The notes under the pieces are model-generated. The model was not told the DNA's origin. It saw nothing but the letters and a program-made list of their open reading frames with translations, and did not search any database. From Gemmatimonadota bacterium (GTDB lineage: Bacteria; Gemmatimonadota; Gemmatimonadetes; Longimicrobiales; Gaopeijiaceae), in the NCBI GenBank assembly GCA_029262115.1, contig JAJCZZ010000004.1, positions 1 through 64,000 of the forward strand: 64,000 bases of DNA. Direction: 5' to 3'. The translations under genes were made by a program, and so were the position numbers. Positions 1 to 64,000 of this stretch are shown here, piece by piece (position 1 is the stretch's first letter; each line of letters opens with the position of its first letter).

Positions 1-104
1 TCGAGCCCCACCCGGGTCATTTCTCAGGGCGAAATGTACCCCGGTGGGGCCCCAACCCAGGGTTGACGTCGCTTCGCTCCATCCGTAGCGACGCATTCGC
101 GGCG

Positions 105-356
105 GACGCGACCCAAGACGTGGTCGCCAACGAACAACGAATCACCGGAGGTGCTCCACATGGCGCTGACGTTCCGGTACTCTCCCGGCCCTGCGCCCGT
201 GCCACCCCTCGTGAAAAGGAAACGCCCCGAAGTGTCGAACCACCGCACCTCGTTGGAGCCGCCGTCGAAGATGACCGTCCGGCCGTCGGACAACCTCGTC
301 CCGGCTCGTACATCGAAGAGCGTCGAGCCAGCTTCACTTCCTTCCCTGGCTCCCAC
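105..356 (-). pseudogene. 6-bladed beta-propeller protein remnant
   Basis: About 80 readable residues match the N-terminal part of the 6-bladed beta-propeller proteins common in Gemmatimonadota-like genomes: a DGRTVIFDGGSNEV strand, a WFDTSGRFLF strand, then GGTGAGPGEYRN, the typical G-GPGE-F/Y signature between blades, and a GDSLFVGD strand. The readable homology stops near position 105, where the frame runs on into unrelated residues and a stop near 24. There is no signal peptide or lipobox at the left end, and one or two blades cannot fold alone, so this is read as a decayed fragment. Similar CCCAACCCAGGGTTG-like (51-65) and CCCACCCGGGGTTG-like (349-362) words flank it. A live gene starting outside the window is not possible, since both ends lie inside. 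Confidence 0.55.
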
Positions 357-408
357 CCGGGGTTGTCCGCGCGGGCGGAGCCTGTCAACGCGTTCGCGCC
401 CCCCAAAC

Positions 409-1047
409 TCAGAGATCCATCTCGAACTGTAGTCCCGTAAACGTGAGACGATGGTGCGGGGTCAGTCCCATTCTGGCGATCGCCTCGCGGTGCTCGGCCG
501 TGCCGTATCCGGCGTTCCGTGCCCACCCGTAGCCGGGGTGGCGTCGATCCAGTTTACGCATGAGCCGGTCACGGATGACTTTCGCCACGATCGACGCACA
601 TCCGATCGAGTGGATGAGCGCGTCTCCGTCGACCACCGCGTGGTGCTCCCAGCCCAGGTGATGCACACTCAGGCCGTCCACCACGACGTGATCCGGCGTT
701 GCCCGGAGTCGGTGGAGGGCACGGCGCATGGCCTTCGTGGTGGCCTTGAGGATATTGATCCCGTCGATCTCCCGAACCGACGCCGCACCGACGCCGACAT
801 GGAGTGCGGTCGACATGATCCGCGGGAACAGTTCCTCGCGTAGTTCGATCGTGAGGCGCTTGGAGTCATCCGCTCCGTCGATCATGACACGGGGCGGAAG
901 GACCACGGCGGCCGCGACGACAGGACCGGCAAGGGGTCCCCTTCCCGCCTCGTCTACTCCGGCCACCAAAAGGTCGCGGCCCCAGAACCCTCGCTCGTAT
1001 TCGAGAGGGTCCAGGGGCCGCGTCGCCTCCTGCGAGTCCGGCTTCAC
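409..1047 (-). CDS. rnhB: Ribonuclease HII
   Basis: Endonuclease that nicks the RNA part of RNA-DNA hybrids and removes single ribonucleotides from DNA. The N-terminal motif GVDEAGRGPLAGP gives the first acidic metal ligands; DDSKRLT and DHVVVDGLSVHH follow in the usual order. At about 212 residues it has the normal family length. An open frame continues upstream into rplS, but the GTG at 1047 lies 16 nt after the rplS stop and gives a normal N-terminus, so that start was chosen; it is the least certain part. It is the last gene of the rpsP-rimM-trmD-rplS-rnhB order, a conserved arrangement in bacteria. Confidence 0.93.
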   Translation of the reverse strand: MKPDSQEATRPLDPLEYERGFWGRDLLVAGVDEAGRGPLAGPVVAAAVVLPPRVMIDGADDSKRLTIELREELFPRIMSTALHVGVGAASVREIDGINILKATTKAMRRALHRLRATPDHVVVDGLSVHHLGWEHHAVVDGDALIHSIGCASIVAKVIRDRLMRKLDRRHPGYGWARNAGYGTAEHREAIARMGLTPHHRLTFTGLQFEMDL

Positions 1048-1063
1048 GGCCGGAGTCGAGCCG

Positions 1064-1414
1064 TCAGCGGAGGCGCTTCTCCCGGATACGCGCGGCCTTA
1101 CCGCGGCGTCCCCGGAGGTAGTACAGCTTGGCCCGGCGCACACGACCCCGACGTACGACCTCGATGGCCGTCACGGTGGGCGCGTGGAGCGGGAAGATCC
1201 GCTCGACGCCGACGCCACTGGAGATCTTCCGGACCGTGAAGGTTTCGGCGAGGCCGCCGTTCTTCCGAGCGATGCAGACGCCCTCGAAGTTCTGGATGCG
1301 CTCTTTCGCACCCTCCTTCACGAGGTACGCCACCCGAACGGTATCGCCGGGCGCGAAGTCGGGAGCGTCGTCCCGCAACTCTGCTTTCTCGATTTCCTGG
1401 ATCAGGTCCGCCAT
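1064..1414 (-). CDS. rplS: 50S ribosomal protein L19
   Basis: L19 sits at the 30S-50S interface of the ribosome. The 116-residue product has the family core [53 protein letters not shown] and the basic C-terminus [18 protein letters not shown]. An open frame begins six codons earlier, but an AGGAAGG ribosome binding site lies five bases before the ATG at 1414, which also gives the usual MADL start. The trmD stop lies 111 bp upstream and rnhB follows after 16 nt. Expression is probably tied to the ribosomal block. Confidence 0.97.
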
Positions 1415-1525
1415 GATCGCCTTCCTAGACACGTACTGTGGGAAAAATTTCCCAGAGAGACGCGTAATCTAATGGCCCCCATCACATTGGTGAAGGGGCT
1501 TCGAGCCAGAGATAGAGAGTGACTC

Positions 1526-2191
1526 TTAACCCAGGTCCGGACGGCGCTCCGCCGTCGAACGACGTGCCTGCTCTTCTCGCCAGGCTCGAATCCGGGCATG
1601 ATCACCGGACCGGAGCACCTCCGGTACGGCATGACCGCGGTACTCCGGCGGGCGGGTGTAGGACGGTGCGCTGAGCCGGGGCCCGTCGTAGAACGAGTCG
1701 GTTGCCGCAGCGTCGTGGTCGCCCATGGCACCCGGTAGAAGCCGGACAACGGCATCGGTCACGGCCAACGCGGCCACCTCGCCCCCGGACAGGACGAAAT
1801 CGCCGAGGCTGACCTCATCGGTCGCGAGGTGGTCGGCCACCCGCTGATCGACGTCCTTGTAGTGACCGCACAGGAGGGTCAACTCCGGCGCAACGGAAAA
1901 GCGGACGGCGTCCGCATGGCGGAACGGGCGACCCCTCGCGGAGAGAAGCACGATCGGACCGACCGGGCCCAGGTCGTCCATCGCCTCGAAAAAGGGCTCG
2001 GGCTTCATGACCATCCCTGCCCCGCCGCCGTACGGGAGATCGTCGACGGTGCGGTGACGGTCGTGCGTGAAGTCGCGCAGGTCGATCACGTTGTACTCGA
2101 CCAACCCGGCGTCCGCCGCGCGCGCAGGAATCGACAGGCTGAGCGGTCCCGTGAAGAACTCGGGGAAGATGCTGACGAGATTGATCCGCAC
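1526..2191 (-). CDS. trmD: tRNA (guanine-37-N1)-methyltransferase
   Basis: Transfers a methyl group from SAM to G37 next to the anticodon, preventing +1 frameshifts. The trefoil-knot SPOUT domain is visible: NLVSIFPEFF at the start, DLPYGGGAGMVMKPEPF, LLCGHYKDVDQRV (usual form LCGRYEGVDQRV) and the SAM-loop segment LGDFVLSGGE. At 221 residues it is slightly short, the C-terminal domain ending soon after the conserved YTRPPEYRG. The GTG at 2191 has an AGGAGG site six bases upstream, which fixes the start; the longer open frame is not needed. It lies between rimM and rplS in the classical order. Confidence 0.96.
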   Translation of the reverse strand: MRINLVSIFPEFFTGPLSLSIPARAADAGLVEYNVIDLRDFTHDRHRTVDDLPYGGGAGMVMKPEPFFEAMDDLGPVGPIVLLSARGRPFRHADAVRFSVAPELTLLCGHYKDVDQRVADHLATDEVSLGDFVLSGGEVAALAVTDAVVRLLPGAMGDHDAAATDSFYDGPRLSAPSYTRPPEYRGHAVPEVLRSGDHARIRAWREEQARRSTAERRPDLG

Positions 2192-2386
2192 GCGGTGCCT
2201 CCTAGTGTGCCGTATCCGAAGTACCTGGCCCACCGAGCGGTCGCTGGCGCCGCGAGCGGGTACCCGCGCCAAAGGCGTGGGTGGCGGAGCGACGCGGCAT
2301 AGCCATAGCTACGCCAAGGAGCTCCAACGCCGGCCTCGTGGATGTCCAGTGGTCGCGAATGGGCCAGAGACTTTGGGTACGGTACA

Positions 2387-2929
2387 CTAGAGATCCAGAA
2401 GACCGTCGGGCGGATCGATGACCATCCGCCTCCCCTCCAGGTCCACCTCCACCAACAGATCCGTCAGGAACGGAATCATGTGGCTGCGGTCGCCGTCCCT
2501 CACTTCCAGCAGGTCGGCCGTGCTGAGCTCGTACACCTCGACGATCTCACCCACACGTTCTCCGTCCTCCGTCTCCACTGTCATGCCAATGAGCTGGTGA
2601 TAGAACAGTTCGTCGTCGGCGCGAGGCTCCAACTCGTCGATGGCTCGCAGCAGGTAGTTGCCCTGGAAGTCACGTGCCTGCTGCCGATTACCGACACCAC
2701 CGAAGCGTACGAGGAAGCCCCGACGGAACGGTCGCACCTCCTCGACCCGAAGGGGGGGGAGATCCGGGTCGGGCTCCGAGGCGTCGCCGGTGCCCTGGTA
2801 CAGAACCACCCCGGGAGCGAAGGTGCCCTCGGGGTGATCCGTTAGAGGCCAGACAAACAGCTCGCCCTTGGTCCCGTGTGGCTTGTTCAGATGCCCCACG
2901 ACGAGGTAGCGCGGGTCGTCTCGACCCAT
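2387..2929 (-). CDS. rimM: Ribosome maturation factor RimM
   Basis: Assembly factor for the 30S head that binds S19 and helps process 16S rRNA. The N-terminal beta-barrel carries LVVGHLNKPHGTKGELFVWPLTD, close to the family's VG-I-K-HGLKGEV core, and the C-terminal PRC-barrel part has LIGMTVETEDGERVGEI followed by ELSTADLLEVR and the MIPFLTDLLVEVD strand. Length is 180 residues, normal. It starts 20 bp after rpsP and is separated from trmD by 195 bp in which no gene is visible. No strong ribosome binding site precedes the ATG, so translation may depend on coupling to rpsP. Confidence 0.95.
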   Translation of the reverse strand: MGRDDPRYLVVGHLNKPHGTKGELFVWPLTDHPEGTFAPGVVLYQGTGDASEPDPDLPPLRVEEVRPFRRGFLVRFGGVGNRQQARDFQGNYLLRAIDELEPRADDELFYHQLIGMTVETEDGERVGEIVEVYELSTADLLEVRDGDRSHMIPFLTDLLVEVDLEGRRMVIDPPDGLLDL

Positions 2930-2949
2930 GATGCGAAGGGGGTCCGAGA

Positions 2950-3477
2950 TTACTCGGACTTCTCCTCGGCTTCCGCTTCCTCGGCCTCGGCGTCAGCCCC
3001 CGCCTCGGCAGTGACGTCGCCTTCGCCCTCGGCCTCTCCCTCTGCACTCTCTGACTCGGCCGCAGCAGCGGCCTCGGCCTCCGCGGCGGCTTTCGCTTCC
3101 GCAGCGGCGGCCTTTTCGGCTTCAGCGGCCTCGGCGGCGAGCTTCGCCTCAGCGGCGCGACGAGCGGCCAGCTCCTCGGCCCGCTTCGCCTTGGCCTCCT
3201 CGGCATCCCGCTCGCCAACCGCCACCGTCTCGTCTCCGCCGATCCGCGCCTTGCTGATGAGCGTCTTAACGGTTCCGCTGGGTGACGCGCCCTGTCCGAG
3301 CCAGTGGTCGACACGATCCAGATCGAGCACGAGGCGAGCAGGATGCGACAGCGGCTTGTAGTAGCCGAGAGTCTCAACGAAACGTCCGTCGCGTGGGGCC
3401 TTGCTGTCGGCCACGACAACGCGGTAGTGGGGCTGTTTCTTCCGGCCCATTCGCCGGAGTCTGATACGTGCGGGCAT
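2950..3477 (-). CDS. rpsP: 30S ribosomal protein S16 with long acidic Ala/Glu tail
   Basis: The first 80 residues are a standard S16: PARIRLRRMGRKKQPHYRVVVADS, DGRFVETLGYYKP and WLGQGASPSGTV. After about residue 85 the protein continues for roughly 90 residues of almost pure Ala, Glu and Lys, turning into an Ala/Glu/Ser/Gly/Asp stretch ending EEKSE. Bacterial S16 is usually 80-100 residues; alanine-rich tails are known in some phyla, but this one doubles the protein. The proximal half looks helical, the distal half disordered and strongly acidic. The ATG at 3477 gives the family start MPARIRL; the upstream extension of the frame lacks homology. First gene of the translation cluster. Confidence 0.95.
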   Translation of the reverse strand: MPARIRLRRMGRKKQPHYRVVVADSKAPRDGRFVETLGYYKPLSHPARLVLDLDRVDHWLGQGASPSGTVKTLISKARIGGDETVAVGERDAEEAKAKRAEELAARRAAEAKLAAEAAEAEKAAAAEAKAAAEAEAAAAAESESAEGEAEGEGDVTAEAGADAEAEEAEAEEKSE

Positions 3478-3593
3478 GTTCCCTATCGGTTCCTGAAACC
3501 AGGTCGTCGGCCGCAGGCCGACGGGTCCGCAGGACATAAGCCCCGCGGAGAGAGACCTATAGAATAACCCGGGCCCCTACGGGTGTACAGTCG

Positions 3594-3920
3594 TCACGCG
3601 CGCGGTTCCCGCTTCCACGCCCGGTCGCGCACGTCCTCGCAGATCACCAGACGATATTCGTCGTAGTAGGACTGGCGCCCCTCCTCCTTGGCCTCAACAT
3701 GGATGGGATCGTCTCGCCAGCCGTTCAGGCTTTCCAGATCGCGAAAGCGCACGACGACGAGGCGCTCGCCGTCATCGGCCGTATAGGCCTTCTGGTCGAT
3801 GAAGCCCGGGTGGTGCGCGACCGCCCGCGCGTAGACATTCGCGGCATGATCGTCATACCGCTTCAGCTTGTCGCCGACCATGTCGGCCCGGTGTCGGTTG
3901 AAGAAGAGCGTGTAGATCAT
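3594..3920 (-). CDS. Small dimeric alpha-beta barrel protein, antibiotic biosynthesis monooxygenase-like
   Basis: A 108-residue protein with the ferredoxin-like pattern of the ABM/EthD dimeric barrel families: an MIYTLFFNRH strand, a helix around YDDHAANVYARAVAHHPGF, a DDGERLVVVRFRDLESLNGW strand-helix, then a DDPIHVEAKEEGRQSYYDEYRLVI segment, which is typical for ABM proteins (residue pattern HVEAK-xG---YY--Y). Family members act as small cofactor-free monooxygenases, haem-degrading enzymes or stress proteins; the substrate here cannot be told. It stands alone, divergent from glpD, with 137 bp between the starts. Confidence 0.75.
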   Translation of the reverse strand: MIYTLFFNRHRADMVGDKLKRYDDHAANVYARAVAHHPGFIDQKAYTADDGERLVVVRFRDLESLNGWRDDPIHVEAKEEGRQSYYDEYRLVICEDVRDRAWKREPRA

Positions 3921-4057
3921 GGGGCCAGGCTACGACTTCACCGGGGCCCTGGAAAGGCGATTGTCCCCGGACACCGGCGCCCCGGCGGTGCCCGGACCGG
4001 GACTCTCCTGAAGGGGTATCGCCGGTCTTCATCACCCATTGGGAGTACAGCGCGATC

Positions 4058-5632
4058 ATGAATCGGGACGAGTCGTTACGCCGCATCCACGCAAACGAGG
4101 GCGTGTGGGACATGGTCATCGTCGGGGGTGGAGCTACCGGGGTCGGTGTGGCGGTCGACGCCGCGTCCCGGGGCTACCGGGTGGCCCTCGTGGAGCAGGA
4201 CGACTTCGGAAAGGGGACGTCGACGCGCTCGACCAAATTGGTCCACGGCGGCGTGCGCTACCTTCAGCAGGGAGACATCCCACTGGTCATGGAAGCCCTG
4301 CGGGAGCGCGGCATCCTGCGGGATAACGCGCCCCATCTGGTACACGACCTCCCGTTCGTCGTGCCGAACTACCGATGGTGGGAGGCCCCCTTCTACGGCG
4401 TCGGCATGCGGGTCTACGATGTGCTGGCGGGGAAGTTCGGGTTCGGGAAGTCCGCGAACCTCTCGGCTGAAGAGACCCTCGAGCGGATTCCGAATCTGGA
4501 AGACGACGGGCTCAAGGGCGGCGTCGTCTATCACGACGGCCAGTTCGACGACGCGCGGCTCCTCATATCGCTGGCCCGGACCGCCCACGAGCAGGGTGCG
4601 GCACTCTTGACGCGCGCCCGCGTGACCGAGTTGGTCAAGGACGGCGACGGCTTCGTGTGCGGGGTGCGCTTCGACGACCTGATGGCGGGCACGGCGCACA
4701 CGCTCGCCGCGCGCGTGGTGGTGAACGCCACCGGAGTCTTCTCCGACGGGCTCCGTCAGATGGACGATCCCGGTGCCGCGCCGATCATCCGACCGTCGCA
4801 GGGGGTCCACATCGTACTCGATCGAAGCTTCCTGGCCGGAGATGCCGCGATCATGGTACCCCACACGGACGACGGTCGCGTCTTGTTCGCCATCCCATGG
4901 CTCAATCGCGTGCTCGTTGGGACGACCGACACGCCGGTCGACGACGCGGTGCTCGAGCCTCGGGCGCTCGAGGAGGAGATCGACTTCCTGCTGTCCCACG
5001 CCCGTCGGTACATGGAACGTGATCCGAAGCGCTCGGATGTTCGGAGCGTATTTGCCGGGCTCCGGCCCCTGGTGTCGGCCGACGAGGACGGAGACACGTC
5101 CGAGATCAGCCGGGAGCACGCCATCCGTGTTTCGGAGAGCGGCCTTCTCACGATTGCGGGCGGAAAGTGGACGACGTACCGCAAGATGGCCGAGGACACG
5201 GTCGACGTTGCGCTGACGCTCGGCGACATGGAAACGCGCCCGTGCGTGACGAAGGAGTTGAACATCCACGGGTACCATGCCAACGCCGAGCGGTTCGGAC
5301 GGCTGGCGCCGTACGGATCGGTCGCGCCCGAGGTGGAGGCGGTGATGGCCGCCGTGGAGCGGGGCTCGAATCCGATCCACCCACGACTGTCCGTGACGGT
5401 AGGCGAGGTCGTGTGGTTCGTGCGCTACGAGATGGCGCTCACGGTCGACGACGTGCTCGCGCGTCGGAGCCGTTCGCTCCTTCTGGACGCCGCGGCCGCC
5501 TCCGAAGCCGCCCCCACCGTCGCCCGGATCATGGCCGAGGAGCTGGAGGAGGACGGGCGGTGGGAGAGCGAACAGGTCGAGGAATTCCAGGCGCTCGCCA
5601 GCGGATACATGGTGGCGGGAATCGTCGACTGA
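4058..5632 (+). CDS. glpD: Glycerol-3-phosphate dehydrogenase, FAD-dependent
   Basis: Membrane-associated flavoenzyme that oxidises glycerol-3-phosphate to dihydroxyacetone phosphate and passes electrons to quinones. The FAD fold is clear: VIVGGGATGVGVAVDAASRG near residue 22, then STRSTKLVHGGVRYLQQGD, the hallmark region of GlpD/GlpA. The substrate domain shows IRPSQGVHIVLD, PWLNRVLVGTTDT and LLTIAGGKWTTYRKMAED near residue 365, and the C-terminal helical DAO domain follows. At 524 residues it is of normal length. GGGAG lies a little upstream of the ATG. No glycerol kinase or uptake gene is adjacent, so it may serve phospholipid-derived glycerol-3-phosphate. Confidence 0.95.
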   Translation: MNRDESLRRIHANEGVWDMVIVGGGATGVGVAVDAASRGYRVALVEQDDFGKGTSTRSTKLVHGGVRYLQQGDIPLVMEALRERGILRDNAPHLVHDLPFVVPNYRWWEAPFYGVGMRVYDVLAGKFGFGKSANLSAEETLERIPNLEDDGLKGGVVYHDGQFDDARLLISLARTAHEQGAALLTRARVTELVKDGDGFVCGVRFDDLMAGTAHTLAARVVVNATGVFSDGLRQMDDPGAAPIIRPSQGVHIVLDRSFLAGDAAIMVPHTDDGRVLFAIPWLNRVLVGTTDTPVDDAVLEPRALEEEIDFLLSHARRYMERDPKRSDVRSVFAGLRPLVSADEDGDTSEISREHAIRVSESGLLTIAGGKWTTYRKMAEDTVDVALTLGDMETRPCVTKELNIHGYHANAERFGRLAPYGSVAPEVEAVMAAVERGSNPIHPRLSVTVGEVVWFVRYEMALTVDDVLARRSRSLLLDAAAASEAAPTVARIMAEELEEDGRWESEQVEEFQALASGYMVAGIVD

Positions 5633-5638
5633 GTCGCG

Positions 5639-6934
5639 TCAGTTCCCCATCGTGTAGATGAGCAGCACCCCGAAGCGCGTGGCCCTGCCACCGAAGCGAC
5701 CGACCGCTTCCAACGGCGAGATCGCCTGGATGCGGTCGATCGTCTCCGGCTGAAGCTGACTCAGCAGCGACTGCGCATTCCCGACTCGGACATCGTTCAA
5801 GTAGATGTCGGCCATCTGGCAGGAGTTGAAGAACGCACCGGTACGGCGGCTCAGCTCCACACACACCGTGTTCCCGTTGTCCTTCACGTTGAGACCGGGG
5901 ATGTTGGCACTCCTCAGTAGATCGGCAAAGTCCCGGGACGTCTCCAGAAGTTTCTCGATCCTGGCGCGATCCAGCCCGTCGAACCGGGTACCCATCCGGT
6001 CCCGACGCGCTGTCGACGCCCTGGTGACGCGGACGACCATCTCCGCGAGAGGGATCACCTCCTCGAGCAACTGGAACTCCACATGCACCGAGTCGCCACT
6101 CCCGGCCAGAACCTCCGTGATCCGCCGCCCGTAGCGCACGTGCTCCACGGCCAGCGTGACGGCTCCGGGTGGCACCCCTCGAATGAGGAACCGACCCCTC
6201 TCGTCCGAGCGGGCTCCCAGACGGGTACCGTCGACGCGAACCAGCGCGTCGGCAACCGGCTGGCTCGTTCCGCCGTCGGACAGTACGCCGGAGATCCGCG
6301 CGGGCTGGGACACCAGCACGTTGAGGTCGGTCGCCACCACGTAGGATTCGTCGGTCGCGAGGGTAACGGTGCGACTCTGGTGCGCACCAATCGAAGCGGC
6401 GAGTTCGACCCCTCCCGGAGGCAACGCGCCAACGCAGAGGCGAAACGAACCGTCGACTTCGGTCGGGACTCGACCGAGGACGGACCGATGGCCATCGACG
6501 AAACCGCTGATCTGCACGACGGCCCGAGCCACGGAAACACGGGTCAACATGTCTCGCACAACCCCACCCACCACCGAGCCGCTACCTCCGCAGGTCCGCG
6601 CCAGGACCGTCCCCTCCGACGCCGTTCCCATCGAGGCCGCGACGGGGCGGGACCCGACCCGCACGGTCGGGTTGTGAAGCATCGGTGGCCACGCCGCGAC
6701 GGAGGGGTGGCTGAACTCGAGCAGGTATTCTCCGGCCGGCAGGCTGAGCGAGTAGCGGCCCTGTGCATCAGCCCGCGCCCTGGCACCGACCTCCGGCACC
6801 TCCACGAGCGCACCGGCCAGCGGCACGCCATGAATGCTGTCGAACACCGTACCCGATACAGGCGTCCGGTCCTGGGCCGAAACGGGCGCAGGACCCGCTA
6901 CCGCGATCACCATGACAAGCACACGTAGTCTCAT
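5639..6934 (-). CDS. Exported carboxypeptidase-regulatory-like protein with TonB-plug-like C-terminus
   Basis: 431 residues with a signal peptide (MRLRVLVMVIAVAGPAPVSAQ). Three carboxypeptidase-regulatory-like beta-sandwich repeats follow at about 27-80, 118-175 and 210-270, each with the V-G-V-D---G-PL--A-V---G motif and a G-Y/F-L---G signature. The last 110 residues resemble the plug region of TonB-dependent receptors: LLRSANIPGLNVKDNG, a Cys pair (TVCVEL and FNSCQM), IYLNDVRV and ETIDRIQAISPLEA. There is no beta-barrel, so it is not a full receptor. The ATG overlaps the stop of the upstream 6931-7440 gene (ATGA), implying coupling. Likely outer-membrane or periplasmic; function unknown. 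Confidence 0.75.
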   Translation of the reverse strand: MRLRVLVMVIAVAGPAPVSAQDRTPVSGTVFDSIHGVPLAGALVEVPEVGARARADAQGRYSLSLPAGEYLLEFSHPSVAAWPPMLHNPTVRVGSRPVAASMGTASEGTVLARTCGGSGSVVGGVVRDMLTRVSVARAVVQISGFVDGHRSVLGRVPTEVDGSFRLCVGALPPGGVELAASIGAHQSRTVTLATDESYVVATDLNVLVSQPARISGVLSDGGTSQPVADALVRVDGTRLGARSDERGRFLIRGVPPGAVTLAVEHVRYGRRITEVLAGSGDSVHVEFQLLEEVIPLAEMVVRVTRASTARRDRMGTRFDGLDRARIEKLLETSRDFADLLRSANIPGLNVKDNGNTVCVELSRRTGAFFNSCQMADIYLNDVRVGNAQSLLSQLQPETIDRIQAISPLEAVGRFGGRATRFGVLLIYTMGN

Positions 6935-7440
6935 GGGAAGATCGTACGCCATTCGGTGCGCTGCGAACCGATAATCGCGCCGACGGCACCACCGATCAGC
7001 ACCCCCCATCCACCGTACTGCGCGATCCCGTTGATCTGGTGCCGGCCGCACCCCGAGATCTGGAGGTCACAGTTGCTGGTACCGAGGAAAAAGCCGATGG
7101 CCCCACCGAACACCGCAGCGACCCCCGCCGTCGTCGCGCTGACCTTCAGCCACTGACTGCGCTCGACCGCGAGCTCTTCCAGCTCGTCGAAGGCGACCGA
7201 AAGACGTACGTCCGCGTCCGCAAGCCGGAGCGAATCACCGCTCACACCCAGGAAGCGCCCCGCGTCCACGAAGACACCGGGTGCGATCACCCGGACCCGT
7301 GCGGAGTCCCCGAGGTTGCCCACGGCTCGACGCACAGAAGCGTCCACGGTCTGGCCGGTAAGGGGGCCCGAGGCGATCGCCACAAGCCCGGCCAGGGCGG
7401 CGACTCGGGTTGGGACCACTCGGAAATGCCGTCGAGGCAT
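6931..7440 (-). CDS. Exported glycine-zipper-like hypothetical protein
   Basis: 169 residues from the ATG at 7440: basic start MPRRHFRVV, hydrophobic core, and a likely signal cleavage near GPLTGQ. The middle holds short beta-like stretches (ARVRVIAPGVFV, GDSLRLADADVRLSVAF) of the kind seen in small PilZ-like or SH3-like exported domains. Two glycine-rich hydrophobic segments follow, GVAAVFGGAIGFFLG and GGWGVLIGGAVGAIIGS, separated by a CDLQISGCG loop that could form a disulfide. Such segments often span or line membranes. The stop overlaps the ATG of the next gene by four bases. The open frame extends far upstream, but that part is arginine-rich noise. No function is assigned. Confidence 0.65.
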   Translation of the reverse strand: MPRRHFRVVPTRVAALAGLVAIASGPLTGQTVDASVRRAVGNLGDSARVRVIAPGVFVDAGRFLGVSGDSLRLADADVRLSVAFDELEELAVERSQWLKVSATTAGVAAVFGGAIGFFLGTSNCDLQISGCGRHQINGIAQYGGWGVLIGGAVGAIIGSQRTEWRTIFP

Positions 7441-7475
7441 GCGCTTGCGCGGGGCGTGGGGGTCATCGGTCGTTC

Positions 7476-7492
7476 TACGCGACGGTCGCGTA
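7476..7492. promoter_or_regulatory. 17-bp palindrome between PBP stop and downstream gene start
   Basis: TACGCGA-CGG-TCGCGTA, seven-base perfect arms around three bases. It lies 36 bp before the ATG at 7440 and 55 bp after the PBP stop at 7547. There is no T-run after it, so an operator for the 7440-5639 pair is slightly favoured over a terminator. Confidence 0.4.
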
Positions 7493-7546
7493 CCGGACGT
7501 ACGGTCCCGGGGATCTCGAATTACGTGAACGGGCCTCTCTGACAAC

Positions 7547-10500
7547 TCAGCCCCCCTCCGGGTTCGGTGTCGGCGGGACGGTGTCCAACCGCTCGAGACG
7601 TCCTCCCAGAATCGCGAGCGTCTGCGACGGCAACGCACTCGTAAACCGGTACGCGGCAGCTTCCTGGCCCGGAACGTAGGCCACGACGACACCGAAGTAC
7701 TGTTCACCCGCAAAGAACACCAGCGTGGCGGTGCGGTTCACCACTCTCGACTCCGAGCCTCCCCCCGGACGGGTGATCCGGAACCGGTTGTCCCCCGTAC
7801 CGGTCTTGCCACCCAGCGTCAACGGCTGCCCGTCCGGGCCCGCCAATGCGCCACGGGCACGGCGCGCCGTGCCGTTCGCAACTACGTCCTCCATAGCCGC
7901 ACGCAGCGTACGAGCGACTTCGACGGAGAGCACCCGATCAGGAGCCCGCTCCCTGGGTCGGAACCGCGTCTCATAGGGAGTCCCGAGTCCGATATCAATG
8001 CTCTTTACACGTTGTACGGGGTAACGAACTCCATCGCTCATGATGATGCCCGCCAGTTCGGCCAACGCCTCGGGCCGGTCGCCGGAACTGCCGATGGACG
8101 TCCCGAGCGACGGTACGATGTTGCGGAAGGGGTACCCCAGCCGCCTCCACCGCCGGAGCACCCCCTGGAACGCTTCGATCTCCAGCATGGTACGGATCCG
8201 CTGGTTCTGAGCGTCGCGCCGTCCCGTGCGGAAGAGCCAGTCGTAAACCTCAATGCGCACCTCACGGCTGGCGTCGAGGATCTCCTGCTGCGTGGCGTTC
8301 GGGTGCTTGACCAGATAGTTCGCGAGCCACAACTCGAGCGGGTGGACCCGCGATAGGTATCCCAGATCGGCCAGGGAGAACTGGGTCGGGTCACTTTGCT
8401 CGTAGAGCCGGACCAGGCCCTCGTCCGTGAACGACTCTCCAGTCGCCTTCTGACGGATGAATGCAGAGAAGACCTCGACGTCCGCGTCCGGGGCTACCGT
8501 ACGATACGCCCACGCCATTCGACGCGAGCCGAGCCGCCGCTCGTTCACCAAACGGTCGAAGACCTCAGGCCCCTCGGCGTCTCGGTACTTCGTGAAGAAG
8601 CCACGAAGGAAGCGGCTCCCCTCCGCATCGGCAAACCGCTCCAGATACTCCTGCCGCCCGGGACCACCCTCCTCGTCGAGCACCTGGGCGGTGCCGAGCT
8701 CGGCCATCTCGTGCGACACGATGTCGCGCATCATACGCACGAACGGAAGGTTGACCGAATTCCGGAACGACTCCCGCACGCTCAGAATGCGGCCGTTGAA
8801 TGTCGCGTCGAAGTTGTTGAACGTCTGGACGCCCCCGCCCGTCGCGAAGCGCTCTCCCGGGCTAGCGGAATACGTGCGTGTCATAGCCGCGTCCAGCAGT
8901 TGCTCACGGGTCGAGCCAGGCCGCGCCCTCAGGGCCTCGACCGTCCAGGTAGCCAGACGGTCTCTCGGGGCAACCGTCAGCGCTCCGAGAGAGTCCGCGG
9001 ACAGCTCACCGTACTGGTTGTAGAACTCGTCGATGATCTCGAGGTATGTGACGAGCGTGCGCAACTTGGCGGTAGAGCCGAGTTCCAGACGGGACGACGC
9101 GCCGAGGCTGAGCGGTCCGTCGTAGTTGTCGGTCTGTACGCGGATCACGTTGACGTCGCCGACTCGCTCCATGAGGGTCACGGCGTACAACACCTTCGAC
9201 GGGTCGCCCGTGTCGAGAAGGCGGCCGGCCGTCAGGCCGTTGGCAGCGTTGAAGACCGGGTCCTGCATCGAGCGCAGCAGATCGGTTGCGGCTTCGTGCC
9301 AGGCGATGTCGAGCGTGGACTCGGCGCGCAGGTCCATCCGGTCGAGGTCGTACAACCCGGGTGTCTTCGTGGCCGTGAGGAGCTGCGTACGCACATAGTT
9401 CACGGCCTTCCGCGCCGTGAACGAAAGCGCCGGTCGCGGCGGCGCCCGATCGAGCACCTGGACCCGCTCCCGCGCCCGCCGCGCCTCGTCCGCGAGCCAG
9501 CGGGGGATCATCCGCGCACCCACCATCAGTCCCAGGTACGAGTCGGTCAGGTCGGCAAGGTCGTCGCGCCCGGACGGCCGCGTCAGGTAGTAGGTGGGTC
9601 GGCGGTGGGCCAGAAGCAGGCTGACCACCCGCCGGTACACCTCTCCCTGCTCCCGGCGGCCGGCTTCGTCCATCGGTCCGCTGTTCAGAGCCAGGTTCAC
9701 CGAATCGAGCCGCAGCCCGTACCATGCCCACAAGCCGTCGGCCGTACCGACCACCTCGCCGTGACCGACCTGCGCGGCCAGCGGCACCGAGTTCAGGTAG
9801 TCTCGGACGATCCGCCGCCGGCCCTGGAGCGTGTTCGGCCCGTCCGAGTACGCGCGCAGTGACGCCGTGAACATCTGGCGGAGTTTGTCGCTCGGATCGC
9901 GAGTGATTCCGCCCGGCGAGTGGCGGTACTTCTCGATCTGAGTAGCGAGCGTGCTTCCGCCCGCCACGTTCCCCTCGGCTCCGAGCATCTTCATCCCGAG
10001 CTCACCCACGCTCCGGACGAAACGATCCCACTCGACCGCCGGATTCCGGCGCGGCTCTTCGCTGAGGAACTCCCGGCTCTCGATGAAGAGGAGCGTCCTC
10101 CACAACAGATACGGAATGGAGTCGAACTGAGTGTACGCTTCGCCGGGAAACCGCTCTTCCACGATCTTTCGGCCGCGCCGGTCCACGACGGTCAACCCCG
10201 CCGAAACCTTTGCATCGTAGACAGGATACGCGCCCCAGCCGACTGTGCGCTCGAGATCGTCCGAAAAGCGCGCCTGTTGGGTCAGGGCGTACCCTGCGGT
10301 GTCCAGGCTTGCGGTAACGCGTGGGATCTCCGTGTAGCCCAGCCGGCGATCGTAGGGGCCCTCCTCCGGAAAGCTGATACGGTCGCTCGGTCCGTCCTCC
10401 ACCGTCCACGTGAGGTCGTTGGCCAACCGCGTGAAGAGCCACGACTGGACTCTGGAACCGCGCATCTCCCAGACCGCGAGGGTCGCGACCGCGATCAGGG

Positions 10501-10639
10501 CGAGTGATCCCAGCAGCGCAGCAAGGAGCGACGGGCGGCGGAACCGGAACCAGCTCGGTCGCTTCGTCGCCGGCTGGCCCGGCCTTTCCACGGACCGCAC
10601 GGACTCCGTGGAGGCGGAGTCGGACGAAGGAGTATCCAT
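7547..10639 (-). CDS. Class A penicillin-binding protein-like bifunctional transglycosylase/transpeptidase
   Basis: Peptidoglycan polymerase of 1030 residues anchored by one N-terminal membrane helix (about 37-57, LLAALLGSLALIAVATLAVW). The GT51 glycosyltransferase region shows FIESREF with the catalytic Glu near 187, then GGSTLATQIEKY near 228. The transpeptidase region has the serine motif STAK (Ser 522), SVN near 628 and GGKTGTGDNRF with the KTG triad near the C-terminus. It is longer than typical PBP1A (750-850) because of extra sequence between STAK and KTG, including a Glu/Arg-rich helical stretch. All three transpeptidase motifs are present, so both activities look intact. It stands alone, downstream of ffh. 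Confidence 0.88.
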   Translation of the reverse strand: MDTPSSDSASTESVRSVERPGQPATKRPSWFRFRRPSLLAALLGSLALIAVATLAVWEMRGSRVQSWLFTRLANDLTWTVEDGPSDRISFPEEGPYDRRLGYTEIPRVTASLDTAGYALTQQARFSDDLERTVGWGAYPVYDAKVSAGLTVVDRRGRKIVEERFPGEAYTQFDSIPYLLWRTLLFIESREFLSEEPRRNPAVEWDRFVRSVGELGMKMLGAEGNVAGGSTLATQIEKYRHSPGGITRDPSDKLRQMFTASLRAYSDGPNTLQGRRRIVRDYLNSVPLAAQVGHGEVVGTADGLWAWYGLRLDSVNLALNSGPMDEAGRREQGEVYRRVVSLLLAHRRPTYYLTRPSGRDDLADLTDSYLGLMVGARMIPRWLADEARRARERVQVLDRAPPRPALSFTARKAVNYVRTQLLTATKTPGLYDLDRMDLRAESTLDIAWHEAATDLLRSMQDPVFNAANGLTAGRLLDTGDPSKVLYAVTLMERVGDVNVIRVQTDNYDGPLSLGASSRLELGSTAKLRTLVTYLEIIDEFYNQYGELSADSLGALTVAPRDRLATWTVEALRARPGSTREQLLDAAMTRTYSASPGERFATGGGVQTFNNFDATFNGRILSVRESFRNSVNLPFVRMMRDIVSHEMAELGTAQVLDEEGGPGRQEYLERFADAEGSRFLRGFFTKYRDAEGPEVFDRLVNERRLGSRRMAWAYRTVAPDADVEVFSAFIRQKATGESFTDEGLVRLYEQSDPTQFSLADLGYLSRVHPLELWLANYLVKHPNATQQEILDASREVRIEVYDWLFRTGRRDAQNQRIRTMLEIEAFQGVLRRWRRLGYPFRNIVPSLGTSIGSSGDRPEALAELAGIIMSDGVRYPVQRVKSIDIGLGTPYETRFRPRERAPDRVLSVEVARTLRAAMEDVVANGTARRARGALAGPDGQPLTLGGKTGTGDNRFRITRPGGGSESRVVNRTATLVFFAGEQYFGVVVAYVPGQEAAAYRFTSALPSQTLAILGGRLERLDTVPPTPNPEGG

Positions 10640-10786
10640 GGTGTCGTGCGTCGCCGTCTAAAGGGGCCTAAGGACTGAATTGCTTCAAGTTCAAGCTAGC
10701 CGGAACCTGAGGTATTCGCTCAAGGCCCGGACATTGTTTCCGTTCCGGCTCAGCAGCCCACGTCTCGGCGACCCTCGCGGCCCTCC

Positions 10787-12139
10787 CTACCGCCCGAACG
10801 GCATCCCCCCGAGGCCGCCGACACCCGGCATCCCCCCACCACCCATCATCCCCTTCATCTGCTTCATGAACTTCTCCATCTCCTTGAACTGCTTGAGGAG
10901 ACGGTTCACTTCCGCGATCGGCCGACCGCTTCCCTTGGCGATCCGGGCGCGTCTCGACCCGTTGATGATCTCGGGCTTGGCGCGTTCCTTGGGTGTCATC
11001 GACAGGATGATGGCTTCGACGTGCTTCATCCGCTTGGGATCCATCTGCGCCGCCGGGATCTTCATGCGGGCGGCGCCCGGGATCAGCTTCAGGAGCTGCT
11101 CGAGGGGTCCCATCTTCTGGACCTGACGCATGGCCGTGAGGAAGTCCTCCAGGGTGAAGCGGCCCTTGCCCATCACCTTCTGCTGGAGCTTGGCCGACTC
11201 CTCCTGATCGATGGCGGCCTCGGCGCGTTCCACGAGGCCAACCACGTCACCCATCTGCAGGATGCGACCGGCAAGGCGCTCGGGATCGGCCGAATCGAGG
11301 TCGCCGACGCCCTCGCCCACGCCGATGAACTTGATCGGCTTTCCGGTCACGCCACGGATCGACAGGGCCGCCCCACCGCGTGCGTCACCGTCCATCTTCG
11401 TGAGGACGACGCCGGTGATGCCGAGAGCGTCGTCGAAGCCCTGCGCGATCGTCACGGCCTCCTGCCCCGTCATGGCGTCCGCGACGAAGAGGATTTCCTG
11501 GGGATTCAGGGCGTCCTTGATGCGCCCCAGTTCGTTCATCAGCGTCTCGTCGATCTGGAGACGACCGGCGGTATCCACGATCAGGACGGAGTGCCCCTCC
11601 GCCTTTGCCCGCTCCTTGGCCGCAACCGCTGCCTTTACCGGATCTCCCTGGAACTCGCCGGCGGCCACGGGCACGCCGATCTGCTTTCCGAGGGTCTGGA
11701 GCTGCTCGATGGCGGCGGGGCGCTGCAGATCGCAGGCGGCCAGCATCGGTTGGCGCCCACCGTGGATCATCCGCTTGGCCAGTTTGGCCGACGTGGTCGT
11801 CTTACCCGAGCCCTGGAGCCCGACCATGAGGAACACCGTCGGCCCGGTGGCGGCCCACTGGAGGCCCGGACGCTCCTCGCCCAGAAGGTGCGCAAGCTCG
11901 TCGTGGACGATCTTCACGATCTGCTGGCCCGGCGACACCGACTTCAGGACCGCCTCGCCCAGCGCCTTTTCCTGCACCCGCGTCAGGAAATCCCGGGTGA
12001 CCTTGAAGTTGACGTCCGCCTCCAACAGGACGCGACGGACCTCCCGAAGCCCCTCCTTGATCATCGGCTCGGTCAGCACTCCGCGCTGACGAAGCTTGCT
12101 GAGGGCGGTATCGAGCTTGTTGCTCAGCTCGTCGAACAC
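10787..12139 (-). CDS. ffh: Signal recognition particle protein Ffh (SRP54)
   Basis: GTPase that binds signal peptides and SRP RNA and delivers nascent membrane proteins to FtsY. N-domain MFDELSNKLDTALSKLRQRG; G-domain with GLQGSGKTTTSAKLA (P-loop), DTAGRLQIDETLM, TKMDGDARGGAALS and FIGVGEGVGDLD; methionine-rich M-domain after about 325 with LEDFLTAMRQVQKMGPLEQLLKLIPG and SRRARIAKGSG. The tail GGGGMPGVGGLGGMPFGR is a typical Gly/Met tail. Start is a GTG at 12139 with AAGGGAGA upstream. Ffh often precedes rpsP directly; here 7 kb separates them. No SRP RNA gene was recognised nearby. Confidence 0.97.
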   Translation of the reverse strand: MFDELSNKLDTALSKLRQRGVLTEPMIKEGLREVRRVLLEADVNFKVTRDFLTRVQEKALGEAVLKSVSPGQQIVKIVHDELAHLLGEERPGLQWAATGPTVFLMVGLQGSGKTTTSAKLAKRMIHGGRQPMLAACDLQRPAAIEQLQTLGKQIGVPVAAGEFQGDPVKAAVAAKERAKAEGHSVLIVDTAGRLQIDETLMNELGRIKDALNPQEILFVADAMTGQEAVTIAQGFDDALGITGVVLTKMDGDARGGAALSIRGVTGKPIKFIGVGEGVGDLDSADPERLAGRILQMGDVVGLVERAEAAIDQEESAKLQQKVMGKGRFTLEDFLTAMRQVQKMGPLEQLLKLIPGAARMKIPAAQMDPKRMKHVEAIILSMTPKERAKPEIINGSRRARIAKGSGRPIAEVNRLLKQFKEMEKFMKQMKGMMGGGGMPGVGGLGGMPFGR

Positions 12140-12423
12140 GGCGTCTCCCTTTCCCTACCCGATGTGCGGCGCGACTCCGGTCAGGGGCGACCGACCGGTG
12201 CGGAGGAGGTCAAAGCTAGGCATGGGCCCGGCCCCTCTCAACGGGCACGGGTCGAATCCGTGTCGTCGGGCATGGATCGACCCTGTGGAGCCCAGGCATC
12301 AGGACCTCGCTGCATCTCTGGAGTCGGGCCTCGATCCAGCCCGTGTCGCTGGGCATGGACTTTGCTATTCAAAGTTCTCTATATTTTCACTGCAACGTGA
12401 CCAAGCGCACAGGACTGGAGCCC
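12140..12423. other. Divergent intergenic region between ffh and a membrane protein gene
   Basis: 284 bp that should hold the ffh promoter and the promoter of the 12424 gene. It contains a near-repeat CCGTGTCGNNGGGCATGGA at 12258-12276 and 12341-12359 (17 of 19 bases), and an AT-rich patch with the inverted repeat ACTTTG-CTATT-CAAAGT at 12359-12375. The hairpin CACGG-GTCGAAT-CCGTG at 12246-12262 looks like a tRNA T-arm but has no partner arms. Confidence 0.4.
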
Positions 12424-12831
12424 ATGACATCGCTCGTCGAATTCCTCTTCCCAGCCCCCGCCCCCCGCAGCGTCGGATCCATCTACACATGGTGGGAGCG
12501 GCGGCGCCTTCCCTACAACCTGATTGTGGGAAGCTCAGGCGTCGTCTCGCTCGCCACGGCCCTGACCCTCGCGTGGCTCCCACCAAACGGCGTACGGCCC
12601 GACTTCGTTCCGTGGCAGCCCATCGTGGTCTTCGCCGTGCTGGCCAACCTCTTCTACTTCCTCGGGCCGGTCGTCGAAATCGCGGCGCACAAGGTGTGGG
12701 GCCGGCAGCTCCTGCCCGTCGGACCCGTACTCTACCGCATGGGCCTCACGTTCTCGGTCGGCCTCACGTTCCTCCCGACGATGCTCATGATTCTGTTCTT
12801 CGTGGCGCGGATCGTGGGGTTGGCGCCGTGA
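12424..12831 (+). CDS. Small membrane protein, three predicted helices
   Basis: 135 residues. After a polar start with WWERRRLPYN there are three hydrophobic spans, about 36-56 (VGSSGVVSLATALTLAWL), 66-90 (PIVVFAVLANLFYFLGPVVEI) and 103-130 (FSVGLTFLPTMLMILFFVARIVGL). The positive inside cues place the N-terminus in the cytoplasm. The ATG at 12424 has GGAG just upstream; an open frame reaches further back but lacks character. The last 47 bp overlap the 3' end of the cusA-like gene on the other strand. The family was not recognised. Confidence 0.6.
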   Translation: MTSLVEFLFPAPAPRSVGSIYTWWERRRLPYNLIVGSSGVVSLATALTLAWLPPNGVRPDFVPWQPIVVFAVLANLFYFLGPVVEIAAHKVWGRQLLPVGPVLYRMGLTFSVGLTFLPTMLMILFFVARIVGLAP

Positions 12832-15800
12832 CCTCCGGCACGGCAGCCGATCCCTCCCCGTCCGCGGCGGCCCACACGTGCCGCAACCGCCATTCGCGCC
12901 ACAGGGAGTAAAGGACCGGGACGACGAGCAGGCTCAGCACGGTGGCCGACACCATACCGCCCACCATCGGTGCGGCGATCCGCTTCAGAACCGTGGAGCC
13001 GGTGCCGCCACCCCACAGGATGGGGAGCAGTCCCGCGATCACGGCCGTCGCCGTCATGAGAATCGGACGCACCCGCTCGCCCGCCCCCTCCCGGATGGCC
13101 GCCATGAGGTCATCACGGTGCCGTAGACGACCCTCCCGCTCGTGCCTGCGGTACGCCTCGTCGAGATACACCAGGAGCACGACGGCGAGCTCGGTCGCCA
13201 CGCCGGCCAGCGCGATCAGGCCCACCCAGACCGCCACCGAGAGGTTGTAGTCCAGCGCCCAGAGAAGCCACACGCTTCCGACCAGCGCGAACGGGACGGA
13301 GAGCATGACCAACAGGCTTTCGGCCACGCTCCGGAAGTTGAGATAGAGCAGGAAGAAGATGATGGCCAGCGTGATCGGGACGACCACCCTGAGCGTCCGG
13401 TTGGCGCGCTCGAGCGCCTCGAATTGACCCGACCACTCCAGGCGGTACCCGACCGGTAGCTCCAGCCGTTCCTCCAGGAGCGTCCGGGCCTCCTGCACGT
13501 ACCCCCCGATGTCGCGGTCCCGCACGTCCACGTATACCAGGCTGTTCAGGAGCGCATTCTCACTCTTGATCATCGGTGGACCGGCCGCGAACCGGATGGT
13601 CGCCAACTGACCCAGCGGGACCTGGGAACCCATGGGTGTGGCCACGAGGATCCTGGCGATGGCGTCGGGGTCGTCGCGGAGCTCGCGTGCGTAGCGAACA
13701 TTCACAGAATACCGCTCACGCCCCTCGACCGTGCGGGTGGCGTTCACGCCGCCCACTCCCGCCATGATGGTCTGCTGGACGTCCATCATGGTCAGCCCGT
13801 ATCGCGCCGCTTCGGACCGGTTGACGTCGATTTCCAGATACTTCCCGCCGATGGCCCGCTCCGCGAAGACCGACCCGGTTCCCCGGACCAGCGGCAACAG
13901 GCCCTCGATATCCGTGCCGATGTCTTCGAGGGTCCCAGGGTCCGGCCCGAAGATCTTTATGCCGACCGGCGTCTTGATTCCGGTAGCCAGCATGTCCAGC
14001 CGGTTCTTGATAGGCATGGACCACATGTTTGCGACGCCGGGCGTACGGGTGGTCGCGTCCATCTCGGAGATGATTGAGTCATAGTCCACGCCCGGCCGCC
14101 ATTCGTCTTCGGGCCGGAGGATGGCCACCGACTCGAACATCGACAGGGGAGCTGGATCCGTGGCGGTGTTGGCTCGTCCGGCCTTGCCCAGCACGAGCTC
14201 CACTTCGGGGACCGACGCCATGGCCCGATCCCGCTGCTCGAGTATCCGCTTGACCTGCCCCGTCCCTACTCCGGGAAAGACCGAGGGCATGTCCATGATG
14301 GAGCCTTCCACCAGGGGAGGCATGAACTCGCTGCCCAGCCGCCCGAACGGCACCACCGTGACAAGGAGCGCCGCGAGGGCAGCGATCAACACGACGGCTC
14401 TGCGCCGTAGCGCGAACGCGATGACGGGGCGGTAGATCGCCAGCGCCGCCCGGTTGATGGGGTTGTTCGCCTCGGGCCGTATCCGACCGCGAATCAGCGC
14501 ACCCATGGCCACCGGCACCAGGGTGATCGAGAGGATGGCCGACGCCGCCATCGCCAGCGTCTTGGTCAACGCGAGCGGCCGGAAGAGCCGCCCCTCTTCC
14601 GCCCCCAGAGCGAAAATTGGGATGAAGCTCAACGTGATGATCAGCAGGGAGAGAAACAGCGCCGGACCGACCTCCCGGGAGGCGTCGGCCGCCAACTCCC
14701 ACGGTGTGAGGCTTCCACCCTCGCGCTCGTTGCGCTCCATGTGCTTGTGCATGTTCTCGATCATCACGATGGCCGCGTCCACCATGGCGCCCAACGCGAT
14801 GGCAATGCCGCCGAGGCTCATGATATTCGCGTTGACGCCAAGCCAGCGCATGGCCAAGAAGGAGAGGAGGACACCGACGGGCAGCGTAATGATCGCAACC
14901 AAAGCACTCCGTGCATGCAGCAGGAAGATCACCGCCACGAGCGCCACGATCAGGCTCTCCTCGAGCAGCTTCTCACGCAGGGTCTCGATGGCTCGGTGAA
15001 TCAGATCGCTCCGGTCGTATCCGATGACGATCTCCACCCCCTTGGGCAGGGAGCTCTGGATGTCCACCATGCGCTCCTTGACCCGTTCGATGACTTCGAG
15101 CGGGTTCTCGCCGAACCGCATGACGACGAATCCGGTGGTCACCTCACCCTGCTTGATGCTCCCGTCCTCGGCGCGCCACGCGAGATCGGCCAGACCACGG
15201 CGGATCTCAGGGCCCAGTTGGACCCGTGCCACGTCGGCAATGGTGATCGGCGTTCCGCCCGGGCCCATCCCCACCGCCACGGCCTCGATGTCGTCGATGG
15301 AGCCGAGGTATCCCATGCCTCGCACCATATACTCGTTCCCCCCGAGTTCGAGGACCCGCCCGCCGACGTCGAGGTTCGATTCCCGGATGGCCTTGATCAC
15401 TTTTCCCACGGGAATGCCGAACGCCAGGAGCCGCTCGGGGTCCAGCTCCACCTGGTACTGCTTCTCGTAGCCGCCGAGCGTGGCGATCTCGCTCACGCCG
15501 GGCACGGCGGTGAGCTGGTAGCGCACGTACCAGTCCTGCAGAGTCCTCAACTCGGCATTGTTCAACGTGCCAGTCCGATCGAGGAGGACGTACTGCATGA
15601 CCCAGCCCACGCCGGTGGCGTCGGGGCCGAGCTGGGGCTGGACCTGCTCCGGAAGCAGGTCGCCCACGCTGGCGAGGTATTCCAGCACGCGGGACCGGGC
15701 CCAGTAGATGTCGACGTCGTCCTCGAACACGACGTAGACGAACGAACGCCCGAACTGGCTGATGCCCCGGACGTACTTGGTGTTGGGGACCTTCAGCAAC

Positions 15801-16015
15801 TCGGTCGACAGCGGGTAGGTGACGAGGTCCTCGATGACCTGGGGCGCCTGACCTTGCCACTCGGTCTGGACGATGACCTGGACGTCCGAGAGGTCGGGAA
15901 TCGCGTCCACCGGCGTCGTGACCATGGCCCACAGGCCGGCCGCCACCGCCACCAGCGTGGCCAGGACGACGAAGAACCTGTTGTGGATCGACCCGTCTAT
16001 GATGCGCCTGAGCAT
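12785..16015 (-). CDS. cusA: CusA-type Cu(I)/Ag(I) efflux RND permease
   Basis: Inner-membrane proton-driven pump of 1076 residues. Family hallmarks are LRRIIDGSIHNRFFVV at the start, DLSDVQVIVQTEW, and the TM4 motif IALGAMVDAAIVMIEN with the acidic relay residue, identical in style to E. coli CusA and distinct from CzcA. The three methionines that relay Cu/Ag in E. coli CusA (573, 623, 672) have counterparts in EGSIMDMPS, DPAPLSMFES and NRLDMLATG. Starts 2 bp after the adaptor stop, forming a CBA operon on the minus strand. The C-terminal tail after LYSLWREWR is polar and overlaps the 12424 gene. Cu/Ag specificity is inferred from these residues. Confidence 0.92.
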   Translation of the reverse strand: MLRRIIDGSIHNRFFVVLATLVAVAAGLWAMVTTPVDAIPDLSDVQVIVQTEWQGQAPQVIEDLVTYPLSTELLKVPNTKYVRGISQFGRSFVYVVFEDDVDIYWARSRVLEYLASVGDLLPEQVQPQLGPDATGVGWVMQYVLLDRTGTLNNAELRTLQDWYVRYQLTAVPGVSEIATLGGYEKQYQVELDPERLLAFGIPVGKVIKAIRESNLDVGGRVLELGGNEYMVRGMGYLGSIDDIEAVAVGMGPGGTPITIADVARVQLGPEIRRGLADLAWRAEDGSIKQGEVTTGFVVMRFGENPLEVIERVKERMVDIQSSLPKGVEIVIGYDRSDLIHRAIETLREKLLEESLIVALVAVIFLLHARSALVAIITLPVGVLLSFLAMRWLGVNANIMSLGGIAIALGAMVDAAIVMIENMHKHMERNEREGGSLTPWELAADASREVGPALFLSLLIITLSFIPIFALGAEEGRLFRPLALTKTLAMAASAILSITLVPVAMGALIRGRIRPEANNPINRAALAIYRPVIAFALRRRAVVLIAALAALLVTVVPFGRLGSEFMPPLVEGSIMDMPSVFPGVGTGQVKRILEQRDRAMASVPEVELVLGKAGRANTATDPAPLSMFESVAILRPEDEWRPGVDYDSIISEMDATTRTPGVANMWSMPIKNRLDMLATGIKTPVGIKIFGPDPGTLEDIGTDIEGLLPLVRGTGSVFAERAIGGKYLEIDVNRSEAARYGLTMMDVQQTIMAGVGGVNATRTVEGRERYSVNVRYARELRDDPDAIARILVATPMGSQVPLGQLATIRFAAGPPMIKSENALLNSLVYVDVRDRDIGGYVQEARTLLEERLELPVGYRLEWSGQFEALERANRTLRVVVPITLAIIFFLLYLNFRSVAESLLVMLSVPFALVGSVWLLWALDYNLSVAVWVGLIALAGVATELAVVLLVYLDEAYRRHEREGRLRHRDDLMAAIREGAGERVRPILMTATAVIAGLLPILWGGGTGSTVLKRIAAPMVGGMVSATVLSLLVVPVLYSLWREWRLRHVWAAADGEGSAAVPEVTAPTPRSAPRRTES

Positions 16016-16017
16016 GG

Positions 16018-17352
16018 TCAGCGGCTCCCCATGGTGTCTGGGGGCGTCGGAGTGCCCGACATGTCCATGCCGTCCATGCTGTCCATGCCGTCCGAGGGGC
16101 TCTCGTCCATCCCCTCCATGTCCATCCCGCCCATGTCCATGCCGCTCGCCTCGGACAGATTCATCTGGGCCATCATGGCCCTCATGACCTCGGCCAGGTT
16201 CGACTCGGAGTCCAGGAAGAACTGTGCGGACGTGACCACGCGCTGCCTCTCCGCGACCCCCGAGACGACCTGGATCCACTCGCGTCCACGGGTCCCCAAC
16301 TCGAGTTCATGGGGCATGAGTCGGCCGTCACCCATGTCCACGAACGCGACCGCGCGCTCACCGGAGTAGAGCACGGCGGAGCCGGGAATCGTGAGGGTGG
16401 GCCCCAGGTCCACGGTGAGCCGAACCGTGGCGTACATCCCGGGCTTCAGAACGCTACCCGGGTTGGCGATCGTGATCCGGGCACGCATGGAGCGCGTGCC
16501 CTCCGCCAAGGTCGGATAGACGTACTCGACTCGCCCCTCGAAGGCGCGCTCCGGCACGGCGGCGACGGATATCTGGGCGAGCATTCCCTGCCGCACGGCC
16601 CAGATGTCGCGCTCGAAGACCTCGGCGTTGACCCAGACCCGGGAAAGGTCGGCAATCATGTAGAGGTTGGCGCCGGGCGTGAACGCCTGGCCTTCCGCCA
16701 CGTTCTTTTCCATGACGATGCCGGACGCGGGCGCGTACACGGTCAGCGTCCTGCGCACCTGGCGGGTCTCCAGCAGCCGGTCGATCTGCTCGCTGGAGAT
16801 ATCCCAGTAGGCCAGGCGTCGGCGTGCCGACGCCGCGAGGTCCGAAGCGCTGCCCGCGGCGCCCTCGACCCGGCTGGACTCGAGCGACCGAGCCATGCGC
16901 GATGCGAGCAGAAGCTCCTCCTGCGCCGCCACCAATTCAGGCGAGTAGACGTCGAACAGGGGCTGGCCGCGCCGCACGACCTGCCCGGTGAAGTCCACAC
17001 GGAGATCCTCCACCCATCCGCCGAACTTCGGCGCCACATAGACCATACGGGTCTCGTCGAAGTCGACCACTCCGACGCTACGCACTTCCGTCGTGTGGGG
17101 CCGGACCGCCACCGTGCCGAAGGTGATGCCGAAGGTGGCCATATCCCGGGCGGACAGGCGCACGGAGCCGTCCGAGGCGGAGCCCCCCATGTCCATGCCC
17201 TCCATCCCGTCGGCATCCGGGACACTCATGTCCATCCCGGCCATCGGGTCGGCGTTGCCGTCCGGTGAGTCGCCGGAGTCGGAGCACGCGCTGGCCGCGG
17301 TCAGCGAGACGACCATCGCGAGAGTGAGCCTACGGTTCATCGAGCGGCTCAT
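16018..17352 (-). CDS. cusB: CusB-type periplasmic adaptor with Met/Asp-rich tails
   Basis: Membrane-fusion protein that links the pump to the outer-membrane channel. A lipoprotein-type signal ends LTAASAC. Residues about 33-60 form a Met-rich stretch (MAGMDMS, MEGMDMGG); the body shows WVEDLRVDFTGQVVRRGQPLFDVYSPEL (barrel-sandwich half), a helical hairpin, YAPASGIV (second half) and the beta-barrel AVPERAFEGRVEYVYP. The last 50 residues repeat the Met/Asp motif (MDMGGMDMEGMDE, MDSMDGMDMSG). Met clusters bind Cu(I)/Ag(I), as in CusB and CusF. The ATG overlaps the cusC-like stop by ATGA. Confidence 0.9.
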   Translation of the reverse strand: MSRSMNRRLTLAMVVSLTAASACSDSGDSPDGNADPMAGMDMSVPDADGMEGMDMGGSASDGSVRLSARDMATFGITFGTVAVRPHTTEVRSVGVVDFDETRMVYVAPKFGGWVEDLRVDFTGQVVRRGQPLFDVYSPELVAAQEELLLASRMARSLESSRVEGAAGSASDLAASARRRLAYWDISSEQIDRLLETRQVRRTLTVYAPASGIVMEKNVAEGQAFTPGANLYMIADLSRVWVNAEVFERDIWAVRQGMLAQISVAAVPERAFEGRVEYVYPTLAEGTRSMRARITIANPGSVLKPGMYATVRLTVDLGPTLTIPGSAVLYSGERAVAFVDMGDGRLMPHELELGTRGREWIQVVSGVAERQRVVTSAQFFLDSESNLAEVMRAMMAQMNLSEASGMDMGGMDMEGMDESPSDGMDSMDGMDMSGTPTPPDTMGSR

Positions 17353-18683
17353 CGGAGCACCTCCGTGCCGGTTACGAGTTCGAGGGTGGCCACGTCCTTC
17401 GCGAAGTCCGAAAGGAGTCGGTGGTACTCCAACTCGTGGCGGTACAGCGTTACCTGGGCGTCGAGAAGCGTCAGGAAGTCGACGCGCCCGACCTGGTAGG
17501 ACGAGGAGGCGGACGCGAGCGCCGTGTTCGCCTGCGGAAGGATGCCGTCGTCCAGCAGGACGAGTCGGTCACGCGCGGCCACGAGGCTCGCATGGAGCGA
17601 GGCGATGCGTGCGTTCAGGTCGTCGACCATGGACGTGTACCGAGCGTCCTGGGCCTGCACGACGGCCGCCTGCTGCGCCACGCCCTGTGCCTGCTTCCGG
17701 CCCGCGAAGACCGGGATCGGGGCGGACACCATCAAGCTGAAGAAGTCCGCGAACCCCGAACGCTGACTGTAGTTGGCCGAGACACGCACATCCGGACGCG
17801 TGGCCGTGCGCGCCAAGGCCAACTGCTGTTCCTCGGCCGTGATGCGGAGGAGGTGGGCCCGAAGCACGGGGCTTTGGGCCAACGCCGCCTCCTGCAACTC
17901 GACCACGCTGGGCAGCGCCCCCTCCCCCGCGCCGGGAGCCAACACATCGCGGAGCGCGGCCGATACGAACCGTGTGCCGGTCTCCCCGGGCGCCAGCGCG
18001 GCGGCGGTGAGCTCGCCCGGCAGCCCCACCGGCGGGAGCGGCGTTTCGGTGGGCCGGCTGAGAAGCGCGTTCAGCCGGGCCCTCACGGCGGCGCGGCGGG
18101 CTTCGAGCGCGACGTACTGGTCCGCGAGTCGCGTCCGCTCGACCTGCGCCTTGAGCACATCGGGCTGGGCCGCCGTTCCGACCGCGTAGCGGGTGGCCGT
18201 GAGGGACGCGAAGTCTTCCAGAAGGAGGACGTTCCGCTCCGTCACCTCCAGGGCCTGCTCGACGAAGTAGAGCGAGTAGAACGCCGTCCTCACATCCGCC
18301 TCGACCTCGTCCCGGGCGCGCTGGACATCCCAGTCGGCGGCTTCGGCCCTCAGGGTCGCCACGTCCTCGCGCAGCCCTCTCTTTCCGGGCCACGGCACCA
18401 TCGTCCCGACCTGCACCTGGGTCATGGTCATCATCTCCCGACTCAGGCTGGGGTCGGCAATCGGCACGTTCATGAGGCCGAAGCCCAGCGTGGGATCGGG
18501 AAACGCCCCCGCCTGCGGGACGGCGGCCGCCGCGGCGTCGGCCGACCGCCGGGCCGAAAGGATGCGCGGGTTGGTCGTATCGGCGCGCGCCAGCACCTCG
18601 TCCAACGATGAAGGGCGAAGCTGAGCCTCGGCCGACGCGGCAAGGACGACCCAGAGGGCCAGGAGAATGGATCGATGGGTCAT
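17349..18683 (-). CDS. cusC: TolC-family outer-membrane channel of the Cus-like system
   Basis: 444 residues. Signal peptide MTHRSILLALWVVLAASAEAQ, then two outer-membrane-efflux repeats. The first has SLDEVLARADTTNPRIL and GAFPDPTLGFGLMNVPI and TMVPWPGKR; the second begins near ELQEAALAQSPVLRAH with DVRVSANYSQRSG and MVSAPIPVFAGRKQ. Coiled-coil helices follow each strand region, the usual TolC design. It opens the minus-strand CBA operon and its stop overlaps the adaptor start. A 183-bp leader containing inverted repeats separates it from the small exported protein upstream. Confidence 0.9.
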   Translation of the reverse strand: MTHRSILLALWVVLAASAEAQLRPSSLDEVLARADTTNPRILSARRSADAAAAAVPQAGAFPDPTLGFGLMNVPIADPSLSREMMTMTQVQVGTMVPWPGKRGLREDVATLRAEAADWDVQRARDEVEADVRTAFYSLYFVEQALEVTERNVLLLEDFASLTATRYAVGTAAQPDVLKAQVERTRLADQYVALEARRAAVRARLNALLSRPTETPLPPVGLPGELTAAALAPGETGTRFVSAALRDVLAPGAGEGALPSVVELQEAALAQSPVLRAHLLRITAEEQQLALARTATRPDVRVSANYSQRSGFADFFSLMVSAPIPVFAGRKQAQGVAQQAAVVQAQDARYTSMVDDLNARIASLHASLVAARDRLVLLDDGILPQANTALASASSSYQVGRVDFLTLLDAQVTLYRHELEYHRLLSDFAKDVATLELVTGTEVLR

Positions 18684-18744
18684 GATGCGGCGGCCCTCTC
18701 GGGCCCCTCGAGTTGAAAACGGGGGTCGCGCGGCCGGTGCAAGG

Positions 18745-18831
18745 CGCCCGAAGGTCCGGGCGTCTGTGAACGGAACCGGATTGCAACGGCGTGACGTCCC
18801 GCAGTGAACGCGGATGTCACAGATTGTGTGA
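18745..18831. promoter_or_regulatory. Inverted repeats in the leader of the Cus-like operon
   Basis: Two elements lie in the 183-bp gap before the cusC-like gene: a hairpin CGCCCG-AAGGTC-CGGGCG at 18745-18762 and an inverted repeat TCACA-GATTG-TGTGA at 18817-18831. Neither is followed by a T-run. The second could be an operator for the operon or for transcription across the gap; the regulator is not in the window. Confidence 0.35.
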
Positions 18832-18866
18832 GGGTGCCAGACCGGAGGGGTCGTGGCGGTCGCGAA

Positions 18867-19244
18867 CTACGCCCGAGGGGGGTGGAAGAGGGCGTGCGAC
18901 AGGAGGAGGTCCGGCCAGATGTCGTCGAAGTGGACGGTGGAAATCAGACCGGTCGGAGGCGCGGCGAGCACCTGGACGAGCGACGGCAGCGAGGCGGTGA
19001 CCCCACATCCCGCGGCGGCCGCCTGGCTCAACGGGCAGGGGCGCTCGTCGCGCTCCTGACGGTCGCTCTGGAAGGGGCACCACGCGTCGTGGCCGGACCC
19101 GGGCATCGAGTCATCCATGACGACCGCGGTGTCCATGGGCGTAGCCATCGGCCCACACGTCGACGCGGCGACCGCCTCCGCAAAGGAAAGGGTCAGTGCC
19201 GCCAGCGCGAGAGCGCCTGCCAGACCGCGCGTTCGTCGTTTCAT
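18867..19244 (-). CDS. Small exported Cys/Met-rich protein at the head of the Cus-like operon
   Basis: 125 residues. Signal peptide KRRTRGLAGALALAALTLSFAEAVA, then a mature part starting STCGPMATPMD with four cysteines (STCGPM, WCPFQ, PCPLS, GCGVT), several Met and Asp residues and a GSGHDAWC segment. The C-terminus ends LSHALFHPPRA. The spacing of Cys and Met suggests a redox or metal-binding exported protein. It is transcribed with, and 183 bp ahead of, the cusCBA-like genes, which fits a periplasmic metal-handling role. No named family was recognised. The ATG at 19244 was preferred over longer frames because the signal peptide starts there. Confidence 0.65.
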   Translation of the reverse strand: MKRRTRGLAGALALAALTLSFAEAVAASTCGPMATPMDTAVVMDDSMPGSGHDAWCPFQSDRQERDERPCPLSQAAAAGCGVTASLPSLVQVLAAPPTGLISTVHFDDIWPDLLLSHALFHPPRA

Positions 19245-19335
19245 GACAGACTGAAGATACGCAATTCGGACCTCGGCACCATCGCTGTCCGTGGCCGCGG
19301 TTGACGGCATCGAGAAACCACACTAGACATTTTGA
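19245..19335. promoter_or_regulatory. Divergent promoter region of the two efflux operons
   Basis: 91 bp separate the starts of the Cys/Met-rich gene (minus) and the His-rich gene (plus). Both efflux units should be initiated here, or at least their first genes. An AT-rich stretch ACTAGACATTTTGA lies just before the plus start. No clear palindrome was seen in the gap. Confidence 0.45.
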
Positions 19336-19683
19336 ATGCGTCATCCTTCATTCACTCGGCGGTCGATTCATGCTGCGGGCGTGCTCCTGCTACTGCTTGC
19401 ACCCGTGCAGGTGGAGCATCATCACGAGGTGGATCATGCTGGGACGACGACGCACGTAGAAGACGCGCACGGCGGCCATTTCCCGTCGATGACGGAAGCC
19501 GACGCCCGCATTCCGTCTACCAATACCAAAGTCTCGTTCGACTCGGCTCCGGCCATTTCGGCGAGCGTCTATCCCGCGGCGAGGTTTACGCTGGTAGACT
19601 TGGCGACCCCATGGGTCCGCCGTCCGTCTCGAGCACCGCCGCCCGGCTCACTCCGGTCCCGAGCACCCCCAAGCCGCTCCTAA
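19336..19683 (+). CDS. Small exported His-rich protein at the head of the second efflux unit
   Basis: 115 residues. A signal peptide (RRSIHAAGVLLLLLAPVQ) is followed at once by a histidine-rich stretch EHHHEVDH, TTTHVEDAHGGHF, giving at least eight His in about 28 residues. The C-terminus is proline/arginine/serine-rich (RAPPPGSLRSRAPPSRS). The His cluster with Asp and Glu would suit Zn, Ni, Co or Cu binding in the periplasm. Its position before a TolC/adaptor/RND set suggests a metallochaperone or sensor. The ATG at 19336 has an AT-rich upstream; a nearby TTG in another frame encodes nothing convincing. Confidence 0.6.
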   Translation: MRHPSFTRRSIHAAGVLLLLLAPVQVEHHHEVDHAGTTTHVEDAHGGHFPSMTEADARIPSTNTKVSFDSAPAISASVYPAARFTLVDLATPWVRRPSRAPPPGSLRSRAPPSRS

Positions 19684-19798
19684 CGCCGCACTGGTTCTGA
19701 GCCGTAGCGTTTAATCGCCTGCGAGACTCCCAAGCGGTGTTCTTGGCCGACACTTCGTCCGGCCATCCCCCAAGAAATAGCTCCTGACAAAAGTTCGT

Positions 19799-19823
19799 CC
19801 ACGAGACGCCAGGCGTCTCGTGG
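19799..19823. promoter_or_regulatory. 25-bp perfect palindrome ahead of the second efflux operon
   Basis: CCACGAGACGCC-A-GGCGTCTCGTGG: twelve-base perfect arms around one base. It lies 37 bp before the ATG of the TolC-like gene and 116 bp after the His-rich gene stop. No T-run follows, so an operator is more likely than a terminator. Similar long symmetrical sites are bound by TetR- or MerR-type repressors, but the regulator is not identified here. Confidence 0.5.
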
Positions 19824-19859
19824 CCCCTTGAAGAACACACGAGTCTGAGAACCGCATTC

Positions 19860-21104
19860 ATGAGAACCTCATCGATGGTTTTTACGGCGACCGTAGCGGT
19901 GGCCGTGATGGCACCTGCCGCTCATGCGCAGGGAGTGCCTTCGTTGTCTTTGGAGGAGGCCGTCGACCTCTTCGTGGCGAACAGCGCGGAGCTCGATTTG
20001 GCCAGAAGCAGGTTGAGGTCACGACTTGGTGACGCACGCCAAGGTCGGGCGATCTCCAATCCGACGGCTTCGTTCACCAACGAAGACCTGGGTTCCTATT
20101 CCGAGCAGTACCTCAACGTCACGCAGCGTGTGGACTTCCTGTGGCAACGCGGCCCCCGCATTCGGAACGCCGAGGCGCGTGCGAGCAGTGCGCGATCAGA
20201 GTTTCAGGCGGATAGCGCTCGCATCATATTGGAAATGAAGCATGTCTTCCTGGCCGCTTGGGAAGGCACCCAAGTCGTGGCTGCGTTGAGCGAAACCGAA
20301 GATGTCTTCGACTCCCTGGTCGAGGACGCGTCCGCCCGTGTCGACCAGGGGGATCTGGCCAGCTACGACCTGCAGAGGCTGAGGGTCGCTAGTGCCACCG
20401 CCAAGCAACGGCTCACCCGAGCCGAACTGTCTCTTGCGGATGCGGAGCGCCGCCTGGGCTCCTTGGTCTCGAGGGACCGATCGATTTCGAGAATCCGTGC
20501 GCTGCCTCCGGCTCTCGACGTTCCGGACGCTACCGCCGCCCTCGCTCGCCTCGATGAAGCGATCACGCGTCGCCCTGAACTCGACGCTGCTCGAGCGATG
20601 ACCGAAGCCCTTGAGGCGACGGCGAGTCTGATCGCAAGGTCAAGGCTGGAAGGAGTTGGCCTTACCGGGGGGCTCAAGCAGCAGTCAGATGGCCGGAATG
20701 GCTTGTTCCTCGGGCTTCAGATGTCGGTACCGCTCTTCGATCGCAAAGGTGGAGCCATGGCGGCCGCCCGGGCCGAGGTCGACCGATCTCGTTCCGATGT
20801 CCAGTTGCTTCGGGTCTCGATCGAGCGTGAGGCGGCGCTCGCCGAGGCGCGGCTGCTCGCGGCAACTCAGCAACGCGTCTTATTGGACCAAAGCGGGATC
20901 GGCGAGTCGGAAGACCTTCTCGCCGTTGCCAGGATCGCGTACGACGAGGGTGAGGTCGGCATCGTCGAGTTGGTGGACGCAGCGGACGCCTTTCTAGAAG
21001 CACGCCTCCTTGCGAACAGCATTCGTGCTGAGGAGTGGCGTGCGTTTTTCAAACTTGAACATGCGATCGGCGGGCTACCTGCCGATGCCGGAGCACTGCG
21101 ATGA
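19860..21104 (+). CDS. TolC-family outer-membrane channel of the second metal efflux system
   Basis: 414 residues with signal peptide RTSSMVFTATVAVAVMAPAAHAQ. The first repeat has LSLEEAVDLFVANSAELDLARS, AISNPTASF and VTQRVDFLW; the second shows RPELDAARAM, LIARSRLEG and LQMSVPLFDRK, the usual P-L-F--K/R--G before the second helical hairpin. Its conserved order (YLNVTQ---F--R) resembles CzcC/CusC proteins. The last codons overlap the adaptor ATG by four bases, so translation is coupled. Codon use is visibly more A/T-tolerant than in flanking genes, a possible sign of acquisition. Confidence 0.87.
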   Translation: MRTSSMVFTATVAVAVMAPAAHAQGVPSLSLEEAVDLFVANSAELDLARSRLRSRLGDARQGRAISNPTASFTNEDLGSYSEQYLNVTQRVDFLWQRGPRIRNAEARASSARSEFQADSARIILEMKHVFLAAWEGTQVVAALSETEDVFDSLVEDASARVDQGDLASYDLQRLRVASATAKQRLTRAELSLADAERRLGSLVSRDRSISRIRALPPALDVPDATAALARLDEAITRRPELDAARAMTEALEATASLIARSRLEGVGLTGGLKQQSDGRNGLFLGLQMSVPLFDRKGGAMAAARAEVDRSRSDVQLLRVSIEREAALAEARLLAATQQRVLLDQSGIGESEDLLAVARIAYDEGEVGIVELVDAADAFLEARLLANSIRAEEWRAFFKLEHAIGGLPADAGALR

Positions 21105-22630
21105 AAACGGCGAACCACGGTGTGAGATCGAGCGCACCGGCAATGACGAATGGGATACTCTCGCGGTCAGCCATGAGTCTGGCCCTGACTCTCCTGGTGA
21201 CGGCATGTGGCTCTGCTGTCGATGAAGCGGAGGAGGCCCCGGAGCTCGGCGCGGTGGTCGTAACGCAATGGGTCGACGGCACCGAACTCTTCCTCGAGTA
21301 CCCATTCCTGGTGGCTGGTCAACAGACCGGGAACTGGGCGATCCATCTCACGGATCGACAGGATTTCCAGCCGATTCGTGCAGGGACGCTCAGTGTGAGT
21401 TTCCGGTCGGGTGGCGGCATTGCGGAGTCGTTCACAGTGGACGCGCCGCTACGGGATGGAATTTTCCTCCTCGATCCCGTCATTGCGCAGTCGGGCACCT
21501 ATGAGGTCGAGTTGGCGTTGGTCAGCGAGCAGGTGAACAGTCGCCATGTCCTACCAAGTGTTCTGGTCCACGAGAGCGAGGCCGCGGCGTTGGCCTACCC
21601 GAGTCCTGAGGAAGCAGACGGGATCGCGTTTCTCAAGGAACAACAGTGGGTGATCCCGTTCGCGGTCCGTCCGGCAGAGGAGCACCCGGTCCAGGGCACG
21701 ACGCTCGCTCCGGGTGAGATCGTTCCACCCGACGGGTCGCTGATCCGCGTGAGCGCTCCCATCGGTGGCATCGCGTTGGCCGCGTCGAATCGAGACGCGC
21801 CTTCTGTAGGCGACGGGGTTCGGCAGGGGCAGGTGCTGGCCGTCTTGGCTCCGACGAGTCAGGAGGGCGGATTCGCACAGTTGCGTGGACGGGTGGAGCG
21901 GCTCAGGCGTGAAGCGGCTCGAGACGCGAGGCTCTTCGAGGTAGGAGCGATTCCAGCCCGACGCCTCGGGGAGGTACGACATGATCTCGAGATCGCGGAA
22001 GCAGAGCTTGCCGCGATGGGCGGCGGGACGGAAGGCGCCTATCGACTCGTGGTCCGCTCACCGATGTCGGGTGTGGTCGCCGAACGCACGTTTGTGCCCG
22101 GCGGACGTGTGGAAGCAGGCGAGTCCCTGTTTACCGTGGTCGATCCGGCCAGGGTCTGGATTCGAGTGCAGGTGCCGGCTTCGACGGCGAACGCTCTGCC
22201 CACCGGGGCCCTCACATTCTTCACGCTCGACAACTCTGAAGAGGCCTTCGACGCTCGGCTACGGTCCGTGGGGAGTGTGGTCAACCCCACGACGCGAACC
22301 GTTCCCGTGGTCTTTGTGGCCACAATCGCGCAAGGGCGCTTCGCGTTCGGCCAGTTCGTGCAGGCTGCCGTTCCCATGGGCCGACGAACAACGGGAATCG
22401 CCATCCCCAATACGGCGATTTTGGATGAAAACGGCACACCCGTCGCGTATGTGCAGACCGGTGGCGAGACCTTCGAACGACGCATCCTCGCTCTTGGTGA
22501 CACCGACGGTCGACGAACCCATGTAATTGCGGGGCTGAGGCCTGGAGACATGGTGGTCACCGTCGGCGCTTATCAAGTGCGGCTTGCCTCCCTCTCCGGC
22601 GGCGATTTTGCCGGCGGTCACGCACACTAG
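21101..22630 (+). CDS. RND periplasmic adaptor with extra N-terminal beta domain
   Basis: 509 residues. A lipoprotein-type signal ends LLVTACGS. Residues about 45-190 form an extra beta-sandwich-like region (TQWVDGTELFLEYPFLVAGQQ, WAIHLTDRQDFQPIRAG, GTYEVELALVSEQ) found in a subset of CzcB/CusB-like adaptors but not in classical MFPs. The core follows: VSAPIGGIA, coiled coil around LRREAARDARL, VVRSPMSGVV, the beta-barrel around VWIRVQVPAST, and NTAILDENGTPVAY. The protein ends GGHAH, a small His tag-like end. Overlaps the TolC gene at the start; its end is 13 bp before the RND permease. Confidence 0.87.
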   Translation: MKTANHGVRSSAPAMTNGILSRSAMSLALTLLVTACGSAVDEAEEAPELGAVVVTQWVDGTELFLEYPFLVAGQQTGNWAIHLTDRQDFQPIRAGTLSVSFRSGGGIAESFTVDAPLRDGIFLLDPVIAQSGTYEVELALVSEQVNSRHVLPSVLVHESEAAALAYPSPEEADGIAFLKEQQWVIPFAVRPAEEHPVQGTTLAPGEIVPPDGSLIRVSAPIGGIALAASNRDAPSVGDGVRQGQVLAVLAPTSQEGGFAQLRGRVERLRREAARDARLFEVGAIPARRLGEVRHDLEIAEAELAAMGGGTEGAYRLVVRSPMSGVVAERTFVPGGRVEAGESLFTVVDPARVWIRVQVPASTANALPTGALTFFTLDNSEEAFDARLRSVGSVVNPTTRTVPVVFVATIAQGRFAFGQFVQAAVPMGRRTTGIAIPNTAILDENGTPVAYVQTGGETFERRILALGDTDGRRTHVIAGLRPGDMVVTVGAYQVRLASLSGGDFAGGHAH

Positions 22631-22643
22631 AGGGGCGTCCACG

Positions 22644-25600
22644 ATGTTAGATCGAGTGATTCGATGGTCCATCGACAACTACTTCCTGGTGGCTGTGGCC
22701 GCCGCGGTCCTTCTCGTCAGCGGGACGATCACCGCCGTACGCATGCCCGTCGATGTGTTTCCCGACCTGACCGCACCCACGGTCACAGTTCTGACCGAGG
22801 CACATGGGATGGCGCCCGAAGAGGTCGAGGCGTTGGTCACGTTTCGGATCGAGACCGCCGTGAATGGCGCGACTGGAGTGCGCCGTGTCCGGTCTTCCAC
22901 CTCGCAGGGCATCAGTATCGTTTGGGTCGAGTTCGATTGGGGCACGGACATCTTCCAAGCACGCCAGATCGTTAACGAAAAGCTCCAACTCGTGGCTGCT
23001 GGCCTGCCGCAAAGCGTTGGGGCGCCCACCCTGGCCCCGATTTCGTCCATCATGGGCGAGATCATCCTCATCGCGGTCACGGGAGACGAGTCCGTGACAC
23101 CGATGGAGATGCGCACGGTGGCGGACTGGACTCTGCGCAGGCGCCTCCTCGCGATACCAGGTGTCGCCCAAGTGATCCCACTCGGGGGCGAGGTACGTGA
23201 ATACCAGGTCCTCGTGGATCCTAGCCGATTGGTTGCGTTCAACGTGACTCTCGACGACGTCGTCCGAGCCGCCGAGGGATCGAACGTGAACGCGTCCGGC
23301 GGCGTGTTCATGGAGCGGGGGCAAGAGTACCTGATCCGGGCCACCGGACGAGTTCACACGCTCGAGGACGTCTCGCTCACCGTGGTCGCGTCCCGTTCCG
23401 GTACGCCCGTCACGATCGGAGACGTTGCGGAGGTGCGTATTGGACCCGCGACCCGGCTGGGCGAGGGATCCGCCAACGCCGAGCGAGCGGTTGTCTTGAC
23501 TCTCCTCAAGCAGCCCGGGGCCAACACACTCGAGTTGACCGACCGTATCGATCAGGAGATCGCGAGGATCGAGGAGACGCTGCCCGTAGGAATGTCGATC
23601 AACTATGGCATCTTCCGGCAAGCCGACTTCATTCGGACGGCCGTGAACAACGTCATGGTCGCACTGCGTGATGGGGCGGTTCTTGTCGTCCTGATCCTCT
23701 TTTTGTTCTTGTGGAGCGTTCGCACCACGTTCATCTCGGTGCTGGCGATTCCCCTAGCGCTCATCACCGCTGTTCTTGCGCTAAAGGCTCTGAACATCAC
23801 GATCAACACCATGACGCTAGGAGGGATGGCAATCGCCATCGGCGCCCTGGTGGATGACGCCGTGATTGTCGTTGAGAACGTGTTTCGACGTCTTCGAGAG
23901 AACCAGCATCAGGCTGAGGGAGCGCGTCGAGCCGTCTCTGACGTCGTTTTCGATGCGTCGAAGGAGATCCTGCGAAGCATCGTAATCGCCACGCTCATCA
24001 TTATCGTGGTGTTCATTCCGCTCCTCTTCTTGTCCGGCGTCGAGGGGCGCATGCTCCAACCCCTCGGCCTTGCGTACATCGTCTCGATCTTGGCCTCCCT
24101 GGTCGTCGCTCTGACCGTTACGCCCGCGCTGTCTGTCTTCTTGCTGCCCGGCTCGAAGGCGATGAGCAGCGACGAAGAGAGTTGGGTGGTGCGGAGTCTC
24201 AAGCGAGGCTACGCGGCGACGCTGACCCCCGTCCTACGACATCCGCACTCTGTGATGGCGGGCGCCGCTGCCCTCGTGGTGTTGTCCATGGCGGCCTTCC
24301 CTTTCCTGGGGCGCTCCTTCCTTCCGGAGTTCCAGGAGGGGTCGTTGGTCATCAGTGCGCTGACCGTGCCGGGCACGTCTCTGGACGAGTCCGACGCATT
24401 GGGTCGCAGGATCGAGGAAATCCTTTTGGACCACCCGGCGGTGTTGGAGACTGCCCGCCGCACGGGCCGAGCGGAGCTCGACGAACACGCCCAGGGAGTC
24501 AACGCAGCGGAGATCGACGCTCGCCTCGACATCGATACTTACGAATATGAGGTGGTACTCGAGGAGCTGCGAGCAAGGCTCGGTGCGGTGCCTGGGACCC
24601 AGATCACGATCGGGCAGCCCATAGGTCACCGTATCGATCACATGCTGTCCGGAACGCGAGCGAGTATCGCCGTGAAGATCTTCGGTCCCGACCTGTATGA
24701 GCTTCGCCGGATCGCGCAGGACATCGAGGCCGTGGCGCAGGGCGTGGCCGGTACGGTGGACGTGGCAATGGAGCAGCAGGCTGACGTACCCCAGATCCGA
24801 ATCGACATGAACCGGACCGCGATGGCTCGATACGGTATGACACCGGCGCTCTTTGCCGAGGCAGTCGACGTCGCCCTCGCGGGCGAAGCGGTGTCTCAGG
24901 TACTAGAGGGACAGAGGACAGTCGACCTCGTCGTGAGGTTCGCGGCCGAGCATCGAAAAAGCCTGGAAACCGTGCGCGACGCCCGCATCAACACACCGGT
25001 CGGGTCACAGGTCACGATCGGAACGCTCGCCGACGTGCGCTTCGATCTGGGCCCGAATTCGATCTCCCGGGAGGACGTCCAGAGGAAGATCGTGGTCCAG
25101 TCGAACGTCGCGGGTCGCGACGTCGGGAGTGTGGTCGAGGACATACGAGAACAGGTCAGTGACGTTGTCGACGTGCCCGCAGGTTATTTCGTCGAGTACG
25201 GCGGTCAGTTTGAGTCCGCGGCCGGCGCCTCACGAACGATCGGGCTCATGAGTCTGCTCTCCGTGGCCGCAGTGTTCCTCCTCCTATTGGTTGAGTTCAA
25301 CTCCGCCCGGCAGGCCCTACTCGTAATGGTCAACCTTCCCTTGTCATTGGTGGGAGGGGTCTTCGCCGTATGGCTCACCGGCGGCGTCTTGAATGTCGCC
25401 ACGCTGGTGGGGTTCATCACGCTCTTCGGGATCGCGATACGGAACGGAATTCTCATGGTGAGCCACTTCAACCACCTGCATGTCAAGGGCGTTGAGCTTT
25501 ACGATGCCGTCGTGCAGGGATCGATGGAGCGTCTCAGTCCCATTATGATGACGGCGCTCACGGCAGGGCTTGCTTTGGTACCTCTGGCGATCGCCGGCGG

Positions 25601-25724
25601 AGAGCCCGGAAACGAGATCCAGAGTCCGATGGCGGTTGTCGTTCTAGGCGGACTCCTCACCTCCCTCGCCTTGAATATGGTCGTCGTACCCGTGCTGTAC
25701 CTCCGCTACGGAGTAAGACGTTGA
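22644..25724 (+). CDS. CusA/CzcA-family heavy-metal RND permease, specificity unclear
   Basis: 1026 residues. Shows VIRWSIDNYFLV, MPVDVFPDLTAPTVTVLTEA, a TM4 motif IAIGALVDDAVIVVENVFRR with acidic relay residues, and GRSFLPEFQEGS. The CusA methionine relay is absent: the sites corresponding to EGSIMDMPS and DPAPLSMFE read EGSLVISAL and DEHAQGVNAA. Pump architecture is otherwise complete, with the last helices ending VVVPVLYLRYGVRR. The start ATG at 22644 follows AGGGG. It ends the TolC-adaptor-RND operon. Zn/Co/Ni/Cd or another cation are candidates; this cannot be decided from sequence. Confidence 0.87.
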   Translation: MLDRVIRWSIDNYFLVAVAAAVLLVSGTITAVRMPVDVFPDLTAPTVTVLTEAHGMAPEEVEALVTFRIETAVNGATGVRRVRSSTSQGISIVWVEFDWGTDIFQARQIVNEKLQLVAAGLPQSVGAPTLAPISSIMGEIILIAVTGDESVTPMEMRTVADWTLRRRLLAIPGVAQVIPLGGEVREYQVLVDPSRLVAFNVTLDDVVRAAEGSNVNASGGVFMERGQEYLIRATGRVHTLEDVSLTVVASRSGTPVTIGDVAEVRIGPATRLGEGSANAERAVVLTLLKQPGANTLELTDRIDQEIARIEETLPVGMSINYGIFRQADFIRTAVNNVMVALRDGAVLVVLILFLFLWSVRTTFISVLAIPLALITAVLALKALNITINTMTLGGMAIAIGALVDDAVIVVENVFRRLRENQHQAEGARRAVSDVVFDASKEILRSIVIATLIIIVVFIPLLFLSGVEGRMLQPLGLAYIVSILASLVVALTVTPALSVFLLPGSKAMSSDEESWVVRSLKRGYAATLTPVLRHPHSVMAGAAALVVLSMAAFPFLGRSFLPEFQEGSLVISALTVPGTSLDESDALGRRIEEILLDHPAVLETARRTGRAELDEHAQGVNAAEIDARLDIDTYEYEVVLEELRARLGAVPGTQITIGQPIGHRIDHMLSGTRASIAVKIFGPDLYELRRIAQDIEAVAQGVAGTVDVAMEQQADVPQIRIDMNRTAMARYGMTPALFAEAVDVALAGEAVSQVLEGQRTVDLVVRFAAEHRKSLETVRDARINTPVGSQVTIGTLADVRFDLGPNSISREDVQRKIVVQSNVAGRDVGSVVEDIREQVSDVVDVPAGYFVEYGGQFESAAGASRTIGLMSLLSVAAVFLLLLVEFNSARQALLVMVNLPLSLVGGVFAVWLTGGVLNVATLVGFITLFGIAIRNGILMVSHFNHLHVKGVELYDAVVQGSMERLSPIMMTALTAGLALVPLAIAGGEPGNEIQSPMAVVVLGGLLTSLALNMVVVPVLYLRYGVRR

Positions 25725-25820
25725 ACGACAGCACGGTACGTGGACCGGATTCTCGTCGATGGCTCGTAGCTTGTTCTGCGCGGACCTGTACTCACATCGT
25801 TGCTCGCACCTGCTTCTTGG

Positions 25821-27020
25821 CTACTCGTCCAGCGCCGCGAGCAGGAGCCTGAGGAACTCGTTCACGTGCTCCGTGCCGTCCACCCATCGGGTCACGGTCA
25901 CCAGATCGCGGTCGGGGTCGACGAAGATCACGTTCGTGGACCCCGCGCCGAGCGCGAAGAAGGCGTCCTCGGACGCGGCCGGGAACAGCGACCGGTCGGT
26001 GTTCAGCCACCACATGTAGCCGTAGTCCGGCTTGAACGGGACGGGCGACGTGGCTCGGTCGAACCATTCAGTGGACACGAGTTGCTCACCGCCCCATCGC
26101 CCCCGCCGGGCTGCGAGGAGGCCGAACCGGGCGTGGTCGCGTGTGTCGATGAAGAAGCCGCCACCCCAATGTCCACCGCCGCTGACGGACTGGATGCGTT
26201 GCCCGTCCACCATGGTCCACGACGTTTCGTACCCCTCCCACGTCCAGTCGTCGGACGCGCCGATCGGCTCCATCACGCGGTCGCTCAGCACGTCAGGCAG
26301 CGGTCGCCGAAACAGGTGAAGAAGCGAGTACGCCATCAGGTTCACGCGCACGTCGTTGTACTCCCAGAACGTACCGGGCTCCTGCAAGGTGCGATCGATT
26401 CCTTCACGGCGGTCGGCGCGGTCGGGCTTGCCCCACAACTCCCCTTCCCACTCGCTCGTCTGCTGCAGCAGGTGATGCCAGGTGATGCGCGCGTTGTGCC
26501 CGCGCTCGAACGTGCCGTCGTCGACCGAGACGCCGATCGGCTCGTCCAGCGAGATCATCCCGTCATCCCAGGCGAGGCCCGTCACCGTCGACAGGTAGCT
26601 CTTCGCCACGGAGAAGGTCATGTCTTCGCGATCCGTGTCGCCCCATTCAGCCACGATGTAACCGTCCTTCACGACGATCCCGTTCACGCCGCCGCGCGGC
26701 GCGGTCCGCCCGACGATTTCCTGGTCGGGGATGCCCGCGAATCGGGCGCGAAGATACGCGCCGGGGTCTTCGGGGATCTGCTGGGTCTCGTGCGCCAGGG
26801 TGTAGTCGAGCGCGGCCTGGAGACCGACCGGATCGAAGCCCGCGGCCGCAGGATCCCGCCGGGCCCAGTCGTCACCGCTGCCGGGAACGTACGGCTCCGC
26901 GGCGCCCTCTGCCGACCCGGGCGGTGCCCCCGACGGTGAGCAGCCACCGACGACCAGGGACAGCGACACCGCTGCCGCCACCCCAAGCCCGCTCCGACCG
27001 CACCACACACGAGAACGCAT
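25821..27020 (-). CDS. Serine hydrolase, beta-lactamase / class C family lipoprotein
   Basis: 399 residues. A signal peptide ends in a lipobox (LSLVVGGCSPSG). The beta-lactamase fold motifs are visible: SVAKS gives the catalytic SxxK, EYNDV the YxN-type motif, and SGGGHWGGG an HxG-type third motif. The order matches the class C beta-lactamase/DD-peptidase family, whose members include esterases and peptidases; true beta-lactamase activity is not implied. The substrate is unknown. The ATG at 27020 sits before the signal peptide; the frame further upstream is arginine-rich noise. It lies downstream of the ADOP permease (98 bp from its stop) and converges with the RND operon. Confidence 0.82.
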   Translation of the reverse strand: MRSRVWCGRSGLGVAAAVSLSLVVGGCSPSGAPPGSAEGAAEPYVPGSGDDWARRDPAAAGFDPVGLQAALDYTLAHETQQIPEDPGAYLRARFAGIPDQEIVGRTAPRGGVNGIVVKDGYIVAEWGDTDREDMTFSVAKSYLSTVTGLAWDDGMISLDEPIGVSVDDGTFERGHNARITWHHLLQQTSEWEGELWGKPDRADRREGIDRTLQEPGTFWEYNDVRVNLMAYSLLHLFRRPLPDVLSDRVMEPIGASDDWTWEGYETSWTMVDGQRIQSVSGGGHWGGGFFIDTRDHARFGLLAARRGRWGGEQLVSTEWFDRATSPVPFKPDYGYMWWLNTDRSLFPAASEDAFFALGAGSTNVIFVDPDRDLVTVTRWVDGTEHVNEFLRLLLAALDE

Positions 27021-27117
27021 GGGCCACCCTAACCACGGGGCGGTGGGCACGGCCAGTCCCGTTCGAGCCAACGCGCGCAAGTGCAGCCCGACGTGTGTGC
27101 GGTCCGGCCGCCGCACC

Positions 27118-29841
27118 CTACTCACCTCGCAGATACCGCAGCGGGTGGACGCGCGCCGCCGTGAGGGCGGGCGGCACCGCCGTCAGCAGTGCGGACGCGA
27201 TCAGGACGAGTACCGTGCCGAGGGTCGCGATCGGATCCACCGCCGACACGCCCGGCAGCACCCGGCGAGCCAGCACGGCCAGGGGGATGGCGATGAGAAG
27301 TCCGCCCAGGATGCCAGCCCCGGTGAGTCGGGCGCTCTCACCGATCACGTCCCCGACGACGTCCCTCGACGAGGCTCCCAGGGCCCGCCGGATGGCGAGT
27401 TCAGGCAGCCGCATGGCAACGCTGACGGACAGCAGTCCACCCAGCCCGATCACCGTCAGTCCCGTAGCGAACAGCCCCCCGACGCCAAGCAGGCGAGCCA
27501 CGGCACGCTGCCAGGCCGTGCTCAATGACGCGACGTCGTCGTACGGCGACGGCCCGATCAGGGAGACCTGGTCCCGGGTTCGCCGACGGAGCGCCTCCAC
27601 TGCCGCAGCCGGTCCGCGGGGGCCGCGCACATGGGCCACGACGTTGTCGACCGGAAGCTGCTCGATACTGGCCCAGAGATAGGGGGTGGGCGCCCGGGTC
27701 GGATCGTTGCGCACGTCCTCGACCACGCCGACGATGGCGGCGTCCAGGGAAGGGCCGGGCACGGGGGTAGAGAGGGCGCGCCGTTCCTCGATCCGGAACG
27801 AACGGCCGACCGGATCATCGTCCGGGAAGTAGGTCCTCACGAAGGCCTCGTTCACGACCACCGACAGGGACGAACCAGACCGGTCCCGGTCCGACAGCCA
27901 CCGTCCGCGACGCAGATCCAACCCGACCAGATCCGCGTAGCCCGGGGTGACCGAGTTCAGGGAGATGACGATGCTTTCCGACTGCCCCGGCACGAGGACA
28001 CGTGCACCGCTCAGATCCGAGAAGGGTGAAACCTCGACCGCGGACGCCAACTCCACCCGGGAGATGTCGTCCTCGGACAGAAGTTCGTCGCGGAACGCCT
28101 GCATCCACGCGTCGCCCGACGCGTCCGCGGGCTTCTTCCAGTTCACCACCGCCAATGGCTTGGTGTCGAGCCCCGGGTCAGAGGATGCGATCTCCCCGAC
28201 CGAACGCATCAGGAGCCCCGCGCCCATCAGGAACACGACCGACGCCGCCACCTGAACGGCCACCAACGCCCGTCGCCCGCGAGAACGAGCCGACACTCCC
28301 CTGGCTCCTCGGCCGAGAGGGCTTCCCGAACGAGCAGCCACGAACGCCGGAGCGAGCCCGAACGCCAGGGCGCTGACCGTCGCGACGGTCAGCGCGAAGG
28401 CGAGGACCGCACCATCGACGTGGAGGTCGAACACCAGGTCGGGCAGGGCACCCGGAAGCGGGATCGCCGCCCCACGCCGCACGACCGCCCCGGTCAGGGC
28501 GACGCCCAGGAGTCCCCCCATGGTCGCCAGGAGCAGGCTCTCGGTCATCAGCATGCGCACGATCCGTCCCCGGGACGCGCCCACCGACATCCTGACCGCG
28601 ACTTCCTCCGCGCGCCGCTGTCCCCTGGCCAGCAGGAGACCGGCGACGTTCGAGCACGCGACAGCCAGGATCAACCCCGTGCCGGCCAGGAGCAGTCCGA
28701 CCAGGAACGACCCCACCGCCCGGAAGTCAGGAGCCAGGCGGGACTCCTCTTCCGAGAGGACCGAGAAGCGTCGGGCCTGGCCGCGGTCGTCCCTCCAGAT
28801 GTCGGGAAAGCGCTCGCCGACCGACACCCCGAGAGCGGCGACCTGGCCCGCCACCTGCGTGATCGAAGTGCCCGGAGCCAGCCGGCCCAGCACCGAGTAC
28901 TCCCGATCCGCGCGGTTCGCCAACTCGTCCTCGGAGGCGTTGTACGTCCCTCCGGGAATCCCCAGGGGCACCCAACCGGCCACCTTGATCTGCAGCGTCC
29001 GCGTCGTCATGCCTGAGGGCGCCACCCCGATGATCGTGTGGCGGCGACCGTCCAGGAGGACCGTCCGTCCCAGGACGGCCGGGTCCGCCGCGAAGCGCCG
29101 TTCCCAGAATTCCCGGCTGATTACGATGAGCGGCTCGGCGGCTCCGATGACCGTCTCGCCCGGTGCGAACGTCCGCCCCAGCACGGCGGGCACCTGGAGC
29201 ACGTCGAAGTAGTTCCCCGTCACCAGCTCGACCATGACGGTTTCACCGTCCGCGCTCCCACCCATCCGCAACACTCCCATCCGGGTGGCCGCCGCATCAT
29301 CCAGCCCCGGTACCTCGCTCCGCAGGTCGAGGAAGTTGGGAAAGGCCACCTCGCCCCAGAGTCCGCCTTCCGGATCGCTTTCATACACCGTGACCAGCGT
29401 CTCGGGAGTTCCGAGCGGACCCGCATCCGGGAAGATCAGCGCGCTCGCGATCGAGAACACGAGCGTCGTGGCCCCAATTCCCGCTCCGAGGGATCCCACG
29501 ACGAGCACCACGAGGCCCGGGGCCCGACGTAGGCCGCGGAGCGCGTGAGCGAGATCCCTGCGAGCATCCTCGCCCACGCGGGCCATGCCCGACAAAGACG
29601 ACGGCCCGCGCTCGCTGGCCGGCCGTCCCCGTCGACGCCACCGTTCCCGTAGCCCTGGGGCGAGCGCGGACACCGCCTGCCGCCTCAGCCAGCGCCGGGC
29701 GGCCGGAAGCCCATCACGGGCAACCCGTTCGTCGAACGCTTCGACCGCATCGGCACGGACCCAGGGGCGATCCTGCGGGTGGGTCACTCGCTCGAGGAGG
29801 GCGAGCCAGACTCTGCTCGGACGGCCCGGAAGGCCCGTCAC
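27118..29841 (-). CDS. ADOP-type ABC transporter permease
   Basis: 907 residues of the ADOP group: a soluble N-terminal prefix domain (about 10-70: SRVWLALLERVTH, AVEAFDERVARDGLPAARRWLRRQ) fused to two MacB-PCD/FtsX halves. Each half has a long periplasmic loop and membrane helices, e.g. LVVLVVGSLGAGIGATTLVFS, GLLLARGQRRAEEVAVRMSVGASRGRI and LAIRRALGASSRDVVGD, the conserved R-ALGAS coupling motif. No Walker motifs are present and no ATPase gene is near. The GTG at 29841 overlaps the PadR stop (GTGA), so it is translated with the regulator. The substrate is unknown; related proteins export peptides or lipoprotein-like cargo. Confidence 0.87.
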   Translation of the reverse strand: MTGLPGRPSRVWLALLERVTHPQDRPWVRADAVEAFDERVARDGLPAARRWLRRQAVSALAPGLRERWRRRGRPASERGPSSLSGMARVGEDARRDLAHALRGLRRAPGLVVLVVGSLGAGIGATTLVFSIASALIFPDAGPLGTPETLVTVYESDPEGGLWGEVAFPNFLDLRSEVPGLDDAAATRMGVLRMGGSADGETVMVELVTGNYFDVLQVPAVLGRTFAPGETVIGAAEPLIVISREFWERRFAADPAVLGRTVLLDGRRHTIIGVAPSGMTTRTLQIKVAGWVPLGIPGGTYNASEDELANRADREYSVLGRLAPGTSITQVAGQVAALGVSVGERFPDIWRDDRGQARRFSVLSEEESRLAPDFRAVGSFLVGLLLAGTGLILAVACSNVAGLLLARGQRRAEEVAVRMSVGASRGRIVRMLMTESLLLATMGGLLGVALTGAVVRRGAAIPLPGALPDLVFDLHVDGAVLAFALTVATVSALAFGLAPAFVAARSGSPLGRGARGVSARSRGRRALVAVQVAASVVFLMGAGLLMRSVGEIASSDPGLDTKPLAVVNWKKPADASGDAWMQAFRDELLSEDDISRVELASAVEVSPFSDLSGARVLVPGQSESIVISLNSVTPGYADLVGLDLRRGRWLSDRDRSGSSLSVVVNEAFVRTYFPDDDPVGRSFRIEERRALSTPVPGPSLDAAIVGVVEDVRNDPTRAPTPYLWASIEQLPVDNVVAHVRGPRGPAAAVEALRRRTRDQVSLIGPSPYDDVASLSTAWQRAVARLLGVGGLFATGLTVIGLGGLLSVSVAMRLPELAIRRALGASSRDVVGDVIGESARLTGAGILGGLLIAIPLAVLARRVLPGVSAVDPIATLGTVLVLIASALLTAVPPALTAARVHPLRYLRGE

Positions 29842-30170
29842 GACCCGGACTCCGAACGGCTCAGATCCAGCCCATCGCGCAGACGGTCGATCATGCCGAC
29901 CGCGCTGCGCACTGCGGCAAGACCTTCGGGCCGCAGGTCGTACACTTTTCGGGATCTCCCCCCCGGCACCGGAAGCGGGTCGGTGACCTCCGCACCGAGC
30001 AACCCCTTGTCCTCCAGGCGGGCCAACGTCGCATACAACGCACCGATAGAGACGTCCCTCCCGGACCGCTCCTCGAGCTCGCGCCGGATCGAGGCCCCGT
30101 AGGCGTCGTCCAGACGGGCCACCGCCAGCATGACCAGGAGTTCGAATTCCGCGAGCGGCTTCTTTGCCAT
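29838..30170 (-). CDS. PadR-family transcriptional regulator
   Basis: 110 residues with the winged-helix PadR fold: LLVMLAVARLDDAYGASIRRELEERSGRDVSIGALYATLARLEDKGLL, then the wing with GGRSRKVYDLRPEGLAAV. PadR proteins usually repress their own operon and a linked transporter. It is the first gene of the unit and its stop overlaps the ADOP start. A long inverted repeat at 30186-30223 lies immediately upstream and is a likely operator. The ligand is unknown. Confidence 0.92.
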   Translation of the reverse strand: MAKKPLAEFELLVMLAVARLDDAYGASIRRELEERSGRDVSIGALYATLARLEDKGLLGAEVTDPLPVPGGRSRKVYDLRPEGLAAVRSAVGMIDRLRDGLDLSRSESGS

Positions 30171-30185
30171 GCTCTGTTCCTCGAC

Positions 30186-30223
30186 CGTCAGGATGTTCTA
30201 CACACGAATACATCTACCTGACG
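30186..30223. promoter_or_regulatory. Inverted repeat upstream of padR (candidate PadR operator)
   Basis: Outer arms CGTCAG and CTGACG with inner GATGT and ACATC arms form an interrupted palindrome; the right side has a three-base insertion. It starts 16 bp before the PadR ATG, the position expected for an autorepressor site. Confidence 0.45.
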
Positions 30224-30284
30224 ATCACTCCGCCTACCGGGTTTCACCAGGGGGTGCCACAGGGACGTGACCGGTCCGAGGCTC

Positions 30285-32006
30285 CTACTTCCTCCCGCCA
30301 ATCCCCGGCACTACCACCGTGTGGGTCGCCACCGGCTCACCGGCCGGGATACGAACCGTGTCCGACGGCGCGTCCACTTCGCCGACGCGGGCCCACACGG
30401 TCAGCTTGGTGTTCTCCGGCACTTCGCACGAACGATAGCTGCCTGTCGGGCCGGCGATGGCCTGCGCGCTCATCCCGCCGACTCCGATCACCACCCGCGC
30501 ATCGGCGGACTTGTGAATGCTGAAGTTCTCCCACTCGATGACGACCGTCGCGCCCGCCATCGGCAGACCGGTCCCTTCATCGACGACCGTTCCGAGGAGC
30601 GCCGCCGTGCCCCCCATTCGGGTGTCCAGCACGTCGCGGCAGGTGCGCTCGACGATCGACAGCGGGCTGGGAAGTCGAAGTTGCACCGAGGTGACGTCAC
30701 CCTCTCGGGCCTCCACCACGATCGGCTCCGGCCGGTAGCCGTACGGCGCCATCGTGGGGTGGTCCAAAAGGAGGTCATACGGGCCGTTGCCCAGCTCCGT
30801 GAAACGGAACATCCCGTCGAGCCCGGTCACAGCCTGGTGGTCCGTCCCACCGATCCGCACGACGGCGCCCGCGACCGGTATGGACGAGATCTCCTGCAGC
30901 ACGACGCCCTCGACAGTGGCGGCGCTGGCGGACAGGAGCACTCCGCCGGACTGCTCGCTCACGGACAGGAGGCGGCCGCCCTGGGTCCTGAGTCCTTCCT
31001 GCCGGACGACCGGCCGCCCACGCAGGTCGAGCCCACGAACGAGGCGGGGCATGCGGATGGTCCATTCCGGAACGATCCACGACCCGTCAGGAAGGCGCTG
31101 GAACTCGACCATGCCCCCGACATCGCGCAGCTCCACCTGGGGGTGCAGGCGCTCGTACGTGTAGTCGAGCCGGACCAGTTCCCAGGTGGTCGGGTCGAGC
31201 CAGAGCGTCCCGGAGATGTCGACGATGCGCCGATCCCCGAGCGGCTCGAAGCCGAGCCCCACCAGCCCCTCGTCGGCGCGTCGACCTCTGCGGAGCCGAA
31301 GACAGTGAGTGTCGAGAAACTCGTTGGAGAGCAGCACCGCCGCGTCCGGCGCATAATAGACGCTTTCTGACTCGTCGTCGGCCTCCTGAACGAAGCCGTT
31401 CGCCAGCAAGTGGGCCGCGGGAAGACTCGAGTACGGCGCGGCTCCGTAGCTGGTGAGGCGCTGGCTTTCGCGACCAAGGAGGTCGCCCGTGGACGACCGG
31501 TCCTCGATGTAGGTTCGGGTCCGGTAGCGGTAGGTGCCCCCTTCCTCTGTCCGACGCGCGCCCGCGAGGGCTTTTCGGGCCTCGTCCCAGACCTGCGCCA
31601 CGCGCAGCCCTTCCTCCGGCCGAATGCGGCATCGCTCTTCGCCGTCCACGCTGAGCCCCTCGAGTTGGATGGCCCGGCTCGCCATGCGGATCTCCATCTG
31701 ACGAGCCCGATCCGTGCCCACCACGATGTCCGAGAGATCGTGGGTCTCCCGCCCGATCAGCTCACTCCGGATCCCATAGACGCCCGGCGTGAGCGCGAGA
31801 AAGGCGGCCCGTCCGGCCCCGTCGGACAGGACGCTCCGGACAAAACCCGCCTCCGGCGTCGTGAGGGTGACCAGGGCGCCCTGCAGGGGCTGACCGGACT
31901 CGGCCGCGACCACCCGGACGAGGACGGCCTGAGCCGCGGCGGAACTCGCGAACCCGAACACCGCCGCCGATAAGAGTGCACACAGTCGAAACCGCGAACC
32001 GTTCAC
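30285..32006 (-). CDS. Exported carboxypeptidase-regulatory-like protein
   Basis: 573 residues from a GTG at 32006 with an AGGTG site six bases upstream. A signal peptide (NGSRFRLCALLSAAVFGFASSAAAQ) is followed by a first CarboxypepD-reg-like domain (QPLQGALVTLTTPEAG, FLALTPGVYGIRSEL), a middle beta-rich region including TLWLDPTTWELVRLDYTYERL, and two further regulatory-like domains (VEGVVLQEISSIPVAGAVVRIGG; GTVVDEGTGLPMAGATVVIE). There is no TonB-plug or barrel. Such multi-domain secreted proteins are frequent in Gemmatimonadota and may be surface or receptor-associated factors. Its stop lies 114 bp from the padR start. Confidence 0.75.
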   Translation of the reverse strand: MNGSRFRLCALLSAAVFGFASSAAAQAVLVRVVAAESGQPLQGALVTLTTPEAGFVRSVLSDGAGRAAFLALTPGVYGIRSELIGRETHDLSDIVVGTDRARQMEIRMASRAIQLEGLSVDGEERCRIRPEEGLRVAQVWDEARKALAGARRTEEGGTYRYRTRTYIEDRSSTGDLLGRESQRLTSYGAAPYSSLPAAHLLANGFVQEADDESESVYYAPDAAVLLSNEFLDTHCLRLRRGRRADEGLVGLGFEPLGDRRIVDISGTLWLDPTTWELVRLDYTYERLHPQVELRDVGGMVEFQRLPDGSWIVPEWTIRMPRLVRGLDLRGRPVVRQEGLRTQGGRLLSVSEQSGGVLLSASAATVEGVVLQEISSIPVAGAVVRIGGTDHQAVTGLDGMFRFTELGNGPYDLLLDHPTMAPYGYRPEPIVVEAREGDVTSVQLRLPSPLSIVERTCRDVLDTRMGGTAALLGTVVDEGTGLPMAGATVVIEWENFSIHKSADARVVIGVGGMSAQAIAGPTGSYRSCEVPENTKLTVWARVGEVDAPSDTVRIPAGEPVATHTVVVPGIGGRK

Positions 32007-32391
32007 ATGCGTCACCTGACTCGGCGTCAGCGAGTCCAAATGAGGATGACACCGCAATTGCACCCGGTGCCGCCGTATCGAAAGAGGTGTCTCTGTGGGA
32101 CTGCGAAACATCTCGGACCTGCGGTCTCGGAAGGGCTGACGAGGTCATCCAGATCCGACTCTCCCGAGGGAGAGCCGGGCCTGAGTTCTGTCGACGTAGA
32201 TCGTCGGAGACACCGGACCGCGCTTGTCAATACGCGTGTCCGTCCGCCGTGTTGCTCCGACGCGTCGGGCCGGTAGATCCCCGGTCTACCCATGAGCAGG
32301 TCGCTCGCCCGCGACCGGGGTCGCTCCGCCATCTCCCTACCAAAGTCACCCCGGCTCTTGCCCATTAACATATGTGATAATACCATCACAT
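32007..32391. other. 385-bp noncoding region with several hairpins
   Basis: Lies between two divergently read genes. It contains an inverted repeat GACTCG-GCGTCAG-CGAGTC at 32018-32036 just before the GTG of the leftward gene, a self-complementary CTCTCCC-GA-GGGAGAG at 32159-32174, and GGTAGA-TCCCCGG-TCTACC at 32272-32290. The rightward end holds the ArsR operator. No tRNA or conserved small RNA was recognised. Confidence 0.4.
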
Positions 32392-32394
32392 ATG
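32369..32394. promoter_or_regulatory. ArsR operator overlapping the -10 box and start codon
   Basis: Perfect inverted repeat CATATGTGAT-AATACC-ATCACATATG, ten-base arms around six bases. The right arm ends with the ATG of the ArsR gene. A GATAAT -10-like hexamer sits inside at 32375-32380, ten bases before the ATG, so bound repressor would block RNA polymerase and the mRNA would have almost no leader. Confidence 0.75.
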
Positions 32395-32760
32395 GCCGAC
32401 CTGCACGATGACCTCGACCCCGTCTTCCGGGGGCTCGCGAACGCCCACCGGCGGCGAATCCTGGATCTCCTGAAGGACGGCGCCCTGACGACCGGAGATC
32501 TCGCCGAGCGTTTTCCCGAGCTTTCCCGCTTTGCGGTGATGCAGCACCTCAAGGTCCTCGAAGAGGCCGAACTGGTGATTCCACGTCGGTCGGGCAGACG
32601 ACGGTTCAACCACCTGAACGTCGTGCCGATCCTGCGGATCCAACGGCGGTGGGTGAGTGGCTACGCGGGCGGGTGGGCCGACGCCCTCGTCGCGCTGAAA
32701 GCCGGCATCGAAGAGACGGTCGAGGAAGACCCCACCGAGTCGTCCGGCTCCGTGGCATGA
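32392..32760 (+). CDS. ArsR/SmtB-type winged-helix regulator
   Basis: 122 residues. DPVFRGLANAHRRRILDLLKDGALTTGDLAERFPELSRFAVMQHLKVLEEAELVIPRRSGRRRFNHLNVVPI is the classic ArsR fold with wHTH and wing. The metal-binding Cys motif ELCVCDL is replaced by AERFPELS, so it is probably not a metal sensor; it belongs to the ArsR group usually paired with SRPBCC/AHSA1 proteins. The start at 32392 is chosen since the operator arm includes this ATG. Forms an operon with a membrane protein and an SRPBCC protein. Confidence 0.9.
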   Translation: MADLHDDLDPVFRGLANAHRRRILDLLKDGALTTGDLAERFPELSRFAVMQHLKVLEEAELVIPRRSGRRRFNHLNVVPILRIQRRWVSGYAGGWADALVALKAGIEETVEEDPTESSGSVA

Positions 32761-32786
32761 ACACCCCAACGGAAAGGAGACACCCT

Positions 32787-33137
32787 ATGACGCGGTTCAT
32801 CTGGATGGGCATCGCCCTGCAAATGGCGATGGTGATCAGCGGACACTACTCGGAGCAGGTTATCCTGCTCTCCGGGATCCTGGGCACCGCGATTCCGCTC
32901 GTGCTCGGGCTCTGGTTCGGCGCGACGGTCCCACGAGACATGAAGGCCGCCTCCACAGGGGGTTTTCTGATCGGGATCGTCGGGGCGTTCATCGGCGTGG
33001 TGGCGGCGATCCTGATGGGTGATCAGCCGTGGCTGCTCCTGACCTTCGCGCCCCTATCGTCGGGCATCGCCGGGCTGCTCGGTGCCATCATCGGGATGGT
33101 CGCCGCGGGCCGTCACAAGACCGCGGCCACCGCCTGA
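32787..33137 (+). CDS. Small membrane protein in the ArsR operon
   Basis: 116 residues, mostly hydrophobic, with about four spans: MTRFIWMGIALQMAMVISGHY, VILLSGILGTAIPLVLGLWFG, STGGFLIGIVGAFIGVVAAILMG and LLTFAPLSSGIAGLLGAIIGMVAAG. Repeated GIVGAFIG-like glycine patterns suggest packed helices. AGGAG with good spacing precedes the ATG. It sits between the ArsR and SRPBCC genes, with 26 bp and 10 bp gaps, so all three are likely co-transcribed. Function unknown. Confidence 0.7.
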   Translation: MTRFIWMGIALQMAMVISGHYSEQVILLSGILGTAIPLVLGLWFGATVPRDMKAASTGGFLIGIVGAFIGVVAAILMGDQPWLLLTFAPLSSGIAGLLGAIIGMVAAGRHKTAATA

Positions 33138-33147
33138 GGCCTCCGAC

Positions 33148-33681
33148 ATGACCGAGCCGACCATGTTGGACGATGTCGTCCACAGCATTCACATCGCCGC
33201 GCCCGTGCAGCGCGTTTGGGACGAGATCACCGCACTGGGGCGGGTCCAGGACATCATGTTCCACACGATCCTGGACTCCGACCTCGAGCCGGGATCGCGC
33301 ATGCGATACTACAGTCCGGACCGCAAGCGCATCTGGATCGTGGGAGATGTCGTGGAGGTGTCCCCCCCGAACCGGTTTGTCCACACGTATCGGTTCACCG
33401 ACATCGAAGACGAAGGAGAGACGCTCGTCACCTGGGAGCTGGGTGAGGAGTCGGGTGGCACGCGGCTGACGCTCACGCACTCCGGCTTCACGACCGAGGC
33501 CAAGACACACAAGAAGGTCCAGGGCGGCTGGGTCTCGATTCTGGAGCTGCTCAAGACCGTCGCGGAGGGCGAGCGGATTCCGCTGAAATGGCGCATGATG
33601 TACCGCATGATGGACGCCTTCCAGTGGATGATGCCCAAGGCGACGAAGGCGGAGGAAGTGCTGCGCCAGGAGCCGCGGTAG
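33148..33681 (+). CDS. SRPBCC (START/AHSA1-like) domain protein
   Basis: 177 residues of the Bet v 1-like fold: HSIHIAAPVQRVWDEITALGRVQDIMFHTILDSDLEPGSRMRYY, then a long strand pair FTDIEDEGETLVTWELGEESGGTRLTLTHSGF and a C-terminal helix. This pattern matches the AHSA1 family often found as the second gene of ArsR operons. It probably binds a hydrophobic ligand; which one is unknown. The C-terminal RMMYRMMDAFQWMMPKATKAEEVL is Met-rich and amphipathic, unusual for AHSA1. Last gene of the operon, followed by a candidate terminator. Confidence 0.82.
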   Translation: MTEPTMLDDVVHSIHIAAPVQRVWDEITALGRVQDIMFHTILDSDLEPGSRMRYYSPDRKRIWIVGDVVEVSPPNRFVHTYRFTDIEDEGETLVTWELGEESGGTRLTLTHSGFTTEAKTHKKVQGGWVSILELLKTVAEGERIPLKWRMMYRMMDAFQWMMPKATKAEEVLRQEPR

Positions 33682-33723
33682 GCGAGCGGTTGGCGAGGCC
33701 GATCCGGCCATTCGAGGGCCCGG

Positions 33724-33769
33724 CGGCCCGGGATAACTTCCCGACAGGGGGGGGACCCCGGGCCGTTTT
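33724..33769 (+). terminator. Candidate terminator after the ArsR operon
   Basis: CGGCCCGGG (33724-33732) pairs with CCCGGGCCG (33757-33765) across a 24-base loop that itself contains CCC/GGG pairs, followed by TTTT. It fits a rho-independent terminator for the rightward operon facing the leftward LytTR gene. Confidence 0.45.
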
Positions 33770-33790
33770 CGCCGGGTCGAACCAACCCCG

Positions 33791-34522
33791 TCAGTCCATC
33801 AGCGCCCGCAGCGCCCGCGATCCCGCCCGGCTCGCCACAACCGTCTCTCCGTCGTCCATCCGCACCGACAGCCGACGGTCGTCGTATCGCCGCACACTGA
33901 CCACATGCGCGAGGTTGATCAGATGGCCCCGGTGGATGCGGACGAAGTCGCAGCCGGCGAGGCGTTCCTCGAGTTCAGCGAGCGACGCGTCGAGTTCGAA
34001 CGCCCCGTCCGGGGTGAGCGCCGAGCATCCGGTCGGGACCGCATCGATGCGCCGGACATCCGAGAGCGCCAGCGGGACCATGGCGCCCCGCCGCCGGGCG
34101 AAAAGGCGGCGAGGCACCGCCGCGCCCGTAGGCCTCGGCGCGACTGCCGCGTCTTCCCACCCCTCCCCCCTGAGACGCACCCGGACACGGTTCACAGCCT
34201 CTCGCACCCGTTCGCGACCGAACGGCTTCATCAGATAGTCCACAGCACCCCGCTCGAACGCGGGCACAGCGTATTCGTCGAAGGCGGTGGTGAAGACCAC
34301 CGCCGCACGGTGCTCCACTGCGTCCAGGACCTCCATGCCCGTCATCCCGGGCATCCGCACGTCGAGAAAGACGAGATCGGGCTCCTCCGCCTGAATGAGC
34401 CTGAGAGCCTCACCGCCATCGGCCGCCGCGCCGATGACTTCGACCCCCACGATGCCCGCGAGATAGGTGCGCAGCGCCCGGGTCGCCAACGGCTCGTCCT
34501 CACAAATGACCACGCGGATCAC
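33791..34522 (-). CDS. LytTR-family response regulator
   Basis: 243 residues. A receiver domain (VIRVVICEDEPLATRALRTYL, LVFLDVRMPG with the phosphorylated Asp, FTTAFDEYAVPAFERGAVDYLMKPF) is joined by a linker to a LytTR DNA-binding domain (DFVRIHRGHLINLAHVVSVRRYDDRRLSVRMDDGETVVASRAG). LytTR proteins bind as dimers to direct repeats and control surface or signalling genes. The GTG at 34522 is preferred; an earlier GTG at 34546 would overlap the kinase stop (GTGA) and also couples. Works with the LytS-type kinase just upstream. Confidence 0.92.
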   Translation of the reverse strand: MIRVVICEDEPLATRALRTYLAGIVGVEVIGAAADGGEALRLIQAEEPDLVFLDVRMPGMTGMEVLDAVEHRAAVVFTTAFDEYAVPAFERGAVDYLMKPFGRERVREAVNRVRVRLRGEGWEDAAVAPRPTGAAVPRRLFARRRGAMVPLALSDVRRIDAVPTGCSALTPDGAFELDASLAELEERLAGCDFVRIHRGHLINLAHVVSVRRYDDRRLSVRMDDGETVVASRAGSRALRALMD

Positions 34523-34542
34523 GGAACCCCGGTCGCTGCCGA

Positions 34543-35664
34543 TCACCGTGCTCGCCCCGCGACGGTGACGCCGGTCGCGGATGGAGGGTCGGCGGCGTGC
34601 GGTGGTAAACAAATCGTTACAGTGAACCCGCCGGACGGACCGGCGCTCCAGGAGATGTCCGCTGCGTCGCGGTAGAGCGCGCGGAGCCGCCGGCCGAGAA
34701 GGTCGAGGCCGTGTCCGGGAAGGGCCGCCTGGTTCGCGAAACCGCCAACGCCGTCGTCGGAGACGGTCATGGCCAGCACTCCATCATCTTCACGAACGGA
34801 GATGGTCACGGTGCCGCCCTCCACCGAGGGCTCGAGGCCGTGCTTGATGGCGTTTTCGACGAGTGTCTGAACGGAGAACGGCGGGACCGTGCGCGTCTCG
34901 AGCCCCTCGTCGACATCCCACACGACGTGAAGCCGGTCGCCGAGCCGCAGCCGTTCCAGGGCGAGGTAGCGGCGGACGACTTCCAACTCCTTCGCGAGCG
35001 GCACCTGGTCGACTTCCCGCCGCTGGAGCATCGAGGCGTACCGGATCAGCTCGCCCACGTCTTCGATGGCGCGTTCCGCGGTCGGGGGATCGGCACGGAC
35101 CAGGAGCATCAGCGAGTGGAGCGTGTTGAACACGAAGTGAGGATTGAACTGGGCACGGATCGCCTTCGCCTCGGCCTGCGCCCGAAGCATGGCCTCGCGG
35201 GCAAGGACGCTCCGGCTCTCGTGGAACCGCCGCACGGACTCCGTCCACATCATGAAGCCGGCGAAGGCCACGTACAAAAAGAGCGCGGTCATCATCTGCT
35301 GGATCGGAAGGCCACGGGCCTCCTGTGCAACCGTCCCCATCAGGGTACGCAATGCCAGAGTGGTCAGCAGTCCACCGACCACGGCATAGGCAACGCCCAC
35401 CGACAGGAGCACACCCGTCGTCCGCATGACGCTCCACTCGGGCCGAAGCAGTCGATGACGCTGGAGCGCAACGAGGACCGCGAGACCGAACAGGGGGCCG
35501 ATCCAGGCGGCGGTGAGCGCCGCACTCTGCCGGCCGCTCTGTCCCTCGAGTGCCGAAAGGGCCGTGATGAACAGTCCGGCAAAGGCGACCCATGCACCGA
35601 TGAAAACGACCCAGAACCCGTGCGCGGCCGACGCTCTTCTGGACTCCGCTACCGAGTCCGTCAC
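34543..35664 (-). CDS. LytS-type membrane histidine kinase
   Basis: 373 residues from a GTG at 35664 with AGGGGG upstream. Four predicted transmembrane spans (GFWVVFIGAWVAFAGLFITAL; AAWIGPLFGLAVLVAL; GVLLSVGVAYAVVGGLLTTL; MMTALFLYVAFAGFMMW) precede a His_kinase domain with IRAQFNPHFVFNTLHSLMLLV carrying the phosphorylated His, then VENAIKHGLEP and the G-box region SDDGVGG and GHGLDLLGRRLRALY. It has no separate sensory domain, so the signal may reach it through its helices or the linked ADOP permease. Confidence 0.93.
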   Translation of the reverse strand: MTDSVAESRRASAAHGFWVVFIGAWVAFAGLFITALSALEGQSGRQSAALTAAWIGPLFGLAVLVALQRHRLLRPEWSVMRTTGVLLSVGVAYAVVGGLLTTLALRTLMGTVAQEARGLPIQQMMTALFLYVAFAGFMMWTESVRRFHESRSVLAREAMLRAQAEAKAIRAQFNPHFVFNTLHSLMLLVRADPPTAERAIEDVGELIRYASMLQRREVDQVPLAKELEVVRRYLALERLRLGDRLHVVWDVDEGLETRTVPPFSVQTLVENAIKHGLEPSVEGGTVTISVREDDGVLAMTVSDDGVGGFANQAALPGHGLDLLGRRLRALYRDAADISWSAGPSGGFTVTICLPPHAADPPSATGVTVAGRAR

Positions 35665-35708
35665 CCGACCCCCTTCAACGATGGACCCGCGGTCGACCGC
35701 GCGGAGCG

Positions 35709-38123
35709 CTAGTCGCCACGCAACGCCTGTACGGGACTGACCGACGACGCACGATAGGCCGGAATGAAGCTGGCCACCGTAGTGACGACCAGGAGGAGCG
35801 CCGCGACCAACGCGGGTGTTCCGGTCGGCACGGTCGCGAAGCCGGCCATGAGACTCTCGACCAGCTTCGTCAGCGGGATCATGACGAGTCCCCCCAGCGC
35901 GAGGCCGATCAGCGACATCGTAATCCCCTGACGCGCGATCATCCGGATCACCGCCCCACTCTGAGCGCCCACCGCCATGCGGATCCCGATCTCGTGGCGC
36001 CGCTGGTTCACGGAGTAGGCGAGCACACCGTACGTGCCCACCGCCGCCAGAAGGAGCGCCAGCACGCCAAAGCCTCCCAGGATCGAGTTGAAAATGTCGA
36101 CCCCAACCAGGAACTGATCCACCACCTCCTGCATTGTGAGCACCGGTGTCAGTGTCAGGTCCGGGTCCAGGCTCTGGAGGGCGGACCGGAGGGGTTCGGC
36201 CATCTCGTGCGTCGCGCCTCCGCCTCGCGCGACCAACTGGTAGTTGGCTCGCCCGGCCTGCGCCACTGGCGTGTACACGGCCTCGTTCGTGACCGCCCCG
36301 GGGGTGGCGAGGAGGACCTGTTTCACGTCCGCGACCACGCCCACGATCTGCCGGGTCGCGCCGCGGACCTGGATCGTTCGACCCACCGCCACACCGTCCG
36401 CAAACCACGTGGACACGAACGACCGATTGACGACCGCGACAGGGGCTCCGTCCGCGCCATCCCCCTCTTCGAAGAAGCGTCCCTGAAGCACGTCGATGCG
36501 GAAGACGTCCACGTATTCCGGAGAGGCGGCGACCGAGTAGGCCTCCGGCGCGGGCGCGGACGGATCGATCGCCTGGCCTTCGACGCGGAACGTATCGGTT
36601 TGGGCTTGAACCCCCTGAGGAAGGGCGTCCACGAGGGCGACGTGCTCCAACCCGTCGACCCCTCTCGCCCGCTCGAGCAGGTCGGATGCGAGGACCCGAA
36701 AGCGTTCGCCTTCAGGATACGCGGACTCGGGCGACCGCACCTGGACGGTCAGGATATCCGCTCCAACGAAGCCCGGATCGATCGACTTGAGTTGGAGGAA
36801 CATCCGCACGAGCATTCCGCCACCGCCCAGCGCCACCAGAGACAGCGCGATCTCGGTCACGACCAGCCCCTGTGTCAGCAAGCGCCTGCCCCGGCCCGCC
36901 GACGACTTCGCGCCCTCCTTCAACGTCTCTGCCTGACCCGCGTTGAACGTCTGGAAGGCGGGCACGAGCCCGAAGATCAGTCCCGCCATCACCGAGACCC
37001 CCAGCGTGAACAGCAGAACGGGTCCGTCGATCTCGGGCGTATATCCGGGCGGAAGGAGGTCCGCGAATTTGGCTGCCATGAGCCGGAGCCCATACCACCC
37101 GAGGGCGAGACCCAGCACGGCCCCACTTGCCACGAGGACCGCGCTCTCCGTCAGCAACTGTCGGACCACTCGTCCACGTTCGGCGCCCAGGACCGTCCGG
37201 AGGGCGATCTCCGTCCGTCGCTCCTGCCCACGGGCCAGCAAGAGGTTCATGATGTTGGCACAGGCGATCAGGAGAACGAAGAACACCGACCCCTGCAGGA
37301 GACCGTAGAAGATCTTCGTTCGGCCATCGGGGATGTCGAAGCGGAGGTTGAAGGCGTCCGTGGTCCACTCCCGGGAGGCCGGATACTCGTCAGCCATCTG
37401 GGCGGCCACGCCGACGACTTCGCTCCGAAGTCGCTCCATGGTTGTGCCCGAGGCGAGTCGTGCGACGGCGATGACGTCCCGGCGATCTCTCGGCGCTTCC
37501 GTCGGGCTTTGGGTCAGGGGCAGGAGCACGTCCGGAGCGGAGAACAGAAACGTGAACGTTTCCGGCAACACGCCGATGACCTCATGAGCCTCTCCGTCGA
37601 GCATCAAGAGTTGGCCGATCGGGTCCCCCTCCCCTCCCCGCTGACGCTCCCAGAACTCCGGAGACACCACGGCGACGCGGGGCGCCCCTTCAACGGACTC
37701 GTCCGGACGAAACGTCCGGCCGCGCTCTGGCTGGACGCCGATCACGTCGAAAAAATCGCGTGTGACGCGGCCAGCAGTCAGCGGCTCAGACCTCTCGTCC
37801 GAACGGAGACCCACCAGCGTCGGCCGATACGCCGCCCAACCGTCTACGCCGCGCACACGCTGGCGGAAGTCGTCCCAGGCGGCCAGCGACACGGACAGCG
37901 TGTTGAGTTGGGCAGGTTCCGTGGACCGACGCTCCTGAAGCACGACCAGCGTCTCTGGCTCGGCCATCACGAGCGGCTGGAAGAGGAACGCGTTGATGAG
38001 ACCGAACACGGCGGTGTTCCCACCGATCGCCAGCGCCAGAGACGCGATCGCGATGGCGGTGACTCCCCATCCCTTCCGTAGTGTTCTCAGAGCGAACCGA
38101 ATGTCCTGCCTGAAGCCTTCCAC
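35709..38123 (-). CDS. ADOP-type ABC transporter permease, LytS/LytTR-linked
   Basis: 804 residues with two MacB-PCD/FtsX halves: EGFRQDIRFALRTLRKGWGVTAIAIASLALAIGGNTAVFGLINAFLF, NIMNLLLARGQERRTEIALRTVLGAERGRVVRQLLTES and the second half ending HEIGIRMAVGAQSGAVIRM. The periplasmic loop between TM1 and TM2 is large. No prefix domain and no ATPase. Start GTG at 38123 follows GGGAGG. It is 45 bp ahead of the LytS-type kinase, so ADOP-kinase-regulator form one operon. Such permeases may act as mechanotransmitters or exporters needing an ATPase from elsewhere; not resolved. Confidence 0.85.
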   Translation of the reverse strand: MEGFRQDIRFALRTLRKGWGVTAIAIASLALAIGGNTAVFGLINAFLFQPLVMAEPETLVVLQERRSTEPAQLNTLSVSLAAWDDFRQRVRGVDGWAAYRPTLVGLRSDERSEPLTAGRVTRDFFDVIGVQPERGRTFRPDESVEGAPRVAVVSPEFWERQRGGEGDPIGQLLMLDGEAHEVIGVLPETFTFLFSAPDVLLPLTQSPTEAPRDRRDVIAVARLASGTTMERLRSEVVGVAAQMADEYPASREWTTDAFNLRFDIPDGRTKIFYGLLQGSVFFVLLIACANIMNLLLARGQERRTEIALRTVLGAERGRVVRQLLTESAVLVASGAVLGLALGWYGLRLMAAKFADLLPPGYTPEIDGPVLLFTLGVSVMAGLIFGLVPAFQTFNAGQAETLKEGAKSSAGRGRRLLTQGLVVTEIALSLVALGGGGMLVRMFLQLKSIDPGFVGADILTVQVRSPESAYPEGERFRVLASDLLERARGVDGLEHVALVDALPQGVQAQTDTFRVEGQAIDPSAPAPEAYSVAASPEYVDVFRIDVLQGRFFEEGDGADGAPVAVVNRSFVSTWFADGVAVGRTIQVRGATRQIVGVVADVKQVLLATPGAVTNEAVYTPVAQAGRANYQLVARGGGATHEMAEPLRSALQSLDPDLTLTPVLTMQEVVDQFLVGVDIFNSILGGFGVLALLLAAVGTYGVLAYSVNQRRHEIGIRMAVGAQSGAVIRMIARQGITMSLIGLALGGLVMIPLTKLVESLMAGFATVPTGTPALVAALLLVVTTVASFIPAYRASSVSPVQALRGD

Positions 38124-38194
38124 GACGCCCACCTCCCGTTCCTGGAATCTACCCACAGTGCAGAAGAACGGTGAAGCAAAGGGCCGTGTACGAG

Positions 38195-38227
38195 AAACGC
38201 CCTCCCCGCGAATGGGCGGGGAGGGCG
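38195..38227 (-). terminator. Candidate terminator after the S9 peptidase
   Basis: Perfect 12-bp stem CGCCCTCCCCGC / GCGGGGAGGGCG with a six-base loop (38198-38227), followed on the minus strand by TTTC. It lies 36 bp past the peptidase stop. Confidence 0.5.
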
Positions 38228-38262
38228 CCTGAACCGACCGGATCCCGTGGTGGGTGGCGGCG

Positions 38263-40518
38263 CTACTCCGAACCGCCTCCATCCTGATCCGAGATGGTGC
38301 GGGGCTCCTCGGCCTTCTTCTCCAAGGTCTCGAGCACCTGCTCCCAGCGGAATTTGTCGCCGATCCCCCGCACGTAGTGGTCCATCCACGCCATCTCGCT
38401 GACGGACTTCACGAGGCGATTTCGTGGGTCCGGGATGCCATGGCTCCGGCCCGGGTACATGAACAGTTCCGTGGGAACGTCCAACTGCTTCAGCGCCATG
38501 TGCAGTTCCACGGACTGCGGGCTGGGAACGCGCGGGTCTCCCTCGACCACATGGATCATGGTCGGCGTCGAGGCGTTCTTGATGTACTTGAGCGGCGACT
38601 GGTCGAAATACGTGTCGAAGTCTTCGTACAGGAAGCCGTCTCCGACATAGAACTGGCGGTTCCGCTGCACGTCGCTCTGCGCGTACATGCTGATCCAGTT
38701 CATCGTGCCGGCGCCCGAGCTGATGGCCTTGAAGCGGTCGGTCTGCGTGAGGATCCAGTTCGACCAGTGTCCGCCCGCGCTCCAGCCCAGGACACCCATC
38801 TGGTCTTCGTCTACGATACCCTCGGCAATCAGGTGATCGACGCCCGTCATGATGTCGTCGTATCCGAGCGTGAAGTAGTCACCCACGATGTCCGTGCGGT
38901 GCGCGTTGCCGTAGCCGGTGGAGCCGCGGTAGTTGGGCTTGAGCACCGCATAGCCCGCGCCCGCGTACACCTGAGCGCCGTATCCGCCGTTGAATCGGAG
39001 GACATCGGCCGAGGCGGGTCCACCGTGGATGGCCACGATAAGCGGATAGCGCGTGCCTTCCCGATATCCGACCGGGTAGACGAGCACCCCGCCCACCCGC
39101 TTGCCGTCCGTGGATGTCCACTCGACCTCTTCCTCCCGTCCGAGCGCCATGTCGGCGACCTGCGGGTTCACGTCGACCAACTGTACCCAGGCGCGTCGAT
39201 CGGCCACCCGGTCGAGGCGGTCCACCGTGAAAACGGTCGGCGGCGTGGCGGGGTCCTGATAGTCGATGAGGATGGCCCCGGTGTCGTCGTCCTTGCGGAC
39301 GTTCAGGGCGGCACGCTCCGTCGTGATCTGCCGGACCTCACCCGAAGTGACATCGAGGCTGAACAGCTGGTTCGTGACCTTGATGCCGTCGTTGAAGTAG
39401 ATCGTTCGCCCGTCCTCCGACCAGAACGCCGGCGAAATGCCGCCGTCGTAGCCGGTGCCGATCTTCCGGAACGGAGTACCGCGGTTCGCGACTTCCCGCA
39501 CGTAGACCCGGTTCTCCGTCATCGTGTAGCGCGTCATGTCGTCCGGCGCCGAGAACGCCATCAGACGGGAGTCCGGCGAGAACGTGAAGCCGCCCTCCGA
39601 CACTTCGAAGTTGTCGGTCAATCGCTCGAGCCGACCCGACGCGACCTCGAGGAGATACAGGTCCCGATAGAGCCCCGACTGCGTGATGTTGCGCTCATAG
39701 CGGTTGATCGACCCCGCCTGAATCCCGATCCACCGCCCATCCCGTGAGATCTCGAAGCCATCGACGCTGAGCTCGTTTCCGTCGGTGAGCCTCCGGACCG
39801 CCTCCGTGGACAGGTCCAGCGCGTAGAGCTTCGCCAGCGGCGTGACTCCGTTACGCACATCGACCGTGAATCCGGCCTTCACCCGCTCCTTCTCGGCAAC
39901 CAGCAGGGAGTCGGAGCGCACGAAGTAGATCCGACGCCCGTCCGGGCTGAACTCCCAATCTTCGATGCCAGCCGGCTCGTCGGTGATCGGGTCGGCCTCG
40001 GCACCCGCCAGCTCGGACACCGGGAGCTTGTGGAGTTGCCGCATGCCCGACTCACCGGCGCGGAAGACGAGCCACCGTCCGTCCGGGCTGAAGTCGAAGC
40101 CGGATACGCCCTCCTTCGCGGACGTGATGCGGCGGGCCTCCCCACCGTCGTGGCGCATCATGAAGAGCTGATCGCCTTTCAAGTCATCGCCCTTGTCCCG
40201 GTCCGAGGCGAACACGAAGAACGAGCCGTCCGGCGCCCAGGTCGGGCTGTCCTCGCTCTTGTCGGCGGTGAAGGTCAGTTGGCGGCTGGAGTTGACGCCC
40301 TCGCGCATCGACACCAGGTGGATGTCCGAGAAGCTCTCGGCCTCCTCCCAGTCCGGAGCGCTGACCGTGTAGAGCATCCAGCCCCCGTCCGGGCTGACCT
40401 CCCACGATCCCGCCCGGTTCATGAGTTGGACATCCATCCAGTCCATGGGACGCTGTTGAGCGACCAAGGGCGAGGAGAGCACGATGGCCGCGACGGCCGG
40501 AAAGACGATTCTACGCAT
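38263..40518 (-). CDS. S9 prolyl oligopeptidase family peptidase, exported
   Basis: 751 residues. Signal peptide MRRIVFPAVAAIVLSSPLVAQQ; a seven-bladed propeller of WD40-like/DPP repeats (WEVSPDGG, SPTWAPDGSF, SGFDFSPDGRWLVF, DWEFSPDGRRIYF); then the alpha/beta-hydrolase catalytic domain with GVLGWSAGGHW (nucleophile Ser), VVEGDPRVPSPQS (Asp) and YPGRSHG (His). This matches dipeptidyl-peptidase IV/acylaminoacyl peptidase-like S9 enzymes that trim peptides in the periplasm. The signal peptide suggests a periplasmic or outer-surface place. The ATG at 40518 has GAGGTCG upstream. Lies divergent from the methyltransferase. Confidence 0.92.
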   Translation of the reverse strand: MRRIVFPAVAAIVLSSPLVAQQRPMDWMDVQLMNRAGSWEVSPDGGWMLYTVSAPDWEEAESFSDIHLVSMREGVNSSRQLTFTADKSEDSPTWAPDGSFFVFASDRDKGDDLKGDQLFMMRHDGGEARRITSAKEGVSGFDFSPDGRWLVFRAGESGMRQLHKLPVSELAGAEADPITDEPAGIEDWEFSPDGRRIYFVRSDSLLVAEKERVKAGFTVDVRNGVTPLAKLYALDLSTEAVRRLTDGNELSVDGFEISRDGRWIGIQAGSINRYERNITQSGLYRDLYLLEVASGRLERLTDNFEVSEGGFTFSPDSRLMAFSAPDDMTRYTMTENRVYVREVANRGTPFRKIGTGYDGGISPAFWSEDGRTIYFNDGIKVTNQLFSLDVTSGEVRQITTERAALNVRKDDDTGAILIDYQDPATPPTVFTVDRLDRVADRRAWVQLVDVNPQVADMALGREEEVEWTSTDGKRVGGVLVYPVGYREGTRYPLIVAIHGGPASADVLRFNGGYGAQVYAGAGYAVLKPNYRGSTGYGNAHRTDIVGDYFTLGYDDIMTGVDHLIAEGIVDEDQMGVLGWSAGGHWSNWILTQTDRFKAISSGAGTMNWISMYAQSDVQRNRQFYVGDGFLYEDFDTYFDQSPLKYIKNASTPTMIHVVEGDPRVPSPQSVELHMALKQLDVPTELFMYPGRSHGIPDPRNRLVKSVSEMAWMDHYVRGIGDKFRWEQVLETLEKKAEEPRTISDQDGGGSE

Positions 40519-40751
40519 GACGACCTCGAAAGATGAGTCGGCGGGAGTCTGTTCTTGGACACGCTCGCCTGGTCCGGTGCTGACGCGGCGATTCACGAAA
40601 ACGCCGCTGTGCACGCAGTGATGAGATAGCGCACGAAGTCGTCGTTCGCACCTTCCGAGGGCGACGCCATACCTGGAAGACGCCAGAAAGACGCCAGCCG
40701 TGGCCTACCCGATGATTGACGTCGTAGCCCCCCGGATGTGATGGTTTCCGA

Positions 40752-41426
40752 ATGTCCCACCGCGTGAGCACACACCTTCGACTGGACGTCGCCGAGTACG
40801 ATTCGGCCATCCGGCGCTTCATCCCGGGCTATGATCGGATGCTCGGTCGGGCGGCCCGCCAAGTCGTTCGGGCCTCTCCGGGACGTGTGCTCGATCTGGG
40901 GGCGGGAACCGGGGCCCTCGCGGATGCGTTCCTGGCCCGAAGCAATGTCGGCACGGTGGTCCTGACGGATGTCGACGAGGAGATGCTGGAGCGGGCGCGC
41001 GCCCGGCTGACCCCGGTCCAGGGCCGATTCGAGGCCCACTTCACCTCGTTCTTCGATCCGCTTCCGGTGGCCGACGCCGTCATGGCATCGCTTTCGCTCC
41101 ATCATATCCCGGAGATGGGCGACAAGGAGGTCCTGTACCGGCGGATCTTCGAGCTCCTCCCTTCCGGCGGACTGTTCGTCAACGCCGACGTCATGGTCGC
41201 GGAACGGGATCCCGAGCGGTTCGCCACCTTCCGAGCGTGGGCGGATCACCTGGTCGCATGCGGGATCGAGGAGGAAGAGGCGTGGCGGCACTTCGAAGAT
41301 TGGGCGGAGGAGGACACATACTTTCCTCTGGCCGCGGAGATCGAAGCGCTCCGGCGCTGCGGCTTCCGGGCCCGATGCGTGTGGCGGGACGAGCCGAGCA
41401 CCGTGGTGGTTGCCATGAAGCCATGA
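40752..41426 (+). CDS. Class I SAM-dependent methyltransferase
   Basis: 224 residues. The SAM-binding motif I GRVLDLGAGTGALADAF is followed by VVLTDVDEEMLERARARL (acidic loop) and a helix. The region DAVMASLSLHHIPEMGDKEVLYRRIFELLPSGGLFVNADVM matches the motif IV region of small-molecule methyltransferases (UbiE/Trm-like). The substrate cannot be inferred. The gene is isolated, divergent from the S9 peptidase and 181 bp before the winged-helix regulator. Confidence 0.85.
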   Translation: MSHRVSTHLRLDVAEYDSAIRRFIPGYDRMLGRAARQVVRASPGRVLDLGAGTGALADAFLARSNVGTVVLTDVDEEMLERARARLTPVQGRFEAHFTSFFDPLPVADAVMASLSLHHIPEMGDKEVLYRRIFELLPSGGLFVNADVMVAERDPERFATFRAWADHLVACGIEEEEAWRHFEDWAEEDTYFPLAAEIEALRRCGFRARCVWRDEPSTVVVAMKP

Positions 41427-41607
41427 TGGGTCGGACGTGGCGGAGACCAGGTGTCGGTCGTGGGCCGAGGCCGAGCGGGCCGTGTCGCAGGCGTTCGAGC
41501 ATGGGGCGCCCGCCGACGCGATGCACGAGTGGTGGGGGCCGCTCCGCCATGGACGCGTCTCGTGGAGTTGTCTTGTTTCGTCCAACCCGGGGGGTGAGGT
41601 GGTGGTG

Positions 41608-42663
41608 GTGCTGACGTATCGGTTCGCAGACTGGACCTTCGAGCCGGCGAGTGGAGATCTTACCCACCCCGACGAGGGCGCGGCTCGTCTGCAGCCGCAG
41701 CCGGCGCGCCTTCTCGAGCTGCTGCTCGAACACGACGGAGCCGTCGTCTCACGGGACGAGATCGTGGCCACCGTCTGGCCCGATACGCGCGTCGAGTTCG
41801 ACCAGGCCGTCAACTTCGCGATCCGGCAGATCCGCCAGGCGTTGGGTGACTCGGCGTCGGACCCGCAGTACATAGAGACCCTTCACCGCCGCGGATACCG
41901 GATCATCGTCCCGGTGTCACGCGTGGGACCGCCACCGTCCAGCGGCGATCCGGCTGCGGCTCTCGCCCTGGACGACGAAGCGGCGGGGATCTCTGCCGCT
42001 GACGAGGCTGCGGCGCTCGCCGCCGCCGCGGGCAGCGCTGCCGCCGTCCCTGGCGACGAAGAAGCCGCGGGGATCCTGACCTACGAAGAAGCCCCAAGGA
42101 CCCCTGCCACAGAAGAGGCCGCGGCGCTCGCCGCCGCAGCCGGGGCCGTGAGTGACCCGTCGGAAGCGTCGGCCAAACCCTCTCGCTGGCACGCGCGCCG
42201 CGCGGTTCGGGTGGCTCTGATCGCGACGGTCGGTATCGGCGGCTGGTGGGCCGGAACCCGCCCGGAACCCGCTCCGCCGGCGCCCATCGTGGCCGTCCAA
42301 GTGCCCCGCCACGACGGGACCAGCGCCGCGACCGGCGCTGCCGTCCGTCTTGCAGAGAGCCTCACCGCGTCGCTCACCCGCCGATCGGGCGATCGGCTCC
42401 GGGTTCTCGGACCGGCCAGCACGGAGGCCTTCGGCTCCGGGCGGGACGGGCCCGCCCGCATGCGCGAGGAGTTGGGGGCGGACTACGTGCTCGGGGGAAA
42501 CGTATCCGAAGCTGCGGTCGAGGGTGTCTTCCTGGAGCTCATCGACACGCGTGATGGCTCCCACCTCTGGGCCATGCGCTTCGACCCCGGTGATTCCGCC
42601 GCGGCGGCCGCGGCGGCCGACAGCGTGTTCCTCCACCTGACCGACACGATCGGGGGGCCGTAG
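41608..42663 (+). CDS. CadC/ToxR-like winged-helix protein with membrane segment
   Basis: 351 residues. An OmpR/PhoB-type winged helix (about 5-95: FADWTFEPASGDLTH, LQPQPARLLELLLEH, AVNFAIRQIRQALGD, YIETLHRRGYRIIVPV), an Ala/Glu-rich linker with an internal duplication (EAAALAAAAG twice, EAAGI twice), a membrane helix (AVRVALIATVGIGGWWAG) and a C-terminal domain with GADYVLGGNV, VFLELIDTRDGSHLWAMRFD, as in adenylate-cyclase/TolB-like sensor domains. Membrane-bound transcription factors of this kind sense extracytoplasmic cues directly. The GTG at 41608 was chosen among a run of valine codons, so the exact start is uncertain. Confidence 0.75.
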   Translation: MLTYRFADWTFEPASGDLTHPDEGAARLQPQPARLLELLLEHDGAVVSRDEIVATVWPDTRVEFDQAVNFAIRQIRQALGDSASDPQYIETLHRRGYRIIVPVSRVGPPPSSGDPAAALALDDEAAGISAADEAAALAAAAGSAAAVPGDEEAAGILTYEEAPRTPATEEAAALAAAAGAVSDPSEASAKPSRWHARRAVRVALIATVGIGGWWAGTRPEPAPPAPIVAVQVPRHDGTSAATGAAVRLAESLTASLTRRSGDRLRVLGPASTEAFGSGRDGPARMREELGADYVLGGNVSEAAVEGVFLELIDTRDGSHLWAMRFDPGDSAAAAAAADSVFLHLTDTIGGP

Positions 42664-42687
42664 CGCGCGACCATCCAGCCAGAGCCC

Positions 42688-42827
42688 GGTGCGGTCGACG
42701 ACTGCTGCTCTCGTACCGGCACTATTTCGGGTCCAACAGGATGGAGTCGCGGGTGCGGTCTACGACTGCTCCCGTACCGGTGCTATTTCCGGTCCAGCGG
42801 GATGGAGTCGCCGGTGCGGTCGACGTT
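42688..42827. repeat. Tandem repeat of about 61-64 bp, two and a quarter copies
   Basis: Units 42688-42751 (64 bp) and 42752-42812 (61 bp) agree in roughly 53 of 61 aligned positions; the third copy is only GGTGCGGTCGACG. Each unit holds GTACCGG-CTATTTC-GGTCC and GGATGGAGTCGC. It fills much of the gap between the winged-helix gene and the ankyrin gene. No coding sense is apparent. Confidence 0.7.
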
Positions 42828-42943
42828 GGGAGCCGAGCCGCCCCCCAAACCTCCTCAGGACTTCCTCATGTGCCGCCAATGGTCCCCGCGTCGGCGCCAC
42901 CCCATGGTGCTTGCAGTAACGTGCACTCGAGCCGGAGCACACC

Positions 42944-44371
42944 ATGCATCGCCGCCATTTCTTGTCCGCCCTGGGAGCGACCGTCGCCTCCGCCGGACTC
43001 ACCTCCCCCCTCGCGGCTGCGGCCCGAGACCGTAGCCGTGAGTTCATCCGCGCCGTTGTGGACGGAGACCTCGCCCGGGTCCGCGCCATGGCCACCAACG
43101 ACTCGACGTTGGTATATGCTCGCGACGACGCCGGGCGGTCCGTCTACGTCCTGGCCCACCTTCACGGACACGACCGGGTGGCCGCCTTCCTGGCGGATCA
43201 AGGCATCCTGATGGACGCGTTGGAGGCAACGCTCGCCCGGAACTGGGAGCGCGTCGACGAGATCGGCGCGACCGCGCCGGGAGCCTTCAACCTGGACCAC
43301 CCGGCCGGAGGCACGGCGCTGTGGGCGGCCACGTGGAGCGGCGTGGGGCGCGACATGTGGCGACTTCAGCAGTACGGCGCCGACCCCGACGCGAATCCGC
43401 GGGGCGACCAGGGAGTGACGGCCGTCCGGGCCGCCGTCGCCATGCCCGACCCGTGGGCCGCACTCGAGGCCGCCGCACATCTCCTCGGCAACGGTGGTGG
43501 CGCCAACGCGCCCCAACGCGACCGGAGCAGCATCCTCCACGGAGCGGCCGCATCGGGTTCGACCGATCTGGTCCGACTGGTCCTGAGGAAGGGCGGCGAC
43601 CCGGACGCGACCGACACGGCCGGCCGTACGCCGCTCGCGGTCGCCGAAGGGCTGGGTCACGCCGACGTGGCCGCCCTGCTTCGCGACCACGAATCCGTCC
43701 CGCGTGACCACCGCACGTCGCGTTTCGCGTACCGCGCCGACGGGTCGGCGTACCGGGCGGACGAGATTCGCGCGGTAAATACCCGTCTGCAGAGCCGTGT
43801 CGTTGGCGTGTCCCATGGCAACGAGGAAGCGACGCGCGCGCTGGTTTCCGACGACCCCACGCTTGCGCACTCCATCTCCTACGTCGACGAGGGCGCCGTG
43901 GAGGCCGCGGCCCACACCGGACGTCGACCGATCGTGCGCTACCTCCTCGAGGCAGGGGCTCCGTATTCGCTCCCAACCGCCGCCACGATGGACGACCTCC
44001 CGTGGGCACGCCGGCTCCTCGACGAGGACCCGCGGCGGGTGTGGGAGCGCGGCGCGCACGACTTTCCGCTGATGTGGTACCCCGCGATCGGTGGCGGAAG
44101 CGTGGCGATGGCGGAGCTCTTTCTCGACCGCGGTGCCGACGTCGAACAGGAGCACACGGGAACGACCGGACTGCACTTCGCCGTACGAGGCGGCCAGGCG
44201 GAACTCGTCTCCTTCCTCCTGGATCGGGGCGCGGATCCGGACGCGATCGGCCGACGCTTTCGGCGTGAGGGCGAGACACCACTCGACCATGCCATCGCCC
44301 GAGACCAGCCGAGGATCGTGCAACTCCTCGAGTCGGCGGGGGCGCGGCTGCGGCTCGCCGCGGAAGGTTGA
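42944..44371 (+). CDS. Tat-exported ankyrin-repeat protein
   Basis: 475 residues. The start HRRHFLSALGATVASAGLTSPLAAA is a twin-arginine signal (RRxFL). Ankyrin repeats are visible at about 28-60, 195-250 (SILHGAAASGSTDLVRLVLRKGGDPDATDTAGRTPLAVA) and 285-470 (TLAHSISYVDEGAVEAAAHTGRRPIVRYLLEAGAP; GTTGLHFAVRGGQAELVSFLLDRGADPDA). The middle contains more degenerate repeats. Periplasmic ankyrin proteins often bind partner proteins or inhibit enzymes; no partner is evident. CGGAG precedes the ATG with good spacing. The gene ends inside the first of several short tandem repeats. Confidence 0.85.
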   Translation: MHRRHFLSALGATVASAGLTSPLAAAARDRSREFIRAVVDGDLARVRAMATNDSTLVYARDDAGRSVYVLAHLHGHDRVAAFLADQGILMDALEATLARNWERVDEIGATAPGAFNLDHPAGGTALWAATWSGVGRDMWRLQQYGADPDANPRGDQGVTAVRAAVAMPDPWAALEAAAHLLGNGGGANAPQRDRSSILHGAAASGSTDLVRLVLRKGGDPDATDTAGRTPLAVAEGLGHADVAALLRDHESVPRDHRTSRFAYRADGSAYRADEIRAVNTRLQSRVVGVSHGNEEATRALVSDDPTLAHSISYVDEGAVEAAAHTGRRPIVRYLLEAGAPYSLPTAATMDDLPWARRLLDEDPRRVWERGAHDFPLMWYPAIGGGSVAMAELFLDRGADVEQEHTGTTGLHFAVRGGQAELVSFLLDRGADPDAIGRRFRREGETPLDHAIARDQPRIVQLLESAGARLRLAAEG

Positions 44372-44500
44372 GCGCCCGACCGGACCCCGACCGCGCCTCA
44401 CCACCGAAGGCCGAAGGCTCGACCGGACCGCGAACGCGGCTCGCCACCGAAGGCTGCGGGCCCAGCCGGACCGCGACGGGCGACTCGCCATGAGAGACCG
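44344..44500. repeat. Degenerate tandem repeats of about 43 bp after the ankyrin gene
   Basis: Units starting at 44378, 44421 and 44465 begin GACCGGACC or GCCGGACCG and share CTCACCACCGAAGG; a partial unit covers the last codons of the ankyrin gene (CTCGCCGCGGAAGG). About 3.5 copies with clear wear. Confidence 0.55.
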
Positions 44501-44557
44501 AGCGCCCGCCACGCAACGCCGGGTGGTCCGCCCAGCCCGCTCCTCCCCAGCCCGCTC

Positions 44558-45844
44558 CTATAGCTGGATGATCTGACTCCGCTTCGTGCCGACGCTGACC
44601 CAGCGAACGGGCGCCCCGGTCAACTCCTCCAGCCGGTCGAGGTACGACCGCGCGTTCGGCGGAAGATCCGCCAAGGTCCGGGCTCCCGCGGTCGAACACT
44701 CCCACCCCGGATGGGTCTCGTAGACCGGAACGATATCCCCGAGGGACCAGGTGTCGGCCGGAAAGTCCTCGACGACACTCCCGTCCGGCATCGTGTACGC
44801 CGTGGCGACCTTGATCTCCGGGAGTGTGTCGAGCACGTCCAGTTTCGTCACGGCCAGTCCGGTCAGACCATTCACCTGAGCGGCGAATCTCGAGATCACC
44901 GAATCGAACCAGCCGCAGCGGCGCGGCCGTCCCGTCGTGGCGCCGAACTCGCCGCCGAGCTGGCGCATATGCTCGTCCATGGCCTGGTCCATGCCCGTCG
45001 GCAACGGTCCCTCGCCCACCCGGGTGATGTAGGCCTTCACGACCCCCACGACGTCGTCGATGCGGGTCGGCCCGATCCCGGTTCCGATTGCGGCTCCCGC
45101 CGCGGTCGTGTTGGACGACGTGACGAACGGGTAGGTACCGTGGTCGAGGTCCAGGACCGTGCCCTGCGCTCCCTCGAGCAGGACACGCTGACCGGCGTCC
45201 AACGCGCGGGTGATTTCGGGCCCGGTGTCGCACGAGAGTGCAAGGAGGCGGTCTCCGAGCGAAAGGGCCTCCTCCATCGCGCGCTCCAGGTCGGTACCAG
45301 CGCCCTGACCGAGCCGATCCAGCCGCTCGCACACGCGGCTCATCGCGCTCGCCACCCGACTCTCCAGACGCGGGCGGTTGCCGAGGTCCGCCACGCGCAC
45401 ACCGCGCCGGCCGGCCTTGTCCTCGTACGCGGGGCCGATACCTCGACCCGTCGTGCCGATCTTCTCCGCGGCGGACTGCTCCGCCGCCTTGTCCATGAGG
45501 CGATGGTACGGGAGGAGAAGATGTGCCCTCCGGCTCACTCCGACCCGACCGGTCAGGTCGATGCCACGCTCCGCCAGGGCGTCGAACTCCTGAAAGAACT
45601 GGACGATGTCGAGCACCACCCCGTTCCCGAGCAGACAGCGGCGACCCTCGTGGAGAATGCCGGACGGGATCTGGTGGAGGATGAACTCGTCGTCCCCGAC
45701 GTGGACCGTATGTCCGGCGTTGGCGCCCCCCTGGTACCGGGCCACGATGTCGACCCCCTCCGCGAGGACATCGACGATCTTGCCCTTCCCTTCATCGCCC
45801 CACTGGCAGCCGACGATGACCGTGCACTTCCCGAATCCGGACAT
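44558..45844 (-). CDS. purA: Adenylosuccinate synthetase
   Basis: First committed step from IMP to AMP, using GTP and aspartate. 428 residues, normal. The P-loop-like motif QWGDEGKGKIVD and GGANAGHTV near the start, GTTGRGIGPAYEDK, and GIGPTRIDDVVGVVKAY and TKLDVLDTLPEIKV farther on are diagnostic, as is the C-terminal ELTGAPVRWVSVG. The enzyme acts as a cytosolic homodimer. A terminator for the upstream PadR operon lies about 60 bp before its ATG, so it has its own promoter. Confidence 0.97.
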   Translation of the reverse strand: MSGFGKCTVIVGCQWGDEGKGKIVDVLAEGVDIVARYQGGANAGHTVHVGDDEFILHQIPSGILHEGRRCLLGNGVVLDIVQFFQEFDALAERGIDLTGRVGVSRRAHLLLPYHRLMDKAAEQSAAEKIGTTGRGIGPAYEDKAGRRGVRVADLGNRPRLESRVASAMSRVCERLDRLGQGAGTDLERAMEEALSLGDRLLALSCDTGPEITRALDAGQRVLLEGAQGTVLDLDHGTYPFVTSSNTTAAGAAIGTGIGPTRIDDVVGVVKAYITRVGEGPLPTGMDQAMDEHMRQLGGEFGATTGRPRRCGWFDSVISRFAAQVNGLTGLAVTKLDVLDTLPEIKVATAYTMPDGSVVEDFPADTWSLGDIVPVYETHPGWECSTAGARTLADLPPNARSYLDRLEELTGAPVRWVSVGTKRSQIIQL

Positions 45845-45902
45845 TGCTTCCTTCTGCGAGCGCCGTCCGGGCCGTTGGGGGGCCGACCGGACCCAAGGCG
45901 CG

Positions 45903-45934
45903 AAAAAAGGGCCCGTCCCGGAGGGGATGGGCCC
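45903..45934 (-). terminator. Rho-independent terminator of the ADOP-PadR operon
   Basis: On the minus strand GGGCCCATCCC pairs with GGGACGGGCCC across a four-base loop (one mismatch) and is followed by TTTTTT. It sits between the PadR stop and purA. Confidence 0.75.
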
Positions 45935-45984
45935 TGTTCATTGCTGTATCCTTTGGGAAAAGCTAGGCGTGGGACCGGGGGGCG

Positions 45985-46287
45985 TCAACGCGGTGACACG
46001 CCCTCCCACATGACCGCCAGCCGCTCACGAGTCTCCGTCAGGGCACGGCGCCCGGCAGCTTCGACCCGAAAGTACTTCCGAGCACGCCCCCCGCGCTCGG
46101 CCGTGGCGTCTCCCATCCGGAAGGTGACATACCCCTTCCGATCCAGCCGATCCAGCGTCGTGTAGACCGCTCCGTAGGACGTCTCGCGACCGGTCCGCCG
46201 TTCGATCTCCTGGCGGATCTCCATACCATACGCGTCGTTTCCGAGTCGGAGGAGCGCCAACAGCACGATTTGCTCGAACTCACCCAT
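45985..46287 (-). CDS. PadR-family transcriptional regulator
   Basis: 100 residues: IVLLALLRLGNDAYGMEIRQEIERRTGRETSYGAVYTTLDRLDRKGYVTFRMGDATAERGGRARKYFRVEAAG is the full PadR wHTH with wing. It follows the ADOP permease stop by three bases, so it is second in the operon, the reverse of the usual regulator-first order. It would repress the operon through the palindrome at the ADOP promoter. Confidence 0.93.
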   Translation of the reverse strand: MGEFEQIVLLALLRLGNDAYGMEIRQEIERRTGRETSYGAVYTTLDRLDRKGYVTFRMGDATAERGGRARKYFRVEAAGRRALTETRERLAVMWEGVSPR

Positions 46288-46290
46288 CGT

Positions 46291-48972
46291 CTACTCCGCC
46301 CGGAGTGCCGTCATGGGAGAGACGGCTGCCGCTCGTCGCGCGGGCAACCACGACCCCAGGAGCACGACGCAGACCAGACTGAGCGCACCGAGGGCCACGG
46401 TAGGGAGGTGCCAAGCGGCCACGCCATAGACGAGCGTATCGATCAGCGAGGCCGACAGCCATGCCCCGACCGTCCCGAGCATGACGCCCGACAAGGCCAG
46501 CCGGCCGCCGCGCCGCAGTACCAGAGCGACAACCCGGAGGCCGCCCGAACCCAGCGACATGCGAATGCTGAACTCCCTCGTGCGTAGAGCCACGTAGTAC
46601 GAAACCGTCCCATAGATGCCGGCCGCGGCAAGGAGAAGCGCGATGCCGCCGAAGAGACCGAGCAACGTCGTGTAGAGGCGGCGCTGTGCAAAGTCGTTCT
46701 CCACGACGTCGGTCATCGTGCGAAAGCCGACCGCCGGCAAGGCTGGGTCCGCTGTCGCCACCGCCGCACGGATCTCTTCCACCAACGGAAGTGGGTCGCC
46801 GTTCAACCGTGCCGCAATGTACCCGGCACGTGCCCAACCCTTCGAGTACGGCAGGTAAATCTCACTGAGGATCGGGTCTTCCGGCCGCCACTGGCGCACC
46901 GATCCCACGACGCCGACCACGGTGAGCCAATCAGGCGCTTCCGTGTCGAGGCTGAGCCGCCGTCCGATCGGGCTCTCACCAGGCCACCCGACCTCGGCCA
47001 GCGTTTCGTTGATTACGACACCCACCGACGCCGTGGCCGAGTCGTCGGGCACCAAAGTCCGGCCGGCCAGCAACGGGATCCCCATGACCTCGAAGTACGC
47101 GCCGACAACGCTCGACACTTCCACAAGAGTGGCCTGGCCGGGCACCGGACGAGGCCGTCCCTCGATCCAGACGGACCCGTTCTGACCTCCGTTCAGAGGC
47201 AACTTGCTCACCATGGAAGCCGAGCGCACGCCTCGGAGTGCCCCGATGCGTTCGATCACCTGATCGAACAGCGCCTGGCGGGCCGGAGCAGTGTCGTAGC
47301 GCGGTCCCGTCGGGCTCAACGAGAACGTGAGCACCCCGTCGGCGTCGAATCCCTGATCTTGCGCCCGCAAGGTCGCGTAGCTGCGGACGAGAAGACCGGC
47401 CCCGTTCACCAGAACGAGACCGAGAGCGATCTGTAGAACAATGAAGAGGTCGCGGACGCGCTCTTTCCCCTGCGAGCGCGTTCCGTACCCGGCTTCCTTC
47501 ACTGCGGCCGCCATTGGGCCTCGCGCCGCCAGGAAGGCGGGGAGGACGCCGAATGCCAGGGCGGCGAATCCCGTCATCGCGACAGCAACGATGAGGTCCG
47601 TGGGTGCGATCGCAACCGCGTCGGCACGCGGGATGGACGGTGGCAAAACGTATCCGAGACCGCCCACAGCGAGGCGTGCCAACGCCACTCCCAATACTCC
47701 GCCCAGCCCTGCCAGCAGAAGGCTCTCGGAAAAGAGGAGCCGCATCAGGGCGCCGCGCGACGCCCCCAGGGCCGTCCGTACGGCCAGTTCACCCTCACGC
47801 ACGGTGGCACGGGCGATCTGAAGACCGGCCACATTGCCACAGGCGATTACGAGTACCAGGCCGGCTGCCCCGAGCATGAGGAGCAACTGGTCTCCGATTT
47901 CCCCGAAGAGGTACTCATGGAGCCGGAACACGCGGGCGCGGCGGCCGGCATGGAGAGCCGGGTCGGCGATCTCGATCTCCCGGACGATCCCCTCCATGTC
48001 CGCCTGGGCCGACGCGAGGGAAGACCCTGACGCCAGCCGCGCCGCCACCGGAAAACGGTGCCCGTCCCGAGGCCCCTCGAGGGCCGCGCGCGACAGCGGC
48101 AGGTAGAACTCGTGCTGTCGTCCTCGCCCCCACGGAGATGGGATATCGAAGTCGGGAGGCATAACCCCGACAACGGTCCTGCCGAGCCCCTCCACGTCGA
48201 TCGACCGTCCGATAACGGCCGAGTCGGCGCCGAACGCGCGGATCCAGAAGTGGTGCGACAGCACGACGACCTGCGCGTCGTCCGGGCGTTCGTCTGCGTC
48301 CACCAGCCATCGGCCCAGGAGGGGCGGTAGTCCGACGAGCGGAAAGGCCGAGGCAGTTGTGAGCGTAGCGTACACCCGCTCCGCCGCGCCCAAGCCGGTC
48401 AGCGTCATCGACCGCGGCGAGAACGCTGCGATCTCGGAGAAGGCCCGCTGCCGCTCCCGCCAGTCGACATAGTCGGGTCCCGACGCCCCGCTGCAGCAAC
48501 CACCGCGAGCACTCCCCTCCATAACCACCACCACCTCGTCAGGCTCGGGGATCGGTAGGGGCTCGAGGTACACGGCTCGGAAGACGCCAAAAAGGGCGGT
48601 TACGGTGCCCACGCCGAGGCCCAGGGTCCCAACGATCATCGCGCTGAAGAACGGTCGCTTCACGATGGAGCGACCGCCCAAAGCGAGATCTCTCGTCCAG
48701 TCGCTCATGGTTCCCCCCCCTTCCCGTCCTGCAAGCATATTCGCCGCAACGCCCGTTCCCAGATGCCGCACGCCCGGCATCACCGACGCACAGACTTGCC
48801 GTCGATACCACGCCGCCGCCGCATCGCGGCCGTCCCGGTGCGCTCGAAGTGCGAACTCCTCGGCTGCATCGCCCAGGGCCGCATCGCGGTGACGCGCCGG
48901 CGTCAGCCGCCGCAGGGCGCGCTCCCACCCACGCGGAGGGCGGAAATCGGGGCCGTGCGTTCGTTTCTTCAT
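46291..48972 (-). CDS. ADOP-type ABC transporter permease with prefix domain
   Basis: 893 residues. An N-terminal prefix domain (LRRLTPARHRDAALGDAAEEF, AAAWYRRQVCASV) is followed by two MacB-PCD halves: RSIVKRPFFSAMIVGTLGLGVG, GNVAGLQIARATVREGELAVRTALGASRGAL and REFSIRMSLGSGGLRVVAL. A Cys pair GGCCSG stands in the first periplasmic loop. No ATPase motifs. The ATG at 48972 lies five bases after a TATAAA box, so the mRNA may be leaderless. Co-transcribed with the PadR gene downstream. Confidence 0.85.
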   Translation of the reverse strand: MKKRTHGPDFRPPRGWERALRRLTPARHRDAALGDAAEEFALRAHRDGRDAAAAWYRRQVCASVMPGVRHLGTGVAANMLAGREGGGTMSDWTRDLALGGRSIVKRPFFSAMIVGTLGLGVGTVTALFGVFRAVYLEPLPIPEPDEVVVVMEGSARGGCCSGASGPDYVDWRERQRAFSEIAAFSPRSMTLTGLGAAERVYATLTTASAFPLVGLPPLLGRWLVDADERPDDAQVVVLSHHFWIRAFGADSAVIGRSIDVEGLGRTVVGVMPPDFDIPSPWGRGRQHEFYLPLSRAALEGPRDGHRFPVAARLASGSSLASAQADMEGIVREIEIADPALHAGRRARVFRLHEYLFGEIGDQLLLMLGAAGLVLVIACGNVAGLQIARATVREGELAVRTALGASRGALMRLLFSESLLLAGLGGVLGVALARLAVGGLGYVLPPSIPRADAVAIAPTDLIVAVAMTGFAALAFGVLPAFLAARGPMAAAVKEAGYGTRSQGKERVRDLFIVLQIALGLVLVNGAGLLVRSYATLRAQDQGFDADGVLTFSLSPTGPRYDTAPARQALFDQVIERIGALRGVRSASMVSKLPLNGGQNGSVWIEGRPRPVPGQATLVEVSSVVGAYFEVMGIPLLAGRTLVPDDSATASVGVVINETLAEVGWPGESPIGRRLSLDTEAPDWLTVVGVVGSVRQWRPEDPILSEIYLPYSKGWARAGYIAARLNGDPLPLVEEIRAAVATADPALPAVGFRTMTDVVENDFAQRRLYTTLLGLFGGIALLLAAAGIYGTVSYYVALRTREFSIRMSLGSGGLRVVALVLRRGGRLALSGVMLGTVGAWLSASLIDTLVYGVAAWHLPTVALGALSLVCVVLLGSWLPARRAAAVSPMTALRAE

Positions 48973-48977
48973 GATTT

Positions 48978-49006
48978 TTTATACATCGTATGATAAATAA
49001 CCGCAA
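48978..49006 (-). promoter_or_regulatory. Promoter of the ADOP-PadR operon with overlapping palindrome
   Basis: On the minus strand TTGCGG, a 17-base spacer and TATAAA form a good promoter. The sequence ATAC-ATC-GTAT (48981-48991) overlaps it and is a candidate PadR operator. The ATG follows the -10 box by only five bases. Confidence 0.65.
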
Positions 49007-49052
49007 GAGCGTCCGCCTCTCGAATCGACGGCATGGAGCGCCACTCACCACG

Positions 49053-49072
49053 GCGGAGACGCGCGTCTCCGC
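49053..49072. terminator. GC-rich palindrome after the DapA-like gene
   Basis: Perfect 20-bp palindrome GCGGAGACGC-GCGTCTCCGC seven bases beyond the leftward DapA-like stop. No T-run follows, so termination is only possible, not shown. Confidence 0.35.
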
Positions 49073-49079
49073 TCCCGCA

Positions 49080-49994
49080 TCACACCAGCGTCGGCCTCAA
49101 CAGTCCCGCCTCGGCCAGGAGCGCTTGAGCCTGCCCGACACGCTCCTCGTCGAGCGGCGACAGCGGGAGCCGCGGCGCGCCCCCGTGGAGCCCGAGGAGG
49201 TCGAGCGCCGCTTTCACGCCCGGCACGCCCATGCCTCCGACGATGCCGTTGTGCACGGGGGCGATGCGCTCCTGAATGGTCGCGCAGTCCTCGTACCGCT
49301 CCTCGGTCCACGCTTTCCAGATCGCGGCGATGTCGGCCGGCGCCATCAGCCCGAGGGCCATGATGCCCCCCTGCGCGCCCATCTCCATGGCGGGATAGAA
49401 CAGCGCGCCCGCCCCCACGAGCACCTGGAATTTCAGCGAGCACGCCTCCACGATCTCGCCGAGCTTGTTGACGTCGCCGCGGCTGTCCTTGATACCGACG
49501 ATGTTGTCGTGCCGGGACAGCTCGGTAATCAGATCGGTCGTGAACTCCAACGTGCTGAGCCGGAGCGGAACCTGGTAGATGATGACCGGGAGGGGTGAGC
49601 CGTCGGCGACCACCTTGTAGTGCGTGGCGAGGGCGGCCGGCGTCATGGCCCCCTTGAAGTACACGGGCGGCTTGATCAGCACGGCGTCGGCGCCCGCGTC
49701 GGCCGCGTCCCTGGCTCGCGTGATCGTGCCCCGCGTCGACTCCACCCCCGCACCGGTGATGATGCGTGCGCCGTCGGGCAGGACCTCACGGGCCGCCTCC
49801 CCGAGCGCACGGACCTCGCTCTGCTCGAGGAAGACCGATTCGCCCGTCGAACCAGCGACCAGGATCCCCTGGAGATCGTGCTCGAACCAGTGGCGCAGGT
49901 TGGACTTGAAGCCGTCCAGATCGAGCTCGCCGTCCGGGGTGAACGGTGTAGGTACCGGCAGGTGCGCCCCCGTGAAGTCCCGCGTCCGGATCAT
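49080..49994 (-). CDS. Dihydrodipicolinate synthase-family aldolase
   Basis: 304 residues of the DapA/NAL superfamily. LVAGSTGESVFL matches the carboxylate loop, IIYQVPLRLS the catalytic Tyr with the downstream Arg, and NIVGIKDSRGD the Schiff-base Lys. It is not the operonic dapA at 57868; pairwise differences in these motifs (YQVP against YNVP) suggest a different pyruvate-condensing aldolase or lyase, e.g. of sugar acids. The ATG at 49994 lies two bases after the pilT stop; an earlier GTG is possible. Whether it works with PilT is doubtful; transcription could be shared by chance. Confidence 0.85.
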   Translation of the reverse strand: MIRTRDFTGAHLPVPTPFTPDGELDLDGFKSNLRHWFEHDLQGILVAGSTGESVFLEQSEVRALGEAAREVLPDGARIITGAGVESTRGTITRARDAADAGADAVLIKPPVYFKGAMTPAALATHYKVVADGSPLPVIIYQVPLRLSTLEFTTDLITELSRHDNIVGIKDSRGDVNKLGEIVEACSLKFQVLVGAGALFYPAMEMGAQGGIMALGLMAPADIAAIWKAWTEERYEDCATIQERIAPVHNGIVGGMGVPGVKAALDLLGLHGGAPRLPLSPLDEERVGQAQALLAEAGLLRPTLV

Positions 49995-49995
49995 C

Positions 49996-51126
49996 TCAAG
50001 CACCCCCGAACAGTTGGCTCATATCGTCGGCCATGCCTTGCTGGCCGGGTCCCTTCGCGTTCGGGTCATTGAACATGTTCATCTTCAGGTCGAAGTCCGC
50101 GGGGTTGTTGGCGGCGGCCTTGGCGATCTCGAAGTCCACCACGCCGTCGTTCACGAGATCCATCAGGTGCTGGTCGAAGGTCTGCGAGCCGTAGTGCTCA
50201 TGGCCCTCTTCGATGAGGTCCGAGATGTCGTCGACCCGGTCGGGGTCTTTGATACAGTCGCGAATGGTCGCGGTCACCGGCATGATCTCCATGGCCGCGA
50301 CCCGTCCTCCTGCCTTCTTCTGGACCAGTCTCTGGGAGATGACGGCCTGAATCGACTCGGACAACCGGATGCGGATCATCTCCTGCTCGGCCGGATCGAA
50401 GACGGCAATGATCCGGGAGATGGTCTGGACCGCGTTCTTGGTATGGAGCGTCGAGATGACGAGGTGGCCGGTCTCCGCCGCTTTCAGCGCCGTTTCGATC
50501 GTGATCTTGTCGCGCATCTCCCCGATCAGGATGACGTCGGGATCCTGACGGAGGACGGCACGAAGCCCGGACACGAACGACTCAGTGTCGGTTCCGATGT
50601 CGCGCTGAGTGATCGACGACTTGTTGTCCCGGTGGAGAAACTCGATGGGGTTCTCCAGCGTGACGATGTGCATCCGCTTGTGCTGGTTCATGTGGTTGAT
50701 CATCGCGGCCATCGTCGAGCTCTTTCCCGAGCCCGTGACGCCAGTGACCAGGATCATGCCGCGCTCGTGATTCGCGATGCGCCTGAGGATGTCGGGCAGT
50801 CCGAGATCGTCGAAGTCGGGGATCTCGATGGGAATCACCCGCATCACGATCATCGGCGACCCGCGCTGTTTCATGATATTGACGCGGAAGCGGCCGACGC
50901 CCGGGATGCCCCACGAACAGTCGTAGTCCGTGATCCGATCGAAGTTCGCCTTGTCCTCTTCGTGCGGAATCAGCGTGAGCGCGATTCCCTTCACCTGATC
51001 CGGTGACAGCTTCTGCTGCGTGAGCGGCTGCAGTTCGCCGTGAATCCGTGCCCGAATGACGTCGCCGGCCTTGATGTGGATGTCGCTGGCCCCACGTGCG
51101 ATGGCCGCCTTGAACAGTTCCTGCAT
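49996..51126 (-). CDS. pilT: Type IV pilus retraction ATPase PilT
   Basis: 376 residues. An N-terminal PAS-like region (ASDIHIKAGDVIRARIHGELQPL) and the RecA-type ATPase core with Walker A GVTGSGKSSTMAA, the Asp box (LRQDPDVILIGEMRD), and the His box (GHLVISTLHTKNA). PilT hexamers pull pili back for twitching motility and DNA uptake. The usual AIRNLIR-type C-terminal helix is replaced by a long acidic/Met tail (DLKMNMFNDPNAKG). No other pilus gene is in the window, so the pilus set lies elsewhere. Confidence 0.93.
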   Translation of the reverse strand: MQELFKAAIARGASDIHIKAGDVIRARIHGELQPLTQQKLSPDQVKGIALTLIPHEEDKANFDRITDYDCSWGIPGVGRFRVNIMKQRGSPMIVMRVIPIEIPDFDDLGLPDILRRIANHERGMILVTGVTGSGKSSTMAAMINHMNQHKRMHIVTLENPIEFLHRDNKSSITQRDIGTDTESFVSGLRAVLRQDPDVILIGEMRDKITIETALKAAETGHLVISTLHTKNAVQTISRIIAVFDPAEQEMIRIRLSESIQAVISQRLVQKKAGGRVAAMEIMPVTATIRDCIKDPDRVDDISDLIEEGHEHYGSQTFDQHLMDLVNDGVVDFEIAKAAANNPADFDLKMNMFNDPNAKGPGQQGMADDMSQLFGGA

Positions 51127-51203
51127 GAAGTCGTCCTCCGGACGCCGAATTGGGGTTCTTCGAAGATAGTCCCGGGCCCGCCGGTGCGCGCCCCTTCCGC
51201 TCG

Positions 51204-52226
51204 TCAGCCGTTCGGTACGCCTCGACGCCAGTCCAGACCCATGCGCTCGCGCACCTCCCGCAGGGTTTCCTCGGCGATGGCACGAGCACGGTTCGCCCCG
51301 TCATCCAGGATCTCCCGGACCAGGGTGGGCTTCGCCTTCAGCTCGGCAGCGCGTGCTCGGAACGGTGCAAAGCGCTTCGAGATGTTTTCGGACAGGATGC
51401 GCTTGCAGTCCACACACCCGCGCGTCGCGGCACGGCACTGGGTCGCTACGTCCTCCACCAGGGCGGCATCACCGAAGTGCCCGTGGAGGGCGAACACGTT
51501 GCAGACCTCGGGGCGACCCGGGTCGTCACGCCGGACGCGCTGCGGATCGGTGACTGCCGTACGCACCCGCTCCCAGATCTCGTCGGGCTCGGACAGGATC
51601 GGCACCGTGTTGCCGAGCGACTTGCTCATCTTCGCGTCGCCGTCCAGTCCCAGAATCCGCCCGGCCCGACCGATCAGCGGCTCGGGCTCCGGAAAGGTAT
51701 CGCCGTAGGCTGCGTTGAACTTCCGGGCGATGTCGCGCGTGAGCTCGATGTGCTGCTTCTGGTCTTCTCCCACCGGAACCGCGTCCGACTTGTAGACCAG
51801 GATGTCGGCGGCCTGGAGGATCGGGTAGTTGAGAATCCCGGCAGGGACAGATTCGAAACGTTGCGACTTGTCTTTGAACTGCGTCATGCGCTCGAGGTCG
51901 CCCACCGGCGTGACCGCATTGAACAGCCATGCGAGCTCGGTATGCTGATGCACGTCCGACTGCACGAAGATGATGGCGCGCTCGGGGTCCAGCCCCACCG
52001 CGACGTAGCTCACGGCAAGGTCGAAGACGTGCCCGGGGAGCTCTGCCGGATCGCCACCTGCGGTAATCGCGTGGTCGTCTACGATGCACCAGATGCAGTC
52101 GAAGTCGTCTTGCATGTCCACCCAGCGCGAGAGCGCGCCCAGGTAGTTGCCGAGATGCGCTTCGCCGGAAGGCTGCATCCCACTGAATACACGCTTTTTC
52201 CTGCTGCTGCCTGCGCCGTCGTTCAT
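51204..52226 (-). CDS. trpS: Tryptophanyl-tRNA synthetase
   Basis: 340 residues, usual for bacterial TrpRS. The class I motifs are present: SGMQPSGEAHLGNYLGAL (HIGH-type) and DAKMSKSLGNTVP (KMSKS). CIWCIVDDHAIT lies in the Rossmann fold and VPVGEDQKQHIELTRDIA is the tryptophan-binding region. It charges tRNA-Trp in the cytosol. Stands divergent from the inositol-phosphatase-like gene with 74 bp between starts. Confidence 0.97.
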   Translation of the reverse strand: MNDGAGSSRKKRVFSGMQPSGEAHLGNYLGALSRWVDMQDDFDCIWCIVDDHAITAGGDPAELPGHVFDLAVSYVAVGLDPERAIIFVQSDVHQHTELAWLFNAVTPVGDLERMTQFKDKSQRFESVPAGILNYPILQAADILVYKSDAVPVGEDQKQHIELTRDIARKFNAAYGDTFPEPEPLIGRAGRILGLDGDAKMSKSLGNTVPILSEPDEIWERVRTAVTDPQRVRRDDPGRPEVCNVFALHGHFGDAALVEDVATQCRAATRGCVDCKRILSENISKRFAPFRARAAELKAKPTLVREILDDGANRARAIAEETLREVRERMGLDWRRGVPNG

Positions 52227-52300
52227 CGTCGGGTCGGGTTGGTGGAGTCAAGGCGGTAACTTACCCCCCCGCGCCGCCATCCCACACCCACCGGCCATGA

Positions 52301-53125
52301 ATGAATGATCTGACCCGCACGGCTCTCCGCGCCGCGGAGGCCGCCGTCGCCGTCCACCACCGGGACCACGGCCGCGTCGTTCTGGAGGCCGCCTCCGAGA
52401 AGGCCCGGTCCGACTACGTGTCCCGAACGGATCGGGACGCCCAGGCCGCCGCCCTTGCGGTCATCCGTCGCGACTTCCCGAACCACGCCGTCCTCGCGGA
52501 AGAGGACGACGCGTCCGTCCGGGGCCGGATCGAGGCCGCCGGAGACGCACCTCTCTGGGTGGTGGATCCCCTGGACGGGACGGCGAATTTCCTCCACGGG
52601 CATCCCCAGTACTGTGCCTCGGTCGCGGTCGTGACGTCCGGTATCCCACAAGCGGGGGCCGTCGTGCATGGGGCCACCGGAGAGCGGTGGTGGGCCGGAC
52701 GGGGTGAGGGTGCCTTCAAGGGCGGTCGGAGGATTACCGTATCGCCGGCGCGTGCCCTGGACCACGCCCTCGTCGGCACGGGCTTCCCGTTCAAGGCCCT
52801 CGATCGACTTCCAGAGTACCTGGCACAGTTCGACCGGGTGCTGCGGAACTGCTCCGGCATCCGGCGCGCGGGCTCCGCCGCTCTGGACCTGGCTTTTCTG
52901 GCCGAAGGCGCGCTGGACGCGTTCTGGGAGCTGCTGCTGATGCCATGGGACTTCGCCGCCGGCTGGCTACTCGTGGAAGAGGCGGGCGGACGAATGTCCC
53001 GACTGGACGGACACTCGATGAGCCTGGATCCGGGACCGGTTGCGGGCGCCTCGTCCACCGAGCTACTGGATGCGCTCCTCGGGGAGGTGGCGGGCCCACG
53101 GACGACGAACGATCACGTCGTCTGA
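52301..53125 (+). CDS. Inositol monophosphatase family protein
   Basis: 274 residues. The Mg-binding motifs EED (LAEEDDAS) and WVVDPLDGTANFLHG, then the GSAALDLAFLAEGALDAFWE signature with the WD motif near MPWDFAAGWLLVEEAGG, define the IMPase/SuhB/HisN fold. Hydrolyses sugar or inositol phosphates; histidinol-phosphatase (HisN) or SuhB roles are both possible. It is alone in its direction before the DUF892 gene. Confidence 0.88.
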   Translation: MNDLTRTALRAAEAAVAVHHRDHGRVVLEAASEKARSDYVSRTDRDAQAAALAVIRRDFPNHAVLAEEDDASVRGRIEAAGDAPLWVVDPLDGTANFLHGHPQYCASVAVVTSGIPQAGAVVHGATGERWWAGRGEGAFKGGRRITVSPARALDHALVGTGFPFKALDRLPEYLAQFDRVLRNCSGIRRAGSAALDLAFLAEGALDAFWELLLMPWDFAAGWLLVEEAGGRMSRLDGHSMSLDPGPVAGASSTELLDALLGEVAGPRTTNDHVV

Positions 53126-53273
53126 CGGCGCCCTGACGCGCATCGAATCAGCGGACTTCGGCGACGGCCACGCTCATGATGTCGCGGCATGAGGGTTGCA
53201 TTGGAAAAGGGCAAGAGGGATGGGCGCGCCAGCGCCGTCCCCACTTACGGAATTATCCAACTAAGGAGCCACA

Positions 53274-53771
53274 ATGAAACTCGACTCCCTCGAGAAGCTC
53301 TATGTGCACGAACTCAAGGACCTGTGGAGCGCCAACAAGCAGGTGATGGACGTTCTTCCTCAGCTCAACAACGCGGTTGCGGACAGCGACCTCGATAACC
53401 GACTCAACGGGCTCCGGGAGCAGACGCGCTCCCAGATCGAGCGGATCGAGACGGTCTTCGAAGGGTTGGAGTACGGCCCGCAGGGTCACAAGTGCAAGGG
53501 AATGGAGGGGCTGGTGACCGAGGCCAAGGATATCCTGAATGACTGCGACGATCCCGACGTCTGCAACGCCGCGGTGGTCAGCGCCGTTCAGCGGATTCTG
53601 CACTACTTCATGGCGGGCTACGGCGTGACCCGCGCCCTGGCCGAGAAGATGGGCCGGTACGACGACGCCGACATGATGCAGGAGTCGCTCAGCATGGTAT
53701 CGTCTGAGGACACCATGCTCAGCCGTCTGGCCGAGCGGAAGCTGAACTTCCGGGCGCTGGTCGCGAACTGA
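53274..53771 (+). CDS. DUF892 (YciE/YciF) ferritin-like protein
   Basis: 165 residues. MKLDSLEKLYVHELKDLWSANKQVMDVLPQLNNAV begins the four-helix bundle, with E/H-rich positions (RSQIERIETVFEGL, CKGMEGLVTEAKDIL, HYFMAGYGVTRALAEKMG) as in YciE/YciF, stress-induced proteins of the ferritin-like superfamily. AAGGAG lies upstream of the ATG with ideal spacing. Role in stress or storage is inferred from family habits; iron binding is not certain. The shared terminator ends it and hsp20. Confidence 0.88.
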   Translation: MKLDSLEKLYVHELKDLWSANKQVMDVLPQLNNAVADSDLDNRLNGLREQTRSQIERIETVFEGLEYGPQGHKCKGMEGLVTEAKDILNDCDDPDVCNAAVVSAVQRILHYFMAGYGVTRALAEKMGRYDDADMMQESLSMVSSEDTMLSRLAERKLNFRALVAN

Positions 53772-53794
53772 CCGAAGCCGAAGGAAGAGGTACG

Positions 53795-53838
53795 AAAAAC
53801 GCCCGCCCGGAGCCATGCGGCTCCGGGCGGGCGTTTTT
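53795..53838. terminator. Bidirectional rho-independent terminator
   Basis: Perfect 20-bp stem (AAAAACGCCCGCCCGGAGCC with its complement) around an ATGC loop, with A/T tracts on both flanks. It sits between convergent DUF892 and hsp20 and can stop transcription from both sides. Confidence 0.9.
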
Positions 53839-53852
53839 CCTGCGAGCGGGCG

Positions 53853-54341
53853 TCAGCCTTCCAAGCGCGCCTCGCCCTCCGAACGATCCTCGATGGAGAT
53901 CTTCCGGCCCTTGGCCTCCGCAGCCTTCGGCAGGTTGATCTCCAGCACCCCGTTCTCGAACGTGGCACGGATGCCGTCCGCCTGAACGGTGCGCGGGAGC
54001 GTGAAGCCGCGCTGGAACGAGCCGTACCGGCGCTCCCAGACGTGGTACCGGCGCTCCTCGTCACCCTCGGTACGCTCCTCCTGCTTCGATCCGGAGATGC
54101 TCAGCACGTTGTTCTCGAGGTCGATGGAGACGTCTTCCCGCGAAATACCGGGCAGCTCCGCCGTGAGCCTCAACCCGTCCGCCGTCTCCTCGACGTTGAC
54201 CGGGGGAAACCAGCTCCCCGTTCGGTCGCCGCCGGAAACCCCACCCTCGTCGAACATGCGCGCCAGCCGGTTCGAGACTTCCTCGAGGTCGCGGAGCGGA
54301 GAGAACGAGGGGTTCCGAACGGAATAGCGAGTGATGGACAT
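53853..54341 (-). CDS. Small heat-shock protein Hsp20/alpha-crystallin
   Basis: 162 residues. The alpha-crystallin domain is clear: WFPPVNVEETADGLRLTAELPGISREDVSIDLENNVLSISG, then RRYHVWERRYGSFQRGFTLPRTV and the strand/C-terminal IEINLPK-type motif (VLEINLPKAAEAK). It holds unfolding proteins without ATP. The ATG at 54341 has AGGAGG six bases upstream. Upstream gap holds an inverted repeat that could be a heat-shock or other control site. Confidence 0.94.
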   Translation of the reverse strand: MSITRYSVRNPSFSPLRDLEEVSNRLARMFDEGGVSGGDRTGSWFPPVNVEETADGLRLTAELPGISREDVSIDLENNVLSISGSKQEERTEGDEERRYHVWERRYGSFQRGFTLPRTVQADGIRATFENGVLEINLPKAAEAKGRKISIEDRSEGEARLEG

Positions 54342-54642
54342 GGTGGTCCTCCTATGTGGTTCGTCCCGCTCGACGCCCTGTCCCCGGGCGCCGAGCACGA
54401 TGTGGTTTGCGCCGTTCAAGCGTAGCAACCTGCATGCCACTCCGTACCGCCCGTAGTCCTGTCAAAATGTTTGACAACAACGATTTATGCCTCTCGACAA
54501 CCTGTCGTTCAGGCAGTCTGCGCGGGCGGCTCGGTCACTCTGACAGACGCTGGCCTGGCGCTTGCATTCGGAGGTGCGGAACGTTCCCCCGTGCGAAGGG
54601 TGCCCGTCGGGTGCCAAACCGACCCCGAAGGAGCGGTACGAC
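54342..54642. promoter_or_regulatory. Divergent control region between hsp20 and asd
   Basis: 301 bp with no gene. Contains the inverted repeat TGTCAAA-ATG-TTTGACA (54460-54476), whose reverse strand also carries TTGACA as a -35-like element for hsp20, and a shorter CGACA-ACC-TGTCG farther right. The asd leader ends with AAGGAG before a TTG start at 54643. CIRCE or HAIR consensus was not seen. Confidence 0.45.
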
Positions 54643-55686
54643 TTGAGTCAGCGCATTCCCGTTGGTGTCCTGGGTGCTACCGGACGCGTCGGAGAGACCC
54701 TCCTCCACCGCGTCGCGAACCATCCGTGGTTCGAACTCACGGAGGTGGGGGCATCTGAACAATCGGCAGGCAAACGCGTCGGCGACCTGCTGGACACGAA
54801 CAGCCTCCCCACTGAGGTCGCCGATTTGACCCTGCGCCGGCTCGACGAGAGCTGGGAGTCGCCGCTTCTGCTCTCCGCGCTCCCCTCCGGCGTGGCCCGG
54901 GACGTGGAGGCCGACCTGGCCGGGCGCGGGCATCTGATTGTGAGCAACGCGTCCGCGTATCGGGCGGACCCGGGCGTCCCGCTCATCATTCCCGAGGTGA
55001 ATCCGGACCACCTCGCGCTTCTGGAGGGGCAACGCGAACGGTGGTCAGGAGGGATCGTCACGAACCCGAACTGCGTCGTCGCGGGCGTAGCGCTCGCGCT
55101 CGCGCCGCTCCACCGATCGTTCGGGCTGACCCGAGTAGCGGTCACGACGTATCAGGCCATCTCCGGGGCGGGGCGCCCGGGTCCCGCAGCGTTCGACCTG
55201 GTGGACAACGTCCTTCCGTTCATTGCCGGTGAGGAGCCCAAGATCGCCGCGGAGCCAAGAAAAATCCTCGGCGGCGTGACGGGATCGAGCGCCACGCCGG
55301 CCGCCTTCCCGGTGGACGCCACCGCGGTCCGCGTCGCCGTCCTCGATGGGCACCTGACGGCCGTGTCGATCGAGTGCGAGGATCGCCCATCCGTGGAGGC
55401 CGTCACCCACGCGTTCCGGTCGTTCCGCGGGGAGGTTGCGGAGTTGAACCTCCCGACATCTCCCAGCGAACCCATCGTGGTGCTGGAGCAGGACGATCGC
55501 CCGCAGCCCCGTCTGGATCGCGATCGGGGAGATGGGATGACGGTCTCCGTCGGACGAATCCGCGAAGGGGAGGCCTTCCATATCTCCTTCCTCGCGCTGT
55601 CCCACAACCTCGTGCGTGGCGCGGCCGGCGCGGCGCTCCTGAACGCGGAGCTTTGCCGCGCGCGGGGTCTCGTGGGGGACGCATGA
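54643..55686 (+). CDS. asd: Aspartate-semialdehyde dehydrogenase
   Basis: Reduces aspartyl phosphate to aspartate semialdehyde with NADPH, the branch point for lysine, threonine and methionine. 347 residues from a TTG at 54643 preceded by AAGGAG. VGVLGATGRVGETLLHRV is the dinucleotide motif; TNPNCVVAGVALAL holds the catalytic Cys, and TTYQAISGAGRPG follows. The sequence belongs to the archaeal/USG-1-like type rather than to the E. coli type. First of five genes; its stop overlaps the lysC start by ATGA. Confidence 0.96.
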   Translation: MSQRIPVGVLGATGRVGETLLHRVANHPWFELTEVGASEQSAGKRVGDLLDTNSLPTEVADLTLRRLDESWESPLLLSALPSGVARDVEADLAGRGHLIVSNASAYRADPGVPLIIPEVNPDHLALLEGQRERWSGGIVTNPNCVVAGVALALAPLHRSFGLTRVAVTTYQAISGAGRPGPAAFDLVDNVLPFIAGEEPKIAAEPRKILGGVTGSSATPAAFPVDATAVRVAVLDGHLTAVSIECEDRPSVEAVTHAFRSFRGEVAELNLPTSPSEPIVVLEQDDRPQPRLDRDRGDGMTVSVGRIREGEAFHISFLALSHNLVRGAAGAALLNAELCRARGLVGDA

Positions 55687-57104
55687 CGGTCCCTGGACCG
55701 ATCGTCTACAAGTTCGGCGGAACGTCCGTCGGCAGCGCCGACCGGATCCGGAACGTGGCGGAGATCGTGTGCCATCAGACCGAACCTCTGATCGTGGTCG
55801 TGTCGGCTATGGCGGGCGTGACGAACGAATTGGTGCGGATCTGCGACGGCGCCAATGACGGCGACCCGGGCGTCTCGGGAATTATCGACGACCTCGCCGC
55901 CAAGCACCTGGAGGCGGTCCGGGACCTCGACCTTCCGGAAGACCATGCGCGGGAGTTGACGCGGGTCGTGAACGTCCGCATCGCCACGCTACGGGCCATG
56001 GCGTCGGGGACGTACGACATCCCCGCCCCCTCGCGCGATGACGAGATCCTGACGACCGGTGAGGACCTGTCCGCGCCGCTGGTCGTCGCCGCGATCCGTG
56101 CCGCGGGTCGGGACGCCCGCTGGCTCGACGCCCGAAAGATCGTGCGGACCACGGACCGGCACGGGAGCGCCGCGCCTCATTTCGACCATACCGCGGAAGC
56201 GTGCACGGAGCTCCTCGCGCCGCTGTACGAGTCGGGTGCCGTTGCGGTGGTGCAGGGCTTCGTAGGGGCGTCGGCCGACGGACTCACCACTACGCTCGGC
56301 CGCGGCGGCGGCGACTATACTGCTGCCCTTCTCGCCGGCGCGTGTAAAGCTCGAATGCTCCACATTTGGACCGATGTCGCGGGCATTATGAGCGGGGACC
56401 CGCGGGTGGTCAGCGCACCCCGACTCCTCCAGGAGATCGGGTCGGAAGAGGTGGTCGAACTCGCGTACTTCGGCGCCAAGGTCATCCACCCGGGGGCCGC
56501 GGTCGAGGCCGTGATGCACAAGGTGCCGATGCGGATCCGCAGCACCTTCGAACCGAGTCGGCAAGGTACTCTGGTGCGGAACGACAAGACCGGCGCCAGC
56601 GAGATCGCGGCGGTCGCGTCCAAGTCCGGTGTGACGCTGGTGAAGGTACAGGCTCACCCCTGGTCGCTCCCGTACGGCTTCCTCGCCCGCGTCTTCGGGG
56701 TGCTCGGGCGCCACCAGACGCCGGTGGACCTCGTCTCGACCAGCCACTCGACGACCTCCTTCACGTTGAACGAGTCTGAGGATCTGGACGCGGTGGTCGC
56801 AGAACTCCAGGAGTTCTCGGAAGTCGAGGTGGTCCGGGACCTGGCCACCATCACCGTGGTCGGCCACGGACTCATGAGCGAGCCCGGCATGAACGCCCTG
56901 GTGTTCTGGGCGGTCGGCAAGACACCCGTCCACCTCGTCGCCCAGGCCTCCGAGGTCAGCGTCAGCTTCCTCGTGGACGAGGTGCACTGTGCGCCGGTTC
57001 TGCAACGGCTGCACGCCAGCGTGATCGAGCTTCGGGAATCCGCGAGAGACGGATCCGACTTCGACGTCGCGTCCCTTCCCCTACCCGCCCAGGCGGAGTT
57101 ATGA
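55683..57104 (+). CDS. lysC: Aspartate kinase
   Basis: Phosphorylates aspartate. 473 residues. VYKFGGTSVGSADRI near the start is the amino-acid kinase signature; GGGDYTAALLAGACKA and ELAYFGAKVIHPGA define the nucleotide-binding part; two ACT-type regulatory regions follow (about 320-460: VKVQAHPWSLPYGFLARVF, STTSFTLNE, TVVGHGLMSEPG). Lysine or threonine feedback is likely but not shown. Its ATG overlaps the asd stop and its stop overlaps the dapB start, so translation is coupled in the operon. Confidence 0.96.
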   Translation: MTVPGPIVYKFGGTSVGSADRIRNVAEIVCHQTEPLIVVVSAMAGVTNELVRICDGANDGDPGVSGIIDDLAAKHLEAVRDLDLPEDHARELTRVVNVRIATLRAMASGTYDIPAPSRDDEILTTGEDLSAPLVVAAIRAAGRDARWLDARKIVRTTDRHGSAAPHFDHTAEACTELLAPLYESGAVAVVQGFVGASADGLTTTLGRGGGDYTAALLAGACKARMLHIWTDVAGIMSGDPRVVSAPRLLQEIGSEEVVELAYFGAKVIHPGAAVEAVMHKVPMRIRSTFEPSRQGTLVRNDKTGASEIAAVASKSGVTLVKVQAHPWSLPYGFLARVFGVLGRHQTPVDLVSTSHSTTSFTLNESEDLDAVVAELQEFSEVEVVRDLATITVVGHGLMSEPGMNALVFWAVGKTPVHLVAQASEVSVSFLVDEVHCAPVLQRLHASVIELRESARDGSDFDVASLPLPAQAEL

Positions 57105-57871
57105 GGCTCGTTCTCTTCGGAGATGGGCGTATGGGACAGGCGGTCGCGGTACAGGCGAAAGAGCGGGATCACGAGGTCGTGTCGATGCTGGGAGGCCGGG
57201 AACTCTCGCAGATGGGCGTCGAGTCCCTCGCCCAGGCGATCTCCGACGCGCGCGTGGACGCCGTCATCGACTTCACGGTCGCGGACCAGGTGGGCCGCTC
57301 GGTCGCCTCATGCGCGACCGCCCACGTCCCCCTCGTGATCGGCACGACCGGATGGTCCGAGCGGGCCGACGAAGTTCTCGCGCCCGCTCGCGAACAGGGC
57401 AGCGCCGTCCTCCACGGACCGAACTTCAGCGTGGGCGTGCACGTCTTCCTGCGCGTGGTCCAGCGCGCGGGCACCCTCCTCGACGGCATCGACGACTACG
57501 ACGTGTACGTGAACGAGGCGCACCATCGCCATAAAATCGATCACCCGAGCGGGACAGCCCGCCGTCTTGCCGACGCGCTCGTCGAGGAGATCGGCAGGAA
57601 GAAGGAGTGGCGAGCGGGGCTTGAAGACGGTGTGGCCGTCGACCCGTCGACCCTCCAAGTCAGCAGCGTGCGCGCCGGCGAGATTCCGGGAACGCATACG
57701 GTCGTCGCCGAAGGAAGCCACGATTCGATCGAGCTCCGGCATACCGCCCGGGGCCGTGACGGCTTCGCGTTCGGGTCGGTCTGGGCGGCAGAATGGCTGC
57801 AAGGCCGATCGGGCATTCACACGTTCGAAGAGGCGCTCGACGAGTTCCTCGACCAGGACGAATCGAAATGA
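57101..57871 (+). CDS. dapB: 4-hydroxy-tetrahydrodipicolinate reductase
   Basis: 256 residues. RLVLFGDGRMGQAVAVQA is the dinucleotide site, TTGWSERADE follows, GPNFSVGVHVFLRV and EAHHRHKIDHPSGTARRLAD carry the catalytic His/Lys and are the DapB signature. It reduces hydroxytetrahydrodipicolinate with NAD(P)H. Four-base ATGA overlaps on both sides join it to lysC and dapA. The N-terminal Gly motif G-GRMG is normal for the family. Confidence 0.96.
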   Translation: MRLVLFGDGRMGQAVAVQAKERDHEVVSMLGGRELSQMGVESLAQAISDARVDAVIDFTVADQVGRSVASCATAHVPLVIGTTGWSERADEVLAPAREQGSAVLHGPNFSVGVHVFLRVVQRAGTLLDGIDDYDVYVNEAHHRHKIDHPSGTARRLADALVEEIGRKKEWRAGLEDGVAVDPSTLQVSSVRAGEIPGTHTVVAEGSHDSIELRHTARGRDGFAFGSVWAAEWLQGRSGIHTFEEALDEFLDQDESK

Positions 57872-58770
57872 TGGACACGAGTAAGCTACGCGGTGTCGGC
57901 GTCGCGCTGATCACCCCGTTCCACGAAGACGGCTCTCTCGATATCGACGGCTTCGAAGCCCACGCGGCTCGGGTCGTCGACGGAGGCGTGCACTGCCTGG
58001 TGCCGTGCGGAACGACCGGGGAGAGCGCCACGATGACCGATGCGGAGCAGGTGGAGGTCATCCGCGCCGCCGTGCGGGTGGCGGACGGTCGGGTGCCGGT
58101 CATGGCGGGGGCCGGGGCCAACAACACCGCCGTGGCCGTACGTCGTGCCGAGGCCGCGCGAGAGGCGGGGGCCGACGCCGTCATGTCCGTCGGGCCCTAC
58201 TACAACAAGCCTCCCCAGGAAGGCCTCTACCAGCACTTCGCCGCGGTCGCCGAAGCTGCCGGCGTACCGGTGATCGCGTACAACGTGCCAGGCCGCACGG
58301 CATCGAACATCCTGCCCGACACGATCCTCCGTCTGGCGGAGATCGACAACATCGTCGGTGTGAAGGAAGCGTCGGGCGACCTCGCGCAGATCACGACGCT
58401 CCTGGTGAAGCGGCCCGACGGCTTCCTGGTGTTGGCCGGTGACGACGAGATGGCCCTTCCCGTCATCGCTCTGGGAGGTGACGGTGTCGTCTCCGTGGCC
58501 GGAAACGAGGTGCCGGACGGTATGGCGGCTCTCGTGACCGCGGCCCTGTCCGGCGACTTCGACACCGCCAGAGAGCACCACCATCGTCTCGTCGACCTCA
58601 TGCGCGTCAACTTCGTCGAGACCAATCCCGTTCCCGTGAAGACCGCCGTCGAGCTCCTCGGCCACGGGACCGCCCACTTCCGTCTTCCTCTTGTACCCAT
58701 GACCGGGCCGGGTCGTGAGCGCCTTCGACAGGTGCTCGTGCGCACGGGCCTACTTGGAGATTCCGAATGA
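57868..58770 (+). CDS. dapA: 4-hydroxy-tetrahydrodipicolinate synthase
   Basis: 300 residues. VALITPFHEDGSLDIDGFE opens the TIM barrel; PCGTTGESATM, IAYNVPGRTASN (catalytic Tyr and carboxylate Arg) and VGVKEASGD (Schiff-base Lys) fit canonical DapA. Condenses pyruvate with aspartate semialdehyde. The ATG overlaps the dapB stop; a second Met follows directly. In contrast to the lone DapA-like protein at 49080, this copy has all standard motif residues. Confidence 0.96.
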   Translation: MMDTSKLRGVGVALITPFHEDGSLDIDGFEAHAARVVDGGVHCLVPCGTTGESATMTDAEQVEVIRAAVRVADGRVPVMAGAGANNTAVAVRRAEAAREAGADAVMSVGPYYNKPPQEGLYQHFAAVAEAAGVPVIAYNVPGRTASNILPDTILRLAEIDNIVGVKEASGDLAQITTLLVKRPDGFLVLAGDDEMALPVIALGGDGVVSVAGNEVPDGMAALVTAALSGDFDTAREHHHRLVDLMRVNFVETNPVPVKTAVELLGHGTAHFRLPLVPMTGPGRERLRQVLVRTGLLGDSE

Positions 58771-59636
58771 GTATCGAGGCCCTCGAAGCCGACATCGATC
58801 GCCTCTCGTCTACCGACAACGCTGATCCGGATGAAGCTCGGGAGGCGGTGGCCCGCCTTTTGGACGCGCTGTCGCGCGGCCAGGCGCGCGCCGCAATCCA
58901 CGGCAGTGACGGCTGGCAAGCGGTTCCCTGGGTCAAGAAGGGGATCCTGATGGCGTTTCGCATCGGTCAGAACGCCGCGTTCACGCCGCACGCCTCCGAT
59001 CCAAACACCGCGTTCGGCGGCTCCACCTTCCGCTACTTCGATCGGGACACGCTTCCGCTTCGACCGACGGAAGGCGTGGCGGAAAACGTGCGAATCGTGC
59101 CCGGCGGGACGTCGATCCGTCACGGCGCCTTTCTCGGCCGAGGGGTCGTGCTGATGCCTCCCGCCTACGTGAACGTCGGAGCGTACGTCGACGAGGAGTC
59201 GATGATCGACTCGCACGCGCTGGTCGGCTCCTGCGCGCAGGTCGGCAAGCGCGTGCATCTCAGTGCCGGCGCGCAGTTGGGCGGCGTCCTGGAGCCGGTC
59301 GGTCTCAGGCCCGTCATCATTGAGGACGACTGCCTCATCGCGGGCAACGTCGGGGTGTTCGAAGGAACGCTCGTGGGGCGTCGAGCCGTCCTGGCGCCGG
59401 GCGTTCAGTTGACCCGCTCGACCGCGGTGTACGACCTGGTCAACGAAACCGTGCACCGGGCCTCGAAGGAGACGCCGCTCACGATCCCTGAAGGCGCGGT
59501 GGTCGTACCGGGGGCTCGGCCCGCCAGCGGGGACTTCGCCGCGGAACATGGGCTGAGCCTGTACGCTCCGGTCATCGTGAAGTACCGCGATGAGAAGACG
59601 AATGCGTCGACGGCGCTGGAGGACGCGCTGCGGTAG
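58767..59636 (+). CDS. dapD: Tetrahydrodipicolinate N-succinyltransferase
   Basis: 289 residues. Left-handed beta-helix hexapeptide repeats (VGKRVHLSAGAQLGGVLEPV, IIEDDCLIAGNVGVFEGTLVGRRAVLAPG) and the substrate motif YVNVGAYVDEESMIDSHALVGSCAQVGK match E. coli DapD closely. It succinylates tetrahydrodipicolinate, so the organism uses the succinylase route; dapC/dapE/dapF/lysA are not here. Last gene of asd-lysC-dapB-dapA-dapD. The ATG overlaps the dapA stop. Confidence 0.96.
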   Translation: MSIEALEADIDRLSSTDNADPDEAREAVARLLDALSRGQARAAIHGSDGWQAVPWVKKGILMAFRIGQNAAFTPHASDPNTAFGGSTFRYFDRDTLPLRPTEGVAENVRIVPGGTSIRHGAFLGRGVVLMPPAYVNVGAYVDEESMIDSHALVGSCAQVGKRVHLSAGAQLGGVLEPVGLRPVIIEDDCLIAGNVGVFEGTLVGRRAVLAPGVQLTRSTAVYDLVNETVHRASKETPLTIPEGAVVVPGARPASGDFAAEHGLSLYAPVIVKYRDEKTNASTALEDALR

Positions 59637-59647
59637 GAGGGCAGTGG

Positions 59648-59945
59648 GTGGCGGTCGCCGTTACCTCCCGGGCGCGGGCGCGTGCCCACGCCGTCGATCT
59701 ACCCGGTCGTACGTGGGTAACCCGGAGGGGCGTGCACGTCGATCGGATGGCCTCTGCGTGGCTCATCGTGCGCCGTATCGATCCGGAGGCGTCGTTCAAG
59801 TTCGTGCCCAGCCAAGGCTACCAGCCAGAGGCCGAAGAGCTGCGCTTCGACATGGGTCACGCAGTGTGCGCCACATGCCCATACTCGCTGCCTGCGGCGT
59901 GCCATGCGACCTTGCTACGTCAAGCGGGGGCCACGTGGGGGAGGC
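59648..59945 (+). pseudogene. Truncated ChrB-like (chromate resistance) fragment
   Basis: From the GTG at 59648 the frame reads RTWVTRRGVHVDRMASAWLIVRRIDPEASFKFVPSQGY and EAEELRFDMGH, a good match to the C-terminal ChrB/chromate resistance domain (WVTR--V-VDR--SAWLI-RF-DP-A-F-FV). Only about 60-95 of the 150 residues are left: ChrB-like sequence fades after HATLLRQAG, and the next gene begins at 59949, over its far end. The N-terminal ChrB domain is also missing. A functional small protein remains possible, but it would lack the end of the fold. Confidence 0.5.
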
Positions 59946-59948
59946 CGG

Positions 59949-60353
59949 ATGCAACCAGAATCAGATGCGAAGCGCTGGGGCCTGCTGACCGCCTACTACA
60001 TGGCGACCCCGCTGTTCGTCCTCGCGGACGCCGGCCTCGGCCTCCCGGTTCGAGCGGCTGCGTTTTCCGACATGGGTGCCCGCCTCACCTACTACGTGGG
60101 ACTCATCCTCCTCGGGCTTCTGTGTCGGGCCCGCCCGCGAGTCACGCCCTGGGTGGGGATGGGCGAGAGCTCGGTGAATCTCTTTACTCTACTCCTCTCC
60201 GTGCTGCTGCCCATCTGGTCCGCGCCGGACGTGATCCTGGCGGGCGGTACCCCCGATGCACTGCTGGACGGGCCGGCGTTGGTGAACGTGATGCTCTCAG
60301 GCGGGACGCTGATCTGGGCGTTTCACCTGAATCGGATAGCGGCTGGGGGGTGA
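59949..60353 (+). CDS. Small membrane protein of unknown function
   Basis: 134 residues from the ATG at 59949. Four spans are visible: LLTAYYMATPLFVLADAGLGL, RLTYYVGLILLGLLC, LFTLLLSVLLPIWSAPDVILAG and ALVNVMLSGGTLIWAFHLN. It follows the ChrB-like remnant directly, and might have been its partner or a separate gene. No family was recognised. Confidence 0.6.
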   Translation: MQPESDAKRWGLLTAYYMATPLFVLADAGLGLPVRAAAFSDMGARLTYYVGLILLGLLCRARPRVTPWVGMGESSVNLFTLLLSVLLPIWSAPDVILAGGTPDALLDGPALVNVMLSGGTLIWAFHLNRIAAGG

Positions 60354-60387
60354 GCGAGGGAGTCGCGGGCGACGTCCGGCCCTCCCG

Positions 60388-61149
60388 TCAAATCACTCCC
60401 GAGGCAGCCAAGGGGTCGAGGATCCAGGTGCCGCCTCTCGCCCACTGCGCGGGGCATCGGACGGGATCCCATGCTCCACGGAGGGCACGGTGCACGGCGT
60501 CGGCTTTCGATTCTCCTCGGGCGAGGACGAAGACGTGCCGGGCCGACGAGATCACCGCGGGAGAGATCGTGATCCGGTGGCGGGGTGGTTTCGGGGCGTC
60601 ATGCACCGGAAGCACGAGGGCGCCTCCTCCACCGTGTGGTTGGCGACTCTCGCGGGATCCGGACGACTGGCCGCTGTCCGAGCGAGGATCAGCTTCGGTC
60701 GGGTACGCGGTGAGACGTGCATCGTTCGGGAACAGGGACGCGGTGTGCCCGTCGGATCCAATGCCGAGCACGAGTACATCGAGCGGGTGCTCGAGAACCT
60801 CGATGTACCGTGCGACCGCCTCCTCGAGGTCGGCGCCCTCGGTCCGTCCAGCGAAGTAGGCACTCGGAGCCCGTGCACCGAGAGGATTGAGGAGAGCCTC
60901 TCGCACCATTCTGAAATTGCTGTCCGGATGGTCTGCGGGCACGAAGCGCTCATCCGCGAAGAAAACATCCATCTCCGCCCACCGCAGTTCATCTCGCCCC
61001 GCCAACGTCCGGTACACGGGCACCGGCGTGGATCCGCCCGACAGGCAGAGTGAGATCCGGCGCCCAGCTCTTGGGTGACCGGCAAGTAGCGCCAAGCGGA
61101 TGAAACGGGCGGCCACGCCGGTCCACCGGGACGCGGCGGGGACCACCAC
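60388..61149 (-). CDS. pgl: 6-phosphogluconolactonase
   Basis: 253 residues from a GTG at 61149. ISLCLSGGSTPVPVYRTLAG is the sugar-phosphate binding loop; FFADERFVPADHPDSNFRMVREALL and GIGSDGHTASLFPN are the family signatures. It hydrolyses 6-phosphogluconolactone after glucose-6-phosphate dehydrogenase (zwf), present at the right edge. Other starts upstream are possible in the same frame. Part of the zwf-ROK-HAD-pgl cluster on the minus strand. Confidence 0.9.
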   Translation of the reverse strand: MVVPAASRWTGVAARFIRLALLAGHPRAGRRISLCLSGGSTPVPVYRTLAGRDELRWAEMDVFFADERFVPADHPDSNFRMVREALLNPLGARAPSAYFAGRTEGADLEEAVARYIEVLEHPLDVLVLGIGSDGHTASLFPNDARLTAYPTEADPRSDSGQSSGSRESRQPHGGGGALVLPVHDAPKPPRHRITISPAVISSARHVFVLARGESKADAVHRALRGAWDPVRCPAQWARGGTWILDPLAASGVI

Positions 61150-61255
61150 TCGTCCCCGCGCACGGTGCGGCGGATGGGTACTCAGCCTTCGGCCCCAGTC
61201 CTGACGGACGCGGCGAGCGCGTAGTGCGCGTAGTACGCGCGCTGAGTCCAGCCGG

Positions 61256-62017
61256 TCACGAAGCACCCCGACCAGCGGCCGACACGGCGGCCGACACGGC
61301 GGGAAGCAAGTCGGCCGGATCGTCGACGACGCGAGCCGGGTCCAGACCATCCAGATCGTGCAGGCGCGACCGCGTGAACTCCGTGGCAACCGCCACGACC
61401 TCCATCCCCGCGGCGAGGGCGGCCCGGACCCCGGTCGGAGAATCCTCTACGACGACACACCGTTTCGGTCGCGCGCCGAGCTTTTCGGCGGCGAGCAGGT
61501 AGATCTCCGGGTCCGGCTTGCTGTTCTCCACGTCGTCGTCCGTCACGACGGCATGAAAGGCTTCCAGAAGATCCAGCGACTCGAGCACGTGGCGTGCCTG
61601 CGTCCACTGCGACGACGTGGCCAGTCCGAGCCGCTGGCAGCTGGATCGCGCCGACTCCAGGAGCGCCCCGGTATGCCCCCATCTGTGGGAACGAAGAACC
61701 TCAGGATCGGATACGCGCTCCTCGTAGATCTGCAGCCGGAGCCGGACGTACATCTGCCACGGCTCGTCGGCCTCGAACTCGACCAACCGCGCTCGCGCGG
61801 CCTCCTGCAAGCCGAAGCGTTCGACCAGGTGAGTCGCGACGTCCCGCCGAGTCCCACCGACGACGTCCTTGAAGGCCTCGACCACGTCCTCCTCGTCAAG
61901 CCCGGGGCAGAGTTCGACGGCAGCCTCCGCGTAGGCCTGGGCCTTCAACTTCTCCGTCTGGACGAGCGTACCGTCGAGATCGAAGATCATCGCGTCAATC
62001 CCACTGTCTCGCGACAT
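61256..62017 (-). CDS. HAD-superfamily phosphatase, beta-phosphoglucomutase-like
   Basis: 253 residues. DAMIFDLDGTLVQTEK is motif I with the nucleophile Asp, TSSQW the motif II-like region, and NSKPDPEIYLLAAEKLGARPKRCVVVEDSPTGVRAALAAGM the Lys and acidic motifs of subclass I HAD enzymes. The helical cap between them (LCPGLDEEDVVEAFKDVVGG) points to the phosphoglycolate/beta-phosphoglucomutase group. Substrate not known; its place among sugar-phosphate genes suggests a sugar phosphate. Two adjacent ATGs; GGAGGG upstream favours 62017. Confidence 0.88.
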   Translation of the reverse strand: MSRDSGIDAMIFDLDGTLVQTEKLKAQAYAEAAVELCPGLDEEDVVEAFKDVVGGTRRDVATHLVERFGLQEAARARLVEFEADEPWQMYVRLRLQIYEERVSDPEVLRSHRWGHTGALLESARSSCQRLGLATSSQWTQARHVLESLDLLEAFHAVVTDDDVENSKPDPEIYLLAAEKLGARPKRCVVVEDSPTGVRAALAAGMEVVAVATEFTRSRLHDLDGLDPARVVDDPADLLPAVSAAVSAAGRGAS

Positions 62018-62186
62018 CATGTGCCCTCCATGGGCCGCAGCGCGCAGCCGAAAATGCAAGCGACGGCAAGCGCGCCGCTCAAAATATTCCCGATCCCCGC
62101 CGGAATGGTGTTCCACGGCCGGGCGTCGACCCACCCCGGCGCCATCCCCGCCGGCGTGGCCAGCGAGGAGGGTCCGCGCTTCGGGT

Positions 62187-63092
62187 TCACGAGGCTTCGG
62201 TCCCCCCAGTCGCGTGTGCTGTAGCATCCTCCCAGGCCGCCGCCCCGGTCAGGGCGGCGTCATCTCCGAGTTCGGCAACTCGAACGAGTATCGGCTCGGG
62301 TAAAGCCCGGGGTCCATGTTCCCGGAGGTGTTGCTCGAGCGGGTCGATCAGGAGATCGCCGTTGAGACCCACACCCCCACCGAGAACCACGACCTCCGGC
62401 GTAAACGTCCACGCCAAATTGGTGACCCCCAACTGGATTGCAGCGACCATCGCATTCCACACCTTCCGGGCCTTTGGGTCGCCCTCCTTGACCAACTCGA
62501 CGATCCGCTCCCCGTCGTCTGGAAGCCCAACCGCGTCGGCACTCCGTTCGAGCGCGGTGCCGGAGCCGAGATCCTCGACCGTCCTCGGTTCGTTCTCGCT
62601 TGCTCGCAGATCGATCATCGTGTGGCCGATCTCGGCAAGGGAACGCCTGCCCCTGACGAGCCGACGGCGCAGGAGCACGCCGGCACCCACACCGGTGGAG
62701 ATCGTGACGTAGGCCACGTCGTCATACTCTCGGCCTGCGCCGAAGAAGGCTTCACCGACCGCCGCGAGGTCGGCGTCGTTCGCGAGGTGGACGGGCACAC
62801 CGACCTGCTCGGCAATGGCCGTCTCGGTCAGTTCACTCGCCCAAGCGGATGGGAGGTTGGGGGCGTGCTCCAGCCGGCCGTCGACGTAGTTGACGCGACC
62901 AGGCACTCCGACGACGGCAACTCGGACCGAGTCCCCCTCCAACACCTCCTGGATGAGCTCGAGCAAGGCGCGCGGCGTCGGGTCGTCCGGGGTCGGCGCT
63001 TCACAGCGTTCCAGGATCTGGCCATCCGGACCGACGATCGCGGCTCGCATGGTCGTTCCACCCAGATCCACGGCCACGACAGGCTCAGTCAT
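62187..63092 (-). CDS. ROK-family sugar kinase, glucokinase-like
   Basis: 301 residues. VVAVDLGGTTMRAAIVGPDGQIL is the ATP phosphate loop; VGVPGRVNYVDGRLEHAPNLP, HLANDADLAAVGEAFFGAG, ISTGVGAGVLLR and AEIGHTMIDL follow, and the zinc-type Cys motif of ROK (CxCGxxGC) is missing: the segment after AEIGHTMIDLRASENEPRTVED reads GSGTALER. It probably phosphorylates glucose to feed zwf. The start overlaps the end of zwf by eight bases. GGGAGGGG lies before the ATG. Confidence 0.87.
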   Translation of the reverse strand: MTEPVVAVDLGGTTMRAAIVGPDGQILERCEAPTPDDPTPRALLELIQEVLEGDSVRVAVVGVPGRVNYVDGRLEHAPNLPSAWASELTETAIAEQVGVPVHLANDADLAAVGEAFFGAGREYDDVAYVTISTGVGAGVLLRRRLVRGRRSLAEIGHTMIDLRASENEPRTVEDLGSGTALERSADAVGLPDDGERIVELVKEGDPKARKVWNAMVAAIQLGVTNLAWTFTPEVVVLGGGVGLNGDLLIDPLEQHLREHGPRALPEPILVRVAELGDDAALTGAAAWEDATAHATGGTEAS

Positions 63093-64000
63093 GGGGCCCC
63101 TCCCCGCCCACTCCCGGCCGATGCCACCCGCCGTGGGCCTCGACGAACGGGTCGACAGCGGCCGGACCCCACGTATGTATGTCGTACGAAGGAACACGCT
63201 CCGGCATATCGAGCACGGAATCGACGATCCGCCACGCCTCCTCCAGTCCGTCGGCTCGCGCAAAAAGGCGGGCATCTCCCTCGATGGCGTCGTACAGCAG
63301 CCGTCCGTAGGCCGTGGGGCGCGCTCCGTCCCGATGTTCGTCGTATGAAAACGCCAGTTCGACCGGACGAGAGCCCAAGCCGTCCCCCGGTTCCTTGACT
63401 TGAACGAAGAGGGCGATCCGTTCTCCCGGCTTCATGCGGAACACCAGGTGGTTCGGGTGGGGCGGAGGCTCATCCGGGTTCGAAAAAAACTGCCGGGGTG
63501 GGCGTTTGAACTCGACGAGCACTTCGGTTGCCGTGACCGGGAGGTTCTTCCCCGCCCGGATGTAGAACGGCACCCCGGCCCAGCGCCAATTGTCGATCCA
63601 TGCCCGAAGAGCGACAAACGTCTCCACGTTCGAGTCGTCCGCCACACCCTCCTCGTCCCGGTAGCCTGCGAACTGTCCTCGCACGACCTCCTCGGGATCC
63701 AACGAACGTGTCGACCGAAGCACTTTGACCTTCTCATCACGCAGGCCGTCGCCCTCCAGGCTTGCCGGGGCCTCCATGGCGACCAACGCGACGAGTTGGA
63801 GGAGGTGATTCTGAATGACGTCCCTGAGGGCGCCGACCTCGTCGTAGAAAGCGCCCCGACCCTCGATGCCGAAGTCCTCCGCCATCGTGATCTGGACGCT
63901 ATCGACGTAGTGCCGATTCCACGCTGGCTCGAAGAAGGTATTGCCGAACCGGAAGACAAGGAGGTCGAGAACAGGACCCTTACCCAGGAAATGGTCGATC
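63085..64000 (-). CDS. zwf: Glucose-6-phosphate dehydrogenase, C-terminal part (cut by window edge)
   Basis: The gene runs off the right end; about 304 C-terminal residues are visible. IDHFLGKGPVLDLLVFRFGNTFFEPAWNRHYVDSVQITMAEDFG is the active-site region with the catalytic His (RIDHYLGK pattern), then GRGAFYDEVGALRDVIQNHLLQL and WAGVPFYIRAGKNLP. It oxidises glucose-6-phosphate with NADP, giving the lactone for pgl. The rest of the pathway (pgl, ROK) follows in the same direction. Confidence 0.95.
   Translation of the reverse strand, partial: IDHFLGKGPVLDLLVFRFGNTFFEPAWNRHYVDSVQITMAEDFGIEGRGAFYDEVGALRDVIQNHLLQLVALVAMEAPASLEGDGLRDEKVKVLRSTRSLDPEEVVRGQFAGYRDEEGVADDSNVETFVALRAWIDNWRWAGVPFYIRAGKNLPVTATEVLVEFKRPPRQFFSNPDEPPPHPNHLVFRMKPGERIALFVQVKEPGDGLGSRPVELAFSYDEHRDGARPTAYGRLLYDAIEGDARLFARADGLEEAWRIVDSVLDMPERVPSYDIHTWGPAAVDPFVEAHGGWHRPGVGGEGPHD

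Follow-up and report, generated by a model that had tools for sequence, protein, structure and literature searches.

Two divergent exported leader peptides, one cysteine- and one histidine-based, as candidate metal sensors of the adjoining RND efflux pumps in a Gemmatimonadota genome

The locus lies within a 64,000-nucleotide stretch of DNA from a Gemmatimonadota bacterium (referred to here, at its full length, as the window) and is centred on two small divergent genes, termed here P1 and P2, that are separated by only 91 bp (Table 1). An earlier interpretation made from the DNA alone (hereafter the sequence-only reading) had placed the two genes in this way, had put each of them at the head of a different pump operon and had regarded both products as exported, and on these three points our analysis agrees with it: behind each gene, on its own strand, there follows a complete three-gene RND metal-pump operon in the order OEP (TolC)-MFP-RND, and each protein begins with a hydrophobic segment, a putative export signal recognized by hydropathy only, in which a helix is predicted. 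The start of P1, previously set at 19310, was moved, as the homologues align from the Met at 19244, which is the most likely start. The left flank of the locus includes the housekeeping gene ffh. No sigma-70 promoter consensus was found in the 91-bp divergent intergenic region.

Table 1. Features of the P1/P2 locus, with positions counted from the first nucleotide of the window
Feature	Position	Strand	Basis
P1, exported Cys/Met leader peptide, 125 aa	18867..19244	-	translation and family alignment; single genome copy
P1 conserved metal motif C70-P...C80	19005..19037	-	invariant columns, 15 homologues
P1 C-terminus FHPPRA, proposed arrest/pause motif, 42 residues past C80	18870..18887	-	alignment, spacing; cf. 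CutF PPPRL
Untranslated gap P1-TolC1, 183 nt	18684..18866	-	
TolC1, outer-membrane efflux protein	17349..18683	-	PF02321
MFP1, CusB-like adaptor, Met-rich ends	16018..17352	-	PF16576 and sequence
RND1, CusA-like (Cu/Ag type, Met triad)	12785..16024	-	CusA similarity and triad
Divergent intergenic region, 91 bp, both promoters presumed here	19245..19335	none	
P2, exported His-rich leader peptide, 115 aa	19336..19683	+	translation and family alignment
P2 conserved His block H28-H48	19417..19479	+	invariant H28, H30, H45, H48
P2 first RAPP	19630..19641	+	
P2 terminal RAPP, proposed ribosome-arrest motif, three residues before stop	19660..19671	+	
Untranslated gap P2-TolC2, 176 nt, perfect 12-bp inverted repeat at 19799-19823	19684..19859	+	
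TolC2, outer-membrane efflux protein	19860..21104	+	PF02321
MFP2, CzcB-like adaptor	21101..22630	+	
RND2, heavy-metal-efflux RND transporter without the CusA Met triad (Ser/Ala/His)	22641..25724	+	TIGR00914

The part of both proteins that we judge to be the most telling, and that the sequence-only reading had missed, is the C-terminus: P1 (125 aa) ends with FHPPRA-stop and has its Pro-Pro at residues 122-123, and P2 (115 aa) ends with RAPP...RAPPSRS-stop and has its last Pro-Pro at residues 111-112. Scans of both proteins gave no match to Pfam or NCBIfam. AlphaFold models calculated with the family alignments, which are shallow, show the N-terminal helix and otherwise almost no structure in either protein (mean pLDDT about 60; pTM 0.29 and 0.20), and neither Pfam matches nor the folds predicted from these shallow alignments revealed a CusF domain or any other folded small domain.

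Homologues of P1 were sought across 146 genomes of the order, where the matches are weak but real. The alignment of 15 sequences, starting from the Met at 19244, reveals Ala27, C30, C70-P71, C80 and a motif F-x-P-P-x-A at the extreme C-terminus as invariant or near-invariant; by its position, Ala27 is likely to be the signal cleavage site. The four Cys that had been attributed to P1 are present, yet conservation is limited to C30, C70 and C80, C56 being peculiar to this genome; likewise the Met residues are frequent, but they do not occupy fixed alignment columns. The family tail can be written as F[HR]PP[RK]A-stop. In all 20 members measured, PP starts precisely four residues from the end, 42.05 ± 0.74 residues past the last conserved Cys, although the distance from the first Cys to the CP motif varies from 29 to 80 residues. 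The next gene encodes a TolC1-type OEP in 17 of 21 members, and MFP1- and RND1-type genes then follow in most loci in which the contig reaches far enough. Among the remaining four, the leader heads a gene for a periplasmic LTXXQ (Spy-like) protein in locus L097, a gene similar to the latter by inspection in L110, and a His/Met-rich gene without a Pfam match in L102, while in L109 the region behind the leader was not resolved into a TolC1-type gene. P1 itself matches neither DUF2946 (PF11162) nor the CopL family (NF033807); 5 of its 15 relatives match the former weakly (best E 0.0024) and 7 of 15 the latter (best E 0.0018), and the curated CopL cut-off was exceeded in no genome of the order.

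A sequence search with P2 alone returned no convincing homologue. Ten clear relatives were found by reading upstream of TolC2 orthologues, and with a profile built from these and applied without use of genomic context, 11 out of 298 phylum genomes yielded the family; for this search the profile was recentred on a typical member, the copy in the window being an outlier (a profile centred on P2 found nothing). The invariant residues are R8, L17, H28, H30, H45, H48, R58 and the tail PP...RAPP, and the family has no conserved Cys. P2 had been described as carrying eight or more His in under 30 residues; it is indeed His-rich, but the block at residues 28-48 holds 7 His out of a total of 9, the other two being inside the export signal. 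In the 11 distinct members three residues (two in one of them) separate the terminal RAPP from the stop, and the motif lies 58 ± 1.1 residues past the last His of the block. Within the family all four Pro codons and five of six Arg codons are used for it, which indicates selection at the level of the peptide; an attenuator working purely through the RNA was rejected, since the tail is conserved in amino acids and not in codons. RAPP is also the ending of three class-level relatives (L075, L077 and L078), two of which share HVExAHGGH with the window P2, whereas the same-family member L076 has RPPP at the tail position and RAPP nine residues earlier. No match to PF11162 over the curated cut-off was obtained for P2, for its family or for its own genome. 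P2 shows the anatomy of RAPP arrest peptides, being a small exported protein that is encoded upstream of a linked gene and has RAPP conserved at its C-terminus. In the long ORFs of the window RAPP was seen three times (7547-10639, 43287-45332 and 59648-60859) against 0.8 expected, a weak count as the last two ORFs may not be real genes, and the depletion of RAPP reported for most bacteria was not seen in these ORFs.

The two pumps differ in type. RND1 aligns with CusA at 1119 bits, and our further comparison relies on the role of the CusA methionine triad (M573, M623 and M672). All three Met are kept in RND1 and in 13 P1-linked pumps (14/14), whereas the equivalent positions are Ser (Thr once), Ala and His in RND2 and in 12 other distinct P2-linked pumps (13/13). 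Throughout the two families, therefore, the Cys/Met leader goes with a Cu/Ag-type pump and the His leader with a non-CusA-type one, so that each leader family is tied to one pump type. Profile searches retrieved both families in other genera, again in front of the same pump type and with the metal ligands kept, which is more than a chance arrangement, and the Cys/Met versus His chemistry of the leaders agrees with the substrate-site residues of the respective pumps. Thus, there is good support for the suggestion of the sequence-only reading that the two proteins are sensors matched to the pumps beside them, and the findings that it had named as refuting, namely homologues lacking conserved Cys, Met or His, or lacking linkage to RND pumps, did not come about.

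RND1-like and RND2-like pumps were also located in the 146 genomes and their upstream regions retrieved. A small exported Cys protein with PP[RK] in its last residues heads 21 of 26 further RND1-type operons that have enough upstream sequence. Most of these proteins (18 of 21) form a third leader family (L173-L196, from other genera of the order), which comprises exported Cys/His leaders that head CusA-type pumps and end mostly with VE[TP]PPPR plus three residues; their last Cys is 42 residues from the PP in 17 cases and 41 in one. As a rough background, PP occurs in the last nine residues of 12 of 123 other small ORFs with a hydrophobic N-terminus at the same loci, some of which are themselves DUF2946-type leaders. 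On the other side, P2 is found at the head of the operon in RND2 orthologues of at least 67% identity wherever the upstream region is readable, and no P2-like leader was seen upstream of orthologues at 58-62% identity.

The gaps behind the leaders span 93-472 nt and are more structured than their shuffled versions (mean z -2.6) and than coding controls (-0.25; p 6e-7), a statistic that is to be read with the relatedness of the sequences in mind and with the controls being coding rather than intergenic regions of unrelated operons. No Rfam element reached the gathering score, and the one sub-threshold match lies outside the gaps. The leader ends exhibit a codon-corrected excess of C over G (1.39 vs 1.16 ± 0.07), a feature that Rho loading sites also have. 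Models in which a stalled ribosome uncovers the start site of the pump did not give a consistent result. The inverted repeat behind P2 has a 1-nt centre and is unique in the window; it may form an RNA hairpin or bind a regulator.

Comparison with known systems places the two leaders next to different precedents. In CruR of Bordetella pertussis (BP2923), a DUF2946 (PF11162) protein, RAPP occupies residues 139-142 of 145; the regulation of the genes that follow depends on it, and it acts together with a CXXC copper motif and Rho (PMC9426467); ribosome arrest on this motif has been demonstrated in vitro (PMC12992588), and RAPP/RGPP leaders are widespread before metal genes. P2 resembles CruR in being a small exported leader encoded by the first gene of a metal operon, with RAPP three residues before the stop, a long gap behind and a poorly structured chain (predicted for P2 and reported for CruR), but it has His ligands and no CXXC, is followed by an RND efflux pump and not by a TonB-dependent transporter, and matches DUF2946 profiles in the RAPP tail only. 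The arrest peptides ApdA, ApdP, SLIV_16130 and SLIV_18480 likewise share with P2 a C-terminal RAPP/RGPP motif in a small exported or membrane protein encoded upstream of linked genes; the Streptomyces examples resemble it further in having conserved Cys/His. The conserved ligands of P2, by contrast, are His only, and its target is a non-CusA-type RND pump. P1 possesses neither CXXC nor RAPP, and has instead the conserved C70 and C80 and the tail HPPRA-stop. It is closer to CutF and the CutF-like set, including CopL, with which it shares a Cys motif behind a putative export signal, the 42-residue spacing and the ending PP-R-x-stop. CutF of Rhodobacter capsulatus carries C69xxxC73 and ends with PEPEGPPPRL118 (PMC8456105); from these residues we calculated the distance between C73 and P115 as 42, a value equal to that of P1. 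P1 differs from CutF in having CP-x(7-10)-C in place of CxxxC and in heading a CusA-type pump, although CutF-like genes were already known before OEP/RND genes (PMC9973294). By its layout, P1 appears to be a new member of the CutF-like kind. His-only CutF-like proteins have been reported before HupE/UreJ genes and not before RND pumps, so that the RND context of P2 is new, and P2, which escapes all Pfam and NCBIfam models and combines conserved His, no conserved Cys and a non-CusA pump, would represent a new histidine-based type.

In DUF2946 members of the same order the CxxC is 46-48 residues from the PP (seven measured), and RAPP is placed 2-5 residues short of the end. When P1, P2, the third family and the local DUF2946 proteins were compared profile against profile, no convincing homology emerged except between the RAPP tail of P2 and DUF2946. 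We do not claim that these four groups form a single superfamily; P1, P2 and DUF2946 leaders are probably alike in the way they work, by analogy, and we make no claim of common descent.

Taken together, the anatomy, conservation, linkage, spacing and chemistry of P1 and P2 match the CutF/CruR kind. We propose, with a probability of about 0.7, that both are exported, disposable, cis-acting metal-sensing leader (arrest) peptides of this kind; arrest itself, metal binding, the direction of the response and the step at the mRNA we infer by analogy. The leader chain would be threaded through the Sec channel during its translation, so that when the C-terminal Pro-Pro reaches the active site of the ribosome the conserved ligands, 42 residues away in P1 or about 50-60 in P2, would be at or just beyond the Sec channel, or in the periplasm; the authors who studied CutF argued likewise about the geometry of ligands and ribosome from their own spacing (PMC9973294). 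Bound metal might then alter the ease with which the chain is pulled free and thereby the dwell time of the ribosome at the leader end, which in turn would set pump expression via the structured leader RNA behind. P1, with its Cys ligands, may sense Cu(I)/Ag(I) for the CusA-type pump, and P2, with His only, a different metal, most likely a divalent ion (Zn, Co, Ni or Cd), for the non-CusA-type pump. Expression of the gene next to CutF needs CutF to be both translated and exported (PMC9973294). Against the proposal speak the CutF-type tail of P1, since such a tail did not stall by itself in LepB fusions (PMC9973294), the inconsistent outcome of the start-site models, the frequency of RAPP in the long ORFs of the window, and the RND2 orthologues at 58-62% identity upstream of which no such leader is present. 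Because of the analogy with CutF and the physiology of an efflux pump, we favour the sign in which metal would lengthen the pause and switch the pump on.

The sequence-only reading had also considered the two proteins as periplasmic metallochaperones, and is thus only partly supported, its sensor half in the unforeseen form of a leader peptide. Chaperones or metal sponges similar to CusF, SilF or SilE, i.e. mature proteins that bind periplasmic metal and hand it to the pump, would account for export, for the conserved Cys or His ligands, for the fixed linkage to pumps and for the match in chemistry. CusF and SilF do combine periplasmic metal binding with a tie to Cus-type pumps, but they possess a folded domain, whereas P1 and P2 have no predicted fold and no known chaperone domain, and this explanation leaves aside the invariant Pro-Pro C-termini, their fixed distances to the stop and to the ligands, and the placement of the genes at the head of the operon, followed by a long gap. 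Moreover, CruR and CutF are undetectable as accumulated proteins (PMC9426467, PMC9973294). The strongest conservation is found in a C-terminus of the ribosome-arrest type, which a mature protein acting in trans would not need, and hence we regard such a role as unlikely. A slightly smaller chance is given to a regulation with the same anatomy and the opposite sign, as in CruR, in which metal would relieve the arrest, the gap would become exposed to Rho and the pump would be turned down. P2 has the same tail as CruR, equally far from the stop, and the excess of C over G at the leader ends is in line with Rho loading; however, an efflux pump that is turned off when metal rises would be physiologically odd, and the target of CruR is an outer-membrane transporter to which a part in copper acquisition has been ascribed. 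Least probable of all are modulators of the assembled pump that act in trans as mature periplasmic proteins and damp the export of essential metal, after the example of CzcI of Cupriavidus metallidurans, which, compared by description, is also a small periplasmic protein encoded directly before czcC of a czcCBA-type pump and is reported to quench CzcCBA (PMC10127602), but lacks the C-terminal proline motif (PMC9973294) that is the most conserved region of P1 and P2 and that would again be unneeded.

Returning to cis-acting leader peptides as the preferred interpretation, we put forward, at slightly less than even odds, that P2 founds a class of His-only arrest sensors for a metal other than Cu(I), controlling a divalent-metal efflux pump, and that it forms with P1 a divergent locus of two nascent-chain sensors with differing ligands and rulers (about 50-60 and 42 residues, respectively), each tuning its own pump. 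Control by a nascent exported peptide has been demonstrated for copper (CruR, CutF) and merely suggested for other metals; P2 is a defined and directly testable candidate for a non-copper metal, with an arrest motif proven in other proteins. The distance of 42 residues between Cys and PP, common to P1, CutF and the third Gemmatimonadota leader family, suggests a physical ruler made up of the ribosome tunnel and the Sec channel, and such a ruler could serve to find sensors of this sort where sequence similarity fails.

Several related leaders were noticed in other contexts. DUF2946-like leaders that carry RAPP close to their end are encoded before a secreted protein with a 'ELQIDGRLDEPEWA'-like sequence (L119 and L120) or, by reading, an ABC-transporter ATPase (L126, L129 and L131), and in all five cases the downstream genes are not obviously tied to copper. 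Locus L097 has two leaders (4503-4895 and 7794-8273), namely the P1 homologue, located before an LTXXQ (Spy-like)/DUF411 pair, and a second ORF that ends with PPELPPPRA-stop directly before a TolC1-type gene. Finally, CopL-like His/Cys leaders in L136 and L138, which precede a secreted protein with the sequence 'GGWHLMGM', end with IFRPPRS-stop and IFRPPRAA-stop, i.e. with the same tail as P1, and could link P1 to the CopL family.
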